IMG/VR virus record: IMGVR_UViG_3300035698_021897
Location: 1-63,344 of that record
Length of the DNA: 63,344 nucleotides
From: a virus
Direction: 5' to 3' (one strand)
Positions within the stretch are counted from its first letter, which is position 1. Each line of letters starts with the position of its first letter. Of the stretch, positions 1 to 63,344 are shown piece by piece. A program made the position numbers and the translations under genes. The notes under the pieces were generated by a model, which was not told the DNA's origin, ran no database searches, and saw only the letters and a list, made by a program, of their open reading frames with translations.

Positions 1-2
1 GT

Positions 3-10
3 TATTTATC
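3..10 (-). promoter_or_regulatory. Late-promoter-like octamer GATAAATA
   Basis: The leftward strand reads GATAAATA, one base from the T4 late promoter TATAAATA. It lies just after the last sheath gene and next to an AGGAGA ribosome-binding-like sequence, so it probably serves a gene beyond the window edge. In T4-like phages the tail tube gene normally follows the sheath. The evidence is a motif match only. Confidence 0.3.
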
Positions 11-18
11 TCCTAAGA

Positions 19-1272
19 TCAGCCTAGATCGGCTGACTCCGATTTGTTAGTGAAACGAATTCTGACGAAGTTAACAGACTTGGTTGGTTTAATGAGAATG
101 TCTGCAATAAACTGATTTGCATCGATAACATCTGATGTGTTATTGCTTTCATCGCATATGACTCTATATTCTGTAATACCCCGTCCTCCTTGGATGTTTC
201 TAAGAACTGGAGTAACTGCATTCACGAACAGGTTACGAGTTGTCGAATCATTTAGTTCGAACAGAATCGTTCTTGCTGCTCTACCTATAATGTTCTTTAG
301 ATATATGAACAATCTAGCAACATTAATTCTACTTAGCGTGCTAGTTTCAGCTGCACCTGTCTTATCACCGAATAGGAGAGTTCCTTCTCCGGCAAAACTT
401 ACTACTGGGTTAATACCTGCATTATAGAGAGTATCTTGTTCACTGTCTGTCAGTTCTTTTGCTAACTTGACAACATCCAAGATTCTTCCTCTTCTTGCAC
501 CGGCAGGTGAGAACCAAGGAGAAGCAACTCTGTCTGTTCTTGCAAGACATCCAGCAACATCGCAAGTAAGTGGAATATCGATAAGATCCGAGTCTGTTAA
601 GTTAGCAGTGTTTAATCTGTTAATGTCTCTTGTCTTTTTCTCACCATAAACATTGATGATGTTCTCGCCAGCAGTCTTACTAGCGGATCCTACCGCAGTA
701 CTTGAGGGAATACCCACAACCCCTACACAGTCTCCTCTGAGATCAGTTACTATCTCAACATTAGCTCCTGCTGCTGCTGCTCCGAATAGAGAATCAACAG
801 TGACTGATTTATCAATTGCTTTTGCTTGGACTGAACCAATCGTTCCGGCCGTCCCACCAAAGATAACTGCAACTCCACCGTATTGAAGGTAGTTCTGTAT
901 GTTATACCAATCTTGTTTCCATGTCCCGGTAGGTCCTGTAGGCCATCTTTCGAAAGTTCCACCTGCAAAGATGTTACCTGCGGTCCCTCCATGAAGAAAC
1001 GGAAGACCAGATGTCCCACCAGCGGCCGCTCCGCCGTCAATGAATGTATCAGCATAACCAGTCGTTGCAGAAGACTTGAGTCTTCCGAACCAGTCATTGA
1101 TATTTTCGACTACCATATATTGATTTGTTCTATCTGCTGTGTATCCAAGAGCATTAATTAAAGTTAAGCCACCGGCGGACATATAACCCGATCTATGGAT
1201 TCCACCAGACTCTGTTCCACTAATAACGAATGATTCATCATTAACTATAACGGTTACATTCGGTCTAGCCAT
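19..1272 (-). CDS. Tail sheath protein, short form (gp18-like)
   Basis: 417 residues, resembling the contractile tail sheath of T4-like phages, which surrounds the tail tube and contracts during infection. The C-terminal 140 residues contain the motifs LFGDKTGAAETSTLSRINV and ICDESNNTSDVID followed by a final beta segment, as expected of the sheath C-terminal domain. The N-terminus (MARPNVTVIVNDESF) resembles the start of the 1016-residue protein at 2573-5623. It is the last of three sheath-like genes downstream of the large terminase, which is the usual gp17-gp18 order. The start has a good AAGGAGAT ribosome-binding site and a late-promoter-like octamer upstream. It is shorter than T4 gp18 (about 660 residues). 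It is probably the main sheath protein, because it has both a sheath-type N-terminus and C-terminus. Confidence 0.8.
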   Translation of the reverse strand: MARPNVTVIVNDESFVISGTESGGIHRSGYMSAGGLTLINALGYTADRTNQYMVVENINDWFGRLKSSATTGYADTFIDGGAAAGGTSGLPFLHGGTAGNIFAGGTFERWPTGPTGTWKQDWYNIQNYLQYGGVAVIFGGTAGTIGSVQAKAIDKSVTVDSLFGAAAAGANVEIVTDLRGDCVGVVGIPSSTAVGSASKTAGENIINVYGEKKTRDINRLNTANLTDSDLIDIPLTCDVAGCLARTDRVASPWFSPAGARRGRILDVVKLAKELTDSEQDTLYNAGINPVVSFAGEGTLLFGDKTGAAETSTLSRINVARLFIYLKNIIGRAARTILFELNDSTTRNLFVNAVTPVLRNIQGGRGITEYRVICDESNNTSDVIDANQFIADILIKPTKSVNFVRIRFTNKSESADLG

Positions 1273-1306
1273 TTTTCATCTCCTTGAGAATAAATTCTAT
1301 CTGATG

Positions 1307-1314
1307 TATTTAGC
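1307..1314 (-). promoter_or_regulatory. Late-promoter-like octamer GCTAAATA
   Basis: GCTAAATA lies in the only gap between the sheath genes, 35-42 nt before the start of the 417-residue sheath gene. It resembles T4-type late promoters (TATAAATA), which use a lone -10-like box. It would give this sheath gene its own late transcript. Confidence 0.35.
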
Positions 1315-1316
1315 AT

Positions 1317-2572
1317 TCAAATGTTTTCGGTGTTTGTGAAACGAATCTTGATGAAGTTGATTGATTTTGCTGGTTTTACTAAAACATCCACTATTAGTTG
1401 ATTAGAATCTATTACATCGCTGGTGTTATTCGACTCATCGCAAATTACCTGATACTCAGATATACCACCATCTGCTCTTATTTTTCGTAACAACTGAGTT
1501 ATAGAACTAGAAACTAAACTTCTTGTACCAGAATCATTCTGTTCGAATAGAATATCTCTGATCGCTCTTCCTATAAGTTTCTTAAGTTGCACAAAAAGAA
1601 GACTCACATTAATTCTGGAAAATGTGGATGTTTCTTCTTTTCTGGTTTTATCACCAAAAAGAATATATTCTTCTAAATCATCTTCATATTTTACAAAATT
1701 TATTCTGCTATTGTATAGATTTTCTACTCGTGCATTTGTTGGCGGTGGCTGAACAAACTCTGCTTTTTTTATAATTCCTCGTATTTGCCCTGCCGGAGAT
1801 TTGTATTGGCCATCTCGAATTGCTCGGGATATACAACCAGACGCATCTACAGATATTTTGGTGGGAACTACATAATCATCTCCGTCCCACCGATGAAAGT
1901 ATTTTTCACCGGCAGCAGGAAATTCAAATTCGCTTGCGGTAGTAGATAAAAACGATTGTTCTAAAGTTTGATCGGCATTGATACTTCCATTATTATTAAT
2001 CGCATTTGCATTTGTATTTGCGTTTGGATCAGTAAAATCAGGGGAACCGCTTCCTGCTTCACCCGAAGGACCTGATTGTATATATTTCATGAATAATGTC
2101 ATACCTGTTGTGTATGCCGTACTCCAGTCCACTGATGGAGAGGATCCACTAGTTAATCCCGTGAAATCTTTACCCTGAATGCTGGTTTCGAAATGCAACA
2201 TCTGTTTGAATGTAGGTACTTCATATCTAAACGCATTGAACTTGTATATCCAATATGCAGCGTCATGGATTCCATTGCCGTCAAATATATAATCTGGACC
2301 AATGACACAGACTTGAGAATAATTCGTGATGGGTTTAACTAGTGTATGAAAATCCACCATCCTAGAACTATATTTTAAATAGTCCCCAACTTCCTGTAAT
2401 CCCATTACTCTCATGGAAGAATAATAACTTTCCAATTCACTAGCACTCTCGACTTCAACGGGATTTTCTGCGTCGGGCCCGACAAACAACCTATTTGCTG
2501 CATCTCTAAAATTTAATCGTGTCATATGTGGAACTGACACTACATCAGTAAAATTAAATTGAACAGTTGGCA

Positions 2573-2573
<1 letters not shown>
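1317..2573 (-). CDS. Tail sheath-like protein, second paralogue
   Basis: 418 residues. The last 140 residues align readily by eye with the neighbouring 417-residue sheath protein (FGDKTRKEETSTFSRINVS, then ICDESNNTSDVIDSNQL, then a final IKIRFTN). This is the sheath C-terminal domain that locks onto neighbouring subunits. The N-terminal 270 residues differ from both other paralogues. They begin MPTVQFNFTDVVSVPHMTR and include an Asn/Ala-rich stretch around residues 185-200. The gene overlaps the stop of the preceding 1016-residue gene by one base, so the two are translationally coupled. It may be a minor sheath variant, or it may supply the C-terminal domain that the upstream protein lacks. 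Confidence 0.65.
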
Positions 2574-7704
<5,131 letters not shown>

Positions 7705-7721
<17 letters not shown>

Positions 7722-8451
7722 ATGTAACATCTCCACTTGTTCCTGTTGCGTAATCACCAGTAACCTGCGCTCTTAAGATCTGAGGATCGCTTATAGAATC
7801 ATACTTGTACATGTCTAGGACATCTACAGTAACACCTTGGATCGGTCCTCCAGTGGTTACAGGTCCATAGACATATGTCTTTGCGGTGAAACTTAAAGTA
7901 GAAACAACAGATCTTCTAGTCTGAAAATCCCCAGCATAATCTTCTTGTATTTGCATTGCATTTAAGTTAATAGGAACATCAACTTTAGTGTGAGAAGTAT
8001 TAAGATTTAGAGTCATGTTAAAATTAGGAGAGAAGTAAGGTAGTATTTGCTCTACTATTTGTAGATTTTCTTCAATATATCTTGTAAAAATATAAAGACC
8101 AAAACTCACATTATATGGAACTTCATTATACATTTGCTGGTATGATGTGCCATTTTTGTATGTTTTCTTTCTTAATTTATTTGTCACTCTTTCTAGATCA
8201 TAAATTACCGCTGTTATATCAAAACCCATTGCTGGGAGAGTTACTTGTGTTTTTGTTATGTCATCAGAAATAGAACTCATGTTTCTAATTCTTCTGATGA
8301 ATTTTTCTTTGGGGGAGTATGTGATAGGTACTCTTATTTTTTCCTGTAGAGCATTATTAGAATCATATTTGCCAATTTGAATTTGATTAAACAAATTACC
8401 AAATGAAACTACCAATTTTCTTAACGATTCGTTATAAAAATATTGAAACAC
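7705..8451 (-). CDS. 15: Tail completion and sheath stabiliser gp15
   Basis: 248 residues. The N-terminus MFQYFYNESLRKLVVSFGNL and the segment KIRVPITYSPKEKFIRRI are characteristic of gp15, the hexameric ring that terminates the tail and joins it to the neck. It starts with GTG, overlapping the gp14 stop codon by one base, so the two are coupled. The order gp13-gp14-gp15-gp16-gp17 is the standard T4 order. Confidence 0.93.
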
Positions 8452-9113
8452 TAGTAATTACCTTCCGAGAATGGATCTTTGTCAGTGAAGTCTATAATAG
8501 AAGTTCCCTCTGATTGAAGTTTGTCATTGTCACCAGCAGTAATTCCAACTGGATCCATTGGTATGATAATATCTCCACTAAGTCCTTGTCTATCAGTTTC
8601 TAACTTATCTATAAGAGTATCTCCAGTATTGAAGTCTTCATTACTGTATGTGAAGACTTCGCATTGTAATTCATATGAATACAGTTTTCCTACTTGGTAG
8701 AATGGATTTTCGTGTTCAACAAAATTAATTTCGAACATAGTTCTACTAAGAGGAAAATAAATCAAGTCTCCCTCTCTGGGTCGTTTTATACTAGAAATTA
8801 TTGTTGTAATTTCTTGTTCAAATCTTTTTCTTGCAACTACCAAAGTAATTCTGTCTTTGATATCAAGACCTATTTGAGATATAACATCTCCAGGTCCTTC
8901 AAAACCAGTAACTGATTGTATGTACATTTCAAGAGAAAAACTGTTGGAAAATGTACTTACAGTATCTTCGCCTAAAATCTCATCTAAATCTACCAATGAT
9001 CTTGGTATGAAAATCATATCCTGTCCCATAGATTTTATAGTTTCTATGGTCAGATCTTCTACCAAGTCCTGTTCATTGGAATTTCCCTGACGAATGTATG
9101 GATTTGTTGCCAT
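8451..9113 (-). CDS. 14: Neck protein gp14
   Basis: 220 residues, opening MATNPYIRQGNSNEQDLVED, then ETIKSMGQDMIFIPRSLV. This is the recognisable gp14 N-terminus of T4-like phages. gp14 forms part of the neck that seals the filled head and accepts the tail. Four bases separate it from gp13, and its stop overlaps the gp15 start. Confidence 0.93.
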   Translation of the reverse strand: MATNPYIRQGNSNEQDLVEDLTIETIKSMGQDMIFIPRSLVDLDEILGEDTVSTFSNSFSLEMYIQSVTGFEGPGDVISQIGLDIKDRITLVVARKRFEQEITTIISSIKRPREGDLIYFPLSRTMFEINFVEHENPFYQVGKLYSYELQCEVFTYSNEDFNTGDTLIDKLETDRQGLSGDIIIPMDPVGITAGDNDKLQSEGTSIIDFTDKDPFSEGNY

Positions 9114-9117
9114 CTAA

Positions 9118-9927
9118 TTATCCAGTTATGAAGTCCACGGGAAGTTCGTAACTTCTGAGTGCTTCTTGTTCTACTTGGAGAATTTCTGCATTTGCCTCTG
9201 CAACTATCTGCCCCCCTCGAAGCATTACGCCGCCAGGAAGTTGTACTCCGTCGAATTTGGAAAGGTTCTGACCCCACTGCCTCTTAAGAAGAGCAGTGAA
9301 ATATTCTTTAAAATACCTGTCGTTGTATATCTCAGTGAATATTTCGGGATTTAAACCGACATAGGTTTCAAACATCAAATAATCACCAATATCCAATTCT
9401 TTGCCCCAGTCCATTGCAATATGAATTCTATTTGAAACTTTATTGAATGTTAGTGGTTTTTCTGGATTAAAGAGATCTTGAATTAGAGTGATGTATCTTT
9501 TTGTCGAATCATAGGAAGCCAAACCCAGAGAAGAGTTACCACCCAATCCCCTGTTTAAGCCAAAATAATCAGTAAGAGCCATCTGATATCTAACATCAAA
9601 CATATTGATATTGGTGAAATCAGAGAATTGAAAAACCTTCAATACACTGACGATATCTTTTCCTGTTGGCTGATCATCAGCAGTTGACCCATTAATTGAA
9701 CCAAACGAATTGCTACTGACATACCTGTTAGCAACATCTTGTGCTGTTATTTGATGCCTGAAATATGCCCGTTCAACACCGTCGAAGTGTCGCTCTCGAA
9801 AATATTCAAGTGCGTCTTCTACACGATCCTCGGCCTGTTCGTAATCAACATTTATTTCAATTACAGGCGAGCCGAGTCTTCTATAAGCATAATTAATCAA
9901 ATCTTCCTTCGAGGAGATTTTAGCCAT
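9118..9927 (-). CDS. 13: Neck protein gp13
   Basis: 269 residues, with LINYAYRRLGSPVIEINV, then QAEDRVEDALEYFRERHFDG, typical of gp13, the head-completion protein that binds the portal vertex with gp14. The start is preceded by AAGGAG. A GATACATA octamer sits 19-26 nt upstream. It is the first gene of the neck-terminase-sheath run. Confidence 0.94.
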   Translation of the reverse strand: MAKISSKEDLINYAYRRLGSPVIEINVDYEQAEDRVEDALEYFRERHFDGVERAYFRHQITAQDVANRYVSSNSFGSINGSTADDQPTGKDIVSVLKVFQFSDFTNINMFDVRYQMALTDYFGLNRGLGGNSSLGLASYDSTKRYITLIQDLFNPEKPLTFNKVSNRIHIAMDWGKELDIGDYLMFETYVGLNPEIFTEIYNDRYFKEYFTALLKRQWGQNLSKFDGVQLPGGVMLRGGQIVAEANAEILQVEQEALRSYELPVDFITG

Positions 9928-9945
9928 TTATTTGCTCCTTCAAAG

Positions 9946-9953
9946 TATGTATC
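9946..9953 (-). promoter_or_regulatory. Candidate late promoter GATACATA before gp13
   Basis: The octamer GATACATA lies just upstream of gp13. The same octamer precedes the genes starting at 27026 and 29584 at similar distance. It differs from the T4 late box TATAAATA at two positions. The assignment rests on recurrence and position only. Confidence 0.35.
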
Positions 9954-9958
9954 TATAA

Positions 9959-10510
9959 CTAATCTTCTATTTTTTCTTTTTCTAGGAGTTTCTTCAGTTC
10001 TTCGGGCATATCCGGCATAGAGACCTCTACTTGTTGCATTTCTTCGTATGGAATTTGCTCTATGTAATACCTTCTGGTCACTGGATCTGCCGACTCGTCC
10101 GGGTTACTTGCTTCGTAATTTGTAAATCCAGGCATTTGTAATGGACAGTTTAGTCTTGGATAATCCAATTTACTATATTCGCCACCTTCGTTCATCAGCC
10201 AGGTTCCTGGCTTATCTCCGCACCCACAGCCACCACAATACATCTTTCCCTCTTTTACTGTACTTTGCTTGAGATGTTCGCATGGCGGAAGTTCATTACC
10301 ATCCCCCAAACAACTTAAAACTCTAAGTTGTTTTATGGGTTTAGTTGTTTTTTTGTTTGTTATTCCTCGGGAAGCGATCGAGGTTGCGAAACTTTTTACC
10401 ATCGATACCTTGGACTGCCGGCTTTGCTCTACCTGTTTTCTGAATTCTTTTTTCGCTTCCTCGGGGGCTTTTCCCTGATCGTCACCCTTTTTGCAACCAC
10501 AATCACCCAT
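9959..10510 (-). CDS. Small Cys-motif protein, possible zinc binder
   Basis: 183 residues, function unknown. The N-terminus (MGDCGCKKGDD) is Cys-rich and followed by a basic helical segment. Residues about 65-115 carry CLGDGNELPPCEHL, then YCGGCGCGDKPGTWL, a CxxC-type arrangement likely to hold zinc. The C-terminus is acidic and helical (MPEELKKLLEKEK). Proteins with a GCGCGDKxGTWL segment occur beside gp13 in other marine T4-like phages, to my recollection, with no assigned role. It lies between the cysteine-rich tail genes and gp13 and is probably co-transcribed with them. Confidence 0.6.
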   Translation of the reverse strand: MGDCGCKKGDDQGKAPEEAKKEFRKQVEQSRQSKVSMVKSFATSIASRGITNKKTTKPIKQLRVLSCLGDGNELPPCEHLKQSTVKEGKMYCGGCGCGDKPGTWLMNEGGEYSKLDYPRLNCPLQMPGFTNYEASNPDESADPVTRRYYIEQIPYEEMQQVEVSMPDMPEELKKLLEKEKIED

Positions 10511-10522
10511 AGTTAATCTCCA

Positions 10523-12145
10523 TTATTTTATAAGTATTCTTCTAACCAAAGGAACTGACAGAGGTGTAGTTCTGTCGAGATAAAATCTTAATCCATAGTT
10601 ATTTATATTAGCATCATAAGCAAAATTTTGACCCCACAAATATGTTTTATAATTTATTACTTGTCTACCAAGAGTTTTCGATTCTGGATTTGATGTGTCT
10701 TTACTGCTATAAAAAGTAGAAGACATGATGTTGGTTCCAAAATATCCCGGTAAAATAATTTTCGAAAGTCTTTCTGTTTTATTTACTTTATTATATATAA
10801 CAGTCTTAGTCAAATTATGATTTATAAAAGATAATTCATCTATACTAGGAATATACCAATCATTAAATCCATTTCTGGTTAAACTTCGAATATCATTATA
10901 CAGTTGTGATCTTGGACCAAGATAATCTAAATTATTACCGTATGTGTTATAAAATCCATCATAATATGATGTAGGATATGCCTTCTTCTTGTCGGATTGG
11001 TTAATGGATCTATATAGAGTTCTGGTAGAAAGCCTTGAAACATCGCTAGGATCACCATAAAATCTAGGATGAAGAATAAGCGCCCATTTTCCTGATTGTT
11101 GACCATACCCATAATCTCTAGCAGTGCCAGTTGACAGTGACTTAGTTTTTTGGTTTCTGTATGATATAGTACTTGCACCAGGCTCAAATGCACCAATGTA
11201 AATACCACCTTGATATTCGGTTCCGGTGGTTGGTAAAGTTATCTCGCTAGATTTTCTAGATGGAGGGGTTACTGTTAACGAGCCGAAAGATTTCTCGGGT
11301 GGATAGAGGCCTCCGTTTGTTCCGTCGCATAATGAGGAATTGACTGGCCAGAATCCATTAACTGCGTCACAATCTGATTCAGTTTTCCTGCTGCAACTAT
11401 GCAAAAATTTATCATTCTTAAGGGTTATTTCATAGCAAGATCCGGCAACCCTTTCGCTTCCCGCCAATCCCTCTTCTTGCCCATCATCATCACCAGAACC
11501 AACACATGTAGGCGGGTTGTTTCCATTATAAACATCGTTGCATAATGTGTGGGTAGATGACTCTCTTGTCCCGCCGTATTGACTCGTGTACTCTGTAGTA
11601 GATAAATTTCCGCATTCTAGAGATGTGCAAATATCTTTGCAGATAATATCTCCGGTTATTGGATCCTCGTGACAACAAGAGCCAGGTACTCGTGCATCGG
11701 TTCCATAAGAATTGCACAAATTTCTCAGTTGAGTAACATCAGATAATGGTCCGTAAAACCAATTACCACCCAATCTATTACATTCGCATTGTGATACATT
11801 GTCCTTTACACCAAACTTCGACTCTAGACCTTCGACGCCTGAACCGGAAGTACTATAATAAGGACTACTGTTTCCCTGTGCAGTTATGCTAGATATAAAT
11901 GCGTCATAGTCCGTTTGATTTTGTTTAATATAAGAACACGCACAACATGCACCGGTTAGTCCACGATCTGGGCATTGAATTGAGTTAATATCTTCGGTAT
12001 TTTGAAAATATCCACTTTGTTTATTGCAGTCAGAAACTGTAGTAAGAATTTTTGTTCCGTCAGCAAGACAGCATCCACCCACGGCTGATTCTTCGTTACC
12101 ATAAAATGCAACTGTTTTAATTCTAGATCTGAACTGTGTTGACAT
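10523..12145 (-). CDS. Cys-rich tail protein with DUF1566-like tip
   Basis: 540 residues. Residues about 20-280 hold cysteine-rich modules (AVGGCCLADGTKI, GLTGACCACSYIK, VPGSCCHEDPITG, AGSCYEITL). Residues about 300-540 form a domain with the pattern GFNDWYIPSIDEL, a SSTFYSS segment and a terminal LVRRILIK. That pattern is characteristic of the DUF1566/Lcl C-terminal family, which has a C-type-lectin-like fold. It lacks the collagen-like N-terminus of the next three genes. It overlaps the preceding gene's stop. It probably belongs to the receptor-binding apparatus, being in the place where T4 relatives keep short-tail-fibre and whisker genes. Confidence 0.6.
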   Translation of the reverse strand: MSTQFRSRIKTVAFYGNEESAVGGCCLADGTKILTTVSDCNKQSGYFQNTEDINSIQCPDRGLTGACCACSYIKQNQTDYDAFISSITAQGNSSPYYSTSGSGVEGLESKFGVKDNVSQCECNRLGGNWFYGPLSDVTQLRNLCNSYGTDARVPGSCCHEDPITGDIICKDICTSLECGNLSTTEYTSQYGGTRESSTHTLCNDVYNGNNPPTCVGSGDDDGQEEGLAGSERVAGSCYEITLKNDKFLHSCSRKTESDCDAVNGFWPVNSSLCDGTNGGLYPPEKSFGSLTVTPPSRKSSEITLPTTGTEYQGGIYIGAFEPGASTISYRNQKTKSLSTGTARDYGYGQQSGKWALILHPRFYGDPSDVSRLSTRTLYRSINQSDKKKAYPTSYYDGFYNTYGNNLDYLGPRSQLYNDIRSLTRNGFNDWYIPSIDELSFINHNLTKTVIYNKVNKTERLSKIILPGYFGTNIMSSTFYSSKDTSNPESKTLGRQVINYKTYLWGQNFAYDANINNYGLRFYLDRTTPLSVPLVRRILIK

Positions 12146-15100
12146 TAGATTCCATCCATATTTGGTGGTAATTCGTTATGAGCATTTCTACTCACATATA
12201 TGTTTTCATAGCACATTTCGTCGGATGTTCCGCATAATCCTGTTGGGCAACAATATGCATTATATCTAGAACAGTCACTGTCTTTGTCACATTGTACAAG
12301 ATAAGTAGATAATCGCATCTGATCTAGTCCGGTGAGTGGACTATTATTACTAGGATCGCAATCTCTCCCGCATTGAGTTGTGTTGGATAATATTCTTTCT
12401 GATGTCGGTGTTGTTGGAGTATCTGGACATATAAGTCCCCAGCAATTACCATGAGCAGTTTTAATCGCCTCCGGCGTCGCCGGCGGCACTCCCTGCCCGG
12501 CCGAAAATTCGGTATTGTTAGGCCCGACAAAATTCCTGCTATAGTCGGTACAACCTTTACCGAATGCACATTGAGCAGGGGCGGTCGAATTTCCACGGCA
12601 TTCACATTTAGTATAGTCCCCGCCGCCAGAAGCCTCCGAGCAGTCGGGCCGACTGCATCTACATGAGAGGTTGCATAGATCCATTCTAGCCGGATCGAAG
12701 TCGCTCCCCCACTCTGGATTATCCCGACAGGAATCATCGCCGGCCGGCGTACTGCTTGGAGTTGGTGTCCTATAGCCGTTTGAGCATATATTGTCTTGAT
12801 ACTCACACGGGCACGCTTTTAGATCCGTGTTGCCGCCGCCTAAGCATTCTCTCCATCTGGGATTCCCCCCATCGAAATCATCATCCCAAAATTCTCTTTC
12901 CGTATTTCCAAGCAGAGGGCATTGAATGCATGTTTTTAATTCCTGCATCAATCTCTTTGGTGAACTTGTTTTTTCGTCAAATTCCTCATCAGATATGAAT
13001 CGCCCCATTCCATCATCAAGTCCCTTACATCTATCACATTGAGGATCGGCCGGCGGACCGGCCCAGTTACCACCTTCGCATATGTTGCATATACAATTGT
13101 CTGATAAGGTTTCCACGAAATCTGGGTTGTCGTTGCGAAACAAGAAATTACAATTCATTGCATCTTTAATATACTCTTCCGCATCGGGGAGGGTTTGCGC
13201 GCCGGGAAAGTAACAAGATACACAAGCCGCGGTTTCGCAGCACCCTCTCGCTTCGAAATCACAGTTGTCTTGAAAGATAGGCGCAGTGAGGGATGCAATC
13301 TCTAGGAAACTTCGCACCTTGGTTGCAAGTTTAATTTTTTCGGCATGCATAATTGATATTAATAGTTTGCACTGCGAGATCTGCGAAGAATTGGCACTGC
13401 AACTTCCTGTTCCGAATTCATCATCAGCACATATTGTATTACCAAGACTCCTATCCCATTTAAATGGTGTATCCGCATCGTTGGCATTTAAAGTTGAGTG
13501 CAATGTGTTAACATTATTACATTTCTCCCACTCTTCATTAGTTTTCCAATTCTCCGGAACCGGAACATCGGTGTCATCACTTGCATTCTCGCATCCATAC
13601 TCAAACCTGCCTGTAGTACATCCTTCACCGTTAGGATCAGTAACACACGCACAAGGAATTCCTGTACAGGATGAACAGAAACTTACATCAGAGAAAGATC
13701 CAATGTTGTCTCCTGATCCATCAGGGGAGTTATAGGAATCTCCTTTACTTCCCGCAGTGCAGAATGCTTTCTCCTTATTTCCTTCTTTTAAGGTGTTGTA
13801 CACATCCTCATTAACAAGTCCACAAGATTGGCATAATTGACACAGTTTGTTATCTAGGATCTCGCTTGAAATTTGATCTTTCCATTGACTGTCATTGTCA
13901 TTCATTTCGCTGCATATATTATCAAGAATTCCCGGAGTATCATTACCGTCGCCGTCGGTCTGCGTGACCATCTCCAAAATAGTTGTATTCCCATCTAGTG
14001 TAGGACAATCAGGATTGACTCCAGTGTCTATTCCGACACAGTGATTGCCATAGGCGCACAATGCGCCAGCCGCGGTATAAAACTCCTGCTTGGCCGCGGA
14101 CCATGCGTCCACACCTCCGTCGGCCGACGCGGAGGCGAGACTAATATATTCATCGGGACAATCGCAACCTTTTGGATCTAGAACTTCGAAGTCCAAATAC
14201 ATAGGCCTAATATTATCGTCCACCCAGTCTCTAATTCCTTGGCCATCCCCATCGCAGAAGCATAAGGCGCTCAATTCGCGTGATAATAATTTCTTTATTA
14301 TACGAGAAAGTACACCCCAGTTATTTTCATTAAACCCAGTAATGGGTATGTCAACAACAGGGCAACCTTCAACACCCTCTTGGTTTAAACACCCGGAGCC
14401 TTCACGGCGTTGGCAGAATGGTCCGTTCTCATTTTCAAGTCTCTCCTTAATTTTTTCCCCAACTTCTTCCATAATTTTGTCGAAGCCTGCATCAAAGCCG
14501 TCGCAGAACGCTGTTGTATCGGAATTTGGGCAGAATTCCCCCGTCATATCCGTGGAGCAGCCACTGTTGATCCCGGCCGAACCGAGTTGACACATATATT
14601 GTGCGATAACTCTATCGTGGTCATCAAGCCAACATTTCCAAAAATCAGAAGTTCTGTCTTGACATTCTTGACATTTGTTCCAAATCACGCCATTGTCATT
14701 AATTGCCTCGACCAGATCAGCACCGCACATCTGCTGACGAACGCATGCGGATTTGCATAATGGTGGACTACATATAGGTGCATTATTTGGATTCGATGAG
14801 CCGGCAGGAACGCAGCATAGATTTAAGGCAGTTTCGTTGTCTCCGTCGCCATTGCCGTTTCCGCCGCCAGGGCCCGGCCCGCCGCCGCCGCCACCGCCTC
14901 CAATGTCTCCGCCAGGGCCAGGGTCATCGGTGAAACAGCAGTTGGGATCGGAAATGCTCTCGCAGTCACATCCCATTTCATCCTCAAGTTTAACATATCC
15001 TTCGGCGCATTCGGTTTCTCCGGGCAGGGATTCGTATGTGGCGAAACCACATGTCACATCTCCATCAGGCACATCTGGGTCGTCGGGAACGCATCGACAC

Positions 15101-17424
15101 TGACAGCAAGTTATTGTTGGCGGACAGTCAGGTTCACCCTCCTCACCGCATTCTGGGCAGTCTGGCTGATCCGGATCCGGTCCGCATTCGACTGCGCAGG
15201 TTTCAGGAGAACACTCGGTATCGTCTCCTTTATATTCTCCAGCAAATTGAGTGCATACGGATTGTGGAACATTGAAACATATTGGTGTTCCTTCGCTATT
15301 CTCTGTACAGCATGCACCAACGCCTGGACACTCAGAATCCGCACATTCATTAATTCTCCATACATCACCTAATGTATTGCAGTCTGCCTGAATGACATCA
15401 TCATTACATTGGTATCCATTTCCAGATGAAAATTTACAGCAAGATCCTATTGGGGGTAATGGGCAGGGATTGGAATCGCATGGTACTTGATCAAACCAAA
15501 TACCATTGCACTGTTCTTCGTATGTCTCGTTGCACTGGAAAGTCCCGTCTGAATTTTGAGTACAGCAAGCAAATTTCTTCGGACATGGGTCGTCCTCGCA
15601 CAAGATTGCTGCGTCTTCGTCGTTAAATCCTTGCCAACTTCCATTCATCGCATCACATTCAGACTCTGATCTTGCATCAAGACAAGTATAACTGTCATTC
15701 GAGTTATTATAAACGCAGCATGCTGATCTTTCTTCTAAATCATCAATACAGCAATCTATATTTGCACACTGAGTTGCGTGTCCCATAAAGACACCGCCCC
15801 TCTTTCTGCATTCAAAGGCATATACTGAATCTTCACAGTATCGTTCCTGTCCCTCTGCACCAGTAAAACCAAAGCAGCAAGCACCTTCATATTTTACAAC
15901 TTCACAGCAATTTACTGATCCGCATGTGCCATTGACGGAAATACCATCCAGAATTTCTTCACATTGAATTTGAGTGTATTCTCCTAGACATTCTCCATTT
16001 TTACAGCACGCTAAAGGGTTTGCGCATGGATCATAACAGAATCTGTTTCTGTTATCTCCATTATTTGGATATGTGACAGGATCGTCTTCGCCGGTTCCAT
16101 CTCCGGGTTGTTCAGTATCGGGCCCGTCAGGACCATTAAAACTCTGCTCAGTAAGTCCTTCTGCACCGCAAACAATTCCTGGCCAATAAGTTCCGTTATA
16201 GAATTCGCATTCTTCCGGACTTACATCTTCTGCACATTCTCCTTGAGAACAGCAAACTCCTTTCCTTTCGCCGCAACCACTTGCACATGATTGGAATGCA
16301 GAATATTCTCCACCAAATTCCTGAATGCATGTAAATTCATCCACAAAATCTACACAGTCAAAGCCACCAGAAGTAGATGTAATGCAACAAGATCCGTATG
16401 ATCCAGAATTTTCACAACCCGTAACACCGTAACCTCTTGCTGCAAATGTACCAAACCATCTATAATCAGATGTTGAAGTGGATAAATCTCTGGTTGCAGT
16501 AAAGTTTACAATGTCGGTTCCGCAACTAAAGAAATCTTCTTTTTCTTCAAAGTAAACATTAGAAGGAAACTTCCAAAAAGAATTGCCATTTACTACTGCG
16601 GTAAAACTTATAATTTGTTCGATATCATCATTTGATTGATATCCAGTAAAGCCCTGTATCCCTACACCTGGCCAGGTTGCATTAATATTAATCATACTAC
16701 CTGACGATACATCTAGATATATTCCTTCACCAGCGGCCACATCATCTGCTCCATTAGGAGGCCCTCCGGTTATACCAATAATTTCCGTAGGAGAAAATGG
16801 ACCGACAGATTGCATTCTATCGAGAGTTTTGAGTGCAGATCCGCTATCGCTCGTAGATCCCATAAAATCTAAAGCAATTCTTTTTCTGTTTGTATTTAAT
16901 AATGGTGAATATAAATGTAAGTTATCAGCAGTGGTAGAATGGACTGTGTTTTCTGTAAAGAGATACGCTATACCACTTGCACCACTAAAACCAATCAATG
17001 CTTCTTGTGATGAGAATGTTGCACCAATAATTACTGATGACCCGTCGCCAGTCACTTCTATTATACCATCACCTGTTATAGAAAGAAATTCAAATGTATT
17101 TCCCTCAGTCAATCCGGTTGGATAACTCGTAAATATCTGAGTCCCGTCTCCTAAATTCTCTCCGGTAACCTCTCCTGACCAAAATCCTTGATTTCCCGTC
17201 AATCCATTGATGGTTATTTCTGTGCCGTCGGTAAGAATTAATATTAGTCTGCCATCATCAGCGTATCTCTTGTTGAATGGCCAAGGCCCAGATATACCAG
17301 TTGCACCAGTAGGTCCAGTAGGTCCAGTATTTCCTGTGACACCGAGTGGTCCTGTGGGCCCTACAGGACCAGTGGATCCTGTAATAGAAGATATTGAATT
17401 TATTGAACTGCTACCTCTACTCAT
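12145..17424 (-). CDS. Giant Cys-rich collagen-like tail protein
   Basis: 1759 residues from the ATG at 17424, which has GGAGG upstream and forms an ATGA overlap with the previous gene; a longer reading from 17451 is unlikely. Domains: a collagen-like stretch at about 15-50 (repeats of GPTGPTGATG type), a globular region to about 330, cysteine modules at about 331-832 (GACC...C...C.GG.F.G...C, for example GACCFGFTGAEGQ and GACCTENSEGTPIC), a Gly/Pro/Asn/Asp linker at about 833-858, and a second cysteine-dense half to about 1755. By hand count it has about 140 cysteines, near 8 percent. It has no lectin-like tip, unlike its neighbours. It is probably a long fibre or whisker-like virion component. 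The repeats resemble those in Phycisphaerae surface proteins. Confidence 0.6.
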   Translation of the reverse strand: MSRGSSSINSISSITGSTGPVGPTGPLGVTGNTGPTGPTGATGISGPWPFNKRYADDGRLILILTDGTEITINGLTGNQGFWSGEVTGENLGDGTQIFTSYPTGLTEGNTFEFLSITGDGIIEVTGDGSSVIIGATFSSQEALIGFSGASGIAYLFTENTVHSTTADNLHLYSPLLNTNRKRIALDFMGSTSDSGSALKTLDRMQSVGPFSPTEIIGITGGPPNGADDVAAGEGIYLDVSSGSMININATWPGVGIQGFTGYQSNDDIEQIISFTAVVNGNSFWKFPSNVYFEEKEDFFSCGTDIVNFTATRDLSTSTSDYRWFGTFAARGYGVTGCENSGSYGSCCITSTSGGFDCVDFVDEFTCIQEFGGEYSAFQSCASGCGERKGVCCSQGECAEDVSPEECEFYNGTYWPGIVCGAEGLTEQSFNGPDGPDTEQPGDGTGEDDPVTYPNNGDNRNRFCYDPCANPLACCKNGECLGEYTQIQCEEILDGISVNGTCGSVNCCEVVKYEGACCFGFTGAEGQERYCEDSVYAFECRKRGGVFMGHATQCANIDCCIDDLEERSACCVYNNSNDSYTCLDARSESECDAMNGSWQGFNDEDAAILCEDDPCPKKFACCTQNSDGTFQCNETYEEQCNGIWFDQVPCDSNPCPLPPIGSCCKFSSGNGYQCNDDVIQADCNTLGDVWRINECADSECPGVGACCTENSEGTPICFNVPQSVCTQFAGEYKGDDTECSPETCAVECGPDPDQPDCPECGEEGEPDCPPTITCCQCRCVPDDPDVPDGDVTCGFATYESLPGETECAEGYVKLEDEMGCDCESISDPNCCFTDDPGPGGDIGGGGGGGGPGPGGGNGNGDGDNETALNLCCVPAGSSNPNNAPICSPPLCKSACVRQQMCGADLVEAINDNGVIWNKCQECQDRTSDFWKCWLDDHDRVIAQYMCQLGSAGINSGCSTDMTGEFCPNSDTTAFCDGFDAGFDKIMEEVGEKIKERLENENGPFCQRREGSGCLNQEGVEGCPVVDIPITGFNENNWGVLSRIIKKLLSRELSALCFCDGDGQGIRDWVDDNIRPMYLDFEVLDPKGCDCPDEYISLASASADGGVDAWSAAKQEFYTAAGALCAYGNHCVGIDTGVNPDCPTLDGNTTILEMVTQTDGDGNDTPGILDNICSEMNDNDSQWKDQISSEILDNKLCQLCQSCGLVNEDVYNTLKEGNKEKAFCTAGSKGDSYNSPDGSGDNIGSFSDVSFCSSCTGIPCACVTDPNGEGCTTGRFEYGCENASDDTDVPVPENWKTNEEWEKCNNVNTLHSTLNANDADTPFKWDRSLGNTICADDEFGTGSCSANSSQISQCKLLISIMHAEKIKLATKVRSFLEIASLTAPIFQDNCDFEARGCCETAACVSCYFPGAQTLPDAEEYIKDAMNCNFLFRNDNPDFVETLSDNCICNICEGGNWAGPPADPQCDRCKGLDDGMGRFISDEEFDEKTSSPKRLMQELKTCIQCPLLGNTEREFWDDDFDGGNPRWRECLGGGNTDLKACPCEYQDNICSNGYRTPTPSSTPAGDDSCRDNPEWGSDFDPARMDLCNLSCRCSRPDCSEASGGGDYTKCECRGNSTAPAQCAFGKGCTDYSRNFVGPNNTEFSAGQGVPPATPEAIKTAHGNCWGLICPDTPTTPTSERILSNTTQCGRDCDPSNNSPLTGLDQMRLSTYLVQCDKDSDCSRYNAYCCPTGLCGTSDEMCYENIYVSRNAHNELPPNMDGI

Positions 17425-20384
17425 AGTAATACATCTCCTCCACAAGCACATGGACCGGTTCTGTTACCGCAGTCCAATATTGACGGATACGATTGTGGGT
17501 TGTAGCAAAGGGGACTTGCAACATAAATGGGTATTCTCTTGATAAGTCTCACCTGTGCCTTGTCTGTTGTCTTGTTCATACTATGTATCTGGCCGGAACT
17601 GGACAAAGAATTAAAATCTTGACTAAAAGCGTAATATCCACTAGCAGCTTTGTATGCAAGTTCGTGATCTAACATCCACGAAGCTTCGTTATTGTTATCG
17701 GGTTGACCAGTCCAATCAGAAGGCCTTCCGAATGGAAAATCCGCATTACCAGTATCTTTAATTTTACCCGAAGTTGATGTCCAGTAAGTTCCTGCCATAC
17801 CTAAGTCAATACCCATAGTATTCTGTAGGTAATATAGATGATTCATTTCTGTTAAACTCGGAATGTACCATTCACCATCAACTGTACCCATAGCAGTATT
17901 TGAATTCTGCTCATTCCACATAGTTTGATATGAATCTTGGAATTGTGACTCTAAGTTCTCTATTTCAGTTTCAGTTGCTTCGTCGGGCCAAGGATTGAAT
18001 GATATATCCACCCACCTATTATATGCTTCGGGGTCAAAGCCAAACGCATTTTCCCAGAACCACAAATTATTGTCAGAATTAATAGTTGTTAATGCTGGAT
18101 CTGCATATAGTCTGGTATTTAGATACCCATCCACTGGGCATGTAGCCCAATTTTTCAGAGGATTCTCTAATACTTCAGTACCTATTCTGTTTGCAAGTCC
18201 CCAATGCATTTCTGCTGAGGAATCCTCGCGGCTTTCTTCGTCTGTATCCTTGACAACGATAGCCCATCTTCTGTGAATACGATACCCCTGTCCATATATT
18301 TGAGTTGCAAATTCATTATACTTAGCACCATCATCTGCATTGTAATTATCTGTGCTATTATCGAATGGATTATTCAGGAGTAATCCTAGTTCTGAAAGGT
18401 GACCTTTTTTATAATTTAATTTAAGATCAGTGGTGTTATTCCCAATTGTTCGTGTATGAATTGCTGGCAAGTGATCACACGGAGCCACTGTGTCATATCT
18501 ACCGACAGTTGGTTGGTAATTGATCACACTGAGGTTCCCAACGATTGATAACTCTCTAATTGTGCTGCCTTTTGCTCCGATCGGATAATTTGCTGCACCG
18601 CATTCATTTGCTGGGTAACCGAAATATCCAGCATATTTTTCATTAGGAGAAATTTCTGCTCCAAGATCATATGTGTGGCATGGATTTAAACTAATCTGAC
18701 ACGATTCATTAACCGTATCAATGCAGTCGGGATCGCCTGGATCGCAGGGGTCCTCGCAGCATCTTCTGAGGATTCCATTACCCGAAGGATCAAAACCAAC
18801 TAAGACTTGATCATTTACATTTGGATCATCGTCAGAACTATGACAAGAACTTCCTGCTCCTTGATAATGTCCATTAGCCTGGTAACATTGAAGTGCGGTG
18901 TAGTTGTCGTAGCAGTTTGTTCCGGGAAGTTGTGGATTATCCTCGGTTGGATTCTCGGTGTTAATGCAGCATGCGCCTGGGAATGAATCGAGGCAACAGT
19001 TATAACCATTTGGGTTATTCTGAAAATTATATGGATCGCAATTTTTCCCATTATGAAAAATCCCACCAACTATGTCGCAATTTTCTTGATTAAACGAGTA
19101 ACAAACACCATTTACACAACAAGCGCCATTTTGACCGGGACAAATATCTGGACATTCGCCCAGTGCAGCACAAGTGACTTTGTTCTCAAAGGCAATACCG
19201 TTAAATTTCTCGCACTTCTCTAAACTGGTATCGGTACATGTTCCATTAAGACAGCAAGGAACTGTATCTTGGCACTCGGGCCCTTCATCCCTCAATGCGC
19301 ATGCAGTTGTTCCGAATGTGCCAAGAATAGACTCACAATATGATTTTGTCATATAGTCTACACATTTTGTTCCGTATTTTCCGGTAATTAGATCTGGTGA
19401 TGAACAGAAGCAACAAGATCCCACAGTATTATTAAACAAAGACATAGTAATTGTATGGGGTTGATGTCTTTCAAATTCAAATTTAGTGGGAGTGTCATCA
19501 CCACCAGTTCCTATATCAAGATAAGGCTTTAATTGAAATGTTCTGTATACTATTGATTGTTCTGATAATGTTATATTTTCTTGATACAAATCATTCTTGG
19601 GTAAAACCCAACCGTGTATATTTCCGCCAGTCACTTCTAAACTCTGGTTAAATCCAGCATAATCATTAAAACTAGGACTTCCTGTAAGCAGAGATCTTTC
19701 TGCGGGCATAATCCAATTGTTTGCGAATGAAAGGTCCCAATTTCCTACCCCACCATCATAGTAGTTGTCTGAGTTAATTCCGGTTTCTATCATTCTGTCC
19801 AGAATGGCAGAAAAAGTATTTCCGCTGAATGTCGTTAATGCATCTGTTGAAGAAGAAGCACTGTTACCGGCATTCAAATATACTAATCTTCCTGCTTGCC
19901 CCAGTTTTCCGGGAAGGGTTATTCCTTCGAGAATAATCATTTCTTGAGTCACGCCCAGAACATTTACTCGATTTCCTTGAACCCGCAGAGTTCTAAACTG
20001 AGCAATTTTGGGTGAGTTTACGGAATTAGTATTGGTACTAACAGAAGCATCTCTGAATCCTTTGAAGATCTTTGCATGATCTGTTAACTCTTGATTTTCG
20101 TTTGTTATAGTATAAGAAAAATCAGTAGGAGTACCATCAAAATTAGTTCCAGTGAAACCTATAAGTTCAAATGTAGTACCATCAGTAAGAGTAAATGTTA
20201 TTCCTTTTATCACACCACTTTCAAAGGAAACTGCACCCGACAGTCCATTACCATTAGGACCAGTACCTCCAGTTCCGCCTGTTTCTCCCGTAGCACCTGT
20301 TGCACCGGTAGCACCTGTAGCACCAGAGGGACCTTGATTTCCTTTGATTACTCGTAAAAGTCTACTACTTCCTTGAAATGCCAT
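17421..20384 (-). CDS. Collagen-like, Cys-rich fibre with lectin-like tip
   Basis: 987 residues. Domains in order: a short hydrophobic N-terminal segment, a collagen-like run at about 15-45 (GATGATGATGETGGTGGTG), a globular region, cysteine modules at about 320-550 (SCCFCSSPDLITG, GACCVNGVCYSFNQENC, GACCINTENPTED), and a C-terminal DUF1566-like domain at about 580-950 with GEWYIPSLTEMNHL, TYWTSTSG and a terminal VRLIKRI. The plan matches the next protein. It is a candidate receptor-binding fibre: the collagen-like part would trimerise the shaft and the lectin-like domain would bind the host surface. It is coupled to both neighbours by overlapping stop and start codons. Confidence 0.62.
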   Translation of the reverse strand: MAFQGSSRLLRVIKGNQGPSGATGATGATGATGETGGTGGTGPNGNGLSGAVSFESGVIKGITFTLTDGTTFELIGFTGTNFDGTPTDFSYTITNENQELTDHAKIFKGFRDASVSTNTNSVNSPKIAQFRTLRVQGNRVNVLGVTQEMIILEGITLPGKLGQAGRLVYLNAGNSASSSTDALTTFSGNTFSAILDRMIETGINSDNYYDGGVGNWDLSFANNWIMPAERSLLTGSPSFNDYAGFNQSLEVTGGNIHGWVLPKNDLYQENITLSEQSIVYRTFQLKPYLDIGTGGDDTPTKFEFERHQPHTITMSLFNNTVGSCCFCSSPDLITGKYGTKCVDYMTKSYCESILGTFGTTACALRDEGPECQDTVPCCLNGTCTDTSLEKCEKFNGIAFENKVTCAALGECPDICPGQNGACCVNGVCYSFNQENCDIVGGIFHNGKNCDPYNFQNNPNGYNCCLDSFPGACCINTENPTEDNPQLPGTNCYDNYTALQCYQANGHYQGAGSSCHSSDDDPNVNDQVLVGFDPSGNGILRRCCEDPCDPGDPDCIDTVNESCQISLNPCHTYDLGAEISPNEKYAGYFGYPANECGAANYPIGAKGSTIRELSIVGNLSVINYQPTVGRYDTVAPCDHLPAIHTRTIGNNTTDLKLNYKKGHLSELGLLLNNPFDNSTDNYNADDGAKYNEFATQIYGQGYRIHRRWAIVVKDTDEESREDSSAEMHWGLANRIGTEVLENPLKNWATCPVDGYLNTRLYADPALTTINSDNNLWFWENAFGFDPEAYNRWVDISFNPWPDEATETEIENLESQFQDSYQTMWNEQNSNTAMGTVDGEWYIPSLTEMNHLYYLQNTMGIDLGMAGTYWTSTSGKIKDTGNADFPFGRPSDWTGQPDNNNEASWMLDHELAYKAASGYYAFSQDFNSLSSSGQIHSMNKTTDKAQVRLIKRIPIYVASPLCYNPQSYPSILDCGNRTGPCACGGDVLL

Positions 20385-23302
20385 TAATTATCTCTCAATA
20401 CTGGCGAAATTTGCCAAGTTTTTGCTGTTTGAATATCAGGTGATGATCCGGTTACTCCGTAAAGTCCATCACATCTAACTAACCTAATAGGTCTAACCTT
20501 ATATTTATTTTCAGTTCGATGCTTTCTTGCGGATTTAAAATTCTCCAAAGATCCAGATTCAGAGAAATTTATAGCCCATGCAACTGATCCAGGTCCATCA
20601 ACCTCAGATACTCCGTTCGTGCCTTCACCTGCCGAGTTCCCATTAAACGATCCCGTGGAAGACCAATACCATCCAGTAAAAGGTGTTCCTCCGTTCATTA
20701 ATATTTCACTGTTAAGATCAAAAGCATAAGGAGAATTACCATCTCGAACACAATGTGATGCCAAGAACCCCAATTCATCATGACTGGGCATGAACCAAGG
20801 GGATACTGTCTGTGGATTAGCAGTTGCTCCTTGTGTTCCAGATGTCAAGCCATCAGGTAAGAGCCTAACGGCTCTAGCAGCGGTGTAGTGTCCCCCAGTG
20901 ACTGCTGGACCGAACATAGAGGAATCAAAATTTCCTCGGGATGTAAAATTGATGTATTCTGCGTTGTCTGCGTTGACCATTCTGATTGTATTATAGAGTC
21001 CCCAGTTTCTTCTCCAGAAACCATTCGGGCTGAGTTTACTCACGGAAGCAATTCTAAGATTCCAGTTGGTCCCGAACGATCTTGCATATATGCAAGATGC
21101 GATTGATCCATTTTCTAAGACACATCCTTGATTATCGCCCGAGACACCAGAATTCCAATATCCTTCTTTATATTTTCCTATATCACTATATTCTTGATCA
21201 TAAATTCCATAATTTACTATTCTTGGATTTTCCATATCAATACTCGGACCCCACGAAGAGCCATAATTAGACCAAACAAAACCTTGAGTTACTCCTCTTC
21301 CGGGTGAGGATAATATACCAGAACTATTTATTGCCACTGGATCTAATGCAACAATCATAAGATATGAATCGGGTCTGCTTTCATTTTCTAAAGGATAACT
21401 ATTAGAATTTATTTCAGCACATGTTAGATATTCATCTCCTGATGTGCCAAAACCGTAACCATGATGATCATATGGTGTTCTGTAAACATCTGCGGTAATT
21501 TCACTCATAGACATATAAGAACCAGTAGTTCCGCAGATATTGTTGCGATTTACATCTTGTCGGGTAAACTGAGACTTTCCGCCAATAACTTCAGAATAAT
21601 ATGGATTAAATATACCCACAACAAGTCCACCTGCAAACAAGTCTCCGGGCTGGACTAACTGATTATCTACAATTCCGAAGCAAGAAACATCATTTGTGTT
21701 TGGGCAACTCATTTCAGCACATGTTGATCCAGAACCAGCATATAAACCTCCCGCATCTAGGCATGTATCAAAATTCTGATTATCAGCACATACGCTTTTA
21801 CTCAAGCAGCAACCACCGGTTCCGGTTGAACATATGTTATCATCAAAATAATCGAGACACGAAACCCCAACTCCTCGGAAAAATCCACCTTGCTCATTGC
21901 AGTCTGCTTTGGTTTTTTGTTCGCACACACCAAGACCATTACAACATGCACCTATACCCACTGCGGCTGAAGCACAAGAAATGCTCTTACAGTCTTTGCC
22001 ATTGCCACCGAATGTTGTTGATAGTCCGTCTTGATTATTTAAAGATAAGCATTGATCGCATGATAGTATATGGCAATTGCTTGTATTATAAATCTCATTA
22101 TAGATGCAGCATGGGCCCAATTGGTTGCATATACCTTCACCTGTGTTGCCTGTATTTCCGCATGTTGTTCCTACTCCATGAAAGAATCCAGTACAACCAC
22201 CGATGGAAGATTCTGTGCATAATCCATTACCCTCACAGCAAGCACCAGTAACTTCGACTGATCCGGATTGTGACTGTCTATTAAATGGATTATTGGATGC
22301 TAGAGAAAAATCTTCCAGATCATTACAACCAAATGCGGTATTTCCGTTTGGTAGATTATCGCCCCACTTAACTAAGTTTCCGTACCACTGATTCGGAATC
22401 CAAAAGAAATTTATAATATCAGTACTTCCACTGAAGCATGGTACTTTACCAAAGGGAAATATTACATTACCGGAAAATCTTTGAGTGATAGGAGTAGTTC
22501 CGGTTGCTCCGTTTACTATAAGAGTAAAAGAAGAACCGTACTGTTGATTTTCTGGATTTTGTATATTGAATAAAGCGGGACAACTTGGATCACATCCATT
22601 TGCTTCTAGATCAATTTTAAATAACTTTGCCTCTTCTGAATTTATATTAAACTGATAACCAAGACTACCTTCTATACTATCTGCCCCAGTCAAAGTTATA
22701 CCCGTAAGAGTTATTTCTCTTGCGGTTTCTCTATAATCTTTTACTTTTATTGCAAGGGAACTATGGTCTGGAGTATACCGTGTATTGTCTATTGATATTG
22801 CATCATTCGATGATGCAATAAAAGATATAAGTGAATTTTCTAGTGTAGTTCCGCCTACATTCAGATATCCGTTTTCTGTATTACCAGTATCGTCAACTGT
22901 TATAATTATTTCGTTGTCTGTTTGAGTCACATCAACCAAATCACCGCTAGTTAATGTATTTCCTCTAATTGTTCTTAAGGTAATACCAGAAAGGTTTGAA
23001 GCAGAAGAAAGGAAAGTAATACCAGTTCCTCTATTGTCTCCAGTAATACCAACAAGGGAAGGGCCGCTTGGTCCTCGTACCGCAGATCCGGACAAGACAA
23101 ATGATCCATCAGTAAAAGTTATACCAATAACATTTAATGCTTTGTAATTTGACATTGCGGAAATACCGATTCCGGTATTTCCCGTTGGGCCCAAAATACC
23201 TGGTCCAGTATTACCAGTTGGTCCTGTATTGCCAATGCTTCCAGTTGGTCCAGTCGCAGCGGTAGCCCCTAATATGGATATTCTACTGCTACCGTAAATC
23301 AC
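20384..23302 (-). CDS. Collagen-like, Cys-rich fibre with lectin-like tip
   Basis: 972 residues, starting with GTG that overlaps the previous stop and has GGAG 8 nt upstream. Domains: collagen-like at about 12-50 (GPTGSIGNTGPTGNTG), a globular region at about 50-345, cysteine modules at about 350-540 (GACCEGNGLCTES, GACCNGLGVCEQK, GGCCLSKSVCADN), and a DUF1566-like domain at about 550-954 (WFMPSHDELGFL, GWYWSSTGSF, VRPIRLVRC). It parallels the 987-residue protein downstream, with low identity outside the shared motifs. It is probably an adsorption fibre. Having several different tips in tandem suggests more than one receptor or a hetero-oligomeric fibre. Confidence 0.62.
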   Translation of the reverse strand: MIYGSSRISILGATAATGPTGSIGNTGPTGNTGPGILGPTGNTGIGISAMSNYKALNVIGITFTDGSFVLSGSAVRGPSGPSLVGITGDNRGTGITFLSSASNLSGITLRTIRGNTLTSGDLVDVTQTDNEIIITVDDTGNTENGYLNVGGTTLENSLISFIASSNDAISIDNTRYTPDHSSLAIKVKDYRETAREITLTGITLTGADSIEGSLGYQFNINSEEAKLFKIDLEANGCDPSCPALFNIQNPENQQYGSSFTLIVNGATGTTPITQRFSGNVIFPFGKVPCFSGSTDIINFFWIPNQWYGNLVKWGDNLPNGNTAFGCNDLEDFSLASNNPFNRQSQSGSVEVTGACCEGNGLCTESSIGGCTGFFHGVGTTCGNTGNTGEGICNQLGPCCIYNEIYNTSNCHILSCDQCLSLNNQDGLSTTFGGNGKDCKSISCASAAVGIGACCNGLGVCEQKTKADCNEQGGFFRGVGVSCLDYFDDNICSTGTGGCCLSKSVCADNQNFDTCLDAGGLYAGSGSTCAEMSCPNTNDVSCFGIVDNQLVQPGDLFAGGLVVGIFNPYYSEVIGGKSQFTRQDVNRNNICGTTGSYMSMSEITADVYRTPYDHHGYGFGTSGDEYLTCAEINSNSYPLENESRPDSYLMIVALDPVAINSSGILSSPGRGVTQGFVWSNYGSSWGPSIDMENPRIVNYGIYDQEYSDIGKYKEGYWNSGVSGDNQGCVLENGSIASCIYARSFGTNWNLRIASVSKLSPNGFWRRNWGLYNTIRMVNADNAEYINFTSRGNFDSSMFGPAVTGGHYTAARAVRLLPDGLTSGTQGATANPQTVSPWFMPSHDELGFLASHCVRDGNSPYAFDLNSEILMNGGTPFTGWYWSSTGSFNGNSAGEGTNGVSEVDGPGSVAWAINFSESGSLENFKSARKHRTENKYKVRPIRLVRCDGLYGVTGSSPDIQTAKTWQISPVLRDN

Positions 23303-24498
23303 TAAGAAGCTCCGTTAATTGCTGTTTCCAATATTACTATTCTTGAGATAATATCATCCAATGTTGATGATACATTAGAATATGTATTCCCTAATGCGAG
23401 GGTGGTTAGGGCATTAAGATCATTTACTACTACATTTTTAGGAATACTAACACCAACAACATCCCTTACTTTTATGATTGTTTTGAAGGATGGAGTAACT
23501 GTCGTACCTAAAGAGTTAAATGCAATTGAACTGTTGTCGATTATTCGAGGAACCATAACTGATTTTATTGATGCTGCTTGTACAGTGCCGGTAATTGTGC
23601 CGTTAATATTAGTTATTTGTACTGGGAATGTTGCATCTTGTGAAAATTGAATCGCCAAAGGAGACATTTCCACATTCGCCGACCCGGCCGATCCGGATTT
23701 AATTTTGCCCGATGTATATATGTCACCGTTTGGTCTTTTTTGTGTTATCGTTGCATTTATCATCGAAGAAGTTATTTGAATATTGATTAACTTAAGAGTT
23801 TGTATAAACCCAAATCGAAGTCCAGCGAATGTGTAATAATCAGGATAAAGAGCAACATCTAGATCTGTGGGGTTCGTCGTGGCTGTGGCATTTTCCCATC
23901 CATTAGGTGTTACAGATGACTCTGGGATCTTCATAAAAGATCCAATAGGCAAAGTACTTTGAGTCTCTGCTATCATATCCCCGCCTATTTGATACCCAAT
24001 ATAGTTTAATACTTGGTAGTTATAGGAACCGGCCGAGTCTGACATTCTTTGCAATATGGGTTTTGCGATTGTGCCAGGTTCTGATGGTGCTAGATTCATA
24101 AATCCACCAGAAACTCCAGTACTCAGAAAGAATATATCATTTCCACCTGAAGCACCAGATGTTATCCCATAAACATCTTCGTTGTATTCAAAATTACTTT
24201 GTGGGTGATTCATTATGCCGCGTAAAACTACAGTCAAATTTCCTGTTACAGTATCAATAGATTCTACAACACCAACGACTTCTGAATTTTCATTGTTATT
24301 TGCTTGAGATCTTCTATATGTGCCTGTAGTTCCTAATGGGGCCGGCTGAAATCGTATAGCATCGCCATTAGTGATTCCTGCATCTAGAGTATAGAAATCT
24401 GACGACGATTCCAGATTTAAAACTAATCTAGAAGCCGGTCCATTTGGGTTCTGGGTAACATTGCTACCCTGTAAATTTGAACTTGCGCTACAACTCAT
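23302..24498 (-). CDS. Probable fibre or baseplate structural protein
   Basis: 398 residues, beta-rich, low in Cys except near the N-terminus (MSCSASSNLQGSNVT). It contains segments such as VVGVVESIDTVTGNLTVVLRG and a C-terminal helical region (STLDDIISRIVILETAI), which could be a trimerising coiled coil. I do not recognise a named family. It lies between the gp10-like 841-residue gene and the collagen-like fibres, overlapping the latter by one base, so it may be an adaptor between baseplate and fibre. Confidence 0.5.
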   Translation of the reverse strand: MSCSASSNLQGSNVTQNPNGPASRLVLNLESSSDFYTLDAGITNGDAIRFQPAPLGTTGTYRRSQANNNENSEVVGVVESIDTVTGNLTVVLRGIMNHPQSNFEYNEDVYGITSGASGGNDIFFLSTGVSGGFMNLAPSEPGTIAKPILQRMSDSAGSYNYQVLNYIGYQIGGDMIAETQSTLPIGSFMKIPESSVTPNGWENATATTNPTDLDVALYPDYYTFAGLRFGFIQTLKLINIQITSSMINATITQKRPNGDIYTSGKIKSGSAGSANVEMSPLAIQFSQDATFPVQITNINGTITGTVQAASIKSVMVPRIIDNSSIAFNSLGTTVTPSFKTIIKVRDVVGVSIPKNVVVNDLNALTTLALGNTYSNVSSTLDDIISRIVILETAINGAS

Positions 24499-24500
24499 TC

Positions 24501-27026
24501 TTATTTCCTCTTAAAGTTCTTGTTGATATCTGCATCTGCAACATAATGAACTGCAATCTTATCTCCTTCTAGAACACCACCAAGAAGATCTAGAACAAAT
24601 CCGTCTTTGTTTGCTGTACTAGACAGCGTATTATTTCCTGTTAAAGCAGTTCTGTATGCTCCGGCAGAATTTCTACTACCAGAAGTTTTTCTTAGATCCA
24701 GTGATTCATATGAGTTAGTTGCACTTAAGTTTAGTGCATCGCCGAGTTGCCCCGAACTCGGAGAGAAGTATTGTATACTTGGAGTTTTTCTTGTAGAAAC
24801 ATCAAACTTATAATAATGAGTATTTGTTACATCATTTGCAAATACGATTGGTGTAATATCTGCACGAAGTGGGTTTGTCATGGTCGCGGTTTGTGGTGCA
24901 ACATCCACATCGTATGATTTTTGATACCTTGTCTTCAATTGATTTAATTCGGTATTATAATCAATTTTTGTTGGAGTACCTGCAATATTACCTTTCTCGA
25001 ATATAACTTGTGCAATATCTACAAAACCAGAAGCATCGATTAGATCAAAACCGATTGAGGAATAATGATCGCCTGATACGGGCGCACCCTCCGGAGTAAC
25101 TCCCGTTACCGCTAACTTATATCTTTCCCAATTTGTACCCAAAGAAACATTATCAATGTGCTTTTCGCTAAATGCTGTTCCAGTTCTATTACCGTCTGTA
25201 AAATATTGGTTGTAACTTATTTTTACGGGAGTAGATGAGTTTTGTGCTTTTCCATAGAAACTCAAAATGTATGGAGTATTCGAAGCAACCATAGAATCTG
25301 GTATCACATTTTCTAATTTCAAATAGTCTCCCGTGTCTCCCGGTCCCGTACCTCCTGTTATCGTGTTCGCCAGAGTTCCGGTATATCGAGTATAGTATAC
25401 GGGCGAACCCTTCACTGCAATTTGTTCTGTGTCAAACTCTTTTCTTTCCGTCTTAAAGGTTCCACTTGCAGCGGAATTTGTGGGGGCAATACCATTATTT
25501 AATTTCCATGCATCAGCAAAATACCACCCGTTATCAGCAGTATCACCGGTATTCTCAATAGATCCTCTTTGCCAGAATCGCATGGATCCGTTGGGTGCTT
25601 CATTCGTTGACGGACCATTTTTACCAAACTCCCCGGAATCAACATCAGGATTTCTGTCGGTAGTAAGTTTCTTGACGATCAAGTTTGGATCTCCTGCCGA
25701 GTCTGAGGCAAGAGGAATGCCAACCTGAAGTCCTGTTTGTGATCGAGTTAACTGCCCCGCACTTTCTTTTCTGATCGCATCCCCAAAGGCATCACCTACT
25801 GGTGCAACATAATAATTCGATTGTGTCACATATAAAGGTCCATTACCCGCAAGTGATCCAAGCCAACCTGCCATATTACTATCTTCTGGATAGAATGCAC
25901 CAGACAAAGCGATTTCGATCAAAGTCCCGTCAAGGCCTCCCGGAAAACTCTTAATGAACCCAATGAAATCATTTCTGGAAGGTTTCCATATGTTAACCGA
26001 ATTTGAAATCGATGGGGGACTCATAGCCGGAATGTCTGCATCATTTGCAGAAGTTAAATAATACCCTGCGTAAATCTCACGAACCGTTGCAACTGAAGTA
26101 CCGCCGGGGCGTGTATATGTTGAAGGTTCGGTGTACTCAGTATCCATTGCATGCGACCCAGCAAGAGTACTGGCACTTGATTGGGTTTTTGATATCGCAC
26201 TGCCAATTTGAAATTGACTCACACCCAGAGTTGTGCCATTTAGCCCGGAAGATATATCAATAATTGCACTATTTACTGCAATTGCACCGGCGCTTGCACC
26301 GGATAAACCAGAATCTTGACCAAGAAGTTGTCCTCGATAATGTAAGGCATTTCCTCTATCACCAGATATGCCAAGTATAACAGGCTTTGATACCAATCCC
26401 GCAGTGTTAGGTTCTGTTCTGGTAAGTTTTCCCTTTGTAGTAGAAAGGAAGTAAACGCAATTCTGAAGAGTAGTACCTACTTCCAATACACTACCCCAGT
26501 AAGGGGAAACTATATTACCATTTACAATAACATCTATATAATTAGATCCAATCGTAGAAACTAAACCAAGCACTTCGGCATTTGTTCCGCTGGAAGAATC
26601 GGCTAGAGTTAAACCTATTCCATAGGTTCCGCCTGCCACACCACCGTCAAATTTTATTGATCTCACTGCATTTCCGAAGGTAAACCCAGCGGTGCCACCG
26701 CTGTCACCTGCGAACATTCTCAATCCAGTTGGGAGGTTCAGAGCAGATGTGTAATTTAAAAGACCATTTATGGTAACATCACCTTGGAATGTTACACCCT
26801 TTGCTATCGAGTCGCTAATTGAAACTAACATAACTCCGGAGGAAGCCCCTTCGCCAGATTGTGTAGTTCCGACTAAAACATCTATACCGTCACCAGATGC
26901 ACCATCAAAAACTTTTGATAAGTTTAACTTAGAAATAATATCATTATTGGTTTTATTGAACCAATCATAGAAAGTACTTCCCTGATCAAGTGAACTTATC
27001 TGAAATGTGTTGTCTTCTACGCCCAT
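24501..27026 (-). CDS. Large tail fibre or baseplate-associated protein
   Basis: 841 residues. The N-terminus (YDWFNKTNNDIISKLN) resembles baseplate-attaching ends of marine phage fibres. The middle is a long beta-rich region with small-residue repeats. Residues about 480-720 (GWYFADAWKLNNG, YILSFYGKAQNSS, WERYKLAVTGV, GFVDIAQVIFEKG) look like a jelly-roll carbohydrate-binding module of the kind seen in phage fibres. The C-terminus is Ser/Thr-rich and ends with a basic tail. It occupies the position of gp10 in T4-like maps. The binding role is inferred from the module's appearance. Confidence 0.55.
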   Translation of the reverse strand: MGVEDNTFQISSLDQGSTFYDWFNKTNNDIISKLNLSKVFDGASGDGIDVLVGTTQSGEGASSGVMLVSISDSIAKGVTFQGDVTINGLLNYTSALNLPTGLRMFAGDSGGTAGFTFGNAVRSIKFDGGVAGGTYGIGLTLADSSSGTNAEVLGLVSTIGSNYIDVIVNGNIVSPYWGSVLEVGTTLQNCVYFLSTTKGKLTRTEPNTAGLVSKPVILGISGDRGNALHYRGQLLGQDSGLSGASAGAIAVNSAIIDISSGLNGTTLGVSQFQIGSAISKTQSSASTLAGSHAMDTEYTEPSTYTRPGGTSVATVREIYAGYYLTSANDADIPAMSPPSISNSVNIWKPSRNDFIGFIKSFPGGLDGTLIEIALSGAFYPEDSNMAGWLGSLAGNGPLYVTQSNYYVAPVGDAFGDAIRKESAGQLTRSQTGLQVGIPLASDSAGDPNLIVKKLTTDRNPDVDSGEFGKNGPSTNEAPNGSMRFWQRGSIENTGDTADNGWYFADAWKLNNGIAPTNSAASGTFKTERKEFDTEQIAVKGSPVYYTRYTGTLANTITGGTGPGDTGDYLKLENVIPDSMVASNTPYILSFYGKAQNSSTPVKISYNQYFTDGNRTGTAFSEKHIDNVSLGTNWERYKLAVTGVTPEGAPVSGDHYSSIGFDLIDASGFVDIAQVIFEKGNIAGTPTKIDYNTELNQLKTRYQKSYDVDVAPQTATMTNPLRADITPIVFANDVTNTHYYKFDVSTRKTPSIQYFSPSSGQLGDALNLSATNSYESLDLRKTSGSRNSAGAYRTALTGNNTLSSTANKDGFVLDLLGGVLEGDKIAVHYVADADINKNFKRK

Positions 27027-27045
27027 TTATTGATTCCTCTAGTTC

Positions 27046-27053
27046 TATGTATC
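27046..27053 (-). promoter_or_regulatory. Candidate late promoter GATACATA
   Basis: GATACATA sits 20-27 nt before the 841-residue fibre gene, with a GAGG ribosome-binding site between. It matches the octamers before gp13 and the gp8-like gene. Confidence 0.35.
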
Positions 27054-27054
27054 G

Positions 27055-27762
27055 TCAAGGTATTCGTAAACCATTAATAAATCTAAAAGTAGTGCCATTT
27101 TCTACTGTGAATAATGGAGAAAAACTACCATCGAGATCCGAAACATTTTGATTCACAGTAGACGGGAAAGTTGCTGCCAATCTAGACACCCCAAAGAAAT
27201 ATCTATCGGCTCCTTCGGCATTGAAGTCGCTATCTCCCGATGAATTATCATAAAGATTTGTGTCTGCTGAAGGTCCAATATAGGTAGGATTTGTTAGCAA
27301 TCCTACTGTCACTGTCCCTGATTGACTCGCTGGGACAGTTATAGAGTCAGCACCTAATGCCACATAAATCCAATGCTTTAAATTTGTAGTAGGATCCTGC
27401 ACAAGATACCAACCGTCAGACAAACTAATTGACTGTCCGTTTTTGATAACCAGATCTGGATTGAGCGGAGTAGTTCCGTTCCATCCTGGTCCATATACCG
27501 AAATTCCATCGGCAGGATTTAATACTACGGAATTCACCCAATTAGAAATCATGGTTGTTGTCAGTGTCGAATGAACCTGCATCATTTCTTGCACTTCATT
27601 CAGTTCTGATGCTTGGAGAGCATACCCTGGCTTAAATCCCAGACCTACATAGTTTTTTCGTAATGCAGTATTTGTACTGAAGTATTGAGAAAAAAGTCTA
27701 CTAAAATACGGAGACTGCGTTAAAGGTAAATTTTGATTATCTTCGAATGGGGCAAATGTCAA
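27055..27762 (-). CDS. Baseplate/tail-fibre connector-type protein
   Basis: 235 residues. It contains VGLGFKPGYALQASELNEVQEM at about residues 40-60, a motif common at the start of baseplate-associated proteins of marine T4-like phages. The rest is predicted to be beta-rich (DSITVPASQSGTVTVGLL) and ends FRFINGLRIP. It lies between the gp8-like gene and the long fibre, where gp9 is found in other T4-like maps, which supports a role linking fibre to baseplate. No sequence link to T4 gp9 could be established by eye. Confidence 0.45.
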   Translation of the reverse strand: MTFAPFEDNQNLPLTQSPYFSRLFSQYFSTNTALRKNYVGLGFKPGYALQASELNEVQEMMQVHSTLTTTMISNWVNSVVLNPADGISVYGPGWNGTTPLNPDLVIKNGQSISLSDGWYLVQDPTTNLKHWIYVALGADSITVPASQSGTVTVGLLTNPTYIGPSADTNLYDNSSGDSDFNAEGADRYFFGVSRLAATFPSTVNQNVSDLDGSFSPLFTVENGTTFRFINGLRIP

Positions 27763-27772
27763 TTAATTTCTC

Positions 27773-29584
27773 CTATTGATCTAAACTGAATAACCATGTA
27801 AAGTTTCTTGTTGGACGATTAGAACTAGCGGCTGTTGGTATATCTATCTGAGCAGAGTTACTGAAAAGAAGACTTCCGCTATTTGGTTTGATGGTAGGAT
27901 ATGTTCCGGACACTACAATATAAGTTTGAGCAGATCCTCCCGCAGTAGAAGCGGTAAATGAACTCCCCGCACTGAAGGTATTTGGATTTGGAGTTGCCAT
28001 ATTTATCGTTGCTCTATTAGTAAAAGAAGGATTCAACTCAAAGGAAGCAACAACTCCTTTTACCGCCCCATTTGATACATTGAAACTATTATTTCCTACC
28101 GGAATAAACTGACCAGTAGTTATAGTTGAATTATCTTTCTTTCTTATAATAATTGTCGTCAAATTTGGTGTAAGTGATTTTTCAGAAAGATTTTTAGTTT
28201 TGGCAAAAACACTTCCGTCCGTGTTTAGAACATTTTTAATAATTCCATATCTTGTAAATGACTTTTGATCTACCAATGCAGATATTTCTGAGTCTTTCAT
28301 TTTAATATTAAAAAGTAGTTTTGAAACATTTAAAAGTTTTCTTGGATCATCTTCCACATTATCTTCCACATCGTCTAGACTCAAATCTATCGAATTTACT
28401 AGAAGAGTTTGTATTTCCGGTGTGTGTGCATCAGGAACAGTCAGGACATAATCTTCACTGTAATTTCTACCTCTGTTTTTAATTTCAATACCATCTGCAT
28501 AATATTTTCCGTCAGTACCCAAGAAAGTAATGAGATTTATATTGGCATTTGTTCCAGTTTCACTTGCAACTTCGACCTTTGCATTCGATTTGCTTACTTG
28601 CCTGTTAGTCAAGGTAACACCACTCAAATCTATAAACGCAGAAATTATTTGTCCATTATTTCTGGATCCATCCTCTTTAATTAAAAGTTGGTAGTTGTCA
28701 TTTGAATTTACATTTGGTTTAGATTCTTTAATTTTGGTTGCATTGTCTTTGACTATAATCGAAGATGCACAACCACTGCATCCTCCTGTACCGGAAGTAA
28801 AGACAACATCTCTGTTCAATCTTTCTCCATAGATTTGGCAGGTAAAGCAGTTGGGAATATCGCAAATACAATCAACAAAATCACCGACAGAGTATTCTCC
28901 ATTATTTGGCCATTTTTGTTCCTTTGTCTTTGCATATGTACAGCACGATCCAGTACCTCCAGAAGAACCAGATAATCCGCATATTGAATCGTATCTGTTC
29001 GCAAATCCAACAGTATTACTGAAAGGTTGATAATCAACGGTTGCGTTTGCAACAGGAATGTATGATTCGGTTACAAATTTTAATAATGTGTTATCTATTT
29101 TATAGAGTGCAAGGAATTCGTATCCGTCGTCAAGCCTTGCGTATCCTGAAGTATGTGTGGGTGTTTTGGTAGAATTTGATTGACGGAATAAATCTTTTCT
29201 GTTTTTTGCATTGCTTGATGTGCAAAGATAAACAAACCCATTTTGATTATTGTAAACATAATATTGATCATCTGTAGCATTTCCGCTTGCTAAAAATGGA
29301 TCATATACTTTTCCTGTTTCGTAATTTATTCGTTCGATGACAGGAGAAACTTCGTCTCTTCCGATATTTCTAATCAGAGAAACATCTCCCCATATTCTTT
29401 TACCAGATATAGTATTATTTTCTGTACTAGTTGAGGTCCCTCCAACAAAAAACGAATAAACATCTTTTTTGTCTGGATTAGAAAACTCAGAATAGAATCG
29501 TTCTAAGTTACTATTCTTAAAACTGACTAAACTCTTGGTTGCGACAGGAGTACTTATTTTATTTGCTGCTTTATAACTTGACAT
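27773..29584 (-). CDS. Baseplate wedge protein, gp8-like, with Cys insert
   Basis: 603 residues. The N-terminal part (SGKRIWGDVSLIRNIGRDEVSPVI, then DDQYYVYNNQNGFVYLCTSS, then ARLDDGYEFLALYKID) follows the pattern of gp8-type baseplate wedge proteins of marine T4-like phages. At about residues 195-265 it has a cysteine-rich segment (GTGSCCTYAKTKEQ, VDCICDIPNCFTCQIYG, GTGGCSGCA) that is atypical for gp8. Later regions are beta-rich. It sits next to gp7- and gp6-like genes as expected for the wedge. Assignment to gp8 rests on motif and gene order. Confidence 0.6.
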   Translation of the reverse strand: MSSYKAANKISTPVATKSLVSFKNSNLERFYSEFSNPDKKDVYSFFVGGTSTSTENNTISGKRIWGDVSLIRNIGRDEVSPVIERINYETGKVYDPFLASGNATDDQYYVYNNQNGFVYLCTSSNAKNRKDLFRQSNSTKTPTHTSGYARLDDGYEFLALYKIDNTLLKFVTESYIPVANATVDYQPFSNTVGFANRYDSICGLSGSSGGTGSCCTYAKTKEQKWPNNGEYSVGDFVDCICDIPNCFTCQIYGERLNRDVVFTSGTGGCSGCASSIIVKDNATKIKESKPNVNSNDNYQLLIKEDGSRNNGQIISAFIDLSGVTLTNRQVSKSNAKVEVASETGTNANINLITFLGTDGKYYADGIEIKNRGRNYSEDYVLTVPDAHTPEIQTLLVNSIDLSLDDVEDNVEDDPRKLLNVSKLLFNIKMKDSEISALVDQKSFTRYGIIKNVLNTDGSVFAKTKNLSEKSLTPNLTTIIIRKKDNSTITTGQFIPVGNNSFNVSNGAVKGVVASFELNPSFTNRATINMATPNPNTFSAGSSFTASTAGGSAQTYIVVSGTYPTIKPNSGSLLFSNSAQIDIPTAASSNRPTRNFTWLFSLDQ

Positions 29585-29610
29585 TTATGTTCCAATCAAT
29601 CCAGTCTTTA

Positions 29611-29618
29611 TATGTATC
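29611..29618 (-). promoter_or_regulatory. Candidate late promoter GATACATA
   Basis: GATACATA lies 27-34 nt before the gp8-like gene and overlaps the last bases of the gp7-like gene. It is the third structural gene with this octamer at a similar distance. Confidence 0.35.
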
Positions 29619-30885
29619 ATACTCCTACGCAACTAAATCCGGGATCTCCGCACGCAGATATACCATCATTGGGATTTAGTGTCAGGCCTGCATTTTTAGG
29701 AGACAGTTCCAAGAAAGGCAATATATCTAGATCGCCGAAATCTGGAGTCACCCCAGAAGGAACAATAAATGCCCATACTGGATGCTTATGGGATGGCGAA
29801 TTGTAGGTATAACCGACTCCATAATGAGTGTTTGTCAGTGCTGCACCGGAACACCCAATACATGCATTTAAGTCAACGGTAGTTCCCATGTAATAACCAA
29901 AATAGTTTTCTAGTACCGGTAATGTTGAATATGGATCAAAATCAGAAGTAGATCCGCCAATAGGAACATAATCATCTATGGTTTTCTCAAAGAATGGTTT
30001 TAGTCCAGCAGGATGCAATACATTTAATAGAATATCTGAATACTGATCATCATCTCTTCCTACTTTAATCAAGTAAGAATAATCTTGATACCACCAGCCG
30101 TCTCTCAGAACTGATCTGTTTAAATACGATCCACCCAAAGAAGAAATTTCTTCGTATGATCCAGTAGAACCATTTTCTAATGATCCGAGTCCGGAAAATC
30201 TACCACCATTAAGTCTCATTATATATTTTTTAGGGTAATCTATTCCTATATCAGAACCAGAGGCACCAAATCCAGTTACACCATACAGTGTTTTGAAAAA
30301 GTATCTGTAAGAATTTTCATTGCCTTTTCTGTGATAAAACTCAGTTCTTATATTCCTTACAAAATTTCTAAATCTTGCTTCGTCTTGTGCAATATTTCCT
30401 CTGTTTTCTATTTTTTCTTCAGGAAATCCAGCAACATATGCAAGAGCAATTTTTTTCAGGAATATAATTTCTGTATCATCTAAAGCATAAAGGGATTGAA
30501 AATCCTCTAAGTCTGTGTAATAACCAGAACCACCGGGTGCATTTTTGCAATATAACCAATTATAATAATTTACTGCTAAATCCACAAAATTAGCAGGAAG
30601 ATCTGAATCTCTTTCTAAAATCCACTTTGGTATGATGTGAGTTATGTCAAAATTATTATAACATTGTTCACCATTAATGGAAATGAGATCATTGTCGTTA
30701 TTTTCAGTGTCCGGAAAATCACCATCCGGCCCATCCGGTTGAAATTCGCCGGGAGGATTGGATGGTCTGGAAGGAGTACCGGGATCAGATGTCAAATCAG
30801 GCGGCAATTCTGTTACTTTTAGAAGTTTGTCGCCGTCAGATCCGGGTTTATTTTGATTTCCATTTGTTGGTATTGGACCAAGCAT
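29617..30885 (-). CDS. Baseplate wedge protein, gp7-like
   Basis: 422 residues. The N-terminal 75 residues are Pro/Gly/Asp-rich and probably disordered. The core (ILERDSDLPANFVDLAVNYY, then RFRNFVRNIRTEFYHRKGNE, then YRYFFKTLYGV) resembles the wedge segment of T4-like gp7 homologues in marine phages, which positions the wedge arm on gp6. The C-terminus carries CIGCSGAA and CGDPGFSCVGV, again Cys-bearing, around a WAFIVPSGV segment. It overlaps the gp6 stop by one base. Confidence 0.55.
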   Translation of the reverse strand: MLGPIPTNGNQNKPGSDGDKLLKVTELPPDLTSDPGTPSRPSNPPGEFQPDGPDGDFPDTENNDNDLISINGEQCYNNFDITHIIPKWILERDSDLPANFVDLAVNYYNWLYCKNAPGGSGYYTDLEDFQSLYALDDTEIIFLKKIALAYVAGFPEEKIENRGNIAQDEARFRNFVRNIRTEFYHRKGNENSYRYFFKTLYGVTGFGASGSDIGIDYPKKYIMRLNGGRFSGLGSLENGSTGSYEEISSLGGSYLNRSVLRDGWWYQDYSYLIKVGRDDDQYSDILLNVLHPAGLKPFFEKTIDDYVPIGGSTSDFDPYSTLPVLENYFGYYMGTTVDLNACIGCSGAALTNTHYGVGYTYNSPSHKHPVWAFIVPSGVTPDFGDLDILPFLELSPKNAGLTLNPNDGISACGDPGFSCVGV

Positions 30886-32711
30886 TAGTTAGGAAATTCC
30901 TTTTGTACAGTAACAGCAAATTCGAAATTACTTAAAAGTTCTTGTTTAGCAATAAAGGAAAGTTTTTTCGGTGTAACTGTCATAGTAAACTGATCCGTCA
31001 ATACTTGTGGATCTATTATAATGATTCCTCTTTCATAATTTACTTTTCCGACATTCTCTTTAATTGTAACGAGAGTATCTAATTCTATCCTGTATGCATT
31101 CAACTGACCGTAACCTGTATCACTATTGAAATCTGCGGGATTTGTAGAATTTCTTACTTGGATATCATCATAAGGTATTCCTGTATCGGGATTTATAATT
31201 GTACTTTGTGTAGGTTCTGTTATAACTGTAAATGAAGAATTCTGAAGAATTGGATTTTTGACTAGTATTTGTCTTCCGTTAGAAGTTATTTTTTGAGAAA
31301 TATTTAGTGTGGTGCTTATCTGCGAAGGATCCACATTCAAACTAGGATCGACTGAAGATATACCAGTGACTAACTTAGAAAGATCTAATTTGTTATTATA
31401 AGATCTTTGGGATGTGTTATATTCTTCGTTTAGATATGTCAAAATCAAAGTTCTTAGTTGATCTGCACTTGAGTTTGTTTGAGTGTCATCGAATGTAACA
31501 GTCATTCCTATTCGCAGAATTGAAGAAACTGCTCCCACATATTCCGGTAAAATCGAAACAGTCATTTTCCGCTGCAATTCTGATATAGCAGTTTGAACAT
31601 CAGTTATATCTGGCTCAATAGAAGCAGATCCCTCGTCGCTGTTTATAAGCGAAACAAAAACCCTACCATAATATGGCGGATCTTGCTCTTCCCCTCCCCA
31701 TACAGTAAATTTGTAATCAGAATTCTCTAAGTTTTCTCCTAAAGATGTGTTACCTATTATTGCAATTGCATCTTGCTTTGTGACTGCTCTGTCCTGTGCG
31801 GCAAAAAACTTAGGAGCAAAGAATTTTATGGATTCTATATTAGGATCCGTTGCTCCGCCTTCGCTTAGACTTTTTGTCTCGATGATTGTGTTAGTGTTCA
31901 ACTCTGTAGCGGAAAAATTAGATCCGAAATTACCAACACCATTCCCTAATTCACCAGAACTTGTAATATAACTTATTCTAACCTGAGTACCCTCTGGAAG
32001 TGCAAGGCCTGCTTGTCGATCAACATCAGTAGCATAATTTCCACCGAACACAACAAAGAATCCAGCATCAGTTCTCTCTAGGAAATATATTCTGGATGTT
32101 GCGTCGATATTTTGGTTTATACTACCAGAAGAAATCCACTCTACGAATTTTGTATCGTCTGGAGTCTTCACTTCAACTAAAAGAGAATTTATATCAATAT
32201 TTACGGTAGAAATAAATGCCTTGGTACGATCTCGATTTAAAATGGAAGACACCTTATTGAAAAGTTTATTTCCTTGGTGTACTTCTATAAGAACATCGCC
32301 ATTTTCATCTGTAACATATGGATCTAAAGTATAGAAGGTGAACGAACCTCCGGATTCATCTCTTCCAGTAAATTTATGATACCTACTCAGAACTTTACCA
32401 ACTCCGCCTGACCTGAGAAAAATGGTACTCTTTGCAGATCTTGCGCCAGGTACTGTATATCCTAATGGTTTTGCCAGAGAAATTAAACTTGAAAGTTTTT
32501 GAGCGGTATCGAAAAACATTTCATTTGCTGTCATGTTAGAATAAAAAGCGTAGTATGTTGTATTGTACGCTAAAATATCCAACAAAGTAGAAGCGGCAGA
32601 CCCTTCAAAATTGTAGTCAGAAAATACATCTTGGGTTTGCAGATATTGCTTGATGCTGTTTTTAATATCATCAAACTCTAGGTTTCCGATTTGAATCTGG
32701 GGATTTGCCAT
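30885..32711 (-). CDS. 6: Baseplate wedge protein gp6
   Basis: 608 residues. The N-terminus (LEFDDIKNSIKQYLQTQDVF, then STLLDILAYNTTYYAFYSNM, then NEMFFDTAQKLSSLISLAK) is unmistakable for gp6 of the J/gp6 baseplate family, which forms the iris-like inner ring of the baseplate. Length is close to T4 gp6 (660 residues). It lies directly after gp25, with which it interacts, and is coupled to it by a one-base overlap. Confidence 0.93.
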   Translation of the reverse strand: MANPQIQIGNLEFDDIKNSIKQYLQTQDVFSDYNFEGSAASTLLDILAYNTTYYAFYSNMTANEMFFDTAQKLSSLISLAKPLGYTVPGARSAKSTIFLRSGGVGKVLSRYHKFTGRDESGGSFTFYTLDPYVTDENGDVLIEVHQGNKLFNKVSSILNRDRTKAFISTVNIDINSLLVEVKTPDDTKFVEWISSGSINQNIDATSRIYFLERTDAGFFVVFGGNYATDVDRQAGLALPEGTQVRISYITSSGELGNGVGNFGSNFSATELNTNTIIETKSLSEGGATDPNIESIKFFAPKFFAAQDRAVTKQDAIAIIGNTSLGENLENSDYKFTVWGGEEQDPPYYGRVFVSLINSDEGSASIEPDITDVQTAISELQRKMTVSILPEYVGAVSSILRIGMTVTFDDTQTNSSADQLRTLILTYLNEEYNTSQRSYNNKLDLSKLVTGISSVDPSLNVDPSQISTTLNISQKITSNGRQILVKNPILQNSSFTVITEPTQSTIINPDTGIPYDDIQVRNSTNPADFNSDTGYGQLNAYRIELDTLVTIKENVGKVNYERGIIIIDPQVLTDQFTMTVTPKKLSFIAKQELLSNFEFAVTVQKEFPN

Positions 32712-33106
32712 TACCTAACCTTTGTTATTTTTAAGTTTATAGTTTGAGGGACTGGTTCGTCTGTTATAGTGTTTACAATATAGTTTAATACAATTTCAAG
32801 CAAAAATGGAACACCTTGATCTATTTCTATATTCTCAAAAGTAACTCTGGGTTCGTGTACTTCTAATTGTTGTTGAATTGAACTCGCAAGGAATGCTATA
32901 TCTAGATCAGTTAGAATCTCAAAGAGAAGATTATATATTCCAACACCAAAACCAGGCTTAAATGCCTTCTCTCCCGGACTTGTCAGCACGATAGAAAGAA
33001 CCGATTGCTGTATTGCTGCTAGATCTCTCGCAACAGATAAATCTTTAGTGTATCGGTTTTTACCAAAATCTATGTCAATATCGCTATATCTTGATTTTGT
33101 TTTCAT
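32711..33106 (-). CDS. 25: Baseplate wedge protein gp25
   Basis: 131 residues, matching the gp25/W-like family. It shows DLAAIQQSVLSIVLTSPGEK, then KPGFGVGIYNLLFEIL, which is the sheath-polymerisation-initiating baseplate protein with the conserved EKxFxPxFG core. Length equals T4 gp25 (132). It is coupled to gp6 by a one-base overlap. Confidence 0.95.
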   Translation of the reverse strand: MKTKSRYSDIDIDFGKNRYTKDLSVARDLAAIQQSVLSIVLTSPGEKAFKPGFGVGIYNLLFEILTDLDIAFLASSIQQQLEVHEPRVTFENIEIDQGVPFLLEIVLNYIVNTITDEPVPQTINLKITKVR

Positions 33107-33125
33107 GCCTTATATAGGTGCATTT

Positions 33126-34058
33126 TTATTGAACTTCCTTGTAATCTTCTATACTTGTATATGCTGAATCTCTTGTCAAAGAAACCTGCATATTGTGTGT
33201 GTTTGTTGAAACAAGATGGGAAATCGATTCGACAAGCCATTTTCCGCTTGCGGATTTATCAAACAAATTCTTGTCGATATCTACATCCTTCATTTCAATT
33301 TTCACTATGTTTCCAGGCTTTAGAGTAAAATCTCCCGGAAGAGACATTTGTGCCTTCATGGAATTTATTAAAGTCATTTGCGCATTTCGAAGCAGAGGAG
33401 TTTTCTTCGGGGTATCCCAGAAAGCAGAATATGTTGACATGTACTCTTTGAATTTGGGATAGTCTTCTCCTACGCACGGACAGTTGCAACTACTAGGATG
33501 ATCTGGGTTATCCCAATTGCACCCCATCCAACTTTCCCCCAAAGAATTTTCGATAGAGCCACAAAATGAATCTTTGAGGTTAGTCAGTAATTCCTCTAAT
33601 TCATCATCGGTTGGCTCTTCCGAAACTGGAAGATCTGCGATAAATTCTTTTGCTTCTTCATATGATAAGAATGCGTCGAGTGTGTCAAATTCAGAATTCA
33701 CAACTACATACACTGAGTCTTCAGGAGAAGCATTTAGTTGCTCAACCGCATTACTTATTGTTGTCCATATCATTTCAAATGGATTCAGCAATCCAAATAT
33801 AGTATCTCCTGCGATTGACCAGTAGTCAATCTGTTCGGATGCACTTGAACTAATTATAAAAGCATCTCTTGGTTGAAGTTCTTTGCATGGGCAATTGCAA
33901 TGCGGATCGCTCTCTGGGCAGAGAGTGTTATCAACGGGCCCGTCTGGATTGGCGCACTTGTAGTAACGCTTCTCTTCTTGGGTGATTGGTATTTCATTTT
34001 TATACCAAATCTCTTTGTGGTTTTTTGTTAATTCTAAAAGTTCATTTGGTTCAATCAT
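33126..34058 (-). CDS. Baseplate hub-type protein with CNCPC motifs
   Basis: 310 residues. The C-terminal 100 residues (GDFTLKPGNIVKIEMKDVD, then SGKWLVESISHLVSTNTH, then MQVSLTRDSAY) look like the end of a gp27/gpD-type baseplate hub protein. Two short cysteine clusters carry the same CNCPC motif, at about 52-56 (DPHCNCPCKEL) and near residue 190 (SSCNCPCVGED). It overlaps the end of the 1024-residue hub gene by eight bases, so the hub may be split over two genes here. Function is inferred from position and the C-terminal pattern. Confidence 0.5.
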   Translation of the reverse strand: MIEPNELLELTKNHKEIWYKNEIPITQEEKRYYKCANPDGPVDNTLCPESDPHCNCPCKELQPRDAFIISSSASEQIDYWSIAGDTIFGLLNPFEMIWTTISNAVEQLNASPEDSVYVVVNSEFDTLDAFLSYEEAKEFIADLPVSEEPTDDELEELLTNLKDSFCGSIENSLGESWMGCNWDNPDHPSSCNCPCVGEDYPKFKEYMSTYSAFWDTPKKTPLLRNAQMTLINSMKAQMSLPGDFTLKPGNIVKIEMKDVDIDKNLFDKSASGKWLVESISHLVSTNTHNMQVSLTRDSAYTSIEDYKEVQ

Positions 34059-37000
34059 TGAACCCTCCTTGACCTTGATCTAGCGGTGGTAATTGATCGC
34101 TCGGGGGAAATTTAATTCCACACTGACTTACGGGTATTTCTCCATTTTCAGGATCATCTATTCCACAGGAAATACCTTGATGGTCACCAATCATGAATTG
34201 GTTAACTGGTTGGGGAGACTCGAAAAGATAGATGTATTCTTTTTCGTCTGCTGGGTTCGGATCAATATGCGCAAGATTTGATTTTTCAACACGGAAAAGT
34301 CTTACTATAGTTCCCTTTAGATTAGTTGACTCTGAGTTTTTGTCAAATGCACCATTCTCGTCAAATTGGAATCCACCAGAAGTAATGCTTTCGTATTTCA
34401 TGCACTCGAATGTGCTACCTCCCGTAATTGATGGAAGACTTCCGACTGGGCCGATTACTGTATCTTCTTTGTATCGATCTAACTGTCTCCAGTAGTCAAA
34501 TGTTAAACCACCAAATCCCTCGAAGCAGCATTCTTCTGGCGGACATGGAGGTTGACCAAACTCTTCCCCGCATTCTGGACACGGAGCAGTTTCTTCTGTG
34601 CATTCGTCGCAGGGATCATTGGGATCATTTTCATCCGCGTATATAACTTCTCCTCCTTCGTCTATACACTGTTGTTCTAGTTCTCCTGTTCCTTCAATAT
34701 CAGACTCGAAGTATGTCGTGCAATTTGGCAATCCAAACGATGTACATTTGCAGCAACCAAAAACAGGAGGATCGGGAATCGTAAAACTACACTGGTTACA
34801 AGAACCATTTTGCACCCACTCTGCGCCCAACTCGTCACAAGTACTCCTACTTACATCTGATATACATTCAGTGTGACTTTCATCATTATAGGTTTCTTCT
34901 GTGGGGCAGCATGCCCCGAGAGCAGGAAAACCACAAGTATCGAACTCGCAACCCGGATCGCCATCAAAGATGTATCTTAAGATTGTACAATCTGGATCGC
35001 AGCAACAATTGCATATGGATTCTACGCCACACAAACCCACACCATCTGGATCCTCTGGATTAACTCTGCACACAAGAACATCAGGCTCATCTTGCGGAGG
35101 GCAGCCGCATCCTGGTCCACCGCCCACGGTTCTACACGGAGCCTCCTCGGGGCACGGAGTGTCGCCGGGGAATGTGGGAGGGCCGGGAATTGATACATGG
35201 CAATCAGTGTCAGGCCTGACCCACGATCCTGCTCCCGTAGGACATCGTTCACATCCTCCGAGGCCTGTTGCCGGAATATTCCAAGATTTACAATCACTAC
35301 CGGCGGCCGCATCATGTTCAGCACCGCCAGGTCCGCCTGGGCACGATTCAAAATTCCAAAAAACACACCCACCGGAAATTCGTATGCAGTCATCGGCGAA
35401 CATCTCACTTAAATTAACTTCATCCAGTTCGCCTGATTGACATTCGACTGGTTCAGGTATTACAGATGAATTTAAGTAATATTTTTCGGCAAATTCTCTT
35501 TGTTTTATTCCATGAGATTTTCCGCGAGGCCCATTAAATATTTCTGTAACATTGTAAGCATCCACCGTCTGGATTCTGGAATCTGGACCTGTTATACTCT
35601 GAGCAACCACCAAGAAATTATCATCTAGGTATGTTCCTGAATTCAGTATTCTGCTAGGATCTGCTGATGCGCCGTGGTTCCATATTTCAATCGGAGCAAC
35701 TCTGTACCTGTAGGACTCACCATCATTAAAAGTATTATAACCAACGATCATTCCCAGCCCGACTTCTTCTTTCTGTTCTGGTGTCGGCTGATCTTCACAG
35801 CAGATAGAATACTTGTAAACATTCCACTTCTCTTTGAGAAGTCTCTTAGAAGCATATTGATTAATTAGATCTAGATTGTCCGCACTAAATACATCAGTCT
35901 TTATAATTTTTAATGGATCAATACTAAGATCAGTTTGATCAAACATTGTTTGCCAGGAATATGTCGTATTTTTATCTGTAGTTGAAGTAGAGTAATCCAG
36001 TTTAGTGGGTGAAGGATCATTATACTCGTTAATATTGAAAAAACCATAGAAAGAATCGAAAACCGACACTCCCGTTGAGTTATCGTTATTTAATTTATCG
36101 GGGAGTAACTGATAACCTTCTAAGTGGCTCCATTTATCATAATCGTCAAAGTAATCATATGAAACAGAACTTCTGATTAATTTATCTTTAGTTGTCATAT
36201 AATTAGCATACGAATCATAATATGCAGGACATATATGAGTATAAAATGACTTAAATGCAGGTGAATTTAGAAGTTCTTTTTGATTAATCTTCTTGCTAAA
36301 AGTAAAACTTGTAATAGTATCCTTATCACTAAACGAAGTCGGATCCACTTTATATGGTTTAACATCACCATTTCGTATTAGACTGTCAATTGACCTGAAG
36401 TGCCATTGATCTAGATCCTGCCAGAAAAGATAGTTTGCTGCTGACGCATTATCTTCAGAAACTGAGTTTTCTGCAAGGTAATTCATGTACTGCATCAAAT
36501 GTGGTTTTGCAGAGAATTTGCCATATGGATACCCTGCTTGCTCAGTTTTATTCCATATAGAATTGAATGTTGGTTCAATATCCATTTCTTTTGACACTGA
36601 ACTGAATTCTGTAGACTCAGGAGAAAAATATCTAATTGCTAAATTATCGACAAGTCCATTTCCCGCTCCATCTGCTATTTTTCCTATAAAAGCAGATCCT
36701 TCTGGGACAGGCTCTTCTGTATTGAAAATTTCAACTTCAAAGGGATGAAGTTCTATTGTATAAACTGTTGAAGGTCCACCGACGCCATCAATTGTAGTAC
36801 TTGCACTGTCCGAAATTTCACTAACTTCACCCACATGGAATTTAATCTCTTGGGTATGCTCATTATCAAAACTTTTGATTGTCATCTCTAGAATTTCATA
36901 TCCAGTGATGTTGAATATTTCTCCAAAAGAGTTCTTATCCTCTATAAAAATTTTACCTTCAACTGAAGGCGCAAAAATACTTTCGTTAAAAGAAACTCCC

Positions 37001-37125
37001 CGAAATGCAGGCGTACCATTATCTTCTAATAGAAGATCAAATGTCACATCACTGTCCATTTTCTTAAGAACGGCTTTTTCTATAGTTATTTGAGTAGGTA
37101 ATTTATTATCAGGAAAACTAGGCAT
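34051..37125 (-). CDS. Baseplate hub protein, gp27-like, with large Cys-rich insert
   Basis: 1024 residues. The N-terminal 300 residues (GVSFNESIFAPSVEGKIFIE, then KPHLMQYMNYLAENS, then NYLFWQDLDQWHFRSIDSLI) follow the pattern of gp27-like hub proteins, the trimer that starts the tail tube. Residues about 560-865 are an inserted cysteine- and proline-rich region with planctomycete-like modules (GACCPTEETYND, FGCCKCTSFGLPNC) and CPxC runs. The C-terminal 150 residues return to a normal composition (FDYWRQLDRYKEDTVI). A T4-like gp5 lysozyme domain is not evident. It follows gp53 with a one-base overlap. Confidence 0.6.
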   Translation of the reverse strand: MPSFPDNKLPTQITIEKAVLKKMDSDVTFDLLLEDNGTPAFRGVSFNESIFAPSVEGKIFIEDKNSFGEIFNITGYEILEMTIKSFDNEHTQEIKFHVGEVSEISDSASTTIDGVGGPSTVYTIELHPFEVEIFNTEEPVPEGSAFIGKIADGAGNGLVDNLAIRYFSPESTEFSSVSKEMDIEPTFNSIWNKTEQAGYPYGKFSAKPHLMQYMNYLAENSVSEDNASAANYLFWQDLDQWHFRSIDSLIRNGDVKPYKVDPTSFSDKDTITSFTFSKKINQKELLNSPAFKSFYTHICPAYYDSYANYMTTKDKLIRSSVSYDYFDDYDKWSHLEGYQLLPDKLNNDNSTGVSVFDSFYGFFNINEYNDPSPTKLDYSTSTTDKNTTYSWQTMFDQTDLSIDPLKIIKTDVFSADNLDLINQYASKRLLKEKWNVYKYSICCEDQPTPEQKEEVGLGMIVGYNTFNDGESYRYRVAPIEIWNHGASADPSRILNSGTYLDDNFLVVAQSITGPDSRIQTVDAYNVTEIFNGPRGKSHGIKQREFAEKYYLNSSVIPEPVECQSGELDEVNLSEMFADDCIRISGGCVFWNFESCPGGPGGAEHDAAAGSDCKSWNIPATGLGGCERCPTGAGSWVRPDTDCHVSIPGPPTFPGDTPCPEEAPCRTVGGGPGCGCPPQDEPDVLVCRVNPEDPDGVGLCGVESICNCCCDPDCTILRYIFDGDPGCEFDTCGFPALGACCPTEETYNDESHTECISDVSRSTCDELGAEWVQNGSCNQCSFTIPDPPVFGCCKCTSFGLPNCTTYFESDIEGTGELEQQCIDEGGEVIYADENDPNDPCDECTEETAPCPECGEEFGQPPCPPEECCFEGFGGLTFDYWRQLDRYKEDTVIGPVGSLPSITGGSTFECMKYESITSGGFQFDENGAFDKNSESTNLKGTIVRLFRVEKSNLAHIDPNPADEKEYIYLFESPQPVNQFMIGDHQGISCGIDDPENGEIPVSQCGIKFPPSDQLPPLDQGQGGFND

Positions 37126-38030
37126 TATATAACTTCCGTATTTGCAGATCCAAGAAATACTACTCCTGTAATGGATCTAGACTCGCCTGCATGACCATTT
37201 TTTAGCAAATCCTCCGTCTGAGAAGACAAATCATTTACGAGAATTGCTGGTGGTATCTTTAGTGTTCTTCTTTTAGTGATATTTTCATTATACTTCGTGC
37301 TAACTGTATTGTAGTAATAACCAGTAGGAAGAGTTTGTTCTCGTAATATTAAATCAAGTAAACAATTTGTGTTGTTTATGTTTTCTGTATTTGGATCTAT
37401 GAATGTGTCAGTCGAAGGAATATAATATGGTGATATTTCTCCGTCATTAGTATAAAATTCATATATTCCTTTACCATAAGAACCAACTCTCCGAATACCG
37501 GTTATAGTTCGAACTGGATATGATCCATCTCCGATTTTTCGAACATGAAGAAGAGGTGTAGTTTCATCCCAAGAAAATATACTTTTTCTGGAGCAAAAAA
37601 CTGTTCTTGTGATAGAATCATATTTATCGACTATTTGATAAGATGCAATATCACTATTAATTCCACCGAAAAATACAAAATAATCACCCCGTTTTGGTTT
37701 ATTGTCGGAGGAAACATCGGGCAGTACGAAGGACATTTTTGTGTCATACGCTTCTTGAGTTTTGGCGACTTCTATGTAAGTATTGGGAGCCTCTGATCTA
37801 CTGCAAATATTATTCATCATCATTATTTGCCAATATGCATACGGATCACCATATTCTTGATTTGCAATATTGTCAACAGTTTGCGTGGAATCTGCTACTG
37901 CAATCTTCCAGTTTTGTGGATTTTCTCTTGTTCCCTGAGTAAACGCAATTCGCCGAAATATGTCACTGACTTCGATATTCCTATTGCCCAAAGTATATTG
38001 CATTTTTGGTAAGTGTTTAAGATAAGTCAT
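37125..38030 (-). CDS. 53: Baseplate wedge protein gp53
   Basis: 301 residues. The segment QTVDNIANQEYGDPYAYWQI, then MMMNNICSRSEAPN, is the recognisable gp53 core, which has a LysM-like character; gp53 clamps the central hub to the wedges. It is larger than T4 gp53 (196 residues), as in other marine relatives. Its start overlaps the stop of the gp48/54-like gene by four bases (ATGA). Confidence 0.85.
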   Translation of the reverse strand: MTYLKHLPKMQYTLGNRNIEVSDIFRRIAFTQGTRENPQNWKIAVADSTQTVDNIANQEYGDPYAYWQIMMMNNICSRSEAPNTYIEVAKTQEAYDTKMSFVLPDVSSDNKPKRGDYFVFFGGINSDIASYQIVDKYDSITRTVFCSRKSIFSWDETTPLLHVRKIGDGSYPVRTITGIRRVGSYGKGIYEFYTNDGEISPYYIPSTDTFIDPNTENINNTNCLLDLILREQTLPTGYYYNTVSTKYNENITKRRTLKIPPAILVNDLSSQTEDLLKNGHAGESRSITGVVFLGSANTEVI

Positions 38031-38875
38031 GATTGGTATGTTCTCCGTGAACCTGATCTGAGTTCGGATCTGGATATTAAATCAGTGACATTCCCCACCG
38101 AATCTCTGAGTATTGGGTCAATCTCAGTGAAATTTATAGACAACGAAAATGTAATAGGCAGCAACTTCGCGGCGTCGTCCGGGTCCGAACTTCGCATAAG
38201 TGCGCTCGTATCTCTATCCACAGCAACATTTGTTAAGAAACATGTTTTTGGTTGCTCTAAAAATGCATTAGTAGAAAATTTAGTATTCGAACTTGATGAT
38301 GAATCAATGATCTCCATTGTCCACATATGTGGCATAATCATTCGAGTAGAACTGCCCTCGACGCCAAGCGATGTAGTAGTAGAAGGAAGGGAGAATGAAG
38401 TCAAAGCACGAGCCATTTCAACCATTGCCTTCGATTGATCATGTGATATAGAAGTAAAAACCCAAGTGAACGAATATTTTCTCTTTTCTGCTTTGACAAA
38501 ACTAAGTTCTGTCACATCCATAGGCCTTCTTCCAAGATCAACACCACTCATAGATTGGAATGAATCCTTTATAAATCTTCCGGGCAAATTTAGCAAATTT
38601 GAAACCAAATTTCCTCCTTCTGTGAAAATTTTAGCAACAATTTCTTGCTCCTTTGCTAATTCTTCATTATATGCAATATTTGTTCCAGTAGTAGTCGTTT
38701 CAGGGAATGGTAACTTGAAGCTGGCTACCGCAGATGATGGTACTGCTCGCGGACCGGGACTGTTTGCAAACTCAAAACATCTCAATTGCAGAATTAATGG
38801 CACATTTGTCTGACCAATCTGGCCAGATTGAGTCGTCGCGGTGGACGGTGTAACTATGTCGTAGTCTGAAGGCAT
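38027..38875 (-). CDS. Tail-tube cap / initiator protein (gp48/gp54-like)
   Basis: 282 residues. It contains VPLILQLRCFEFANSP, a helical stretch (NEELAKEQEIVAKIF) and EKRKYSFTWVFTSISHDQSK, then MIMPHMWTMEIID, a pattern seen in the baseplate-to-tube junction proteins gp48 and gp54 of T4-like phages. I cannot tell which of the two it is. It is the first gene of the leftward baseplate operon and diverges from gp4 over a 27-bp gap. Confidence 0.6.
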   Translation of the reverse strand: MPSDYDIVTPSTATTQSGQIGQTNVPLILQLRCFEFANSPGPRAVPSSAVASFKLPFPETTTTGTNIAYNEELAKEQEIVAKIFTEGGNLVSNLLNLPGRFIKDSFQSMSGVDLGRRPMDVTELSFVKAEKRKYSFTWVFTSISHDQSKAMVEMARALTSFSLPSTTTSLGVEGSSTRMIMPHMWTMEIIDSSSSSNTKFSTNAFLEQPKTCFLTNVAVDRDTSALMRSSDPDDAAKLLPITFSLSINFTEIDPILRDSVGNVTDLISRSELRSGSRRTYQS

Positions 38876-38902
38876 TTTTTTTCTATCCCTATATACTTTG
38901 TT
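38876..38902. promoter_or_regulatory. 27-bp divergent gap with TATATA core
   Basis: This short gap separates two divergent structural operons (leftward gp48/54-gp53-hub and rightward gp4-tape measure). It contains CCCTATATACTTTG. An AT-rich TATATA core is all that is visible, so both operons may use it as a lone late-type box in either orientation. There is no room for a -35/-10 pair in both directions. Confidence 0.3.
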
Positions 38903-39355
38903 ATGGCATATAAAACTAAATTCTATCCGGAAAATGTATCAAAGTATATAGGTGACCCTGTAAAAATTATTTGCAGATCTTTGTGGGAAAGAAAAGTATG
39001 CAAATGGATGGACAGCAATAAAAATATTCTTCGATGGGGAAGTGAAGAAATAGCAATTCCTTATGTTTCTCCCAAGGATAACAGGGTTCATAAATATTAT
39101 CCAGATTTTATAGCAGAGCATAAAAACGACAAAGGTATAATAGAAACCCTTGTTATTGAAGTGAAACCCGACAAACAAACAAAACCACCGAAGCCAAGGA
39201 AAAAAACAAAATCTTTTTTGGGTGAATGCCTCACTTATGAAATAAATAAATCTAAGTGGGAAGCAGCAAAAAAGGCCTGCAAAGAAAAAAATTGGAGATT
39301 TGTGATCTTAACAGAAAAACAAATTTTTCCGGAGAAAAACAATGGCAGATCCTAG
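38903..39355 (+). CDS. 4: Head completion nuclease-like protein gp4
   Basis: 150 residues. The segments SLWERKVCKWMDSNKNI, then EEIAIPYVSPKDNRVHKYYP, then DFIAEHKNDKG and LVIEVKPDKQTKPPK, match T4 gp4/gp50, a head completion protein with a PD-(D/E)XK-like nuclease core; the catalytic residues would be Asp in YPDF and Glu/Lys in EVKP. It protects or trims DNA ends of filled heads. It is the first gene of the rightward tail-tube operon and overlaps the next gene by 14 nt. Confidence 0.9.
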   Translation: MAYKTKFYPENVSKYIGDPVKIICRSLWERKVCKWMDSNKNILRWGSEEIAIPYVSPKDNRVHKYYPDFIAEHKNDKGIIETLVIEVKPDKQTKPPKPRKKTKSFLGECLTYEINKSKWEAAKKACKEKNWRFVILTEKQIFPEKNNGRS

Positions 39356-39890
39356 AATAGATAGTCTTGTAAGTAGAATCATAGAAAACCCTCCTGTCAA
39401 ATCTCACCAATTTGATGCATATCTGTATCCACCCGGCGGGCAAGGATATGATTTAAATACTGGTTTTGGTGTACCAGTTGTTAGTTTCAGTACTGGAACC
39501 AGATCAGTAGAAATAAAAGAATATGCTTATTATGGAGTAAAACGAAAAATACCATACAAAAGAAAATATGGTAATTTGGCAATTACTTTCAAATTAGACC
39601 AAGACGGTAAGATTCAAAAAGTCATTGAAGATTGGATGGATCTACTCATCAATCCAGTAAATGATATTTTAACTGAATTTAGGCTTATGTCTCCGGGCAG
39701 AATATTTCTGCATGAAACAAAATTTAACAATAAATCGCATGGCACCTTACAGGATCCGGGCCCGAAATATGAATTTTTCGAAGCATTTCCTGTAGAAATA
39801 TTACCAATACTGTTCAGTAATGAAGAAAAAAACAGCACAGTAAATTATGAAGTTATATTTGCTTACAAGGATTATAAATTTGACAACTAA
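39342..39890 (+). CDS. Tail tube-fold protein (gp19-like)
   Basis: 182 residues. The layout (SHQFDAYLYPPGG, VPVVSFSTGTRSVEIKEYAY, YKRKYGNLAITFKL, then a helix IQKVIEDWMDLLI and a terminal NYEVIFAYKDYKF) fits the gp19 tail tube fold, a beta barrel with one helix that stacks into the tube. T4 gp19 is 163 residues. It precedes the tail-assembly chaperone and tape measure genes. It could instead be a tube-initiator paralogue, because the canonical gp19 position after the sheath lies outside the window. Confidence 0.6.
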   Translation: MADPRIDSLVSRIIENPPVKSHQFDAYLYPPGGQGYDLNTGFGVPVVSFSTGTRSVEIKEYAYYGVKRKIPYKRKYGNLAITFKLDQDGKIQKVIEDWMDLLINPVNDILTEFRLMSPGRIFLHETKFNNKSHGTLQDPGPKYEFFEAFPVEILPILFSNEEKNSTVNYEVIFAYKDYKFDN

Positions 39891-39901
39891 GGAGATAATA
39901 A

Positions 39902-40606
39902 ATGTTATCTGATATATTATTGAATTCAATGCCAAGGTATGAGGCTATCATACCATCGACTAAAAAAAGCGTGAGTTATAGACCATTTCTTGTAAGAGAT
40001 GAAAAAAGTCTTTTGACTGCTTTAGAGACATCTGAATCAGAGAAAGATATGATATTGACTTTATCGAATCTTATCGTGAACTGTTTCACCGGAATCGACA
40101 ATGTAAGCGAATTACATATGTCGGATTTAGAATATCTTTTGCTTCAACTAAGATCAAAATCAATAGGAGAAGTAGTAGAATTTAGTATAGTAGGGGATAA
40201 TGAAGAAACGATAGAATTTTCAATTGATATAGGTTCTGACATTGAGATTGTTGGTGAATTTGGAGATAAACAAATAGACTTAAAAGAAAACCTTTCGGTT
40301 ACATTCCGATATCCAAGAGTAAAAGACTTGCTAGAAGAGAAAAAAAGCACAAACGAAACAGATAATTATATCGAACTCATATCAAAGTGCCTTCTGGAAA
40401 TTGAAACGCCCGAAGAAAAAATAAATGCATCACTCTATTCCAATCAAGAAAAGAAAGACTTCATAGAAAGTATGAATAAATCACAATTCCAGAAGGTATT
40501 GGATTATTTTGATAAAATGCCAAAGATGATATCAAGGAAAAAATACATTGAAGGTGGTAAAGAGAAAGTAATTCAATTCGAGGGAATTAAAGATTTTTTC
40601 GTATAG
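39902..40606 (+). CDS. Baseplate hub / tail assembly chaperone, gp26-like
   Basis: 234 residues in the zero frame. The N-terminus (MPRYEAIIPSTKKSVSYRPF, then LVRDEKSLLTALETSESEKD) is typical of the T4 gp26/gp51 baseplate-chaperone family. The last codons contain a slippery T TTT TTC (40594-40600) just before the stop. Shifting -1 there would extend the protein by 67 residues to a 300-residue form. A good ribosome-binding site (AAGGAG) precedes the ATG. Its position directly before the tape measure gene matches the G/GT or E/E+E' chaperone pair of other tailed phages. Confidence 0.8.
   Translation: MLSDILLNSMPRYEAIIPSTKKSVSYRPFLVRDEKSLLTALETSESEKDMILTLSNLIVNCFTGIDNVSELHMSDLEYLLLQLRSKSIGEVVEFSIVGDNEETIEFSIDIGSDIEIVGEFGDKQIDLKENLSVTFRYPRVKDLLEEKKSTNETDNYIELISKCLLEIETPEEKINASLYSNQEKKDFIESMNKSQFQKVLDYFDKMPKMISRKKYIEGGKEKVIQFEGIKDFFV
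40580..40600 (+). promoter_or_regulatory. Probable programmed -1 ribosomal frameshift site
   Basis: The heptamer T TTT TTC sits in the right register (zero frame GAT TTT TTC GTA TAG) two codons before the stop codon. A Shine-Dalgarno-like GAGGGA at 40580-40585 lies 8 nt upstream, similar in layout to the stimulator of the E. coli dnaX -1 shift. Pairing is retained at both shifted codons. No strong downstream hairpin is obvious. Confidence 0.7.
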
Positions 40607-40803
40607 CCCTCAGTCACTTAGATTTAACTAATTACTTTAAATTAAATTTTCAGTTGATCCATTATCACGGATATAATTTGACCGAGATAGAAAACTGGAT
40701 ACCGTGGGAAAGAGAAGTATATGTGGCACAGGTGAGGGCTTATGTTGAAAGAGAAAACGCAAGAAGAGAACAAGAGGAATCAAATGCAAAAACCCGCTAT
40801 TAA
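40600..40803 (+). CDS. Minus-one extension of the tail assembly chaperone
   Basis: From the slip site the -1 frame stays open for 67 codons to a TAA at 40803, with no plausible start codon of its own near the beginning. It reads LSHLDLTNYFKLNFQLIHYH, then GYNLTEIENWIPWEREVYVA, and ends in a charged helix rich in Arg and Glu. The pattern of a short helical pair with a WxxWERE-like motif resembles the second half of tail assembly chaperones that bind the tape measure protein. The extension overlaps the tape measure gene start by 62 nt. It would be made only as a fusion. Confidence 0.7.
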   Translation, partial: RIALSHLDLTNYFKLNFQLIHYHGYNLTEIENWIPWEREVYVAQVRAYVERENARREQEESNAKTRY

Positions 40804-42112
40804 GGCTTCTAACAAACCGTTCAAGAACAAGTCCTCTCTTATAAAGAAGAAAGGATCAGGATCTCTGGTGAGTAAAAATTCTATATTCTTACCTGAATTG
40901 AATAAAGAAACATCCAGTAGCAGTCCGAAGTCAAGAATTATGGACCCCGCTAAAGGAAAAGAAGATAGAGATAAAACCTCAAAAGATAAAATACTTAGTG
41001 ACAGTTTGATAAAGAAATTTGTCAAGAACATATTTAATACTACTAACAATTATAACAACAAGTACCCAAAGGCATTTTCTACTACAAATGTAAATACCAA
41101 TTCAACTAATAATTTAAATTCTGCTACAAATACCAATTCAACTAATAATTTAAATTCTGCTACAAATACTAATTCAACTAATAATTTAAATTCTGCTACA
41201 AATGTAAATACCACGAACACGAATTCAAAAACCGAAAATACCAACAAAGAAATTGTAAACACTAACAAAAGCAATATTCTAAATCAAATAGAAAATAAAA
41301 CAAGCAATACCAATAACGATTTCATAGCAGTAGAGAATTCAAAACTATCCAATAAAAATAATACTTTCAGTGAGTTAAAAAACTACAGTGATAGCCACTT
41401 TACAAGCATCGTGAAGAATCTAATAACCCCATCAACAACAAAGGTATATGTTAATGGCAAAGAAAAGCATGTTGATAGTACCGTCATTAAAGATCGAATA
41501 AAACAACAATCAAATGTGGTTCCTATGTTTGCCCTTGGAGGCCTTGTATCGAAACCCACTCTCGGGTTGCTCGGAGAAAAGGGCCCAGAAATGGTAACTC
41601 CCATGTCAGGGAAATCAGCATTGTCCGGTAAAAGTGAAAATATGGCTCCATCACCAAATAACACTATGATTCCTGACGCACCATCGCCGATCCGGACAAT
41701 AAAATCAGGCGTGTCGATGACGACAAATTCATTATCACCAATGAATAGACAAGGCGCACTGAATATGATGCAAGGAAATAATACAACAAATATTTCAAAT
41801 TCAAATGAATCATCCGAGTCATTTAGTCAATACAATAAGACATTATCAACCACGACAAATGTTTCCAAAGCAGTGCGGCAATTGGAAACAAAAACAGATA
41901 AAGTAATAGAATCATTGGGAAGTTCAAAGAAAATGCAAGATAACTCGGACTCGGGTAGTGGTAAAAGCCCGTTAGCCAATTCGCAAGGCGCAACTCCGCA
42001 GGGGGTCGGGCAAGAGTCGGGTGTCTCTGAGGGATCTGCAAAGGGAGCATTTGATCGGTTCTTCAGGAACCAAACATTCAGTATACCAGAGTGGCGTCAA
42101 AGAATGGGATGA
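40742..42112 (+). CDS. Tape measure-like protein
   Basis: 456 residues. The decisive motif is MFALGGLVSKPTLGLLGEKG, then PEMVTP, the GG.V..PTLGL.GE.GPE signature found near the end of many phage tape measure proteins. The N-terminal 80 residues are very basic, and residues about 115-165 contain a threefold Asn/Thr/Ser-rich repeat. The C-terminus has coiled-coil character (VSKAVRQLETKTDKVIESLG). At about 1.5 angstrom per residue it would set a tail of roughly 70 nm, shorter than T4. It is preceded by the frameshifting chaperone, as expected for a tape measure. Confidence 0.7.
   Translation: MLKEKTQEENKRNQMQKPAIKASNKPFKNKSSLIKKKGSGSLVSKNSIFLPELNKETSSSSPKSRIMDPAKGKEDRDKTSKDKILSDSLIKKFVKNIFNTTNNYNNKYPKAFSTTNVNTNSTNNLNSATNTNSTNNLNSATNTNSTNNLNSATNVNTTNTNSKTENTNKEIVNTNKSNILNQIENKTSNTNNDFIAVENSKLSNKNNTFSELKNYSDSHFTSIVKNLITPSTTKVYVNGKEKHVDSTVIKDRIKQQSNVVPMFALGGLVSKPTLGLLGEKGPEMVTPMSGKSALSGKSENMAPSPNNTMIPDAPSPIRTIKSGVSMTTNSLSPMNRQGALNMMQGNNTTNISNSNESSESFSQYNKTLSTTTNVSKAVRQLETKTDKVIESLGSSKKMQDNSDSGSGKSPLANSQGATPQGVGQESGVSEGSAKGAFDRFFRNQTFSIPEWRQRMG
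41095..41202 (+). repeat. Three tandem 36-bp repeats in tape measure gene
   Basis: Three nearly perfect 36-bp units lie head to tail in frame, each encoding 12 residues of the type NTNSTNNLNSAT. Only single-base differences are visible between units. Because the unit is a multiple of three, copy-number change would alter tape length without frameshifting. Confidence 0.9.
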
Positions 42113-42114
42113 TG

Positions 42115-42146
42115 AAAAAACCCCCCTCGAAAGGGGGGTTTCTTTT
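42115..42146. terminator. Bidirectional rho-independent terminator
   Basis: A nine-base-pair stem (AAACCCCCC with GGGGGGTTT) with a six-base loop is flanked by A-rich sequence on the left and TTTCTTTTT on the right. It serves the rightward tape measure operon and, read backwards, the leftward gp32 transcript. Confidence 0.92.
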
Positions 42147-42163
42147 TCATGAACGAAGATTAA

Positions 42164-43027
42164 TCAATCGTCATTCAGTTGTCGTTCAAAGAACGACATG
42201 GCGCTTTCCTCTTCCTTTGGTTGAGGATCACTGGTAACTGCTGGAGAAGTCTGCTCTTCTACAGTAGAGGATACAGGAGTGCCACTCGCACGCGAGTCTC
42301 CTCCGAGAACCTGCTGAATTCGATTCGTGAGTTCGTCATAACTCTTGAACTTATCATCAGCAACCAGATCAGTTAGCGAGTACTGACTCTTCCAAATCCT
42401 TTCGAGTTCTCCATCATCCTCATTCAGAGGGGATGCAGGATCGAAGTGAGATTTGTCGTAGTTTACATACCCAGCAACCTTACGGACCTTCAACTTGAAA
42501 GTAGCACCTGTCCAGAAGTTAAAAGGATTGACTGCCTCTTCATCCTGAAACTCAGGAGTCATGGCTTCATTGATCTTATCAAAGATCTTCTTACCATACT
42601 TGTAGAGAAAGACTTTTCCTTCATTCTGGGGGTTAGCAGGATCCGAAATTACATAAATATTCGAGATGTACTGAAGTTTTCGACGACGCTCTCTAGCAAT
42701 ATCTTTATCGCTGTCAAGTCCGCTGTTCCACAGTTGACTATTCATCTCGGACACAGGATCCTTACCACCCTTAGTGGTTAGAGAATTTTCGATATACCAA
42801 CCACCTGGTCCCTTGAATGCATGGGAATACAACTTTGCCCATGGCAGATCTTCATTTGCAGGAGCAGGCAGAAAACGAATTTCTGCGTAACCATTACTCG
42901 ATTTATCCAGTTCTGCACGCCAAAGACGATCGTCCTTGTAACTGTTTGTTTTATTTGTCTCTTCTAACTTTTGCTGAAGGCTCTCAAGTGAACCCTTAGC
43001 ATTATTCTTCATGTCTGAAAAACTCAT
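42164..43027 (-). CDS. 32: Single-stranded DNA-binding protein gp32
   Basis: 287 residues from the ATG at 43027, with AAAGG 8 nt upstream; a TTG two codons further is less likely. MSFSDMKNNAKGSLESLQQK is the usual gp32 start and the basic N-terminal region is the cooperativity domain. The core (NGYAEIRFLPAP, LYSHAFKGPGGWYIENSL) is the OB-fold region, and the acidic C-terminus ends SAMSFFERQLNDD, the protein-recruiting tail. The cysteines that hold zinc in T4 gp32 are absent (KDPVSEMNSQLW in their place), which I believe also holds for marine relatives. It has its own consensus promoter at 43098-43125. Confidence 0.93.
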   Translation of the reverse strand: MSFSDMKNNAKGSLESLQQKLEETNKTNSYKDDRLWRAELDKSSNGYAEIRFLPAPANEDLPWAKLYSHAFKGPGGWYIENSLTTKGGKDPVSEMNSQLWNSGLDSDKDIARERRRKLQYISNIYVISDPANPQNEGKVFLYKYGKKIFDKINEAMTPEFQDEEAVNPFNFWTGATFKLKVRKVAGYVNYDKSHFDPASPLNEDDGELERIWKSQYSLTDLVADDKFKSYDELTNRIQQVLGGDSRASGTPVSSTVEEQTSPAVTSDPQPKEEESAMSFFERQLNDD

Positions 43028-43097
43028 ACGCAAAACCTTTCCGCGAGGATCTCCCTCGCTCGTGTGTATGGTGGGAACTCCCCACCTCTGAAGTAAT

Positions 43098-43125
43098 ATT
43101 ATACTCTATTTTTTAGGATTGTCAA
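43098..43125 (-). promoter_or_regulatory. Consensus sigma-70 promoter for gp32
   Basis: TTGACA, 16 bp, TATAAT on the leftward strand. The -35 box overlaps the 3-prime end of gp33. The leader to gp32 is about 65 nt and contains a short GC-rich inverted repeat (GTGGGGAGTTCCCAC) at about 43068-43084. Confidence 0.9.
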
Positions 43126-43349
43126 ATAGGAAGTTTGGATTTTGTCTTAGGCAAAAGATTTCTGGTTTGAAATTCGACTGCTAATTTTTCTTTAATAGGC
43201 GAATTTAAAAACTTCAGCCAAGCACCCGGTTCTATACCCAAATGATCACATGAATCGACTATAGCGTCAATGTAGGTCAAATTAGAGTTAAGGACTTTTT
43301 CCTCTATCATCCTGCAAAAATTCTTTTTTTCTTGTTCTGTAAATACCAT
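43122..43349 (-). CDS. 33: Late transcription co-activator gp33-like
   Basis: 75 residues from the ATG at 43349, with GAGG upstream. The order of a helical N-terminus, then LTYIDAIVDSCDHLGIEPGA, then PIKEKLAVEF, and a terminal LLPKTKSKLPI, follows gp33 of marine T4-like phages, the RNA-polymerase-bound co-activator linking the sliding clamp to late transcription. It lies upstream of gp32, as in T4-like maps. Its presence implies that T4-type late promoters are used in this genome. Confidence 0.7.
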   Translation of the reverse strand: MVFTEQEKKNFCRMIEEKVLNSNLTYIDAIVDSCDHLGIEPGAWLKFLNSPIKEKLAVEFQTRNLLPKTKSKLPI

Positions 43350-43422
43350 GAGTGAATTATACCTCAAGTGTGTAGTGAATACAAGTAAAATCCTTTATAT
43401 ATATCTTACACAGGAGATATAA

Positions 43423-44751
43423 ATGCCTTATACTGCAAGCAATGTACCATTAGAAATCTTTGGAAATACGGCTTCGTTCGCCACCGACTTTGGACCCTCT
43501 GGTACTGGACTGACAAATACACATGTGAGCATAGTAAAGGTCGTCTTTGGTGACGCCGACACTGCAACCAGAGTATCTTCTGCTGATCCTATGCCAGTCA
43601 TTGTAAATGGCACTACTGGATCTGCTGTTGAGGTTACAGGGGATGTTGCTGGTAGGGGTGACTTCTATGTACGGAACAGTGTTATGGGTAGTGGATCAAC
43701 TGCAATTTATGTTGCAGTTGCTGGCAATACATCAGGCACAAGTTTAGTAGGCGTAACTGCAATGGTGCAGGGGTTCTCCGGTGGTCATCCTGTGGGAGTT
43801 TCCGGAAGTGTTGAAGTAAATAATCTTGCAGTTCCAATTAAAGGCATAACCGAGGATTATTACATAGGATTTGGCGGAGCCACTGGAAGTGGCTATAGTG
43901 CTGGAATCTATCCAGTTGTTATGACTGGCGGAAGAAGACTCAATTCCTCAATCGATAGTGTGACTGTCTCTGGTACTGTCTCTGCAACCGGAGGTAGATT
44001 CCTATCCTCTGGAGTTGATTCGGTGGCAGTCCGTGGATTTGACGGAGGAACTAAAGTCCTATCCAAAATGTTTGCAGGTGATGGTGTCACAATAGGACAC
44101 TCCGGAGACGCTCTGAATGTCCACCTAACGAACAGTGGTATCTCGTTCACCCTAGATGTGTCCGCAGTCCTCGGTGTCACCAACGCAAGCGAGAACCCCC
44201 TGTATGTCCAAGGATACACAGGAAGCAGCGGAGTTCCTCTCACAGTCAGAGGCGAAAACGGCGGAGCAGTTGAAATAACAGCAACATCAGCACTTGATGT
44301 CAGTGTCGGAAATGAAGTTAGTATTGCCGATGACGACATTCTAACGCAATTAGGAACCACTGGTGATATCTACAATCAACTTAGTTCTATAAAAACGAAC
44401 ACTGCGACAATTCAAACCATATCTGATGATATAAAGAGTGGTGCCGGTTCGGTGAAGATAACTCAGATTACACGACCTAGTTCATTCACAGCATCTGGTA
44501 AGAAAATTAGTGCAAATGCAGGATCAGTAGTTCTGGGTGCAAACCAAATCGTAAGATCTGGAGTCACAATAAAGGCATCATCAACAAACACTGATGTAAT
44601 TTATATCGGATCCACCACACTAACTAGAACAACATCAAACGGATATCCTCTGGATCCGGGCGAATCATTGTTCTTGGAGGTAGGGAATGTAAACTTAATT
44701 TATGTAAGATCAAATAGTGGTACTCAAAACATTCACTACATTGCCTCATGA
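43423..44751 (+). CDS. Virion structural protein, beta-rich
   Basis: 442 residues. It opens MPYTASNVPLEIFGNTASFA and contains VSIVKVVFGDADTATRVSSA, then DPMPVIVNGT, a pattern found in structural proteins of marine T4-like phages. The rest is made of short beta repeats rich in Gly, Ser, Thr and Val (VTVSGTVSATGGRFLSSG). AGGAGATATAA precedes the ATG and a TATATATA-rich stretch lies 20 nt further up. The role in the particle (head fibre, decoration or collar) cannot be told from sequence. Confidence 0.55.
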   Translation: MPYTASNVPLEIFGNTASFATDFGPSGTGLTNTHVSIVKVVFGDADTATRVSSADPMPVIVNGTTGSAVEVTGDVAGRGDFYVRNSVMGSGSTAIYVAVAGNTSGTSLVGVTAMVQGFSGGHPVGVSGSVEVNNLAVPIKGITEDYYIGFGGATGSGYSAGIYPVVMTGGRRLNSSIDSVTVSGTVSATGGRFLSSGVDSVAVRGFDGGTKVLSKMFAGDGVTIGHSGDALNVHLTNSGISFTLDVSAVLGVTNASENPLYVQGYTGSSGVPLTVRGENGGAVEITATSALDVSVGNEVSIADDDILTQLGTTGDIYNQLSSIKTNTATIQTISDDIKSGAGSVKITQITRPSSFTASGKKISANAGSVVLGANQIVRSGVTIKASSTNTDVIYIGSTTLTRTTSNGYPLDPGESLFLEVGNVNLIYVRSNSGTQNIHYIAS

Positions 44752-46064
44752 GTAGAAAAAGAACAAATCGCGTAAAAACCAATAAACCATCGGCCAAAGA
44801 TAATCTAATTCAGATTTCTTCGTCTGTTGTCTATGGGTTAAAATTCTTTGATTCTTATAAAGAAACATCCCCAAAAAGAACTTTCATGAAGTGTAAGCCT
44901 ACCGTTACATTTGATGAAGAAAAACTTTATATTGATTATACTAATTGCTTAGACAGTGACTCCTTTGCCAATATAGAGAATATTTTTGACAATTTGACTC
45001 TGGGATCAACATTTACTCTAAGCGATGCCTTGTACCAAGATCCCGCAAACAATATCGAAACCAATTTATCTGCAACCTATGTTTTCATGGGATTGGTCAA
45101 CGGAACTACAATCAAAGCAATAAATGAAACTATATCTTTACCGAGTAATGTGACTGTATTCAAATCCAAGAACTTCACTCGCATTCCTCAAATGGCAATA
45201 TCTTCAGTTGAAAACGAAAAATTGTTATACGGAGTTAAAAATCTATTAGGTCAAGAATCCACCACTTCTTTCCTGAAATTGGGAGCAGAAAAAGATTACC
45301 TAGTAGAATTCTCTGGTATTGAAAATTCAAAAGCATTTAAAATTAAAGATATAAAAATTCAAAACGACGGTTCGGAAATTTTAATACTTAAAGAGAAAGT
45401 AGTACCAGAGAATAAATTTGACAGTCCTGTTGTAGTGAACATTTTAGCACCAAAAGATATATTAGATCAAAAAGTAAAGCAAGAAGATACTCTGAAAGAT
45501 ACTCTAAGATTGATTGAAGATAGAGTCCTTACCGAAGTGGCGGATAGATTCAAGACAAGAACCGAAGCACTTGCAAAGGCTACAGTGTATAGGTGTAACG
45601 GATACCATACAGGAATAAATTCAGGTGTTCAATACTATGCTCCATGTTCCAGTGCAGTCAATCTAGAGACAGTAAAAACAGTTGGTGCAAAAACAACCAA
45701 ACCTAAATCTATGGGTCCAATTCCGTTAGACGGATACTACCCACTTTACTATTCAGCAAAGGCAGCAGTTGCAGCAAGTCCATCACCGTCCCTAGTCCGT
45801 GAAGGTGAAACTACTGTAGGATATCACATCCATGTGCTACGAGGAAAAACTTTCTATATGCCAAATGGTCTAGAGAAAGATGTTACATTCTTCCACGGCG
45901 ATTACTACGACGGTATTCTAAAGGAAAAGAATAGAGCAAAGAGAGTTGAGGATGTACCAGCGACTACTCCGACTACATCTACACCATCCACGACAACACC
46001 AGTAACTTCTCCCCAAACAACAACCTCCACTACACGAAGCAGTGGAGGAAGTAGTTACTCTTAG
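44748..46064 (+). CDS. Structural protein with C-terminal Thr/Ser tail
   Basis: 438 residues, overlapping the previous gene by four bases (ATGA). The N-terminus is basic and the middle is mixed alpha/beta. Near residue 365 it has a distinctive segment (TTVGYHIHVLRGKTFYMPNG, then VTFFHGDYYDG) that I recall from marine T4-like phage proteins of unassigned role. The last 35 residues are almost wholly Thr, Ser and Pro, a flexible tail. It is probably a virion protein paired with its upstream neighbour. Confidence 0.5.
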   Translation: MSRKRTNRVKTNKPSAKDNLIQISSSVVYGLKFFDSYKETSPKRTFMKCKPTVTFDEEKLYIDYTNCLDSDSFANIENIFDNLTLGSTFTLSDALYQDPANNIETNLSATYVFMGLVNGTTIKAINETISLPSNVTVFKSKNFTRIPQMAISSVENEKLLYGVKNLLGQESTTSFLKLGAEKDYLVEFSGIENSKAFKIKDIKIQNDGSEILILKEKVVPENKFDSPVVVNILAPKDILDQKVKQEDTLKDTLRLIEDRVLTEVADRFKTRTEALAKATVYRCNGYHTGINSGVQYYAPCSSAVNLETVKTVGAKTTKPKSMGPIPLDGYYPLYYSAKAAVAASPSPSLVREGETTVGYHIHVLRGKTFYMPNGLEKDVTFFHGDYYDGILKEKNRAKRVEDVPATTPTTSTPSTTTPVTSPQTTTSTTRSSGGSSYS

Positions 46065-46070
46065 TAAAAT

Positions 46071-46140
46071 TGTCCCGCCAAGATTCGAACTTGGACACAG
46101 AGAACCAAAATCTCCGGTGCTACCGTTACACCACGGGACA
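46071..46140 (-). tRNA. tRNA-Gln (UUG)
   Basis: The full cloverleaf is visible: acceptor TGTCCCG/CGGGACA, anticodon stem GGAGA/TCTCT around loop TTTTGGT (anticodon TTG), and T arm CCAAG-TTCGAAT-CTTGG. CCA is not encoded. It reads CAA. It closes the leftward gene run that starts near 48650. Confidence 0.93.
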
Positions 46141-46147
46141 TCATAAA

Positions 46148-46351
46148 TTAAATACCAAAAACCAATCTAATTCTTTCCCAAAGGCTTGGTAGATCCTCTG
46201 GGTTATTTTCTGCTCGTCTCTGCGCTCGTAGAACTTCTTTGTCTGTCAGGAGAATCCATACAGATTCTCCGTCGAGTCTGACCCTAGAAGCCCAATAAAC
46301 TGTAGCCTCTCTATCGCTCTTTCTATTTTTGTTTTCTTTTCTGCTATCCAT
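46148..46351 (-). CDS. Small basic protein, unknown
   Basis: 67 residues, with a very charged N-terminus (MDSRKENKNRKSDREATV), then a region with aromatic and Trp residues (YWASRVRLDGESVWILLTD) and a helical end. It overlaps the SpoU gene by eight bases and is followed by tRNA-Gln, so it is in the same transcript. I recognise no family. Confidence 0.55.
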   Translation of the reverse strand: MDSRKENKNRKSDREATVYWASRVRLDGESVWILLTDKEVLRAQRRAENNPEDLPSLWERIRLVFGI

Positions 46352-46895
46352 TGTAGTTCCCCTTTCTCATATTTATCTTGGAGCAGTATTCATGCATGGC
46401 AATTCCTGATGCGGTTCCTACATTCAGACTACGAACAGTTCCGTATTGTGGAATGTACGCAATGTCGTCTGCTACTTCAATAAATTCTTGTGGGACTCCG
46501 ACTTGCTCTTGACCGAAGACCAGTAGTGTGTGTTTTTCTTTAGGCCAGTCAAGTGTAGAAATGTCTCGACTACCTTCAATGTTATCCACACAGACGATAT
46601 GATAATCAAATATTTTATCCATGAGTTGTCCATGTTCATCTTCCTTGAAATAAGTCATTCGATTATAGTTGTGCGTACCAACCGCACCACGACGATCCCA
46701 TTGCTTTTTTCCGTAGATGATTACTTCTTGCGCGAGGAAGGCATTAGCGTTACGCACAACAGTAGCAATATTGAAGTCATTATGTAAGTTTGTACAAAGT
46801 ACGGAATAATCATGTCGCTTTTCGTCAAGATCGGCCAGTATTGCATCGTGTTTCCAGTAGTGGTAGTGATCAATGATATTTCGGTCTTCGGTCAT
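46344..46895 (-). CDS. SpoU-family RNA 2'-O-methyltransferase
   Basis: 183 residues with the three SpoU/SPOUT motifs: NDFNIATVVRNANAF at about 39-53 (catalytic Asn and Arg), LLVFGQEQVGVP at about 124-135 and SLNVGTASGIAMHEY at about 155-169, the last two forming the deep knot that binds S-adenosylmethionine. The family methylates ribose 2'-OH groups in tRNA or rRNA. It is a minimal core size, like TrmL or TrmH without extra domains. In this window it lies among tRNA genes, overlapping the upstream gene by four bases, so modification of phage or host tRNA is the likely purpose. The substrate is unknown. Confidence 0.88.
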   Translation of the reverse strand: MTEDRNIIDHYHYWKHDAILADLDEKRHDYSVLCTNLHNDFNIATVVRNANAFLAQEVIIYGKKQWDRRGAVGTHNYNRMTYFKEDEHGQLMDKIFDYHIVCVDNIEGSRDISTLDWPKEKHTLLVFGQEQVGVPQEFIEVADDIAYIPQYGTVRSLNVGTASGIAMHEYCSKINMRKGNYNG

Positions 46896-47698
46896 TCCAG
46901 TCCATTTGCATAGGGTGCCTGTTTATCTTTGGTTCGTTCGTATCTCGGTTTACCCCAACGATTGTACCACAACTGCACTATCTCGTCAACCGATTTGTCA
47001 GTAGATGGAGAGTAATACACACCTCTTTTTTTGCCGTGCATCATTGAATTCTTTATACCTTTTGCTTTATTATAAGCGGCAATTCGTCTCATTCGAGGAT
47101 TACTGCCAGCACCAAAGGCACATGAAGGAATTTCAACATCATTTTCTCTCATCCATCGAATCATTTTCTTGTATTCTTCTTCCGAAATATGCTCATGTCC
47201 ATACCCCTTCGTGTAGCCCAAAAATTTGTATACCCGATTATATTGGGCCCCTCGGCCGTTAAGGGATGTTGTGGTTATTCCCTTCAAATCATCTTTATAT
47301 TGATGCTTATAAAAAGAAGAAACCTTGGACGAAGTGGCCAGCATACTAATTAACTTACCAACATTCCAGTGCCACGAGATTGGTTGCAGTCCTACGCATG
47401 TTGACATATCAAGATATTGTTTGAGAACATATCCCTTTTCTGATGGATCCTTGGGAAACTCAAGGTACTGATCTCTTACCCCAAGATTAATAACCGGACT
47501 AGAGAATCCCATCACACCCAGAAGAGAATCATCATGCCAAACAGCAAACCCAAAAGTCCTTCCCGGTGCTGGTCGAGTAGTTGCTTTACTGACATGTTTT
47601 ACGATACCAAATAGATCACCAGTAGAAATTTTAGAAATATCAATTAGATGGGGATCTAGTTCTATTAGTCCATGAGTATATGATATATTGTTTACCAT
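46892..47698 (-). CDS. DUF4338/Mom-like GNAT-fold protein
   Basis: About 268 residues from the ATG at 47698, which lies in the HNH gene's stop region; an 18-residue longer reading from a GTG overlaps HNH coding sequence and is unlikely. The core (FGFAVWHDDSLLGVMGFSSP, VRDQYLEF, LDMSTCVGLQPISWHW, ITTTSLNGRGAQYNRVYKFL) resembles the acetyltransferase-like DUF4338 group, which includes DruA of Druantia, and is broadly like Mu Mom. These are linked to DNA modification or defence. The family call is by eye. Pairing with an HNH protein suggests a joint DNA-directed role. Confidence 0.45.
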   Translation of the reverse strand: MVNNISYTHGLIELDPHLIDISKISTGDLFGIVKHVSKATTRPAPGRTFGFAVWHDDSLLGVMGFSSPVINLGVRDQYLEFPKDPSEKGYVLKQYLDMSTCVGLQPISWHWNVGKLISMLATSSKVSSFYKHQYKDDLKGITTTSLNGRGAQYNRVYKFLGYTKGYGHEHISEEEYKKMIRWMRENDVEIPSCAFGAGSNPRMRRIAAYNKAKGIKNSMMHGKKRGVYYSPSTDKSVDEIVQLWYNRWGKPRYERTKDKQAPYANGLE

Positions 47699-48069
47699 AA
47701 TCGATCCAGATTGCCTGGCAAATGAATGTCTGATTCTGAGCGGAACATCCACTCACTCGCTACTAACTTATCACCACGATAATCCTTAAATGCTAAATTA
47801 GCATACATCATAACTATTCTTACATTACCACGCATATAACCAATGACATTGTTTATTCTCTCTAACGAAGGTTGCATTAGCCATCGAGGATTCAATTTAT
47901 CGTTAACGAAAACATCATTCATATCAATAGGATGTCCAGTATATGCACAAAGGCCTTTTTGTTCATTATGAAAAAGATTCGCTAAGTATAGCGAATCAAG
48001 ATCAATATTATTTCCCCTCTCACTATAAAACTCAAACCGTTCGACAGTCTCTCCATTCTCCAGAGTCAA
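47692..48069 (-). CDS. HNH-like endonuclease
   Basis: About 125 residues; the start is uncertain because the frame opens with TTG and has no clear ATG. The core GLCAYTGHPIDMND, then PSLERINNVIGYMRGNVRIV, then MMYANLAF is a compact HNH/treble-clef variant of the type C..TG.P....S.DRI....GY..GN...V....N. Such proteins in phages act as free-standing homing or packaging-associated nucleases. The gene overlaps the DUF4338-like gene by a few bases. A 26-bp palindrome lies just upstream. Confidence 0.65.
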   Translation of the reverse strand: MTLENGETVERFEFYSERGNNIDLDSLYLANLFHNEQKGLCAYTGHPIDMNDVFVNDKLNPRWLMQPSLERINNVIGYMRGNVRIVMMYANLAFKDYRGDKLVASEWMFRSESDIHLPGNLDRLW

Positions 48070-48092
48070 GAGATTATTTTTATTTCCACCAG

Positions 48093-48128
48093 ACTGATTT
48101 CCGGCGGAAATCAGTACTGATTTCCGCC
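48093..48128. repeat. 26-bp perfect palindrome plus third half-site
   Basis: Positions 48103-48128 form a perfect palindrome with arms GGCGGAAATCAGT and ACTGATTTCCGCC, and 48093-48102 repeats ten bases of one arm. On the leftward transcript the middle arm could pair with either neighbour. It lies 24-60 nt before the HNH frame. No T-run follows, so a simple terminator is unlikely; an operator or a two-state leader is possible. Confidence 0.85.
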
Positions 48129-48184
48129 TGCTCGTGTTCGTTCACCTTGCTTGGCCTTTCCAATACATTTCTTGTACGGACACT

Positions 48185-48394
48185 TCACCTCGCTCTCGCC
48201 CACTCACGATCAAGCCGGCGAACATTTTCCTTACCCTTCGCAATGAAGAGTTCGCTATCGCACTTGTGACTATAGATCACGCGAGCGATTACTGGAATGG
48301 AGTTTCGATCAGCACAGTTTATACAATACTCAGCAGAGGGAAGTGCTTCAAGCCGAGCGGCAGAAATAGAATTTTTACAATCAAGACAGATCAT
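48185..48394 (-). CDS. DksA/TraR-type zinc-finger protein
   Basis: 69 residues from the ATG at 48394, with CGAGGA upstream; the frame is open further but that part overlaps the preceding gene. C3, C6, C24 and C27 (ICLDCKNSIS and EYCINCADR) form the four-cysteine zinc finger of DksA/TraR proteins, which bind the RNA polymerase secondary channel. It lacks the long N-terminal coiled coil, as do many phage versions, so an effect on host transcription is only a guess. Confidence 0.7.
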   Translation of the reverse strand: MICLDCKNSISAARLEALPSAEYCINCADRNSIPVIARVIYSHKCDSELFIAKGKENVRRLDREWARAR

Positions 48395-48647
48395 CGTTTT
48401 CCTCGGTAAATCGTCCTCGCAGGATTCTAGTATCCATACGATTTCTAAATTCCTTTGAGTTCTCCCATAGACGAACATCACCCATGAGATCTCTTTTACA
48501 TTTCCATATCATACCACACATCACAATGAAAGCAAGAGTCATTCCATATTCTACGGGAAGAATTTTTGCGATCATTAGAATACCAAGAAGGGCATTCGAT
48601 GCGGTCATGATGATCAGTGTTGTTATCGCATATTGTTGTTCAATCAT
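48381..48647 (-). CDS. Small membrane protein, two helices
   Basis: 88 residues. Two hydrophobic helices at about 8-28 (ITTLIIMTASNALLGILMIA) and 33-50 (EYGMTLAFIVMCGMIWKC), followed by a charged cytoplasmic-type tail. AAGGA lies 6 nt before the ATG. No family recognised. It overlaps the zinc-finger gene start, so the two are coupled. Confidence 0.6.
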   Translation of the reverse strand: MIEQQYAITTLIIMTASNALLGILMIAKILPVEYGMTLAFIVMCGMIWKCKRDLMGDVRLWENSKEFRNRMDTRILRGRFTEENDDLS

Positions 48648-48656
48648 AGTGTTCCT

Positions 48657-48869
48657 TCAGATAAGACGGTCTTTTAGAATATTCCATTTCATCAATTCAG
48701 TTTCGTGTTCGACGATTTTACCCATCACAACTTCACGCAGACGATCGCTATCATATGAATAGACAGCATAGTGTCCTTTAATGAATACAATATCGTCTCC
48801 ATTTTCTGGAGTGTGAATCTGATAGGGACCATTGAAGTCGTGAACTGCTTCGTGTTCTCTTGGTGTCAT
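48657..48869 (-). CDS. Small protein, unknown
   Basis: 70 residues, acidic, mixed alpha/beta (DDIVFIKGHYAVYSYDSDRL), with AGGA upstream of the ATG and a four-base overlap with the previous gene. No family recognised. It is part of the run of small genes downstream of the tRNA-Leu/Asn promoter. Confidence 0.5.
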   Translation of the reverse strand: MTPREHEAVHDFNGPYQIHTPENGDDIVFIKGHYAVYSYDSDRLREVVMGKIVEHETELMKWNILKDRLI

Positions 48870-49201
48870 TTGTGGTTTTTCCTAAAATGATCATTGTTAT
48901 CATTTGCGTCGGCCGCGGCATCCTTCGCGTACCATTCGGCGTAGATGATTCGTGATTCCTCGTTGGGATTTTCACCTGTCGCACTTTCCTCGATGATCCT
49001 CTGACCTTCGGGAGAAACCCAAGCATCAAACTCATGAGTAAATCGGGCTTGTTCATATCGATTAATAATCCTACCAGTTACAAAACAGATATCTTCCATA
49101 CCAATCCATTCTTCTACCATACGGGGCAGAACCTTAATCATTGTTCTATCTTCGTTCATATAATTTGCAATCCAATTTTCTACATGTGTGGGGAGAGTCA
49201 T
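48866..49201 (-). CDS. Small protein, unknown
   Basis: 111 residues if started at the ATG at 49201, which overlaps the stop of the previous gene (ATGA) and has GAGGA about 12 nt upstream; a longer start at 49246 is possible. It contains ENWIANYMNEDRTMIKVLP, then RMVEEWIGMEDICFVTG, and an Ala/Asp-rich C-terminus. No family recognised. Confidence 0.5.
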   Translation of the reverse strand: MTLPTHVENWIANYMNEDRTMIKVLPRMVEEWIGMEDICFVTGRIINRYEQARFTHEFDAWVSPEGQRIIEESATGENPNEESRIIYAEWYAKDAAADANDNNDHFRKNHK

Positions 49202-49383
49202 ACTAACCATTTTCCTCGTTTTACGATGCGAGTAGTTTGAATACATTCGCCGCGAGCGTGCATTTTACGCTGCTTGGCGATTCCCTTACCCAGTCGCATG
49301 GTGGGAATACCACCGTGTCGTTTGATTGCGCCGGCTTCTCGTTCTGCTTCCAAATCAAACCTATCTAATTCACGCTTTGCCAA
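49198..49383 (-). CDS. Small basic protein, unknown, TTG start likely
   Basis: 61 residues if started at the TTG at 49383, which has GAAAGG at a good distance. The only upstream alternatives run into tRNA-Asn. It is helical and then basic (RELDRFDLEAEREAGAIKRH, KRGKWLV). It is transcribed behind tRNA-Leu and tRNA-Asn. Confidence 0.45.
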   Translation of the reverse strand: MAKRELDRFDLEAEREAGAIKRHGGIPTMRLGKGIAKQRKMHARGECIQTTRIVKRGKWLV

Positions 49384-49405
49384 TTGAAACCTTTCATAAA
49401 AAAAC

Positions 49406-49477
<72 letters not shown>

Positions 49478-49482
49478 AAAAA

Positions 49483-49567
49483 TGCCGAGAGTGGGACTCG
49501 AACCCACAAGATCGTAAAGATCGGCAGATTTTAAGTCTGCTGCGTATGCCAATTCCGCCATCCCGGC
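49483..49567 (-). tRNA. tRNA-Leu (UAA)
   Basis: 85-nt class II tRNA: acceptor GCCGGGA/TCTCGGC, anticodon stem GCAGA/TCTGC with loop CTTAAAA (anticodon TAA), and a long variable arm CGATCTTTACGATC. It reads UUA. It is the first product of the consensus promoter at 49583-49610. Confidence 0.94.
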
Positions 49568-49582
49568 TGTGTTCATACGCAT

Positions 49583-49610
49583 ATTATACCATAGATTATG
49601 GTGATGTCAA
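49583..49610 (-). promoter_or_regulatory. Consensus sigma-70 promoter for tRNA-Leu/Asn
   Basis: TTGACA, 16 bp, TATAAT on the leftward strand. The -35 box abuts the stop of the preceding gene. It drives tRNA-Leu, tRNA-Asn and probably the small genes behind them. Confidence 0.9.
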
Positions 49611-49961
49611 TTATGATCGAGTAATTTGGAGTATTTTTTCTAGTTGCAATTCGCACTGTGCCTTACGCTGCTTGCCGGGCCAGTAGAGATAATCTTTAGA
49701 TTGATCTTTCATCAAATTCTGTAAAACTGGAATAATTAATGCCTCTATTTCTCCAAATTTGGCTTTCATTAATTCATCATATTGGTTCTTAACAGCACCC
49801 GCCCCCTCGCATGTGCTGTTCATCTCCAAGATCAAATCCAATTTATTTTTAATTGAAAGTATCTCTTCGGACGGTTCGGCCTGAACTTCTGGATTTTGAA
49901 GAATATTGGCCAATTCTTCTTCATTTACTGCGGTGAATCCGAAATCAAAATTATTAGACAT
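49611..49961 (-). CDS. Conserved T4-like phage protein, unknown
   Basis: 116 residues. MSNNFDFGFTAVNEEELANI at the N-terminus and KDYLYWPGKQRKAQCELQL at the C-terminus recall a small conserved protein of marine T4-like phages with a DYIYWPNR motif; its role is not known to me. It is helical and acidic. It is the last gene of the leftward protease/dockerin group. Confidence 0.6.
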   Translation of the reverse strand: MSNNFDFGFTAVNEEELANILQNPEVQAEPSEEILSIKNKLDLILEMNSTCEGAGAVKNQYDELMKAKFGEIEALIIPVLQNLMKDQSKDYLYWPGKQRKAQCELQLEKILQITRS

Positions 49962-49969
49962 TTTTTCTC

Positions 49970-50356
49970 CTATGTTCTATCAGGTGGATAGGCAGTAATA
50001 AAGTTGCCCATATCATTCCATCCATACAATATCCATACATCCCCTACCTGAAACTCATCTGGCTTTATCAGTGTTGACCACCAAATCCCATTGCCATATT
50101 GCGAAGATCCATCTGGTGGCTGTACTGTAGAATAACCATTTACATTACCAGAATCAGTTGCTACTGTAGCAATCATTTCACCATCTCTGTACATCTCAAC
50201 AACCCATCTTGAATTTGGATTTTCTGTTATCCAATCCATACCATCAGATAAATTGACAGACTGATAATTATATGTCGATGCTGAAATGGCGGCCGGACCT
50301 CCTGATCCTGTGTCATCTTCGACACCAAGATCACCCTTGACTAGATCAACCGCCAA
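49970..50356 (-). CDS. Small protein of dockerin operon, unknown
   Basis: 128 residues, no Cys, with aromatic-rich beta segments (GMDWITENPNSRWVVEMYRD, VWILYGWNDMGNFI). It overlaps the end of the secreted dockerin gene by 16 nt, so it is translated with it. No signal peptide and no family recognised. Given its company it could be a partner of the dockerin protein or a virion component. Confidence 0.5.
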   Translation of the reverse strand: MAVDLVKGDLGVEDDTGSGGPAAISASTYNYQSVNLSDGMDWITENPNSRWVVEMYRDGEMIATVATDSGNVNGYSTVQPPDGSSQYGNGIWWSTLIKPDEFQVGDVWILYGWNDMGNFITAYPPDRT

Positions 50357-51171
50357 TCCACTTTTGGGATTATGAAATGCCCTCCTCGGGCATCATCATT
50401 CGGTAATTCATTCATCGTGAGTATAATAATCTCATCCGCTGATTCCCATAGAGGATTGAAATCATTATCGACAACTTCTACTGGTGGATCGATGGGGTTT
50501 TCTTCGACCCCACCGCCACCTGCGTTCGCTTCAATCTGATCATTCCACGAATCTGAGATGGCTTGGAATATAATTTCCATGTCCATCATATCTACTATAC
50601 CATCTTTGTTTAGATCATACAGAGGGTTGATAGTACCGAGTGCGTTGATTAAGAGAGTCTGATCGAGTTCATCGACCCATCCATCACCATTGAAGTCTGC
50701 TAGTTGTCCTTCGAGACGAGTAACGACTTCCCACATAACTGGGACTTCGATTGTCTCTCCAGCAGCAACTACCTGCTCTACGACTGTAATAATTCTCTTG
50801 GTGCTTGGTTCCCAACAAACCTCACCAGAATGGATTTCTGGAATAATTGGAATGATATCATCACTGAGTTGAACAATGAGACGAATACTCATTCGTCGAG
50901 CGACTGTTGTGTTGTTCGTCCACTCAACCGATCCATCGAGTCCGAAAGGTCCAACATAATCACCCATTGGTCTTTCATAGACTGCGACAACCTGTCTATC
51001 CCCTACATCACCTTCAGATACGGTTAGGATTGATTCTAAGCCTTCTCCGCTCAACTGAGGAACTCTGGTAGTAGTCAGTGGTTTAGGCATTCGTGGAGGA
51101 CAATCAATATCCTGTGCAAATGCAGAACTACCTGTTAATACTGCTGCTAATGCTAATGATCTAAGCATCAT
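50341..51171 (-). CDS. Secreted protein with dockerin-type repeats
   Basis: 276 residues. A clear Sec signal peptide (MMLRSLALAAVLTGSSAFA, cleavage before QDIDC). Residues about 30-155 are beta-rich (MSIRLIVQLSD, AAGETIEVPVMWEVV). Two dockerin-type calcium loops follow, DFNGDGWVDELD and DLNKDGIVDMMD, at about 165-205, each with the D.N.DG....D ligands. The C-terminus is unassigned. In Phycisphaerae, paired loops of this type mark exported proteins. It lies downstream of the holin-like gene with an 11-nt overlap. A phage-encoded exported dockerin protein is unusual; it may act on or at the host surface. Confidence 0.75.
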   Translation of the reverse strand: MMLRSLALAAVLTGSSAFAQDIDCPPRMPKPLTTTRVPQLSGEGLESILTVSEGDVGDRQVVAVYERPMGDYVGPFGLDGSVEWTNNTTVARRMSIRLIVQLSDDIIPIIPEIHSGEVCWEPSTKRIITVVEQVVAAGETIEVPVMWEVVTRLEGQLADFNGDGWVDELDQTLLINALGTINPLYDLNKDGIVDMMDMEIIFQAISDSWNDQIEANAGGGGVEENPIDPPVEVVDNDFNPLWESADEIIILTMNELPNDDARGGHFIIPKVDWRLI

Positions 51172-51403
51172 TGTTTACTCCTCCTGATGAAACCTTCACC
51201 CATGCTCGACTCCAGATGTAACTACAAATAACTACACCTGAAACACACCACATGGCAATTTCGCCACCTTCTGTGATGGGCCAGTTTTTAAACCAACCTG
51301 ATTGTTCCATTAATGGAAGTCCACCAATTCCAATTGCTGCCCAAAACTCGGTGGACTTAATTCCGGGTTTGGGTTCTATCGTTGTTTCTTTTACTGTAGG
51401 CAT
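51161..51403 (-). CDS. Holin-like small membrane protein
   Basis: 80 residues. The segment KPGIKSTEFWAAIGIGGLPL resembles the KPG..TTEFW start of a group of phage holin-like proteins, and a clear membrane helix follows at about 48-68 (EIAMWCVSGVVICSYIWSRA) with a short polar tail. Good AAGGAG ribosome site. It lies between a protease and a secreted dockerin protein, consistent with a lysis or export cassette. No experimental-family match is claimed. Confidence 0.5.
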   Translation of the reverse strand: MPTVKETTIEPKPGIKSTEFWAAIGIGGLPLMEQSGWFKNWPITEGGEIAMWCVSGVVICSYIWSRAWVKVSSGGVNNDA

Positions 51404-51424
51404 AATATTCTCCTTATTACCTTA

Positions 51425-52489
51425 TCATTTATCTTTAGGACGAGTTCCTTCAATTGTCGTTCGGCCGTCTGGTGCGTTGGGATCAAAAATTACTGAATCA
51501 CCGGTCGGACCCCAATTGGCAAGTATTTCACCCATGTCACTAGAGTCGATCACTCCGTCGTCGTTCAGATCATGTAGTTCAAAATACTCATTGATCTTGG
51601 GATTGCTTCCCCATGCTGATAGAATATGTCCCAAATCAGCAGAGTCAATCTTGCCGTCATTATTGAAGTCTATAGTTCCACCACTGAGTTTAGCGATAGG
51701 AAAGTCATAACCTCGTGGACGAGCGTCACTCGTAGCACCTGCAAGGAAATCAGACAACTCAATCGTAGAAGGATCGTTTTCTCGTACAGGGAAACCGCCC
51801 CACTTGTTTCCTAACCAATAGAGTTTGCCGTTGTCTTCGTCCTTGACAAATGTAGGAGTACCAGAATCACCACTCCATATTCCTAGTCTCTCACCCATGA
51901 TGTCATCAACCTCATACTCAAAGTCAAACACACGATTACTGTGATTAGACATTCTACCACCCTTGCTATACATGTAGTGAAGTTGACCCTGACTGGTTAA
52001 CTGATAGATCTTACTTCCCACTGGTACATACTCAAGATCCCCGCACTGAATTGGTGTTACATCATCAGGAAGTTCTTCCTTGAATGTAATTACAATTTTA
52101 TCTCCACTCAATTCAGTAGTAGATTCCCATTCAGGGTAATACATCTTTCCGCTCTTACCCATGAAACGCTGATTGCGTTCTTGAGTAGGAACCTGTCTCC
52201 AGTAATGGCGACAACCCACTGCGTGCTTAGGCGAAACAAGAACAGTCGCCCAATAACCGCTGTTCCAGTTATTGATATCACCTAAATTTGTGTTACCTGA
52301 TTTGTTATTGTATCGGCGATTGCGAACATTGAAGGATGAAAGATCAAGTCCATCTTGTTCGGCGAACGATCCCTTCTTCCAACCAACGGGAATACCCTCG
52401 GTTCGGGTCGGAGGCGCACCACCGATGTATGTTGCTTCTGGATTGTAACTGTAACAGTCACTTTCTTCGTATGTGTATTGTAGTCTCAT
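51425..52489 (-). CDS. Trypsin-like serine protease fused to dockerin repeats
   Basis: 354 residues. The protease domain spans about 60-260. Candidate catalytic His is H89 or H95 (LVSPKHAVGCRHYW); the acidic residue is probably in GDKIVITFKEELPDD; and Ser209 lies in the canonical GDSG (IWSGDSGTPTF). The C-terminus carries two dockerin-type loops, DFNNDGKIDSAD (about 274-285) and DLNDDGVIDSSD (about 307-318), each followed by an (L/M)G.IL..WG helix as in Phycisphaerae proteins. There is no signal peptide, so it needs lysis or the virion to leave the cell. It heads an operon with the holin-like and secreted dockerin genes. Confidence 0.8.
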   Translation of the reverse strand: MRLQYTYEESDCYSYNPEATYIGGAPPTRTEGIPVGWKKGSFAEQDGLDLSSFNVRNRRYNNKSGNTNLGDINNWNSGYWATVLVSPKHAVGCRHYWRQVPTQERNQRFMGKSGKMYYPEWESTTELSGDKIVITFKEELPDDVTPIQCGDLEYVPVGSKIYQLTSQGQLHYMYSKGGRMSNHSNRVFDFEYEVDDIMGERLGIWSGDSGTPTFVKDEDNGKLYWLGNKWGGFPVRENDPSTIELSDFLAGATSDARPRGYDFPIAKLSGGTIDFNNDGKIDSADLGHILSAWGSNPKINEYFELHDLNDDGVIDSSDMGEILANWGPTGDSVIFDPNAPDGRTTIEGTRPKDK

Positions 52490-52507
52490 GTCATCCTCCG
52501 TGTTGAT

Positions 52508-52696
52508 TTATTCGGTTAATAATTGTCTATCATCATCAACCAACCCATCTAATTTTTCTGCGAGTAAAGTGTGATGAATATGGGCAGTATCCCCACTATC
52601 GAAAATAACAGTAGCCACTGTTCCTTCAACAGAAACTATAGTTCCCTCTTTCATGTCAGATTTATGAATTACTCGCTGTCCGATTTTGTATTTCAT
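52508..52696 (-). CDS. Small beta-barrel protein
   Basis: 62 residues with the pattern YKIGQRVIHKSDMKEGTIVS, then TVATVIFDSGDTAHIHH, that of an SH3-like barrel of the CarD/KOW/Tudor type. It could bind nucleic acid or polymerase. Its start overlaps the deaminase-like gene's stop (ATGA). Confidence 0.55.
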   Translation of the reverse strand: MKYKIGQRVIHKSDMKEGTIVSVEGTVATVIFDSGDTAHIHHTLLAEKLDGLVDDDRQLLTE

Positions 52697-53067
52697 TTTG
52701 CCCTCTCAAAACCATTTCTGGTAGTAAAATATATTTCATTAAAAACAGTCATGCACCAAGGCATACAAAGGCTACATGGTCTTGCGATTCTCATTTCCCC
52801 GAACCTATTGAATCTAAAGTTATATAGGTACAAATTCTTTTTACCTGAAACTTTTATGTAGGCATCTAACTCAGAATGCATCTCATCATAACGATAACCC
52901 AACTTCTTTGCTTGAGGATGAGTTTTATAATGATTTGTCCCGATAGATACTATTTCATTCTTGCAGACAACAAGAGAACAATGCCTCTTTTGTCTGGGAA
53001 TATTAATACATATCGGTTTTGCTACTTCAATAAATTTATCAAACTTCTTTTGCTTCAGGTAATGCAT
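52693..53067 (-). CDS. Cytidine-deaminase-fold protein
   Basis: 124 residues. H64-S-E66 and PCSLC (Cys98, Cys101) are the zinc ligands and catalytic glutamate of the cytidine/deoxycytidylate deaminase superfamily. A T4-like dCMP deaminase would be longer (about 190 residues) and have a nucleotide-regulatory insert, which is absent here. The substrate (free nucleotide, tRNA or DNA) is unclear. It is a tight neighbour of two small genes, overlapping both. Confidence 0.75.
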   Translation of the reverse strand: MHYLKQKKFDKFIEVAKPICINIPRQKRHCSLVVCKNEIVSIGTNHYKTHPQAKKLGYRYDEMHSELDAYIKVSGKKNLYLYNFRFNRFGEMRIARPCSLCMPWCMTVFNEIYFTTRNGFERAK

Positions 53068-53224
53068 TTCTGACTTTCACCGATTCCTGAATTTCAGATA
53101 TGATTACAGCCAATGTGTTTGCAAAAAGTTCTTCTATAGACATATCCATAGACTCAGATTCGCCAACCACAATATCATATTGATCATCTGTCATTTTAAT
53201 TACAAGTGTTAATTCTTTTGCCAT
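53039..53224 (-). CDS. Small acidic protein, unknown
   Basis: 61 residues, one beta strand then a helix (MDMSIEELFANTLAVIISEI). It overlaps the deaminase gene by 29 nt. Immediately downstream of tRNA-Arg in the direction of transcription. No family recognised. Confidence 0.5.
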   Translation of the reverse strand: MAKELTLVIKMTDDQYDIVVGESESMDMSIEELFANTLAVIISEIQESVKVRNALPEAKEV

Positions 53225-53246
53225 TTTAAATCTCCCTAATAGTAAA

Positions 53247-53320
53247 CACGCCCGAAAGGACTCGAACCTTTGACCTGCGCATTAGAAGTGCGCTGCTCTA
53301 TCCAACTGAGCTACGAGCGC
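53247..53320 (-). tRNA. tRNA-Arg (UCU)
   Basis: Acceptor GCGCTCG/CGGGCGT, D arm TAGCTCAGTTGGATAGAGC, anticodon stem GCGCA/TGCGC with loop CTTCTAA (anticodon TCT), T arm AAAGG-TTCGAGT-CCTTT. It reads AGA. Confidence 0.93.
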
Positions 53321-53328
53321 CTAAAATA

Positions 53329-53643
53329 TCAACTACCGCTAATTTTGAGAGTATCTGCCATAGTAGGAGTTTCTGGAACAATTAGACCAGAACCAATTGT
53401 CTTGTTATACTCATTCATTAGTGCCTTTGCAGGGGCAACATGAAAAAGAACATTTTCAGTGTCAAATTCTACTGTATTATTCTCAAGTTCTGCGTACATC
53501 ATCCAAGGCATAAATCCAATTTGACCTTGGCCAGTCGGAATTAAGATTGCAGGATTCTTAAGAATCGCAATATTATCCTTCTCCGTGTAATCAGTAATAA
53601 TTTCTTCGCCGCTTTTCATTCGTACAATTCGTATAGCCATCAT
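53329..53643 (-). CDS. Conserved small phage protein, Sm-like
   Basis: 104 residues from the ATG at 53643, with AAAGG upstream. The pattern AIRIVRMKSGEEIITDYTEK, then ILKNPAILIPTGQGQIGFMP, matches a small conserved protein in many T4-like marine phages, sometimes described as Sm-like. The role is not known. A longer start is open but has no ribosome-binding site. Confidence 0.65.
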   Translation of the reverse strand: MMAIRIVRMKSGEEIITDYTEKDNIAILKNPAILIPTGQGQIGFMPWMMYAELENNTVEFDTENVLFHVAPAKALMNEYNKTIGSGLIVPETPTMADTLKISGS

Positions 53644-53650
53644 AAACCTT

Positions 53651-53863
53651 TCATTTATCGCTGCAATCACAGCATTTGTTTAAAATTCTTCCTAAAAAAC
53701 TACATTTTTCTGGTTTCTCTATTGGCCAACTCTGGCCAAGAATAGGAAGTTCTTCCGGAAAGTCAAGAGCATTTTTAAAACCCCTGATCAGATCCTCTTC
53801 CTCTAAAAGAAGGTCCAGTGTCCTTCCATCAACACTAACCTGTGCATATGTTCTATTCTTCAT
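53651..53863 (-). CDS. Small protein with C-terminal Cys cluster
   Basis: 70 residues, with YAQVSVDGRTLDLLLEEEDL at the N-terminus and a C-terminal LNKCCDCSDK. No family recognised. GGAG lies upstream of the start. It is in the same run as the Sm-like gene, seven bases apart. Confidence 0.5.
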   Translation of the reverse strand: MKNRTYAQVSVDGRTLDLLLEEEDLIRGFKNALDFPEELPILGQSWPIEKPEKCSFLGRILNKCCDCSDK

Positions 53864-53896
53864 AACAAAATCTCCAATACTACAGGTATTTATATA

Positions 53897-53925
53897 AAGA
53901 AACTACCCCGGTCCGAAAACCGGGG
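53897..53925 (-). terminator. Rho-independent-like terminator after winged-helix gene
   Basis: On the leftward strand CCCCGGT pairs with ACCGGGG around a six-base loop, followed by TAGTTTCTTT. It lies between the winged-helix gene at 53949 and the next small genes and probably ends the short transcript from the promoter at 54296. Confidence 0.75.
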
Positions 53926-53948
53926 CAGATCTCTTCATCTATTGAACA

Positions 53949-54221
53949 TCAGACTGCGGAACGAATACCCGCATCGTCGTAATTGTAAGAGCGAATTCCC
54001 GGATGGGTATCCTCCATGAAGTAACGAGTCATACCAGTAGCGGTTGCTTCGCTGGTGATCTCCCAGTTGCCGTAGGCTTCAACCATCGACTTGATGTCGC
54101 TGATAGTAGCACGAAGGTTTGCGACACCGAATCGTGCCTTTGCTTCGTTTGCAGTGAGGCCCTTGCCGTTTGCAAGGTAGTTAATGACTCGACGCTTCTT
54201 GGTGAGGGTGTTCTTACTCAT
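53949..54221 (-). CDS. Winged-helix DNA-binding protein
   Basis: 90 residues. KRRVINYLANGKGLTANEAK, then ARFGVANLRATISDIKSM, is a helix-turn-helix; the remainder forms a wing (ATGMTRYFMED). The same small winged-helix type occurs in marine T4-like phages. It has its own consensus promoter and a terminator, so it is a single-gene unit and a candidate regulator. Confidence 0.75.
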   Translation of the reverse strand: MSKNTLTKKRRVINYLANGKGLTANEAKARFGVANLRATISDIKSMVEAYGNWEITSEATATGMTRYFMEDTHPGIRSYNYDDAGIRSAV

Positions 54222-54259
54222 AATTATGAATCTCCAAATTTAGGTGCTTAAGCAATGTT

Positions 54260-54282
54260 GGGAGCAGCACCTTTTTGCTCCC
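54260..54282 (-). promoter_or_regulatory. Leader hairpin before winged-helix gene
   Basis: GGGAGCA and TGCTCCC flank a nine-base loop within the first 40 nt of the mRNA from the 54296 promoter. There is no following T-run, so it is a 5-prime stabilising hairpin or a protein-binding site rather than a terminator. Confidence 0.6.
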
Positions 54283-54295
54283 GTCTTGAACATGT

Positions 54296-54323
54296 ATTAT
54301 ACACTATCCTGAGTCTTTGTCAA
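54296..54323 (-). promoter_or_regulatory. Consensus sigma-70 promoter for winged-helix gene
   Basis: TTGACA, 16 bp, TATAAT on the leftward strand, overlapping the last codons of the 56-residue gene upstream. It serves the winged-helix gene. Confidence 0.9.
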
Positions 54324-54467
54324 CCCTCTTGGGTGATTTTTTCCAATAAAACTCATGATGATCTGCTTTGCGTACTGTTCTGCCGTGATGTTACTTTCGA
54401 GGGCAATCTCAGAGAGAGCATCGATGTATTCTTGTGGCATTTCCATGTTTGGGTTAAAATATGCCAT
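54297..54467 (-). CDS. Small helical protein, unknown
   Basis: 56 residues if started at the ATG at 54467, which overlaps the stop of the preceding gene by one base (TGATG); a TTG five codons earlier is also possible. Contains MPQEYIDALSEIALESNITA, then EQYAKQIIMSFIG. No family recognised. Confidence 0.5.
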   Translation of the reverse strand: MAYFNPNMEMPQEYIDALSEIALESNITAEQYAKQIIMSFIGKNHPRGLTKTQDSV

Positions 54468-54601
54468 CAGTTCTTGTTCCAAGGCAAAAGATTACCGATC
54501 CATACAAAAAACTTAGGTCCAACAACTGCACCTACAGCAAAAACAACCATAGTATAAAAAACTGTTCCTAAAACCTGTGAAGTAGTAATATCATCCATCA
54601 T
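54467..54601 (-). CDS. 44-residue membrane peptide
   Basis: Starts MMDDITTSQVLGTVFYTMVV at the ATG at 54601, with AAGGAG 8 nt upstream; the frame is open further up but that part is antisense-like coding overlap. A single membrane helix covers residues about 10-29, then the end FVWIGNLLPWNKN. It overlaps the upstream micro-gene by eleven nt. Confidence 0.6.
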   Translation of the reverse strand: MMDDITTSQVLGTVFYTMVVFAVGAVVGPKFFVWIGNLLPWNKN

Positions 54602-54734
54602 TCTTTTTCTCCTTTTTAGAATTAGAATTTTTCTTTTTCTTCGTACCGAAGATCTTTTCGTAGTTTTCGGTATATTTCTTACGATCAACGAATCTATATT
54701 TAGATCCTTTACCCGCGGCATGTTTATCGCTCAT
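54591..54734 (-). CDS. 47-residue basic peptide, conserved phage type
   Basis: A short gene with AAGGA 10 nt before its ATG at 54734. It opens MSDKHAAGKGSKYRFVDRKK, then YTENYEKIFG, and ends in a Lys/Asn-rich tail. Small peptides with this MSDK..GKG..YR.VDR..Y...Y..IFG layout are familiar from marine T4-like phages. It is too short for most gene callers. It overlaps the 44-residue membrane peptide gene. Confidence 0.65.
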   Translation of the reverse strand: MSDKHAAGKGSKYRFVDRKKYTENYEKIFGTKKKKNSNSKKEKKNDG

Positions 54735-54775
54735 ATAAATATTCCTTAAAATCACAACTAGTATTTAGCACCAAA

Positions 54776-54847
54776 TGACCCTGCGGAGAATTGAACTCCG
54801 GTTACGAGAGTGAAAATCTCGTGTCCTAACCACTAGACGACAGGGCC
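54776..54847 (-). tRNA. tRNA-Glu (UUC)
   Basis: Acceptor GGCCCTG/CAGGGTC (one G-U), anticodon stem CGAGA/TCTCG with loop TTTTCAC (anticodon TTC), T arm CGGAG-TTCAATT-CTCCG. It reads GAA. It lies directly downstream of the candidate ncRNA. Confidence 0.93.
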
Positions 54848-54848
54848 T

Positions 54849-54904
54849 AAAGAAAACCGCGAGGAGAGTGTGCCGAGTTCAAAGTTCGGTTCCTCCCCTC
54901 GCGG
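54849..54904 (-). terminator. Long hairpin with T-tract, end of candidate ncRNA
   Basis: On the leftward strand CCGCGAGG pairs with CCTCGCGG, enclosing a smaller CCGA/TCGG hairpin, and the stem is followed by TTTTCTTT. It marks the 3-prime end of the RNA made from the promoter at 55152, just before tRNA-Glu. Confidence 0.75.
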
Positions 54905-55145
54905 CTTAGATTAATGGGACTCTGGACTTACTTTATTACCAGAAATTTTCGGGGTGACCGTAAGGCTGTTCCCTACTCATACGACTCCGTACATCCCGCT
55001 AAGGATCATCCCTCAAGCACTTGCTCGTTAGGACAGGTCGCTAAACCATTCGTCGTCTGCACTATGCTCGTTCACTGATGCACATTATGCGAGTCCCGTA
55101 GGGAAGGTAATTAGTCTTCCCCACATTGTTTTATTCAATTGTCAT
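54850..55145 (-). ncRNA. Candidate structured non-coding RNA, about 290 nt
   Basis: A consensus promoter (55152-55179) starts a transcript of about 290 nt with no credible coding frame, ending in a strong hairpin with a T-tract. Local stems are visible inside, including TACG/CGTA around GAGT, GTAGGG/CCTTAC-type pairing and CAAG/CTTG. It is flanked by tRNA genes on both sides. It lacks the RNase P, 6S or tmRNA landmarks I know. It is smaller than the GOLLD and ROOL RNAs found near tRNA genes in phages. Confidence 0.6.
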
Positions 55146-55151
55146 ACGAGT

Positions 55152-55179
55152 ATTATACTCGTTATAGTGGGTTTGTCAA
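55152..55179 (-). promoter_or_regulatory. Consensus sigma-70 promoter for candidate ncRNA
   Basis: TTGACA, 16 bp, TATAAT on the leftward strand, in a gene-free stretch. The first likely transcribed bases lie around 55145. No ribosome-binding site follows. Confidence 0.9.
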
Positions 55180-55200
55180 CCCTTTTCTTCAACATTTTTA

Positions 55201-55272
55201 AGCGGGTGAACGGACTCGAACCGTCAACATTCAGCTTGGAAGGCTAACACTCTACCATTGAGTTACACCCGC
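55201..55272 (-). tRNA. tRNA-Gly (UCC)
   Basis: Acceptor GCGGGTG/CACCCGC, anticodon stem TTAGC/GCTGA with loop CTTCCAA (anticodon TCC), T arm GACGG-TTCGAGT-CCGTT. It reads GGA. It follows tRNA-Lys by four bases. Confidence 0.93.
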
Positions 55273-55276
55273 TAAA

Positions 55277-55349
55277 TACCGCTTGAGGGACTCGAACCCC
55301 CGACCTAGTGATTAAAAGTCACCAGCTCTACCAACTGAGCTAAAGCGGC
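55277..55349 (-). tRNA. tRNA-Lys (UUU)
   Basis: Acceptor GCCGCTT/AAGCGGT, D arm TAGCTCAGTTGGTAGAGC, anticodon stem GGTGA/TCACT with loop CTTTTAA (anticodon TTT), T arm CGGGGG-TTCGAGT-CCCTC. It reads AAA. Confidence 0.93.
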
Positions 55350-55354
55350 AAAAT

Positions 55355-55380
55355 GCGGATGGCGACTTCCGCTTACGCCA
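55355..55380 (-). promoter_or_regulatory. Possible H-type pseudoknot in tRNA leader
   Basis: On the leftward strand the order is TGGCG, TAA, GCGGA, AGT, CGCCA, TCCGC. The first and third blocks pair, as do the second and fourth, so the two 5-bp helices interleave. It lies between the promoter at 55475 and tRNA-Lys. It may be a processing signal or a chance overlap of two short hairpins. Confidence 0.4.
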
Positions 55381-55474
55381 GAGTTTTGCTGATCTCTAAA
55401 CAAGGACGCGATTGTGGGGTTCACTGTCCAAAACCACTTATTATAGTTTACTTATTATACATTAGTTAAGTTAC

Positions 55475-55502
55475 ATTATACTTTAATTACTTCATTTGTC
55501 AA
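55475..55502 (-). promoter_or_regulatory. Consensus sigma-70 promoter for tRNA-Lys/Gly
   Basis: TTGACA, 16 bp, TATAAT on the leftward strand, overlapping the 3-prime end of the 187-residue gene. Two more TATAAT-like boxes follow downstream at about 55453-55461 and 55438-55446, without -35 partners. The leader to tRNA-Lys is about 120 nt. Confidence 0.88.
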
Positions 55503-56039
55503 GAACCATTCTGGAATATTCCTACTTGTCCACTTTGCAAAACTTGCCTTCTCTCCTCGATAGTAGGCGCGATATGCCTCTACTGGATCTGCATTTTTGT
55601 ATTCATCAGGCATGGCTTGTGCAAACGGAGTAAGGTGAAAGCCACGCAATGTACTGGGATAGTTACTCAAGAACCACTTACATAAATCTTCAGTCTTGTG
55701 AATTTTATCGTAACGATGTGTGTATTCATAACAAAGATTGATTGCATGAGAAGCCAGCCAAGCATAGTTGCCTGTACTCTCACGGGCCCAAATAGTGCAT
55801 GGATGATTTAACATCACTGACTTGAACAGACGAGTCTCTGAATTATTTGTATCGGTGTCATGCGACCATCTTTTAATCCGTCTTCTATTTTTACTAATCG
55901 AAATGTACTCGTAACCGTCTAAGTAACGATGTACAGTAGAAAGCATTTGAGCCGATTCTACAATCATCTTAACAACATGCTTGTTACACATCATTTCAGC
56001 AGATGTTCTAGGATTTTCGTCTAGCACAAAAATGTTCAA
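55476..56039 (-). CDS. Conserved protein, MNIFVLD...HVVKM family, unknown
   Basis: 187 residues. The pattern MNIFVLDENPRTSAEMMCNK, then HVVKMIVESAQMLSTVHRY, then NHPCTIWARESTGNYAWL, then TPFAQAMPDEYKNADPVEAY, and a terminal WTSRNIPEWF belongs to a family common in phages and bacteria. I know of no established activity. Conserved Cys, His, Arg and Glu residues suggest an enzyme. It overlaps the DUF4406-like gene by four bases. Confidence 0.75.
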   Translation of the reverse strand: MNIFVLDENPRTSAEMMCNKHVVKMIVESAQMLSTVHRYLDGYEYISISKNRRRIKRWSHDTDTNNSETRLFKSVMLNHPCTIWARESTGNYAWLASHAINLCYEYTHRYDKIHKTEDLCKWFLSNYPSTLRGFHLTPFAQAMPDEYKNADPVEAYRAYYRGEKASFAKWTSRNIPEWFLTNEVIKV

Positions 56040-56437
56040 AACAATTCCATTTGATTTAAATTACCAACTCTACCGTAATCACCAAAATTGTCAATTTCAT
56101 GATCATGTCGCGGAACTTCATAATATCGCTTCAAATTCCACTGCTTTGCAAGAGCTCGTTCCCAACAAGCCCCTTTGCTGTATTGAAATCCAGACATAAG
56201 GTAAATTGCATCACATGTAGAAAGTACTTCGATATCTCGACGAGCAGCCTCTTCATAATCATACTCACCTATGTTTGTTGGATCTAAACCAATTTCACGA
56301 TCCATTCGAGCAGGATTAACTACATCAAATCCTGCGGCAGTAAGTTGCTTTTCCTTTTCGTCAAATGCATCCCAGTTTAAATTTGGATGCCCTGACATAG
56401 GCCCTGCAATATAAATTTTAATTTTCGTGGGGTTCAT
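56036..56437 (-). CDS. DUF4406 / nucleoside 2-deoxyribosyltransferase-like protein
   Basis: 133 residues from the ATG at 56437 (MNPTKIKIYIAGPMSG); a start six codons earlier is possible. YIAGPMSG and the later DAIYLMSGFQYSKGACWE, then RALA, with the catalytic-type Glu, match the DUF4406 branch of the nucleoside deoxyribosyltransferase-like fold. Phage relatives are thought to act in nucleotide salvage or hydrolysis. It overlaps the preceding gene by 20 nt. Confidence 0.75.
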   Translation of the reverse strand: MNPTKIKIYIAGPMSGHPNLNWDAFDEKEKQLTAAGFDVVNPARMDREIGLDPTNIGEYDYEEAARRDIEVLSTCDAIYLMSGFQYSKGACWERALAKQWNLKRYYEVPRHDHEIDNFGDYGRVGNLNQMELF

Positions 56438-56669
56438 CAAAATCCTCCGGATCAATATCCATTAAATCTCTAACATCTTTTAGTATGATACCATCAATAT
56501 TGGTGTAATCTTTTGCAAAGTCAATTGCTTTATTCCAAAGTTTTTCGTCAACTTCTCTGATATATTCAGAAAATCTAGAAGTAAATGTAAGGTATGCTTT
56601 AACTAGCGCCTGACCTTGTTCTTCAGTAAAATCTTCTTCATCATCCATAAGATCTCCAAAATAGGCCAA
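56418..56669 (-). CDS. Small acidic protein, unknown
   Basis: 83 residues, strongly acidic (DLMDDEEDFTEEQGQALVKA, DVRDLMDIDPEDFDE), helical. Its first codons overlap the 3-prime end of tRNA-Ile, so a somewhat later start may be used (the Met at residue 8 has no clear ribosome-binding site). An acidic DNA-mimic or adaptor role is possible but unproven. Confidence 0.5.
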   Translation of the reverse strand: MAYFGDLMDDEEDFTEEQGQALVKAYLTFTSRFSEYIREVDEKLWNKAIDFAKDYTNIDGIILKDVRDLMDIDPEDFDEPHEN

Positions 56670-56736
56670 TCAGGATTCGAACCTGCTTTACGCGATTATA
56701 AGTCGCGCTGAGAAATGCCATTTCCTCCCTTGGCCC
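56662..56736 (-). tRNA. tRNA-Ile (UAU)
   Basis: Acceptor GGGCCAA/TTGGCCT (G-U first pair), D arm with stem GAGG/TCTC, anticodon stem CGCGA/TCGCG with loop CTTATAA (anticodon TAT), T arm containing TTCGAAT. It reads AUA. Bacteria normally read AUA with a CAU tRNA modified to lysidine, so a UAU anticodon is uncommon. The junction between D and anticodon stems is slightly irregular, so the fold deserves checking. Confidence 0.75.
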
Positions 56737-56749
56737 TTCGCTTTCATAT

Positions 56750-56777
56750 ATTATACAATATGATTATTGATTGTCAA
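56750..56777 (-). promoter_or_regulatory. Consensus sigma-70 promoter for tRNA-Ile
   Basis: TTGACA, 16 bp, TATAAT on the leftward strand, overlapping the end of the 91-residue gene. tRNA-Ile begins about 14 nt after the -10 box. Confidence 0.9.
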
Positions 56778-57026
56778 GCGTGTTTTCTTGTTATTCACAT
56801 GACCCTCTGCATCCATGTTTAGATAGTTAGACTTCTGTCGATCATCATCATGCCCTAGACGATAGTTAATTTGAATAGGATCTAAGCCATGTCCACCGCA
56901 GAACAATCCCATTTCATCATTAGCCGAACTAAGGGTGCTAATGAATTCATTTGCGAGACGAATAGCCTTTTCTTGATCCACTCCGAGTGGAATATCAATA
57001 TGCATTCTATACATCGACAATATCAT
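56751..57026 (-). CDS. Small protein, unknown
   Basis: 91 residues. Contains LGVDQEKAIRLANEFISTLS and GLFCGGHGLDPIQINYRLGH. It overlaps the previous gene by 20 nt; the start among three nearby ATGs is uncertain. No family recognised. Confidence 0.5.
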   Translation of the reverse strand: MILSMYRMHIDIPLGVDQEKAIRLANEFISTLSSANDEMGLFCGGHGLDPIQINYRLGHDDDRQKSNYLNMDAEGHVNNKKTRLTINNHIV

Positions 57027-57543
57027 TTTCTAAAATTTGATGAACAAAGTCCCATTTCCAGTCCCACATCCATTCCCACCGATCGCTGTCATTGGTGAAA
57101 TTACGACTTTCGGCTATCTCACGAATACAAGCCTCATTCTCGATCGTTTCAGTCATATCCCAATCAACATACTCTTTAGAAATTTCACCATCTTCGTATA
57201 CTCGAATTCCTGCAAAATTAGGCATTTCGTCAATAAATGTATGAGAAATCACACATTCTGAATTTGTCAATTCATCAATTCTACTGACTAACCCACCCAC
57301 TTCTGCCCAAGCAGACTCTACATTGAACATAAACTTGTTATCTTCTGGTAGATCCATATCCATGTCCTGAAGGCGAACCCACTTAGCACCAATATTTTCT
57401 TCCCACCATGTTCGACTATTCTCAGAATTCTCATACAATTCAGCAAAGGATTCTGATTTAATCATATCATGAATTTTAATAATTGCTTCTTTTTGACTTT
57501 CTGGATATTCAATTTCAATAATATTTGTTACACTATTCGCCAT
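57007..57543 (-). CDS. Acidic protein, possibly Api92-like, unknown
   Basis: 178 residues, strongly acidic, rich in Trp near the end (SDRWEWMWDWKWDFVHQIL). The start MANSVTNIIEIEYPESQKEA, then a VGGLVSRIDELTNSECVISH middle, faintly recalls the ferredoxin-like phage Api92-type proteins. The assignment is weak. It overlaps the SH3-like gene by one base. Confidence 0.5.
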   Translation of the reverse strand: MANSVTNIIEIEYPESQKEAIIKIHDMIKSESFAELYENSENSRTWWEENIGAKWVRLQDMDMDLPEDNKFMFNVESAWAEVGGLVSRIDELTNSECVISHTFIDEMPNFAGIRVYEDGEISKEYVDWDMTETIENEACIREIAESRNFTNDSDRWEWMWDWKWDFVHQILENDIVDV

Positions 57544-57917
57544 TACAAAGTGTCTCCTTCTAGATCGTAGACTTCATAAAACATTAGATTCTCAGTATAA
57601 AAACTTCTCCACCCATTGTCAAGCATAGACCAAGCAATTACTCGAACTCCTCGATTATCTTTGATCGAATAATTTTTCTTGGTATATTCTTCATAATTCA
57701 ATGATAATATAGTGTTTTGTGATTTTATATTCATTAGATTACGATACTGGGTTGGATTTATTCGATCTTCTCTGAGAGTGAACGGGTATATATCTCTCAT
57801 TGTTCCAGTTGTTTTCTTTTTAAAGAAAACTCTCACATAGTCATTTTCTAAATGCTTGTGCAGTTCTGGTAAATTAAGTTCTTCGTGGGCCACTCTTTTG
57901 ATGAGTTTTTTCATCAT
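57543..57917 (-). CDS. SH3-barrel-like phage protein
   Basis: 124 residues. The layout (NDYVRVFFKKKTTGTMRDIY, PFTLREDRINPT, RGVRVIAWSMLDNGWRSFYT) matches a small phage family with an SH3-like barrel (a DUF2693-type protein, function unknown) that carries F.KK.G..R...... and a GWRSF motif. A GATACATA octamer lies 5-12 nt before the ATG. Confidence 0.6.
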   Translation of the reverse strand: MMKKLIKRVAHEELNLPELHKHLENDYVRVFFKKKTTGTMRDIYPFTLREDRINPTQYRNLMNIKSQNTILSLNYEEYTKKNYSIKDNRGVRVIAWSMLDNGWRSFYTENLMFYEVYDLEGDTL

Positions 57918-57927
57918 GTCTTATGTA

Positions 57928-58170
57928 TCAATCACTGCTCGAAGAATGAAACTCATCCCATCGGGCAAGAGATGAAGGGACATGATCATTCGATCGATCG
58001 ATTCTTGGCCGACTAGGCACAGCAGTAATATGCCATGCTCGGACTTCTCGACTGTCATTCATGGCCTGCATTCCACTATATTGTGCGTACTCATAATCGG
58101 TAGAGGTTTCAAATTGGTATAGATTTCCGCGAAAATCTTCAATCCAAACATAAAAATCAATATTATTCAT
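57928..58170 (-). CDS. Small protein, unknown
   Basis: 80 residues. The first half is beta-like with many aromatic residues (NNIDFYVWIEDFRGNLYQFE) and the end is Ser-rich. It overlaps the next-upstream gene by four bases. No family recognised. Confidence 0.45.
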   Translation of the reverse strand: MNNIDFYVWIEDFRGNLYQFETSTDYEYAQYSGMQAMNDSREVRAWHITAVPSRPRIDRSNDHVPSSLARWDEFHSSSSD

Positions 58171-58400
58171 GTCAATTGGTCCTTGGTATCATTAGAGATT
58201 AAATTAGACACGCGATGTGTCTGCCAGTAAATAGTTGTTCCGTTCTGTTGAACTCGAAGTTCTTCGATGCTCGTCATTTTATCATTTATTTCTGCCATGT
58301 AACGCAAGTGTTTCGAAATATCTTTATATTCTACTAAACGAGTATCTTCTAGTTTATTCTTTCGGTAACCGAGCAAAATTACTAACTTGTGATAGTGCAT
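58167..58400 (-). CDS. Small protein, unknown
   Basis: 77 residues. Good ribosome-binding site (AAGGGGAAG) before the ATG at 58400, inside the previous gene. Contains HYHKLVILLGYRKNKLEDTR and a helix (DISKHLRYMAEINDKM). No family recognised. Confidence 0.5.
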   Translation of the reverse strand: MHYHKLVILLGYRKNKLEDTRLVEYKDISKHLRYMAEINDKMTSIEELRVQQNGTTIYWQTHRVSNLISNDTKDQLT

Positions 58401-58716
58401 ATTTCTTCCCCTTTAATGTCAAATACGAATCGCAAAATTCATGAATATGTCCAAAGCCATCATAATTGTCTTTATTCAGGATCTGGGTGTAATACCAATC
58501 TTCTTCGACCGAATTTGCCCCTATAGGCATCTTCAATTCTTGCCATATTCCTGTTAAATAGGTAGGGCAGAGAAGAACAATAGAATGAAGAACAATAGAA
58601 TCAAAAAAGTTTTCGTCTAGATTTTGCCAGTATGAGATGAGTTTTTCCGCATTTTCTTGCTGCGGAGTCCAAACCCATTGCCTATATCCGTATTCTTCTT
58701 CGATTAAGATTCTCAT
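58354..58716 (-). CDS. Protein expressed from near-leaderless promoter, unknown
   Basis: 120 residues, helical and aromatic (WVWTPQQENAEKLISYWQN, EFCDSYLTLKGKKYAL). The ATG lies only six bases after the -10 box of the consensus promoter at 58723, so transcripts would begin at or beside the start codon. It is the first gene of this leftward run. No family recognised. Confidence 0.55.
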   Translation of the reverse strand: MRILIEEEYGYRQWVWTPQQENAEKLISYWQNLDENFFDSIVLHSIVLLCPTYLTGIWQELKMPIGANSVEEDWYYTQILNKDNYDGFGHIHEFCDSYLTLKGKKYALSQVSNFARLPKE

Positions 58717-58722
58717 ATAAGA

Positions 58723-58750
58723 ATTATACCAGTTTTTACCACAATGTCAA
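58723..58750 (-). promoter_or_regulatory. Consensus sigma-70 promoter, leaderless layout
   Basis: TTGACA, 16 bp, TATAAT on the leftward strand. Only six bases separate the -10 box from the ATG at 58716, leaving no room for a ribosome-binding site. Confidence 0.88.
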
Positions 58751-58791
58751 CTAACTAGACAGAATTAATGCTTAAAATAGGTGGCAAATAC

Positions 58792-59520
58792 CTATTTTTC
58801 CATAGAAAGGTTGCGATCTTGGATTTTTGCGATATGGGTCTTCATTTTATCAATATAGCCACGGTTCCGTAGTTCTTTAAACACCAAATTTTCGACAGAA
58901 TACTCACCGGCGCGCCTAATCCCGACACCTCGCTCCACCTGAAGCCTCTTTTTTAACTTTTTGATGGTGGCTTCGTCGTCTGCATGATGCTTCAAGGCAT
59001 AATTAATCATATGAATGTCATGATCCACCTTTGATTGGATGAAATCATCATTTTTGATATTAATTTTCTCTTTTTTAGGTTTCTGAAGCCATTTATTCTG
59101 TATGAGCGAGAAGACTCCTTGTGATTTCTTCATGGGTCTGCCAACAGGTTCAGCAAAAACCTCTACTGGAACTCCAAAAACAGTAATGTCATGAGTAAAT
59201 TCCCATATAGACTTCTTGTCTCGGAGGTATTCTGCAACAAAGTCCTCTTCGCACTCAACCACCTTAGAGTAATCAACCACCAAATGCACATCTAAGTCGG
59301 AAAACTTAGTGTAATTGAAATTTGCATTACCACCAACAAGAACAACATCCTTGATTGCACTCTTTGGGATGTCTGCAAACTTAGACCACTTGTCTGCGAT
59401 AAGAAGAAGTTGCTTGCGGATCTTATCGATCATCTCTTCATTCTTCCAAAACTTAGAATTTAATTCGTCATGAAACTCAAAAGTAAGTTCCTCGTTTACA
59501 TGGGTTTTGAAAGTTTTCAT
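58792..59520 (-). CDS. Nucleotidyltransferase-fold protein
   Basis: 242 residues. VLVGGNANFNYTKFSDLDVH, then LVVDY, is the nucleotidyltransferase signature (GG...D.D, with Asp75 and Asp77), and a third strand VPVEVFAEP follows. Proteins of this form are recurrent in marine T4-like phages near structural genes, with no established substrate. The C-terminal half is helical and basic. Its start overlaps the next-upstream gene by four bases (ATGA). Confidence 0.75.
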   Translation of the reverse strand: MKTFKTHVNEELTFEFHDELNSKFWKNEEMIDKIRKQLLLIADKWSKFADIPKSAIKDVVLVGGNANFNYTKFSDLDVHLVVDYSKVVECEEDFVAEYLRDKKSIWEFTHDITVFGVPVEVFAEPVGRPMKKSQGVFSLIQNKWLQKPKKEKINIKNDDFIQSKVDHDIHMINYALKHHADDEATIKKLKKRLQVERGVGIRRAGEYSVENLVFKELRNRGYIDKMKTHIAKIQDRNLSMEK

Positions 59521-60548
59521 GTACCGATAACCCTAGAATCCATACCATCATCGCTGTTTTCCCAGTCAAGTGCAGCATCTGATGCTCTTTGCTTGATAAT
59601 ATCCTTTGCCTTCACCACACCCTTTTGTCGCTTTCTCAACTTCTGCATCTCACCCTTGTCTGCTTTCATGTGACTTGGTTTGTCTGTCAGTTGAACGACA
59701 CGCTCGGTGTTGTCCTTCTGTGCCTTGGAGATGTATGATTTAAGGGTTGATGTGTTTAGTTCGTTAACTTTACCTGGCTTATCTTCAAACCTACGAAATC
59801 CCCTCAGTCCCTTTTTACCGTAACTGGGACCAGGTCCATAACCTTCGTTTGATTCCCCTGCTTCAATAGGATATTCAACCGAGTTGAATAATTTCTGACC
59901 TAACTTACCGAGTGTAGTTTTTGCGGGTTTGTTAAACTTTTTCTCAGCCCTATCTTCAACTGGTTTCATTGCTTTATCAAGAACCTTGTTGAATTTATCT
60001 GTTACCTTTGTGGCAATGTCATATGCTCCTTCGATTGTGTCAGAGACTCCTTCGTTTGCTGCTTTAAGTCTTTCCCTTTCCCTATCCGTGACAGGTTTCT
60101 GTGACGGAATACCTCTTGTATTCGGATCAAACACACCGTCGGTCCTTTCACTTGCACCAGTTTTTGGGTGTATATGAGTCGCACCTCCTAGTCTAGTTCG
60201 AACCTTTTCACCAGTGTGTGGGTTAGTATGCACATATGGATAAGTTCGGCCCGAACCAGATTGGTCGCTACTTCTTTGGTTTGCTGGGTGACGAGGATCA
60301 GAAGATACATGAGGATCTTCTTCATTGATAACCTCTTCTTCATACTCAACAGAGTCTCTCAATCTCTTCGATTTCTTCAAATGCTTCTGTGTCTTCCGAA
60401 GAAGTGCAGCACGATCTCTTGCCATCTGAGAGAACTTACTCGTCCCATCACCTGAATGAGAAGATAGTTGAGCCTGTTTTAACAGACTATCGATTGCTCT
60501 CTCGTCTCTGTTTGTTTGTTGATCTGTAAATTTTCTTTCATTTAACAT
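59517..60548 (-). CDS. Charged virion-type protein, unknown
   Basis: 343 residues, very rich in Lys, Arg, Asp, Ser and largely disordered, with helical parts (DTIEGAYDIATKVTDKFNKV). The motif VNELNTSTLKSYISKAQKDN recalls marine phage head or internal proteins with a LSELSKSTLGSY element. Its composition fits a protein packed with DNA or a scaffold-like protein. No catalytic motif is seen. Confidence 0.5.
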   Translation of the reverse strand: MLNERKFTDQQTNRDERAIDSLLKQAQLSSHSGDGTSKFSQMARDRAALLRKTQKHLKKSKRLRDSVEYEEEVINEEDPHVSSDPRHPANQRSSDQSGSGRTYPYVHTNPHTGEKVRTRLGGATHIHPKTGASERTDGVFDPNTRGIPSQKPVTDRERERLKAANEGVSDTIEGAYDIATKVTDKFNKVLDKAMKPVEDRAEKKFNKPAKTTLGKLGQKLFNSVEYPIEAGESNEGYGPGPSYGKKGLRGFRRFEDKPGKVNELNTSTLKSYISKAQKDNTERVVQLTDKPSHMKADKGEMQKLRKRQKGVVKAKDIIKQRASDAALDWENSDDGMDSRVIGT

Positions 60549-60559
60549 TTGAATTTTCC

Positions 60560-61699
60560 TTAGTTTGCGTGACCAGTTTTTACTTTAACATTATGCTTCT
60601 TCATATGAGCATGATATTCATCGTGATTCTTAAAGACATGCCCACCATGTCTTTCGACTGCATCAATAATCTTGGTGCTATTTCCTGTCAATGACGCATT
60701 TGCTCTTCTTTCTTTTCTTCTTGCACGGTATCCAAATCCCAAGGAACTTCTTCTTTCCTTTGGATTTTTTGCCATTCGTTCCAAAGAAGGCTGCTTCTTC
60801 AAGCCCATCGCTTCTGTATGCTTTTGATCTTTATCCGAAACAGGAACAAGTGCTATTCTTCCGGTTTTTGTACAAGCATGAACCTGTACAGGATCTGCAC
60901 CTTTTGCACTTGAAAGAAGTCCATGTGCTACTTGATTTGAAATTTTTCCTTTTACATCTTTTTTCTGACCAGTAAAAGTTTTACCCAGTTCAGAAAGATT
61001 TCTACCTCTATGTTGCGTAGCAGGATCATAAGACTTACCAGTCATTTTCCTGCGTACTCTCCTTGCTAAGGCTCCTGTAATCTTACCTATATTTCTTTCA
61101 TATCTTTTAGCAGTTTTTCCTCGCGGCTTGTCAAGACCCAGTTTCGAGATCTTTCCTTTTTTGTCCCTCTGAACCGTACCACTTATTGTCATTTGCTCTT
61201 GATCATGACTTCCACCCTTTGCTTCCAGTTCAGTCGTTCCTCTGGCATGTCTAGCATGTAAATCTGTGGTTTGCGCTCCAGAACCACCTGTAGATATCTT
61301 TTCACCTGCGGTGACCAAAGATTTTTCTAATGGAGCTCCTGTTGTATTCGCCTTCTTCCTTACCTTTTTCTTTTTTGCTGCTTCAATTAGGTCAGTAAGA
61401 CCGCGTTTCGCTATTTTTTCTACACCCTCATCGGTACTTGAATGAGTCTGATCCACATTTCCGGACAAGGCACCCAAAGTGTTCATATAATTGGTTTTCA
61501 TTCTCCCCGGAGGTGTCTTCCCACTCTTTACTGCTCTCAAACCTCTCTCAGTGGATCCTCGTCCCGTACCGGACATGCTACGAAGATCATCCAGAATCTT
61601 GGGTGCATCATTCTCCGCATCCTCTGGGGATAACCGAGTGGACTGAGATCGTCTCACAAGTCTCTGTATGCCTTCGAGTGTTTCTTTGCGATTACCCAT
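60560..61699 (-). CDS. Basic Gly/Lys-rich protein, unknown
   Basis: 379 residues from the ATG at 61699, which has GGGAG 9 nt upstream; a start five codons earlier lacks one. Strongly basic throughout (RRVRRKMTGKSYDPATQHRG, SSLGFGYRARRKERRANASL), ending His-rich. It may be an internal head or DNA-binding virion protein. The T4-late box at 61722-61729 precedes it. Confidence 0.5.
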   Translation of the reverse strand: MGNRKETLEGIQRLVRRSQSTRLSPEDAENDAPKILDDLRSMSGTGRGSTERGLRAVKSGKTPPGRMKTNYMNTLGALSGNVDQTHSSTDEGVEKIAKRGLTDLIEAAKKKKVRKKANTTGAPLEKSLVTAGEKISTGGSGAQTTDLHARHARGTTELEAKGGSHDQEQMTISGTVQRDKKGKISKLGLDKPRGKTAKRYERNIGKITGALARRVRRKMTGKSYDPATQHRGRNLSELGKTFTGQKKDVKGKISNQVAHGLLSSAKGADPVQVHACTKTGRIALVPVSDKDQKHTEAMGLKKQPSLERMAKNPKERRSSLGFGYRARRKERRANASLTGNSTKIIDAVERHGGHVFKNHDEYHAHMKKHNVKVKTGHAN

Positions 61700-61721
61700 A
61701 TAATGATCTCCCATGTATGGT

Positions 61722-61733
61722 TATTTATAAATA
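61722..61733. promoter_or_regulatory. Divergent T4-type late promoters TATAAATA
   Basis: The sequence TATTTATAAATA holds exact T4 late boxes (TATAAATA) on both strands: leftward at 61722-61729, rightward at 61726-61733. They face the basic protein at 61699 and the DUF6321-like gene at 61763. This is the best late-promoter match in the window. Confidence 0.7.
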
Positions 61734-61762
61734 AAAAGAAACCAGTACAAGGAATACGAACT

Positions 61763-62248
61763 ATGCCTTTAGAACCAAAAAGTGAACTCGATACAACTGA
61801 GTCCTTTGTGAACAGAGTCTTTACTAGACTAGACGAAAAAATGAATCCGAGAGATCATGCGGTTAAGCGTAATGGTAAGTTTGTAGTCGTAGATACGAAC
61901 GGTAAGGTAGTTAAAACCTTTGACGATAAAAAGTCTGCCGAAAAGTATTCATTAGGTAATCATGATGATCTCATGTCGGTCGATGAATCTGCATGGCAAC
62001 GCAAAGAGGGTAAGAACAAAGAGGGCGGACTCAATGAAAAGGGAAGAAAAGCATACGAGCGTGAGAATCCGGGAAGCGATCTGAAAGCACCTGTCTCCGC
62101 AGAGCAAGCAAAGAAGAGCAAGGGTGGTAAGTCAGCAAAGAGACGCAAGTCTTTTTGTGCAAGAATGGGTGGAATGCCCGGCCCTATGAAGGATGAAAAA
62201 GGTAGACCAACACGCAAAGCACTTTCATTAAGAAAATGGGACTGCTGA
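61763..62248 (+). CDS. DUF6321-type conserved phage protein
   Basis: 161 residues from the ATG at 61763 (AAGGA 9 nt upstream). The C-terminal half (KEGGLNEKGRKAYERENPGS, KRRKSFCARMGGMPGPMKDE, TRKALSLRKWDC) is a strongly conserved phage domain, DUF6321 as I recall it, of unknown function, common in T4-like marine phages. The N-terminal part has a short conserved repeat of DNGK-type residues. It is transcribed from the rightward late box. Confidence 0.75.
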   Translation: MPLEPKSELDTTESFVNRVFTRLDEKMNPRDHAVKRNGKFVVVDTNGKVVKTFDDKKSAEKYSLGNHDDLMSVDESAWQRKEGKNKEGGLNEKGRKAYERENPGSDLKAPVSAEQAKKSKGGKSAKRRKSFCARMGGMPGPMKDEKGRPTRKALSLRKWDC

Positions 62249-62272
62249 AAAGCATTTAAAAAGGAAACACAA

Positions 62273-62530
62273 ATGGCAAGTAATTTCTGGCTAAGATCTA
62301 ATGATGATTCCCGATCGGTTCAGTTTCGTTCGCGTTACGGGGAAGAGAATGCAGGTTCATGGGAAAAAACACGAGCCGGCTGGGTGTGGGTTGATAGTTC
62401 CCCAACCAATACAACAGTACAGACTGCGCCAACCGTAAAGGTTGCAGAGATCCCCGCAATTGGAACAGTCTCAGAGACGCCTCAGCCTGTTACTAAGGCA
62501 CCAAAGAAGAAGAAGTTCTGGAATAAGTAA
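62273..62530 (+). CDS. Small Trp-rich protein, unknown
   Basis: 85 residues. N-terminal beta-rich with Trp (NFWLRSNDDSRSVQFRSRYG, GWVWVDSS), then a Pro/Thr/Val linker and a basic end (APKKKKFWNK). AAAGGA precedes the ATG. It follows the DUF6321-like gene by 24 bases and is followed by a terminator. Confidence 0.55.
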   Translation: MASNFWLRSNDDSRSVQFRSRYGEENAGSWEKTRAGWVWVDSSPTNTTVQTAPTVKVAEIPAIGTVSETPQPVTKAPKKKKFWNK

Positions 62531-62557
62531 AAGTTAAAAACTAAGTTTATTTTTAAC

Positions 62558-62592
62558 AACTGGGACTCCTAAAGGGGGTCCCAGTTTTTTTA
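62558..62592 (+). terminator. Rho-independent terminator built from GGAGTCCC-type arms
   Basis: A 12-bp stem AACTGGGACTCC / GGGGGTCCCAGTT with a short AAA-containing loop is followed by a run of seven T. One arm carries the reverse complement of the GGAGTCCC motif repeated further right. It ends the 62273 transcript. Confidence 0.9.
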
Positions 62593-62596
62593 TTTG

Positions 62597-62624
62597 GGAG
62601 TCCCGTTTTTATTTTCGGAGTCCC
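62597..62624. repeat. Two GGAGTCCC motifs, left cluster
   Basis: Copies at 62597-62604 and 62617-62624, 20 bp apart, on the far side of the consensus promoter at 62667 from the main array. The first is inside the extended GGGAGTCCC form. Confidence 0.85.
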
Positions 62625-62666
62625 TTAAAGGCCTTTAGAGTAATCCTTTTCTCCCCCACACAGAGA

Positions 62667-62694
62667 ATTATAACCCGGCTTTAAATCCTGTCAA
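62667..62694 (-). promoter_or_regulatory. Consensus sigma-70 promoter between GGAGTCCC clusters
   Basis: TTGACA, 16 bp, TATAAT on the leftward strand, between the two motif clusters. Leftward transcription would run antisense to the two rightward genes 61763-62530, with no leftward gene within 1 kb. It may give a short RNA or be controlled by whatever binds the repeats. Confidence 0.88.
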
Positions 62695-62712
62695 GTAAAA
62701 AATATGGATTTG

Positions 62713-62823
62713 GGAGTCCCGTTATTAAAACTAGGAGTCCCGTACTGAAACTAGGAGTCCCGTTATTAAAACTAGGAGTCCCGTACTGAAACTAGGAGTC
62801 CCGTTATTAAAACTAGGAGTCCC
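62713..62823. repeat. Six-copy GGAGTCCC array, 20/21-bp spacing
   Basis: GGAGTCCC begins at 62713, 62734, 62754, 62775, 62795 and 62816, spacings 21, 20, 21, 20, 21. The intervening bases alternate between two forms (CGTTATTAAAACTA and CGTACTGAAACTA), so the larger unit is 41 bp repeated three times. The spacing equals two helical turns, placing all copies on one face of the DNA. Iteron-like or operator-like. Confidence 0.95.
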
Positions 62824-62961
62824 GTACTGAAACTCATCGGGATATTTCAAGGTAGCCATGCTAGAGATATGGTACCTATAGGGGTCCCATAACCCTGTAC
62901 ACTGTTCCGAGGGGGGGGTAGGGGGGTGGTATCTTTTTTCTGGATTTTAGCGTGTAAGCAC

Positions 62962-62990
62962 TGGACACGGGGCAGGATATAGACGATAAT
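62962..62990 (+). promoter_or_regulatory. Near-consensus promoter, leaderless layout
   Basis: TGGACA, 17 bp, GATAAT (5/6 matches in each box) on the rightward strand, ending six bases before the ATG at 62997. The micro-gene that follows would have almost no leader. Confidence 0.7.
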
Positions 62991-62996
62991 AGTAGT

Positions 62997-63092
62997 ATGG
63001 AAACCACTCTCATTATCGTCAACCTGATCACCATCTTCACCCTCATCGCTTCGGTGATCATCATGAAACTCACTCCCAAGGGGAAAAACTGA
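62997..63092 (+). CDS. 31-residue membrane peptide
   Basis: Reads METTLIIVNLITIFTLIASV, then IIMKLTPKGKN: one hydrophobic helix of about 20 residues and a basic tail. It sits six bases behind a near-consensus promoter and ends in an ATGA-type overlap with the next micro-gene. It is the first of three consecutive single-helix genes. Confidence 0.6.
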   Translation: METTLIIVNLITIFTLIASVIIMKLTPKGKN

Positions 63093-63193
63093 TGTCTGAT
63101 CATCTCATCGAAGCGGCTTGGTATTGGTTCGCTGCCTTTCTCACCCTGACCGCCATGGCGGTCGCCATCCTCCGGAGTACTGACCATGCATGA
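63092..63193 (+). CDS. 33-residue membrane peptide
   Basis: Reads MSDHLIEAAWYWFAAFLTLT, then AMAVAILRSTDHA: a hydrophobic helix with aromatic residues. Its first base is the last base of the preceding stop codon, so the genes are translationally coupled. Its end overlaps the next gene by eight nt. Confidence 0.6.
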   Translation: MSDHLIEAAWYWFAAFLTLTAMAVAILRSTDHA

Positions 63194-63299
63194 TCTTCTG
63201 CCCTACCTGATCGCCACCCCATTCGCCCTGGTCCTTGCATGGTTTATGGGCCGTGGCAAGACCTCACCCAAGCCCAAGAAAATTACACTTTTTCTCTGA
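63186..63299 (+). CDS. 37-residue membrane peptide
   Basis: Reads MHDLLPYLIATPFALVLAWF, then MGRGKTSPKPKKITLFL: one membrane helix, then a basic cytoplasmic-type tail. It is the third of the coupled micro-genes. Together they resemble tiny holin-like or host-takeover peptides, but no family is recognised. Confidence 0.6.
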   Translation: MHDLLPYLIATPFALVLAWFMGRGKTSPKPKKITLFL

Positions 63300-63305
63300 A
63301 GTGGC

Positions 63306-63333
63306 TTGCTTTTCTCTCCTTCTCTGGTACAAT
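63306..63333 (+). promoter_or_regulatory. Promoter at window end, leaderless layout
   Basis: TTGCTT, 16 bp, TACAAT on the rightward strand, ending six bases before an ATG at 63340 whose gene runs off the window. The same six-base distance is seen at 62962 and 58723. Confidence 0.65.
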
Positions 63334-63344
63334 AGACGCATGAA

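Follow-up and report, generated by a model that had tools for sequence, protein, structure and literature searches.

Both phages and bacteria are already known to have collagen-like fibres and tips of the DUF1566 or C-type-lectin kind. Since they fold in a reducing cytoplasm, the tail fibres of phages normally contain hardly any cysteine. Legionella Lcl is a trimeric collagen-stalked adhesin whose DUF1566/Lcl_C tip binds sulfated glycans (PMC11162425, PDB 8q4e). In the related pelagimyophages and cyanomyophages, the interval between gp6 and gp13 is a 'host recognition cluster' that holds fibre genes (PMC7029224). Here we analysed this interval in a 63,344-base piece of an uncultured T4-like phage taken from a virus record (the window, meaning the whole stretch of DNA). 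Four coupled genes in it probably encode an adsorption (receptor-binding) apparatus of trimeric fibres with disulfide-stapled Cys-module shafts and lectin tips, directed at a host that is probably a planctomycete.

Gene order of the cysteine-rich cluster

T4-type genes recognised in the window were terminase, gp15, gp14, gp13, and gp6. The nearest isolates are cyanophages and pelagiphages, with identities of only ~28-30% for gp6 and 38-44% for gp13. The Cys-rich fibre-like genes sit on the minus strand between the gp6 block and gp13-gp14-gp15 (Table 1). Elsewhere in the window, eight tRNA genes are scattered over 46070-56736, and the stretch 46892-47752 (minus strand) gave a strong match to Druantia DruA in this phage genome (Pfam PF14236, E 3.7e-22).

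As originally predicted, the three large genes (ORFs of 972, 987, and 1768 aa) are adjacent and have overlapping stop and start codons. Overlaps of 1-4 nt were observed at TAGTG (398/972), TTAATG (972/987), ATGAG (987/1768), and CTAATG (1768/540), the ATGAG overlap falling on the second Met of the giant orf1768. The giant gene likely starts at 17424, not at 17451 where the ORF opens, because an AGGAG ribosome-binding site precedes MSRGSSS, in agreement with the GSS peptides of the two neighbours.

A GSS-containing peptide opens each of the three large proteins and is followed by a short collagen-like stretch, with G-x-y repeats near residues 16-48 in all three. Their PHROG matches were collagen/tail-fibre profiles, none of them named gp12 or wac, and the collagen-like N-termini of the original prediction were thereby borne out. 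In each protein, a domain of about 270 residues lies between the collagen stretch and the Cys modules; that of the giant, beta-rich in its model, showed weak fold similarity to phage spike/baseplate domains (Z 4.2-6.0). A hydrophobic N-terminus or signal peptide is absent from the phage fibre-like proteins.

Table 1. Coordinates of the cluster, its parts, and other features discussed in the text
Feature	Position in window	Strand	Description
gp13 head-tail adaptor	9118..9927	-	T4-type marker downstream of Cys-rich cluster
orf183	9959..10510	-	Small protein, 8 Cys
orf540	10523..12145	-	Cys-rich N part and Lcl_C-like tip; 21 Cys; same operon
orf540 tip	10526..11278	-	aa 290-540
orf1768 (giant)	12145..17424	-	Anchor, collagen, beta domain, GACC modules, Cys-rich C-terminal half; 143 Cys
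orf1768 C-terminal half	12148..14826	-	aa 876-1768; Cys-rich, without known domain
orf1768 GACC module array	15082..16401	-	aa 351-790
orf1768 beta-rich domain	16402..17277	-	aa 59-350; common to giant proteins of about 17 loci
orf987	17421..20384	-	GSSR anchor, collagen-like repeat, domain, GACC modules, Lcl_C tip; 39 Cys
orf987 tip, predicted Lcl C-terminal domain fold	17424..18674	-	aa 571-987
orf987 GACC modules	18675..19424	-	aa 321-570
orf972	20384..23302	-	GSSR anchor, collagen-like repeat, beta-rich domain, 3-4 GACC modules, Lcl_C-type tip; 36 Cys
orf972 tip, Lcl_C-like	20387..21667	-	aa 546-972; Lcl_C in homologues L046, L075
orf972 GACC modules	21668..22252	-	aa 351-545
orf972 anchor peptide (IYGSSR) and collagen-like stretch	23138..23302	-	N-terminal
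gp6 baseplate wedge	30885..32711	-	T4-type marker upstream of Cys-rich cluster
orf1024 Cys-rich insert with GACC module	34516..35448	-	About aa 560-870
Two dockerin type I proteins	50341-51171, 51425-52489	-	One with signal peptide, other with GDSG protease-like motif

Cysteine modules, their conservation, and the tips

Cysteine makes up 3.7-8.1% of the four proteins, compared with mostly 0-2% elsewhere in the window. The giant, for which about 140 cysteines had been claimed, contains 143 (141 from the second Met). In the three large proteins, cysteines recur in a module of about 42 residues (the GACC module) with the consensus G-A-C-C-x4/5-C-x7-C-x3-G-G-x-[FYW]-x-G-x-G-x2-C-x4-C, in which six Cys are spaced CC-x4/5-C-x7-C-x13-C-x4-C without any CxxC pair. 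Strict modules numbered 3 in orf972, 2 in orf987, and 5 in orf1768, whereas composition-preserving shuffles averaged 0.01, 0.02, and 0.23; the observed count was attained in none of the 2000 shuffles per protein. These counts confirmed the predicted repeats, as opposed to cysteines scattered without periodicity. Profile searching detected 3, 3, and 6 modules, respectively, and the phage modules matched no Pfam family. In the structural model of the giant (mean pLDDT 55.3, good only in some modules, up to 86), the modules appeared as repeated beta-beta-alpha-beta units, the last one at pLDDT 82-86. We found no solved structural relative of the module, which does not show the fold to be new.

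CxC and CxxC pairs do occur in the C-terminal half of the giant and in orf1024 (window 34051-37125, minus strand), a phrog_350 tail protein with 45 Cys; given its GACC-containing insert, Cys modules enter the baseplate region too. Short Cys clusters were also seen at aa 200-275 and 340-420 in putative baseplate proteins beside gp6 (27773-29584 and 29617-30885, minus strand), whose Cys counts are equal in locus L005 and nearly so in L007.

Two distinct syntenic relatives were present in IMG/VR, L005 (with near copies L004 and L006) and L007; L002 and L003, taken as first relatives, were dropped, their matches being collagen-only. L005 and L007 share 66-73% identity with the window for the 987- and 972-aa proteins. 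Cysteines were conserved at 36/36, 36/36, 38/39, and 97/104 positions (93-100%), whereas residues other than Cys, Trp, and Gly were 50-70% identical in the same comparisons. Even in a stretch of 36% overall identity, 22 of the 26 Cys were kept.

The tips of orf972, orf987, and orf540 were mutually homologous in iterative HMM profile searches. In the alignment of orf987 tips, 8 of 10 members matched Pfam Lcl_C (DUF1566), at best with 9.5e-9, and so did homologues of the orf972 and orf540 tips; orf987 itself had no Pfam match and orf540 fell below the curated cut-off. No lectin tip was detectable in the giant, so the lectin tips originally proposed hold for these three proteins but not for orf1768. 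An AlphaFold2 model was obtained for aa 300-987 of orf987; its confidence was low on average (mean pLDDT 51.8) but reached 70-88 across a large part of the tip core. Against this model, the top VIA-align match was the Legionella Lcl C-terminal domain (8q4e_A), with Z 12.0 and 117 of 131 residues aligned at 3.2 A, followed by the Bacteroides fimbrial protein 4eps (Z 9.6) and then C-type lectins (Z 5-7), in line with the lectin-like fold expected from the original prediction. With Foldseek alone, no PDB structure matched the models of orf987 and the giant below 0.001, and a PDB sequence search gave no match. Among predicted viral structures, the top Foldseek match (E 1.3e-3) came from an uncultured phage and is named a 'Collagen triple helix repeat' protein. 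VIA, Pfam, and the motif together support a predicted Lcl-type fold for the tip.

Between close relatives, conservation was 0.73-0.74 in the tip and 0.78-0.79 in the modules of orf972, and 0.66 and 0.76, respectively, in orf987. The variable part is instead the C-terminal half of the giant (0.40), which is lineage-specific: outside the window it turned up just in L005 and L016, the closest relatives. The original prediction had suggested modular exchange of tips. With tips conserved to almost the same degree as shafts, recent exchange is not supported, and hypervariability of the tips between close relatives was rejected. Searching 26 viral records including the window, most of them fragments, revealed no reverse transcriptase of the kind that belongs to diversity-generating retroelements.

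Distribution in phages and bacteria, and host clues

Two findings go beyond the original prediction: the trait belongs to a whole uncultured clade, and the shaft module family is common to exported proteins, mainly of Planctomycetota. Searching IMG/VR for gp13 homologues yielded 80 loci, and the 53 with at least 2.5 kb upstream were scored. A Cys-rich protein (at least 3% Cys and at least 250 aa) was encoded upstream of gp13 in 33 of these, and no Cys-rich gene was in view in 20. Examples include a protein of 1943 aa with 196 Cys (L036) and many of 1000-1700 aa. In the clade, the Cys count per protein reaches 217. On the gp13 tree, a quick one with some open forks in which near copies favour clustering, the trait was clustered but patchy (8 changes vs 18.2 in shuffles, with 0/500 as low). 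Equivalents of orf183 (6-10 Cys) lie directly upstream of gp13 clade-wide, with or without giant Cys-rich genes.

By comparison, in eight isolates (Mosig, HTVC008M, S-CAM9, AG-345-F15, S-SRM01, DSL-LC02, Melnitz-3, and S-CAM4), the large fibre/baseplate proteins in view in the gp6-gp13 interval have less than 1% Cys. Searches of 50,697 phage records by tblastn, in which BLAST low-complexity masking may conceal very Cys-rich matches, returned no match for orf972, orf987, orf540, and orf1768 (whole and module part), or for orf1024, orf183, and the 196-Cys protein of L036. The module pattern occurred in 102 stretches over all IMG/VR, at least 47 of which adjoin T4-type genes of this clade; among viruses, the module is concentrated in the fibre region of this clade. 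Another giant Cys-rich type, starting MRT.KTCCCCGD and containing 156-203 Cys, was seen beside gp6/gp25 in four loci of the same clade (L238, L245, L246, and L267). A giant protein at L071 (1141-6342) combines GACC modules with a GCTDPxAxNYNxxA..C motif, and the arrays are therefore mosaics of several Cys modules.

In bacteria, a DNA pattern for the module was detected in at least 118 stretches when one genome per GTDB species was searched. Among the matches listed, 93 of 118 were from Planctomycetota (69 named Phycisphaerae), and 120 of 125 ORFs matching the pattern were Cys-rich. A profile built solely from the window and two relatives, with the selecting core masked in the test, found further modules in 96 of the 118 bacterial ORFs listed and in none of the shuffled ORFs. 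According to a simple hydropathy rule, a hydrophobic leader was present in 60 of 88 bacterial ORFs with the N-terminus in view, compared with 3 of 68 viral ones. The GACC module is thus a bacterial module of exported, and hence probably disulfide-bonded, proteins.

Since Planctomycetota use the type of module found in the shaft in their exported proteins, the host is probably a planctomycete. For the second dockerin protein of the window, dockerin matches were found in 21 of 392 genomes of Planctomycetota, many of which had several. None of 296 genomes gave one in the phylum of a Bacteroidetes genome, and the phylum of a Myxococcales genome yielded 5 of 189, with one match each. Dockerins were not found in the eight isolates, and were seen in just one other clade record. 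Dockerin-like repeats were also observed in or near a clade phage fibre gene, in L056 (5' part) and at 17128-17214 of the same record. A spacer-style search of window positions 20001-40000 against 397 genomes of one Planctomycetota class gave 9 short matches, near chance, and none of the eight that were fetched lay in repeat arrays. Taken together, the dockerins and the module suggest a Planctomycetota host, with a chance that is perhaps even or a little better.

Proposed working, alternatives, and known systems

The adsorption-type function of the original prediction is supported by the position between gp6 and gp13, the collagen-like anchor, and the C-type-lectin-like Lcl tips. The sequences themselves show the architecture, periodicity, conservation, gene position, and module family, and a model supports the fold of the tip; virion location, trimers, disulfides, glycan binding, and host we infer as follows. 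The cluster lies where T4 has its short-fibre and whisker genes. In each large protein, the N-terminal GSS peptide and collagen-like stretch would form the anchor to the virion, the collagen stretch would trimerise, and the beta-rich domain would come next, leading into a stiff shaft built as a chain of compact beta-beta-alpha-beta six-Cys modules. Three disulfides per module might close in oxidising surroundings, either after lysis or in a permissive compartment. The Lcl-type tips of the 972-, 987-, and 540-aa proteins may bind surface or matrix glycans, and the giant may contribute a long variable Cys-rich arm. A more far-reaching version, which we regard as rather unlikely, is that the clade infects Planctomycetota and rebuilt its fibres from the host's exported six-Cys module. 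The fibre would then bind or blend into a module-rich surface or matrix via like-with-like contacts plus the lectin tips, on a disulfide-armoured virion that matures only after release.

The main rival is that the Cys clusters hold metal (zinc, iron, or iron-sulfur) instead of disulfides, yielding metal-loaded fibres. Tailed phages have been proposed to carry iron to host receptors, and the cytoplasm in which the proteins are made is presumably reducing. No thioredoxin was found in the window, and a sulfhydryl oxidase search was also blank, but its control was silent. Although the CxC/CxxC pairs of the giant's C-terminal half and orf1024 would suit metal, the main module has no CxxC pair and is found in bacterial proteins that carry signal peptides and are exported, a setting in which cysteines as a rule form disulfides, and we consider metal binding unlikely.

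It is very improbable that the proteins are not part of the virion and are freed at lysis or put on the host, where they remodel or coat the surface or block superinfection. The residence of the module in exported bacterial proteins and the signal-peptide dockerin protein of the phage would fit such a role, but the fibre-like proteins carry no signal peptide, the collagen/GSS N-terminal anchor is common to the three paralogues, and translation is coupled within a structural operon between gp6 and gp13. Least credible is that these are ordinary collagen-like tail fibres whose cysteines accumulated neutrally as repeats expanded. Many phages have collagen-like fibres, and the trait is patchy on the gp13 tree; however, cysteine is conserved more than any other residue, also at low overall identity, and is scarce in the large fibre/baseplate proteins in view in the eight isolated relatives.

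If the proteins are adsorption fibres, those of the clade, with up to about 200 Cys per chain, make the timing and route of fibre oxidation directly testable. Sharing of the module suggests that genes have passed between phage fibres and the surface proteins of hosts. The module also gives a sequence handle with which to look for Planctomycetota phages, no T4-like isolate of which we found described in the literature. The new element is the Cys-module shaft common to phage fibres and exported bacterial proteins, of which we found no earlier description; a literature search on cysteine-rich phage fibres or the Planctomycetota module returned nothing relevant.

Compared with T4 gp12 and fibritin wac and with the 'host recognition cluster' (PMC7029224), the genes lie in the same structural-gene interval and encode large fibre-like proteins, but no sequence similarity to gp12 or wac was found, and the Cys-rich modules were not seen in the isolates examined. 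The DUF1566 targets of diversity-generating retroelements (Bacteroides phages and gut metagenomes) share the class of C-terminal receptor-binding domain, whereas the tips here are no more variable than the shafts between close relatives, and no reverse transcriptase accompanied them in the mostly fragmentary records. Legionella Lcl has a similar collagen-like N part, and its C-type-lectin-like C-terminal domain shares the predicted fold and the Pfam family, glycan binding being a property of Lcl. What sets the phage proteins apart is their GSS anchor, the added beta domain, and the shaft of Cys modules; in Lcl, the CTD lacks disulfides, and no Cys modules feature in the architecture described. 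The phage protein would work like Lcl but is no bacterial Lcl, as the export signal is absent. The GACC-module proteins of Planctomycetota, in contrast, are mostly provided with signal peptides and have no collagen/GSS anchor, but they share with the phage fibres the six-Cys module by profile, its tandem arrays, and dozens to hundreds of Cys.
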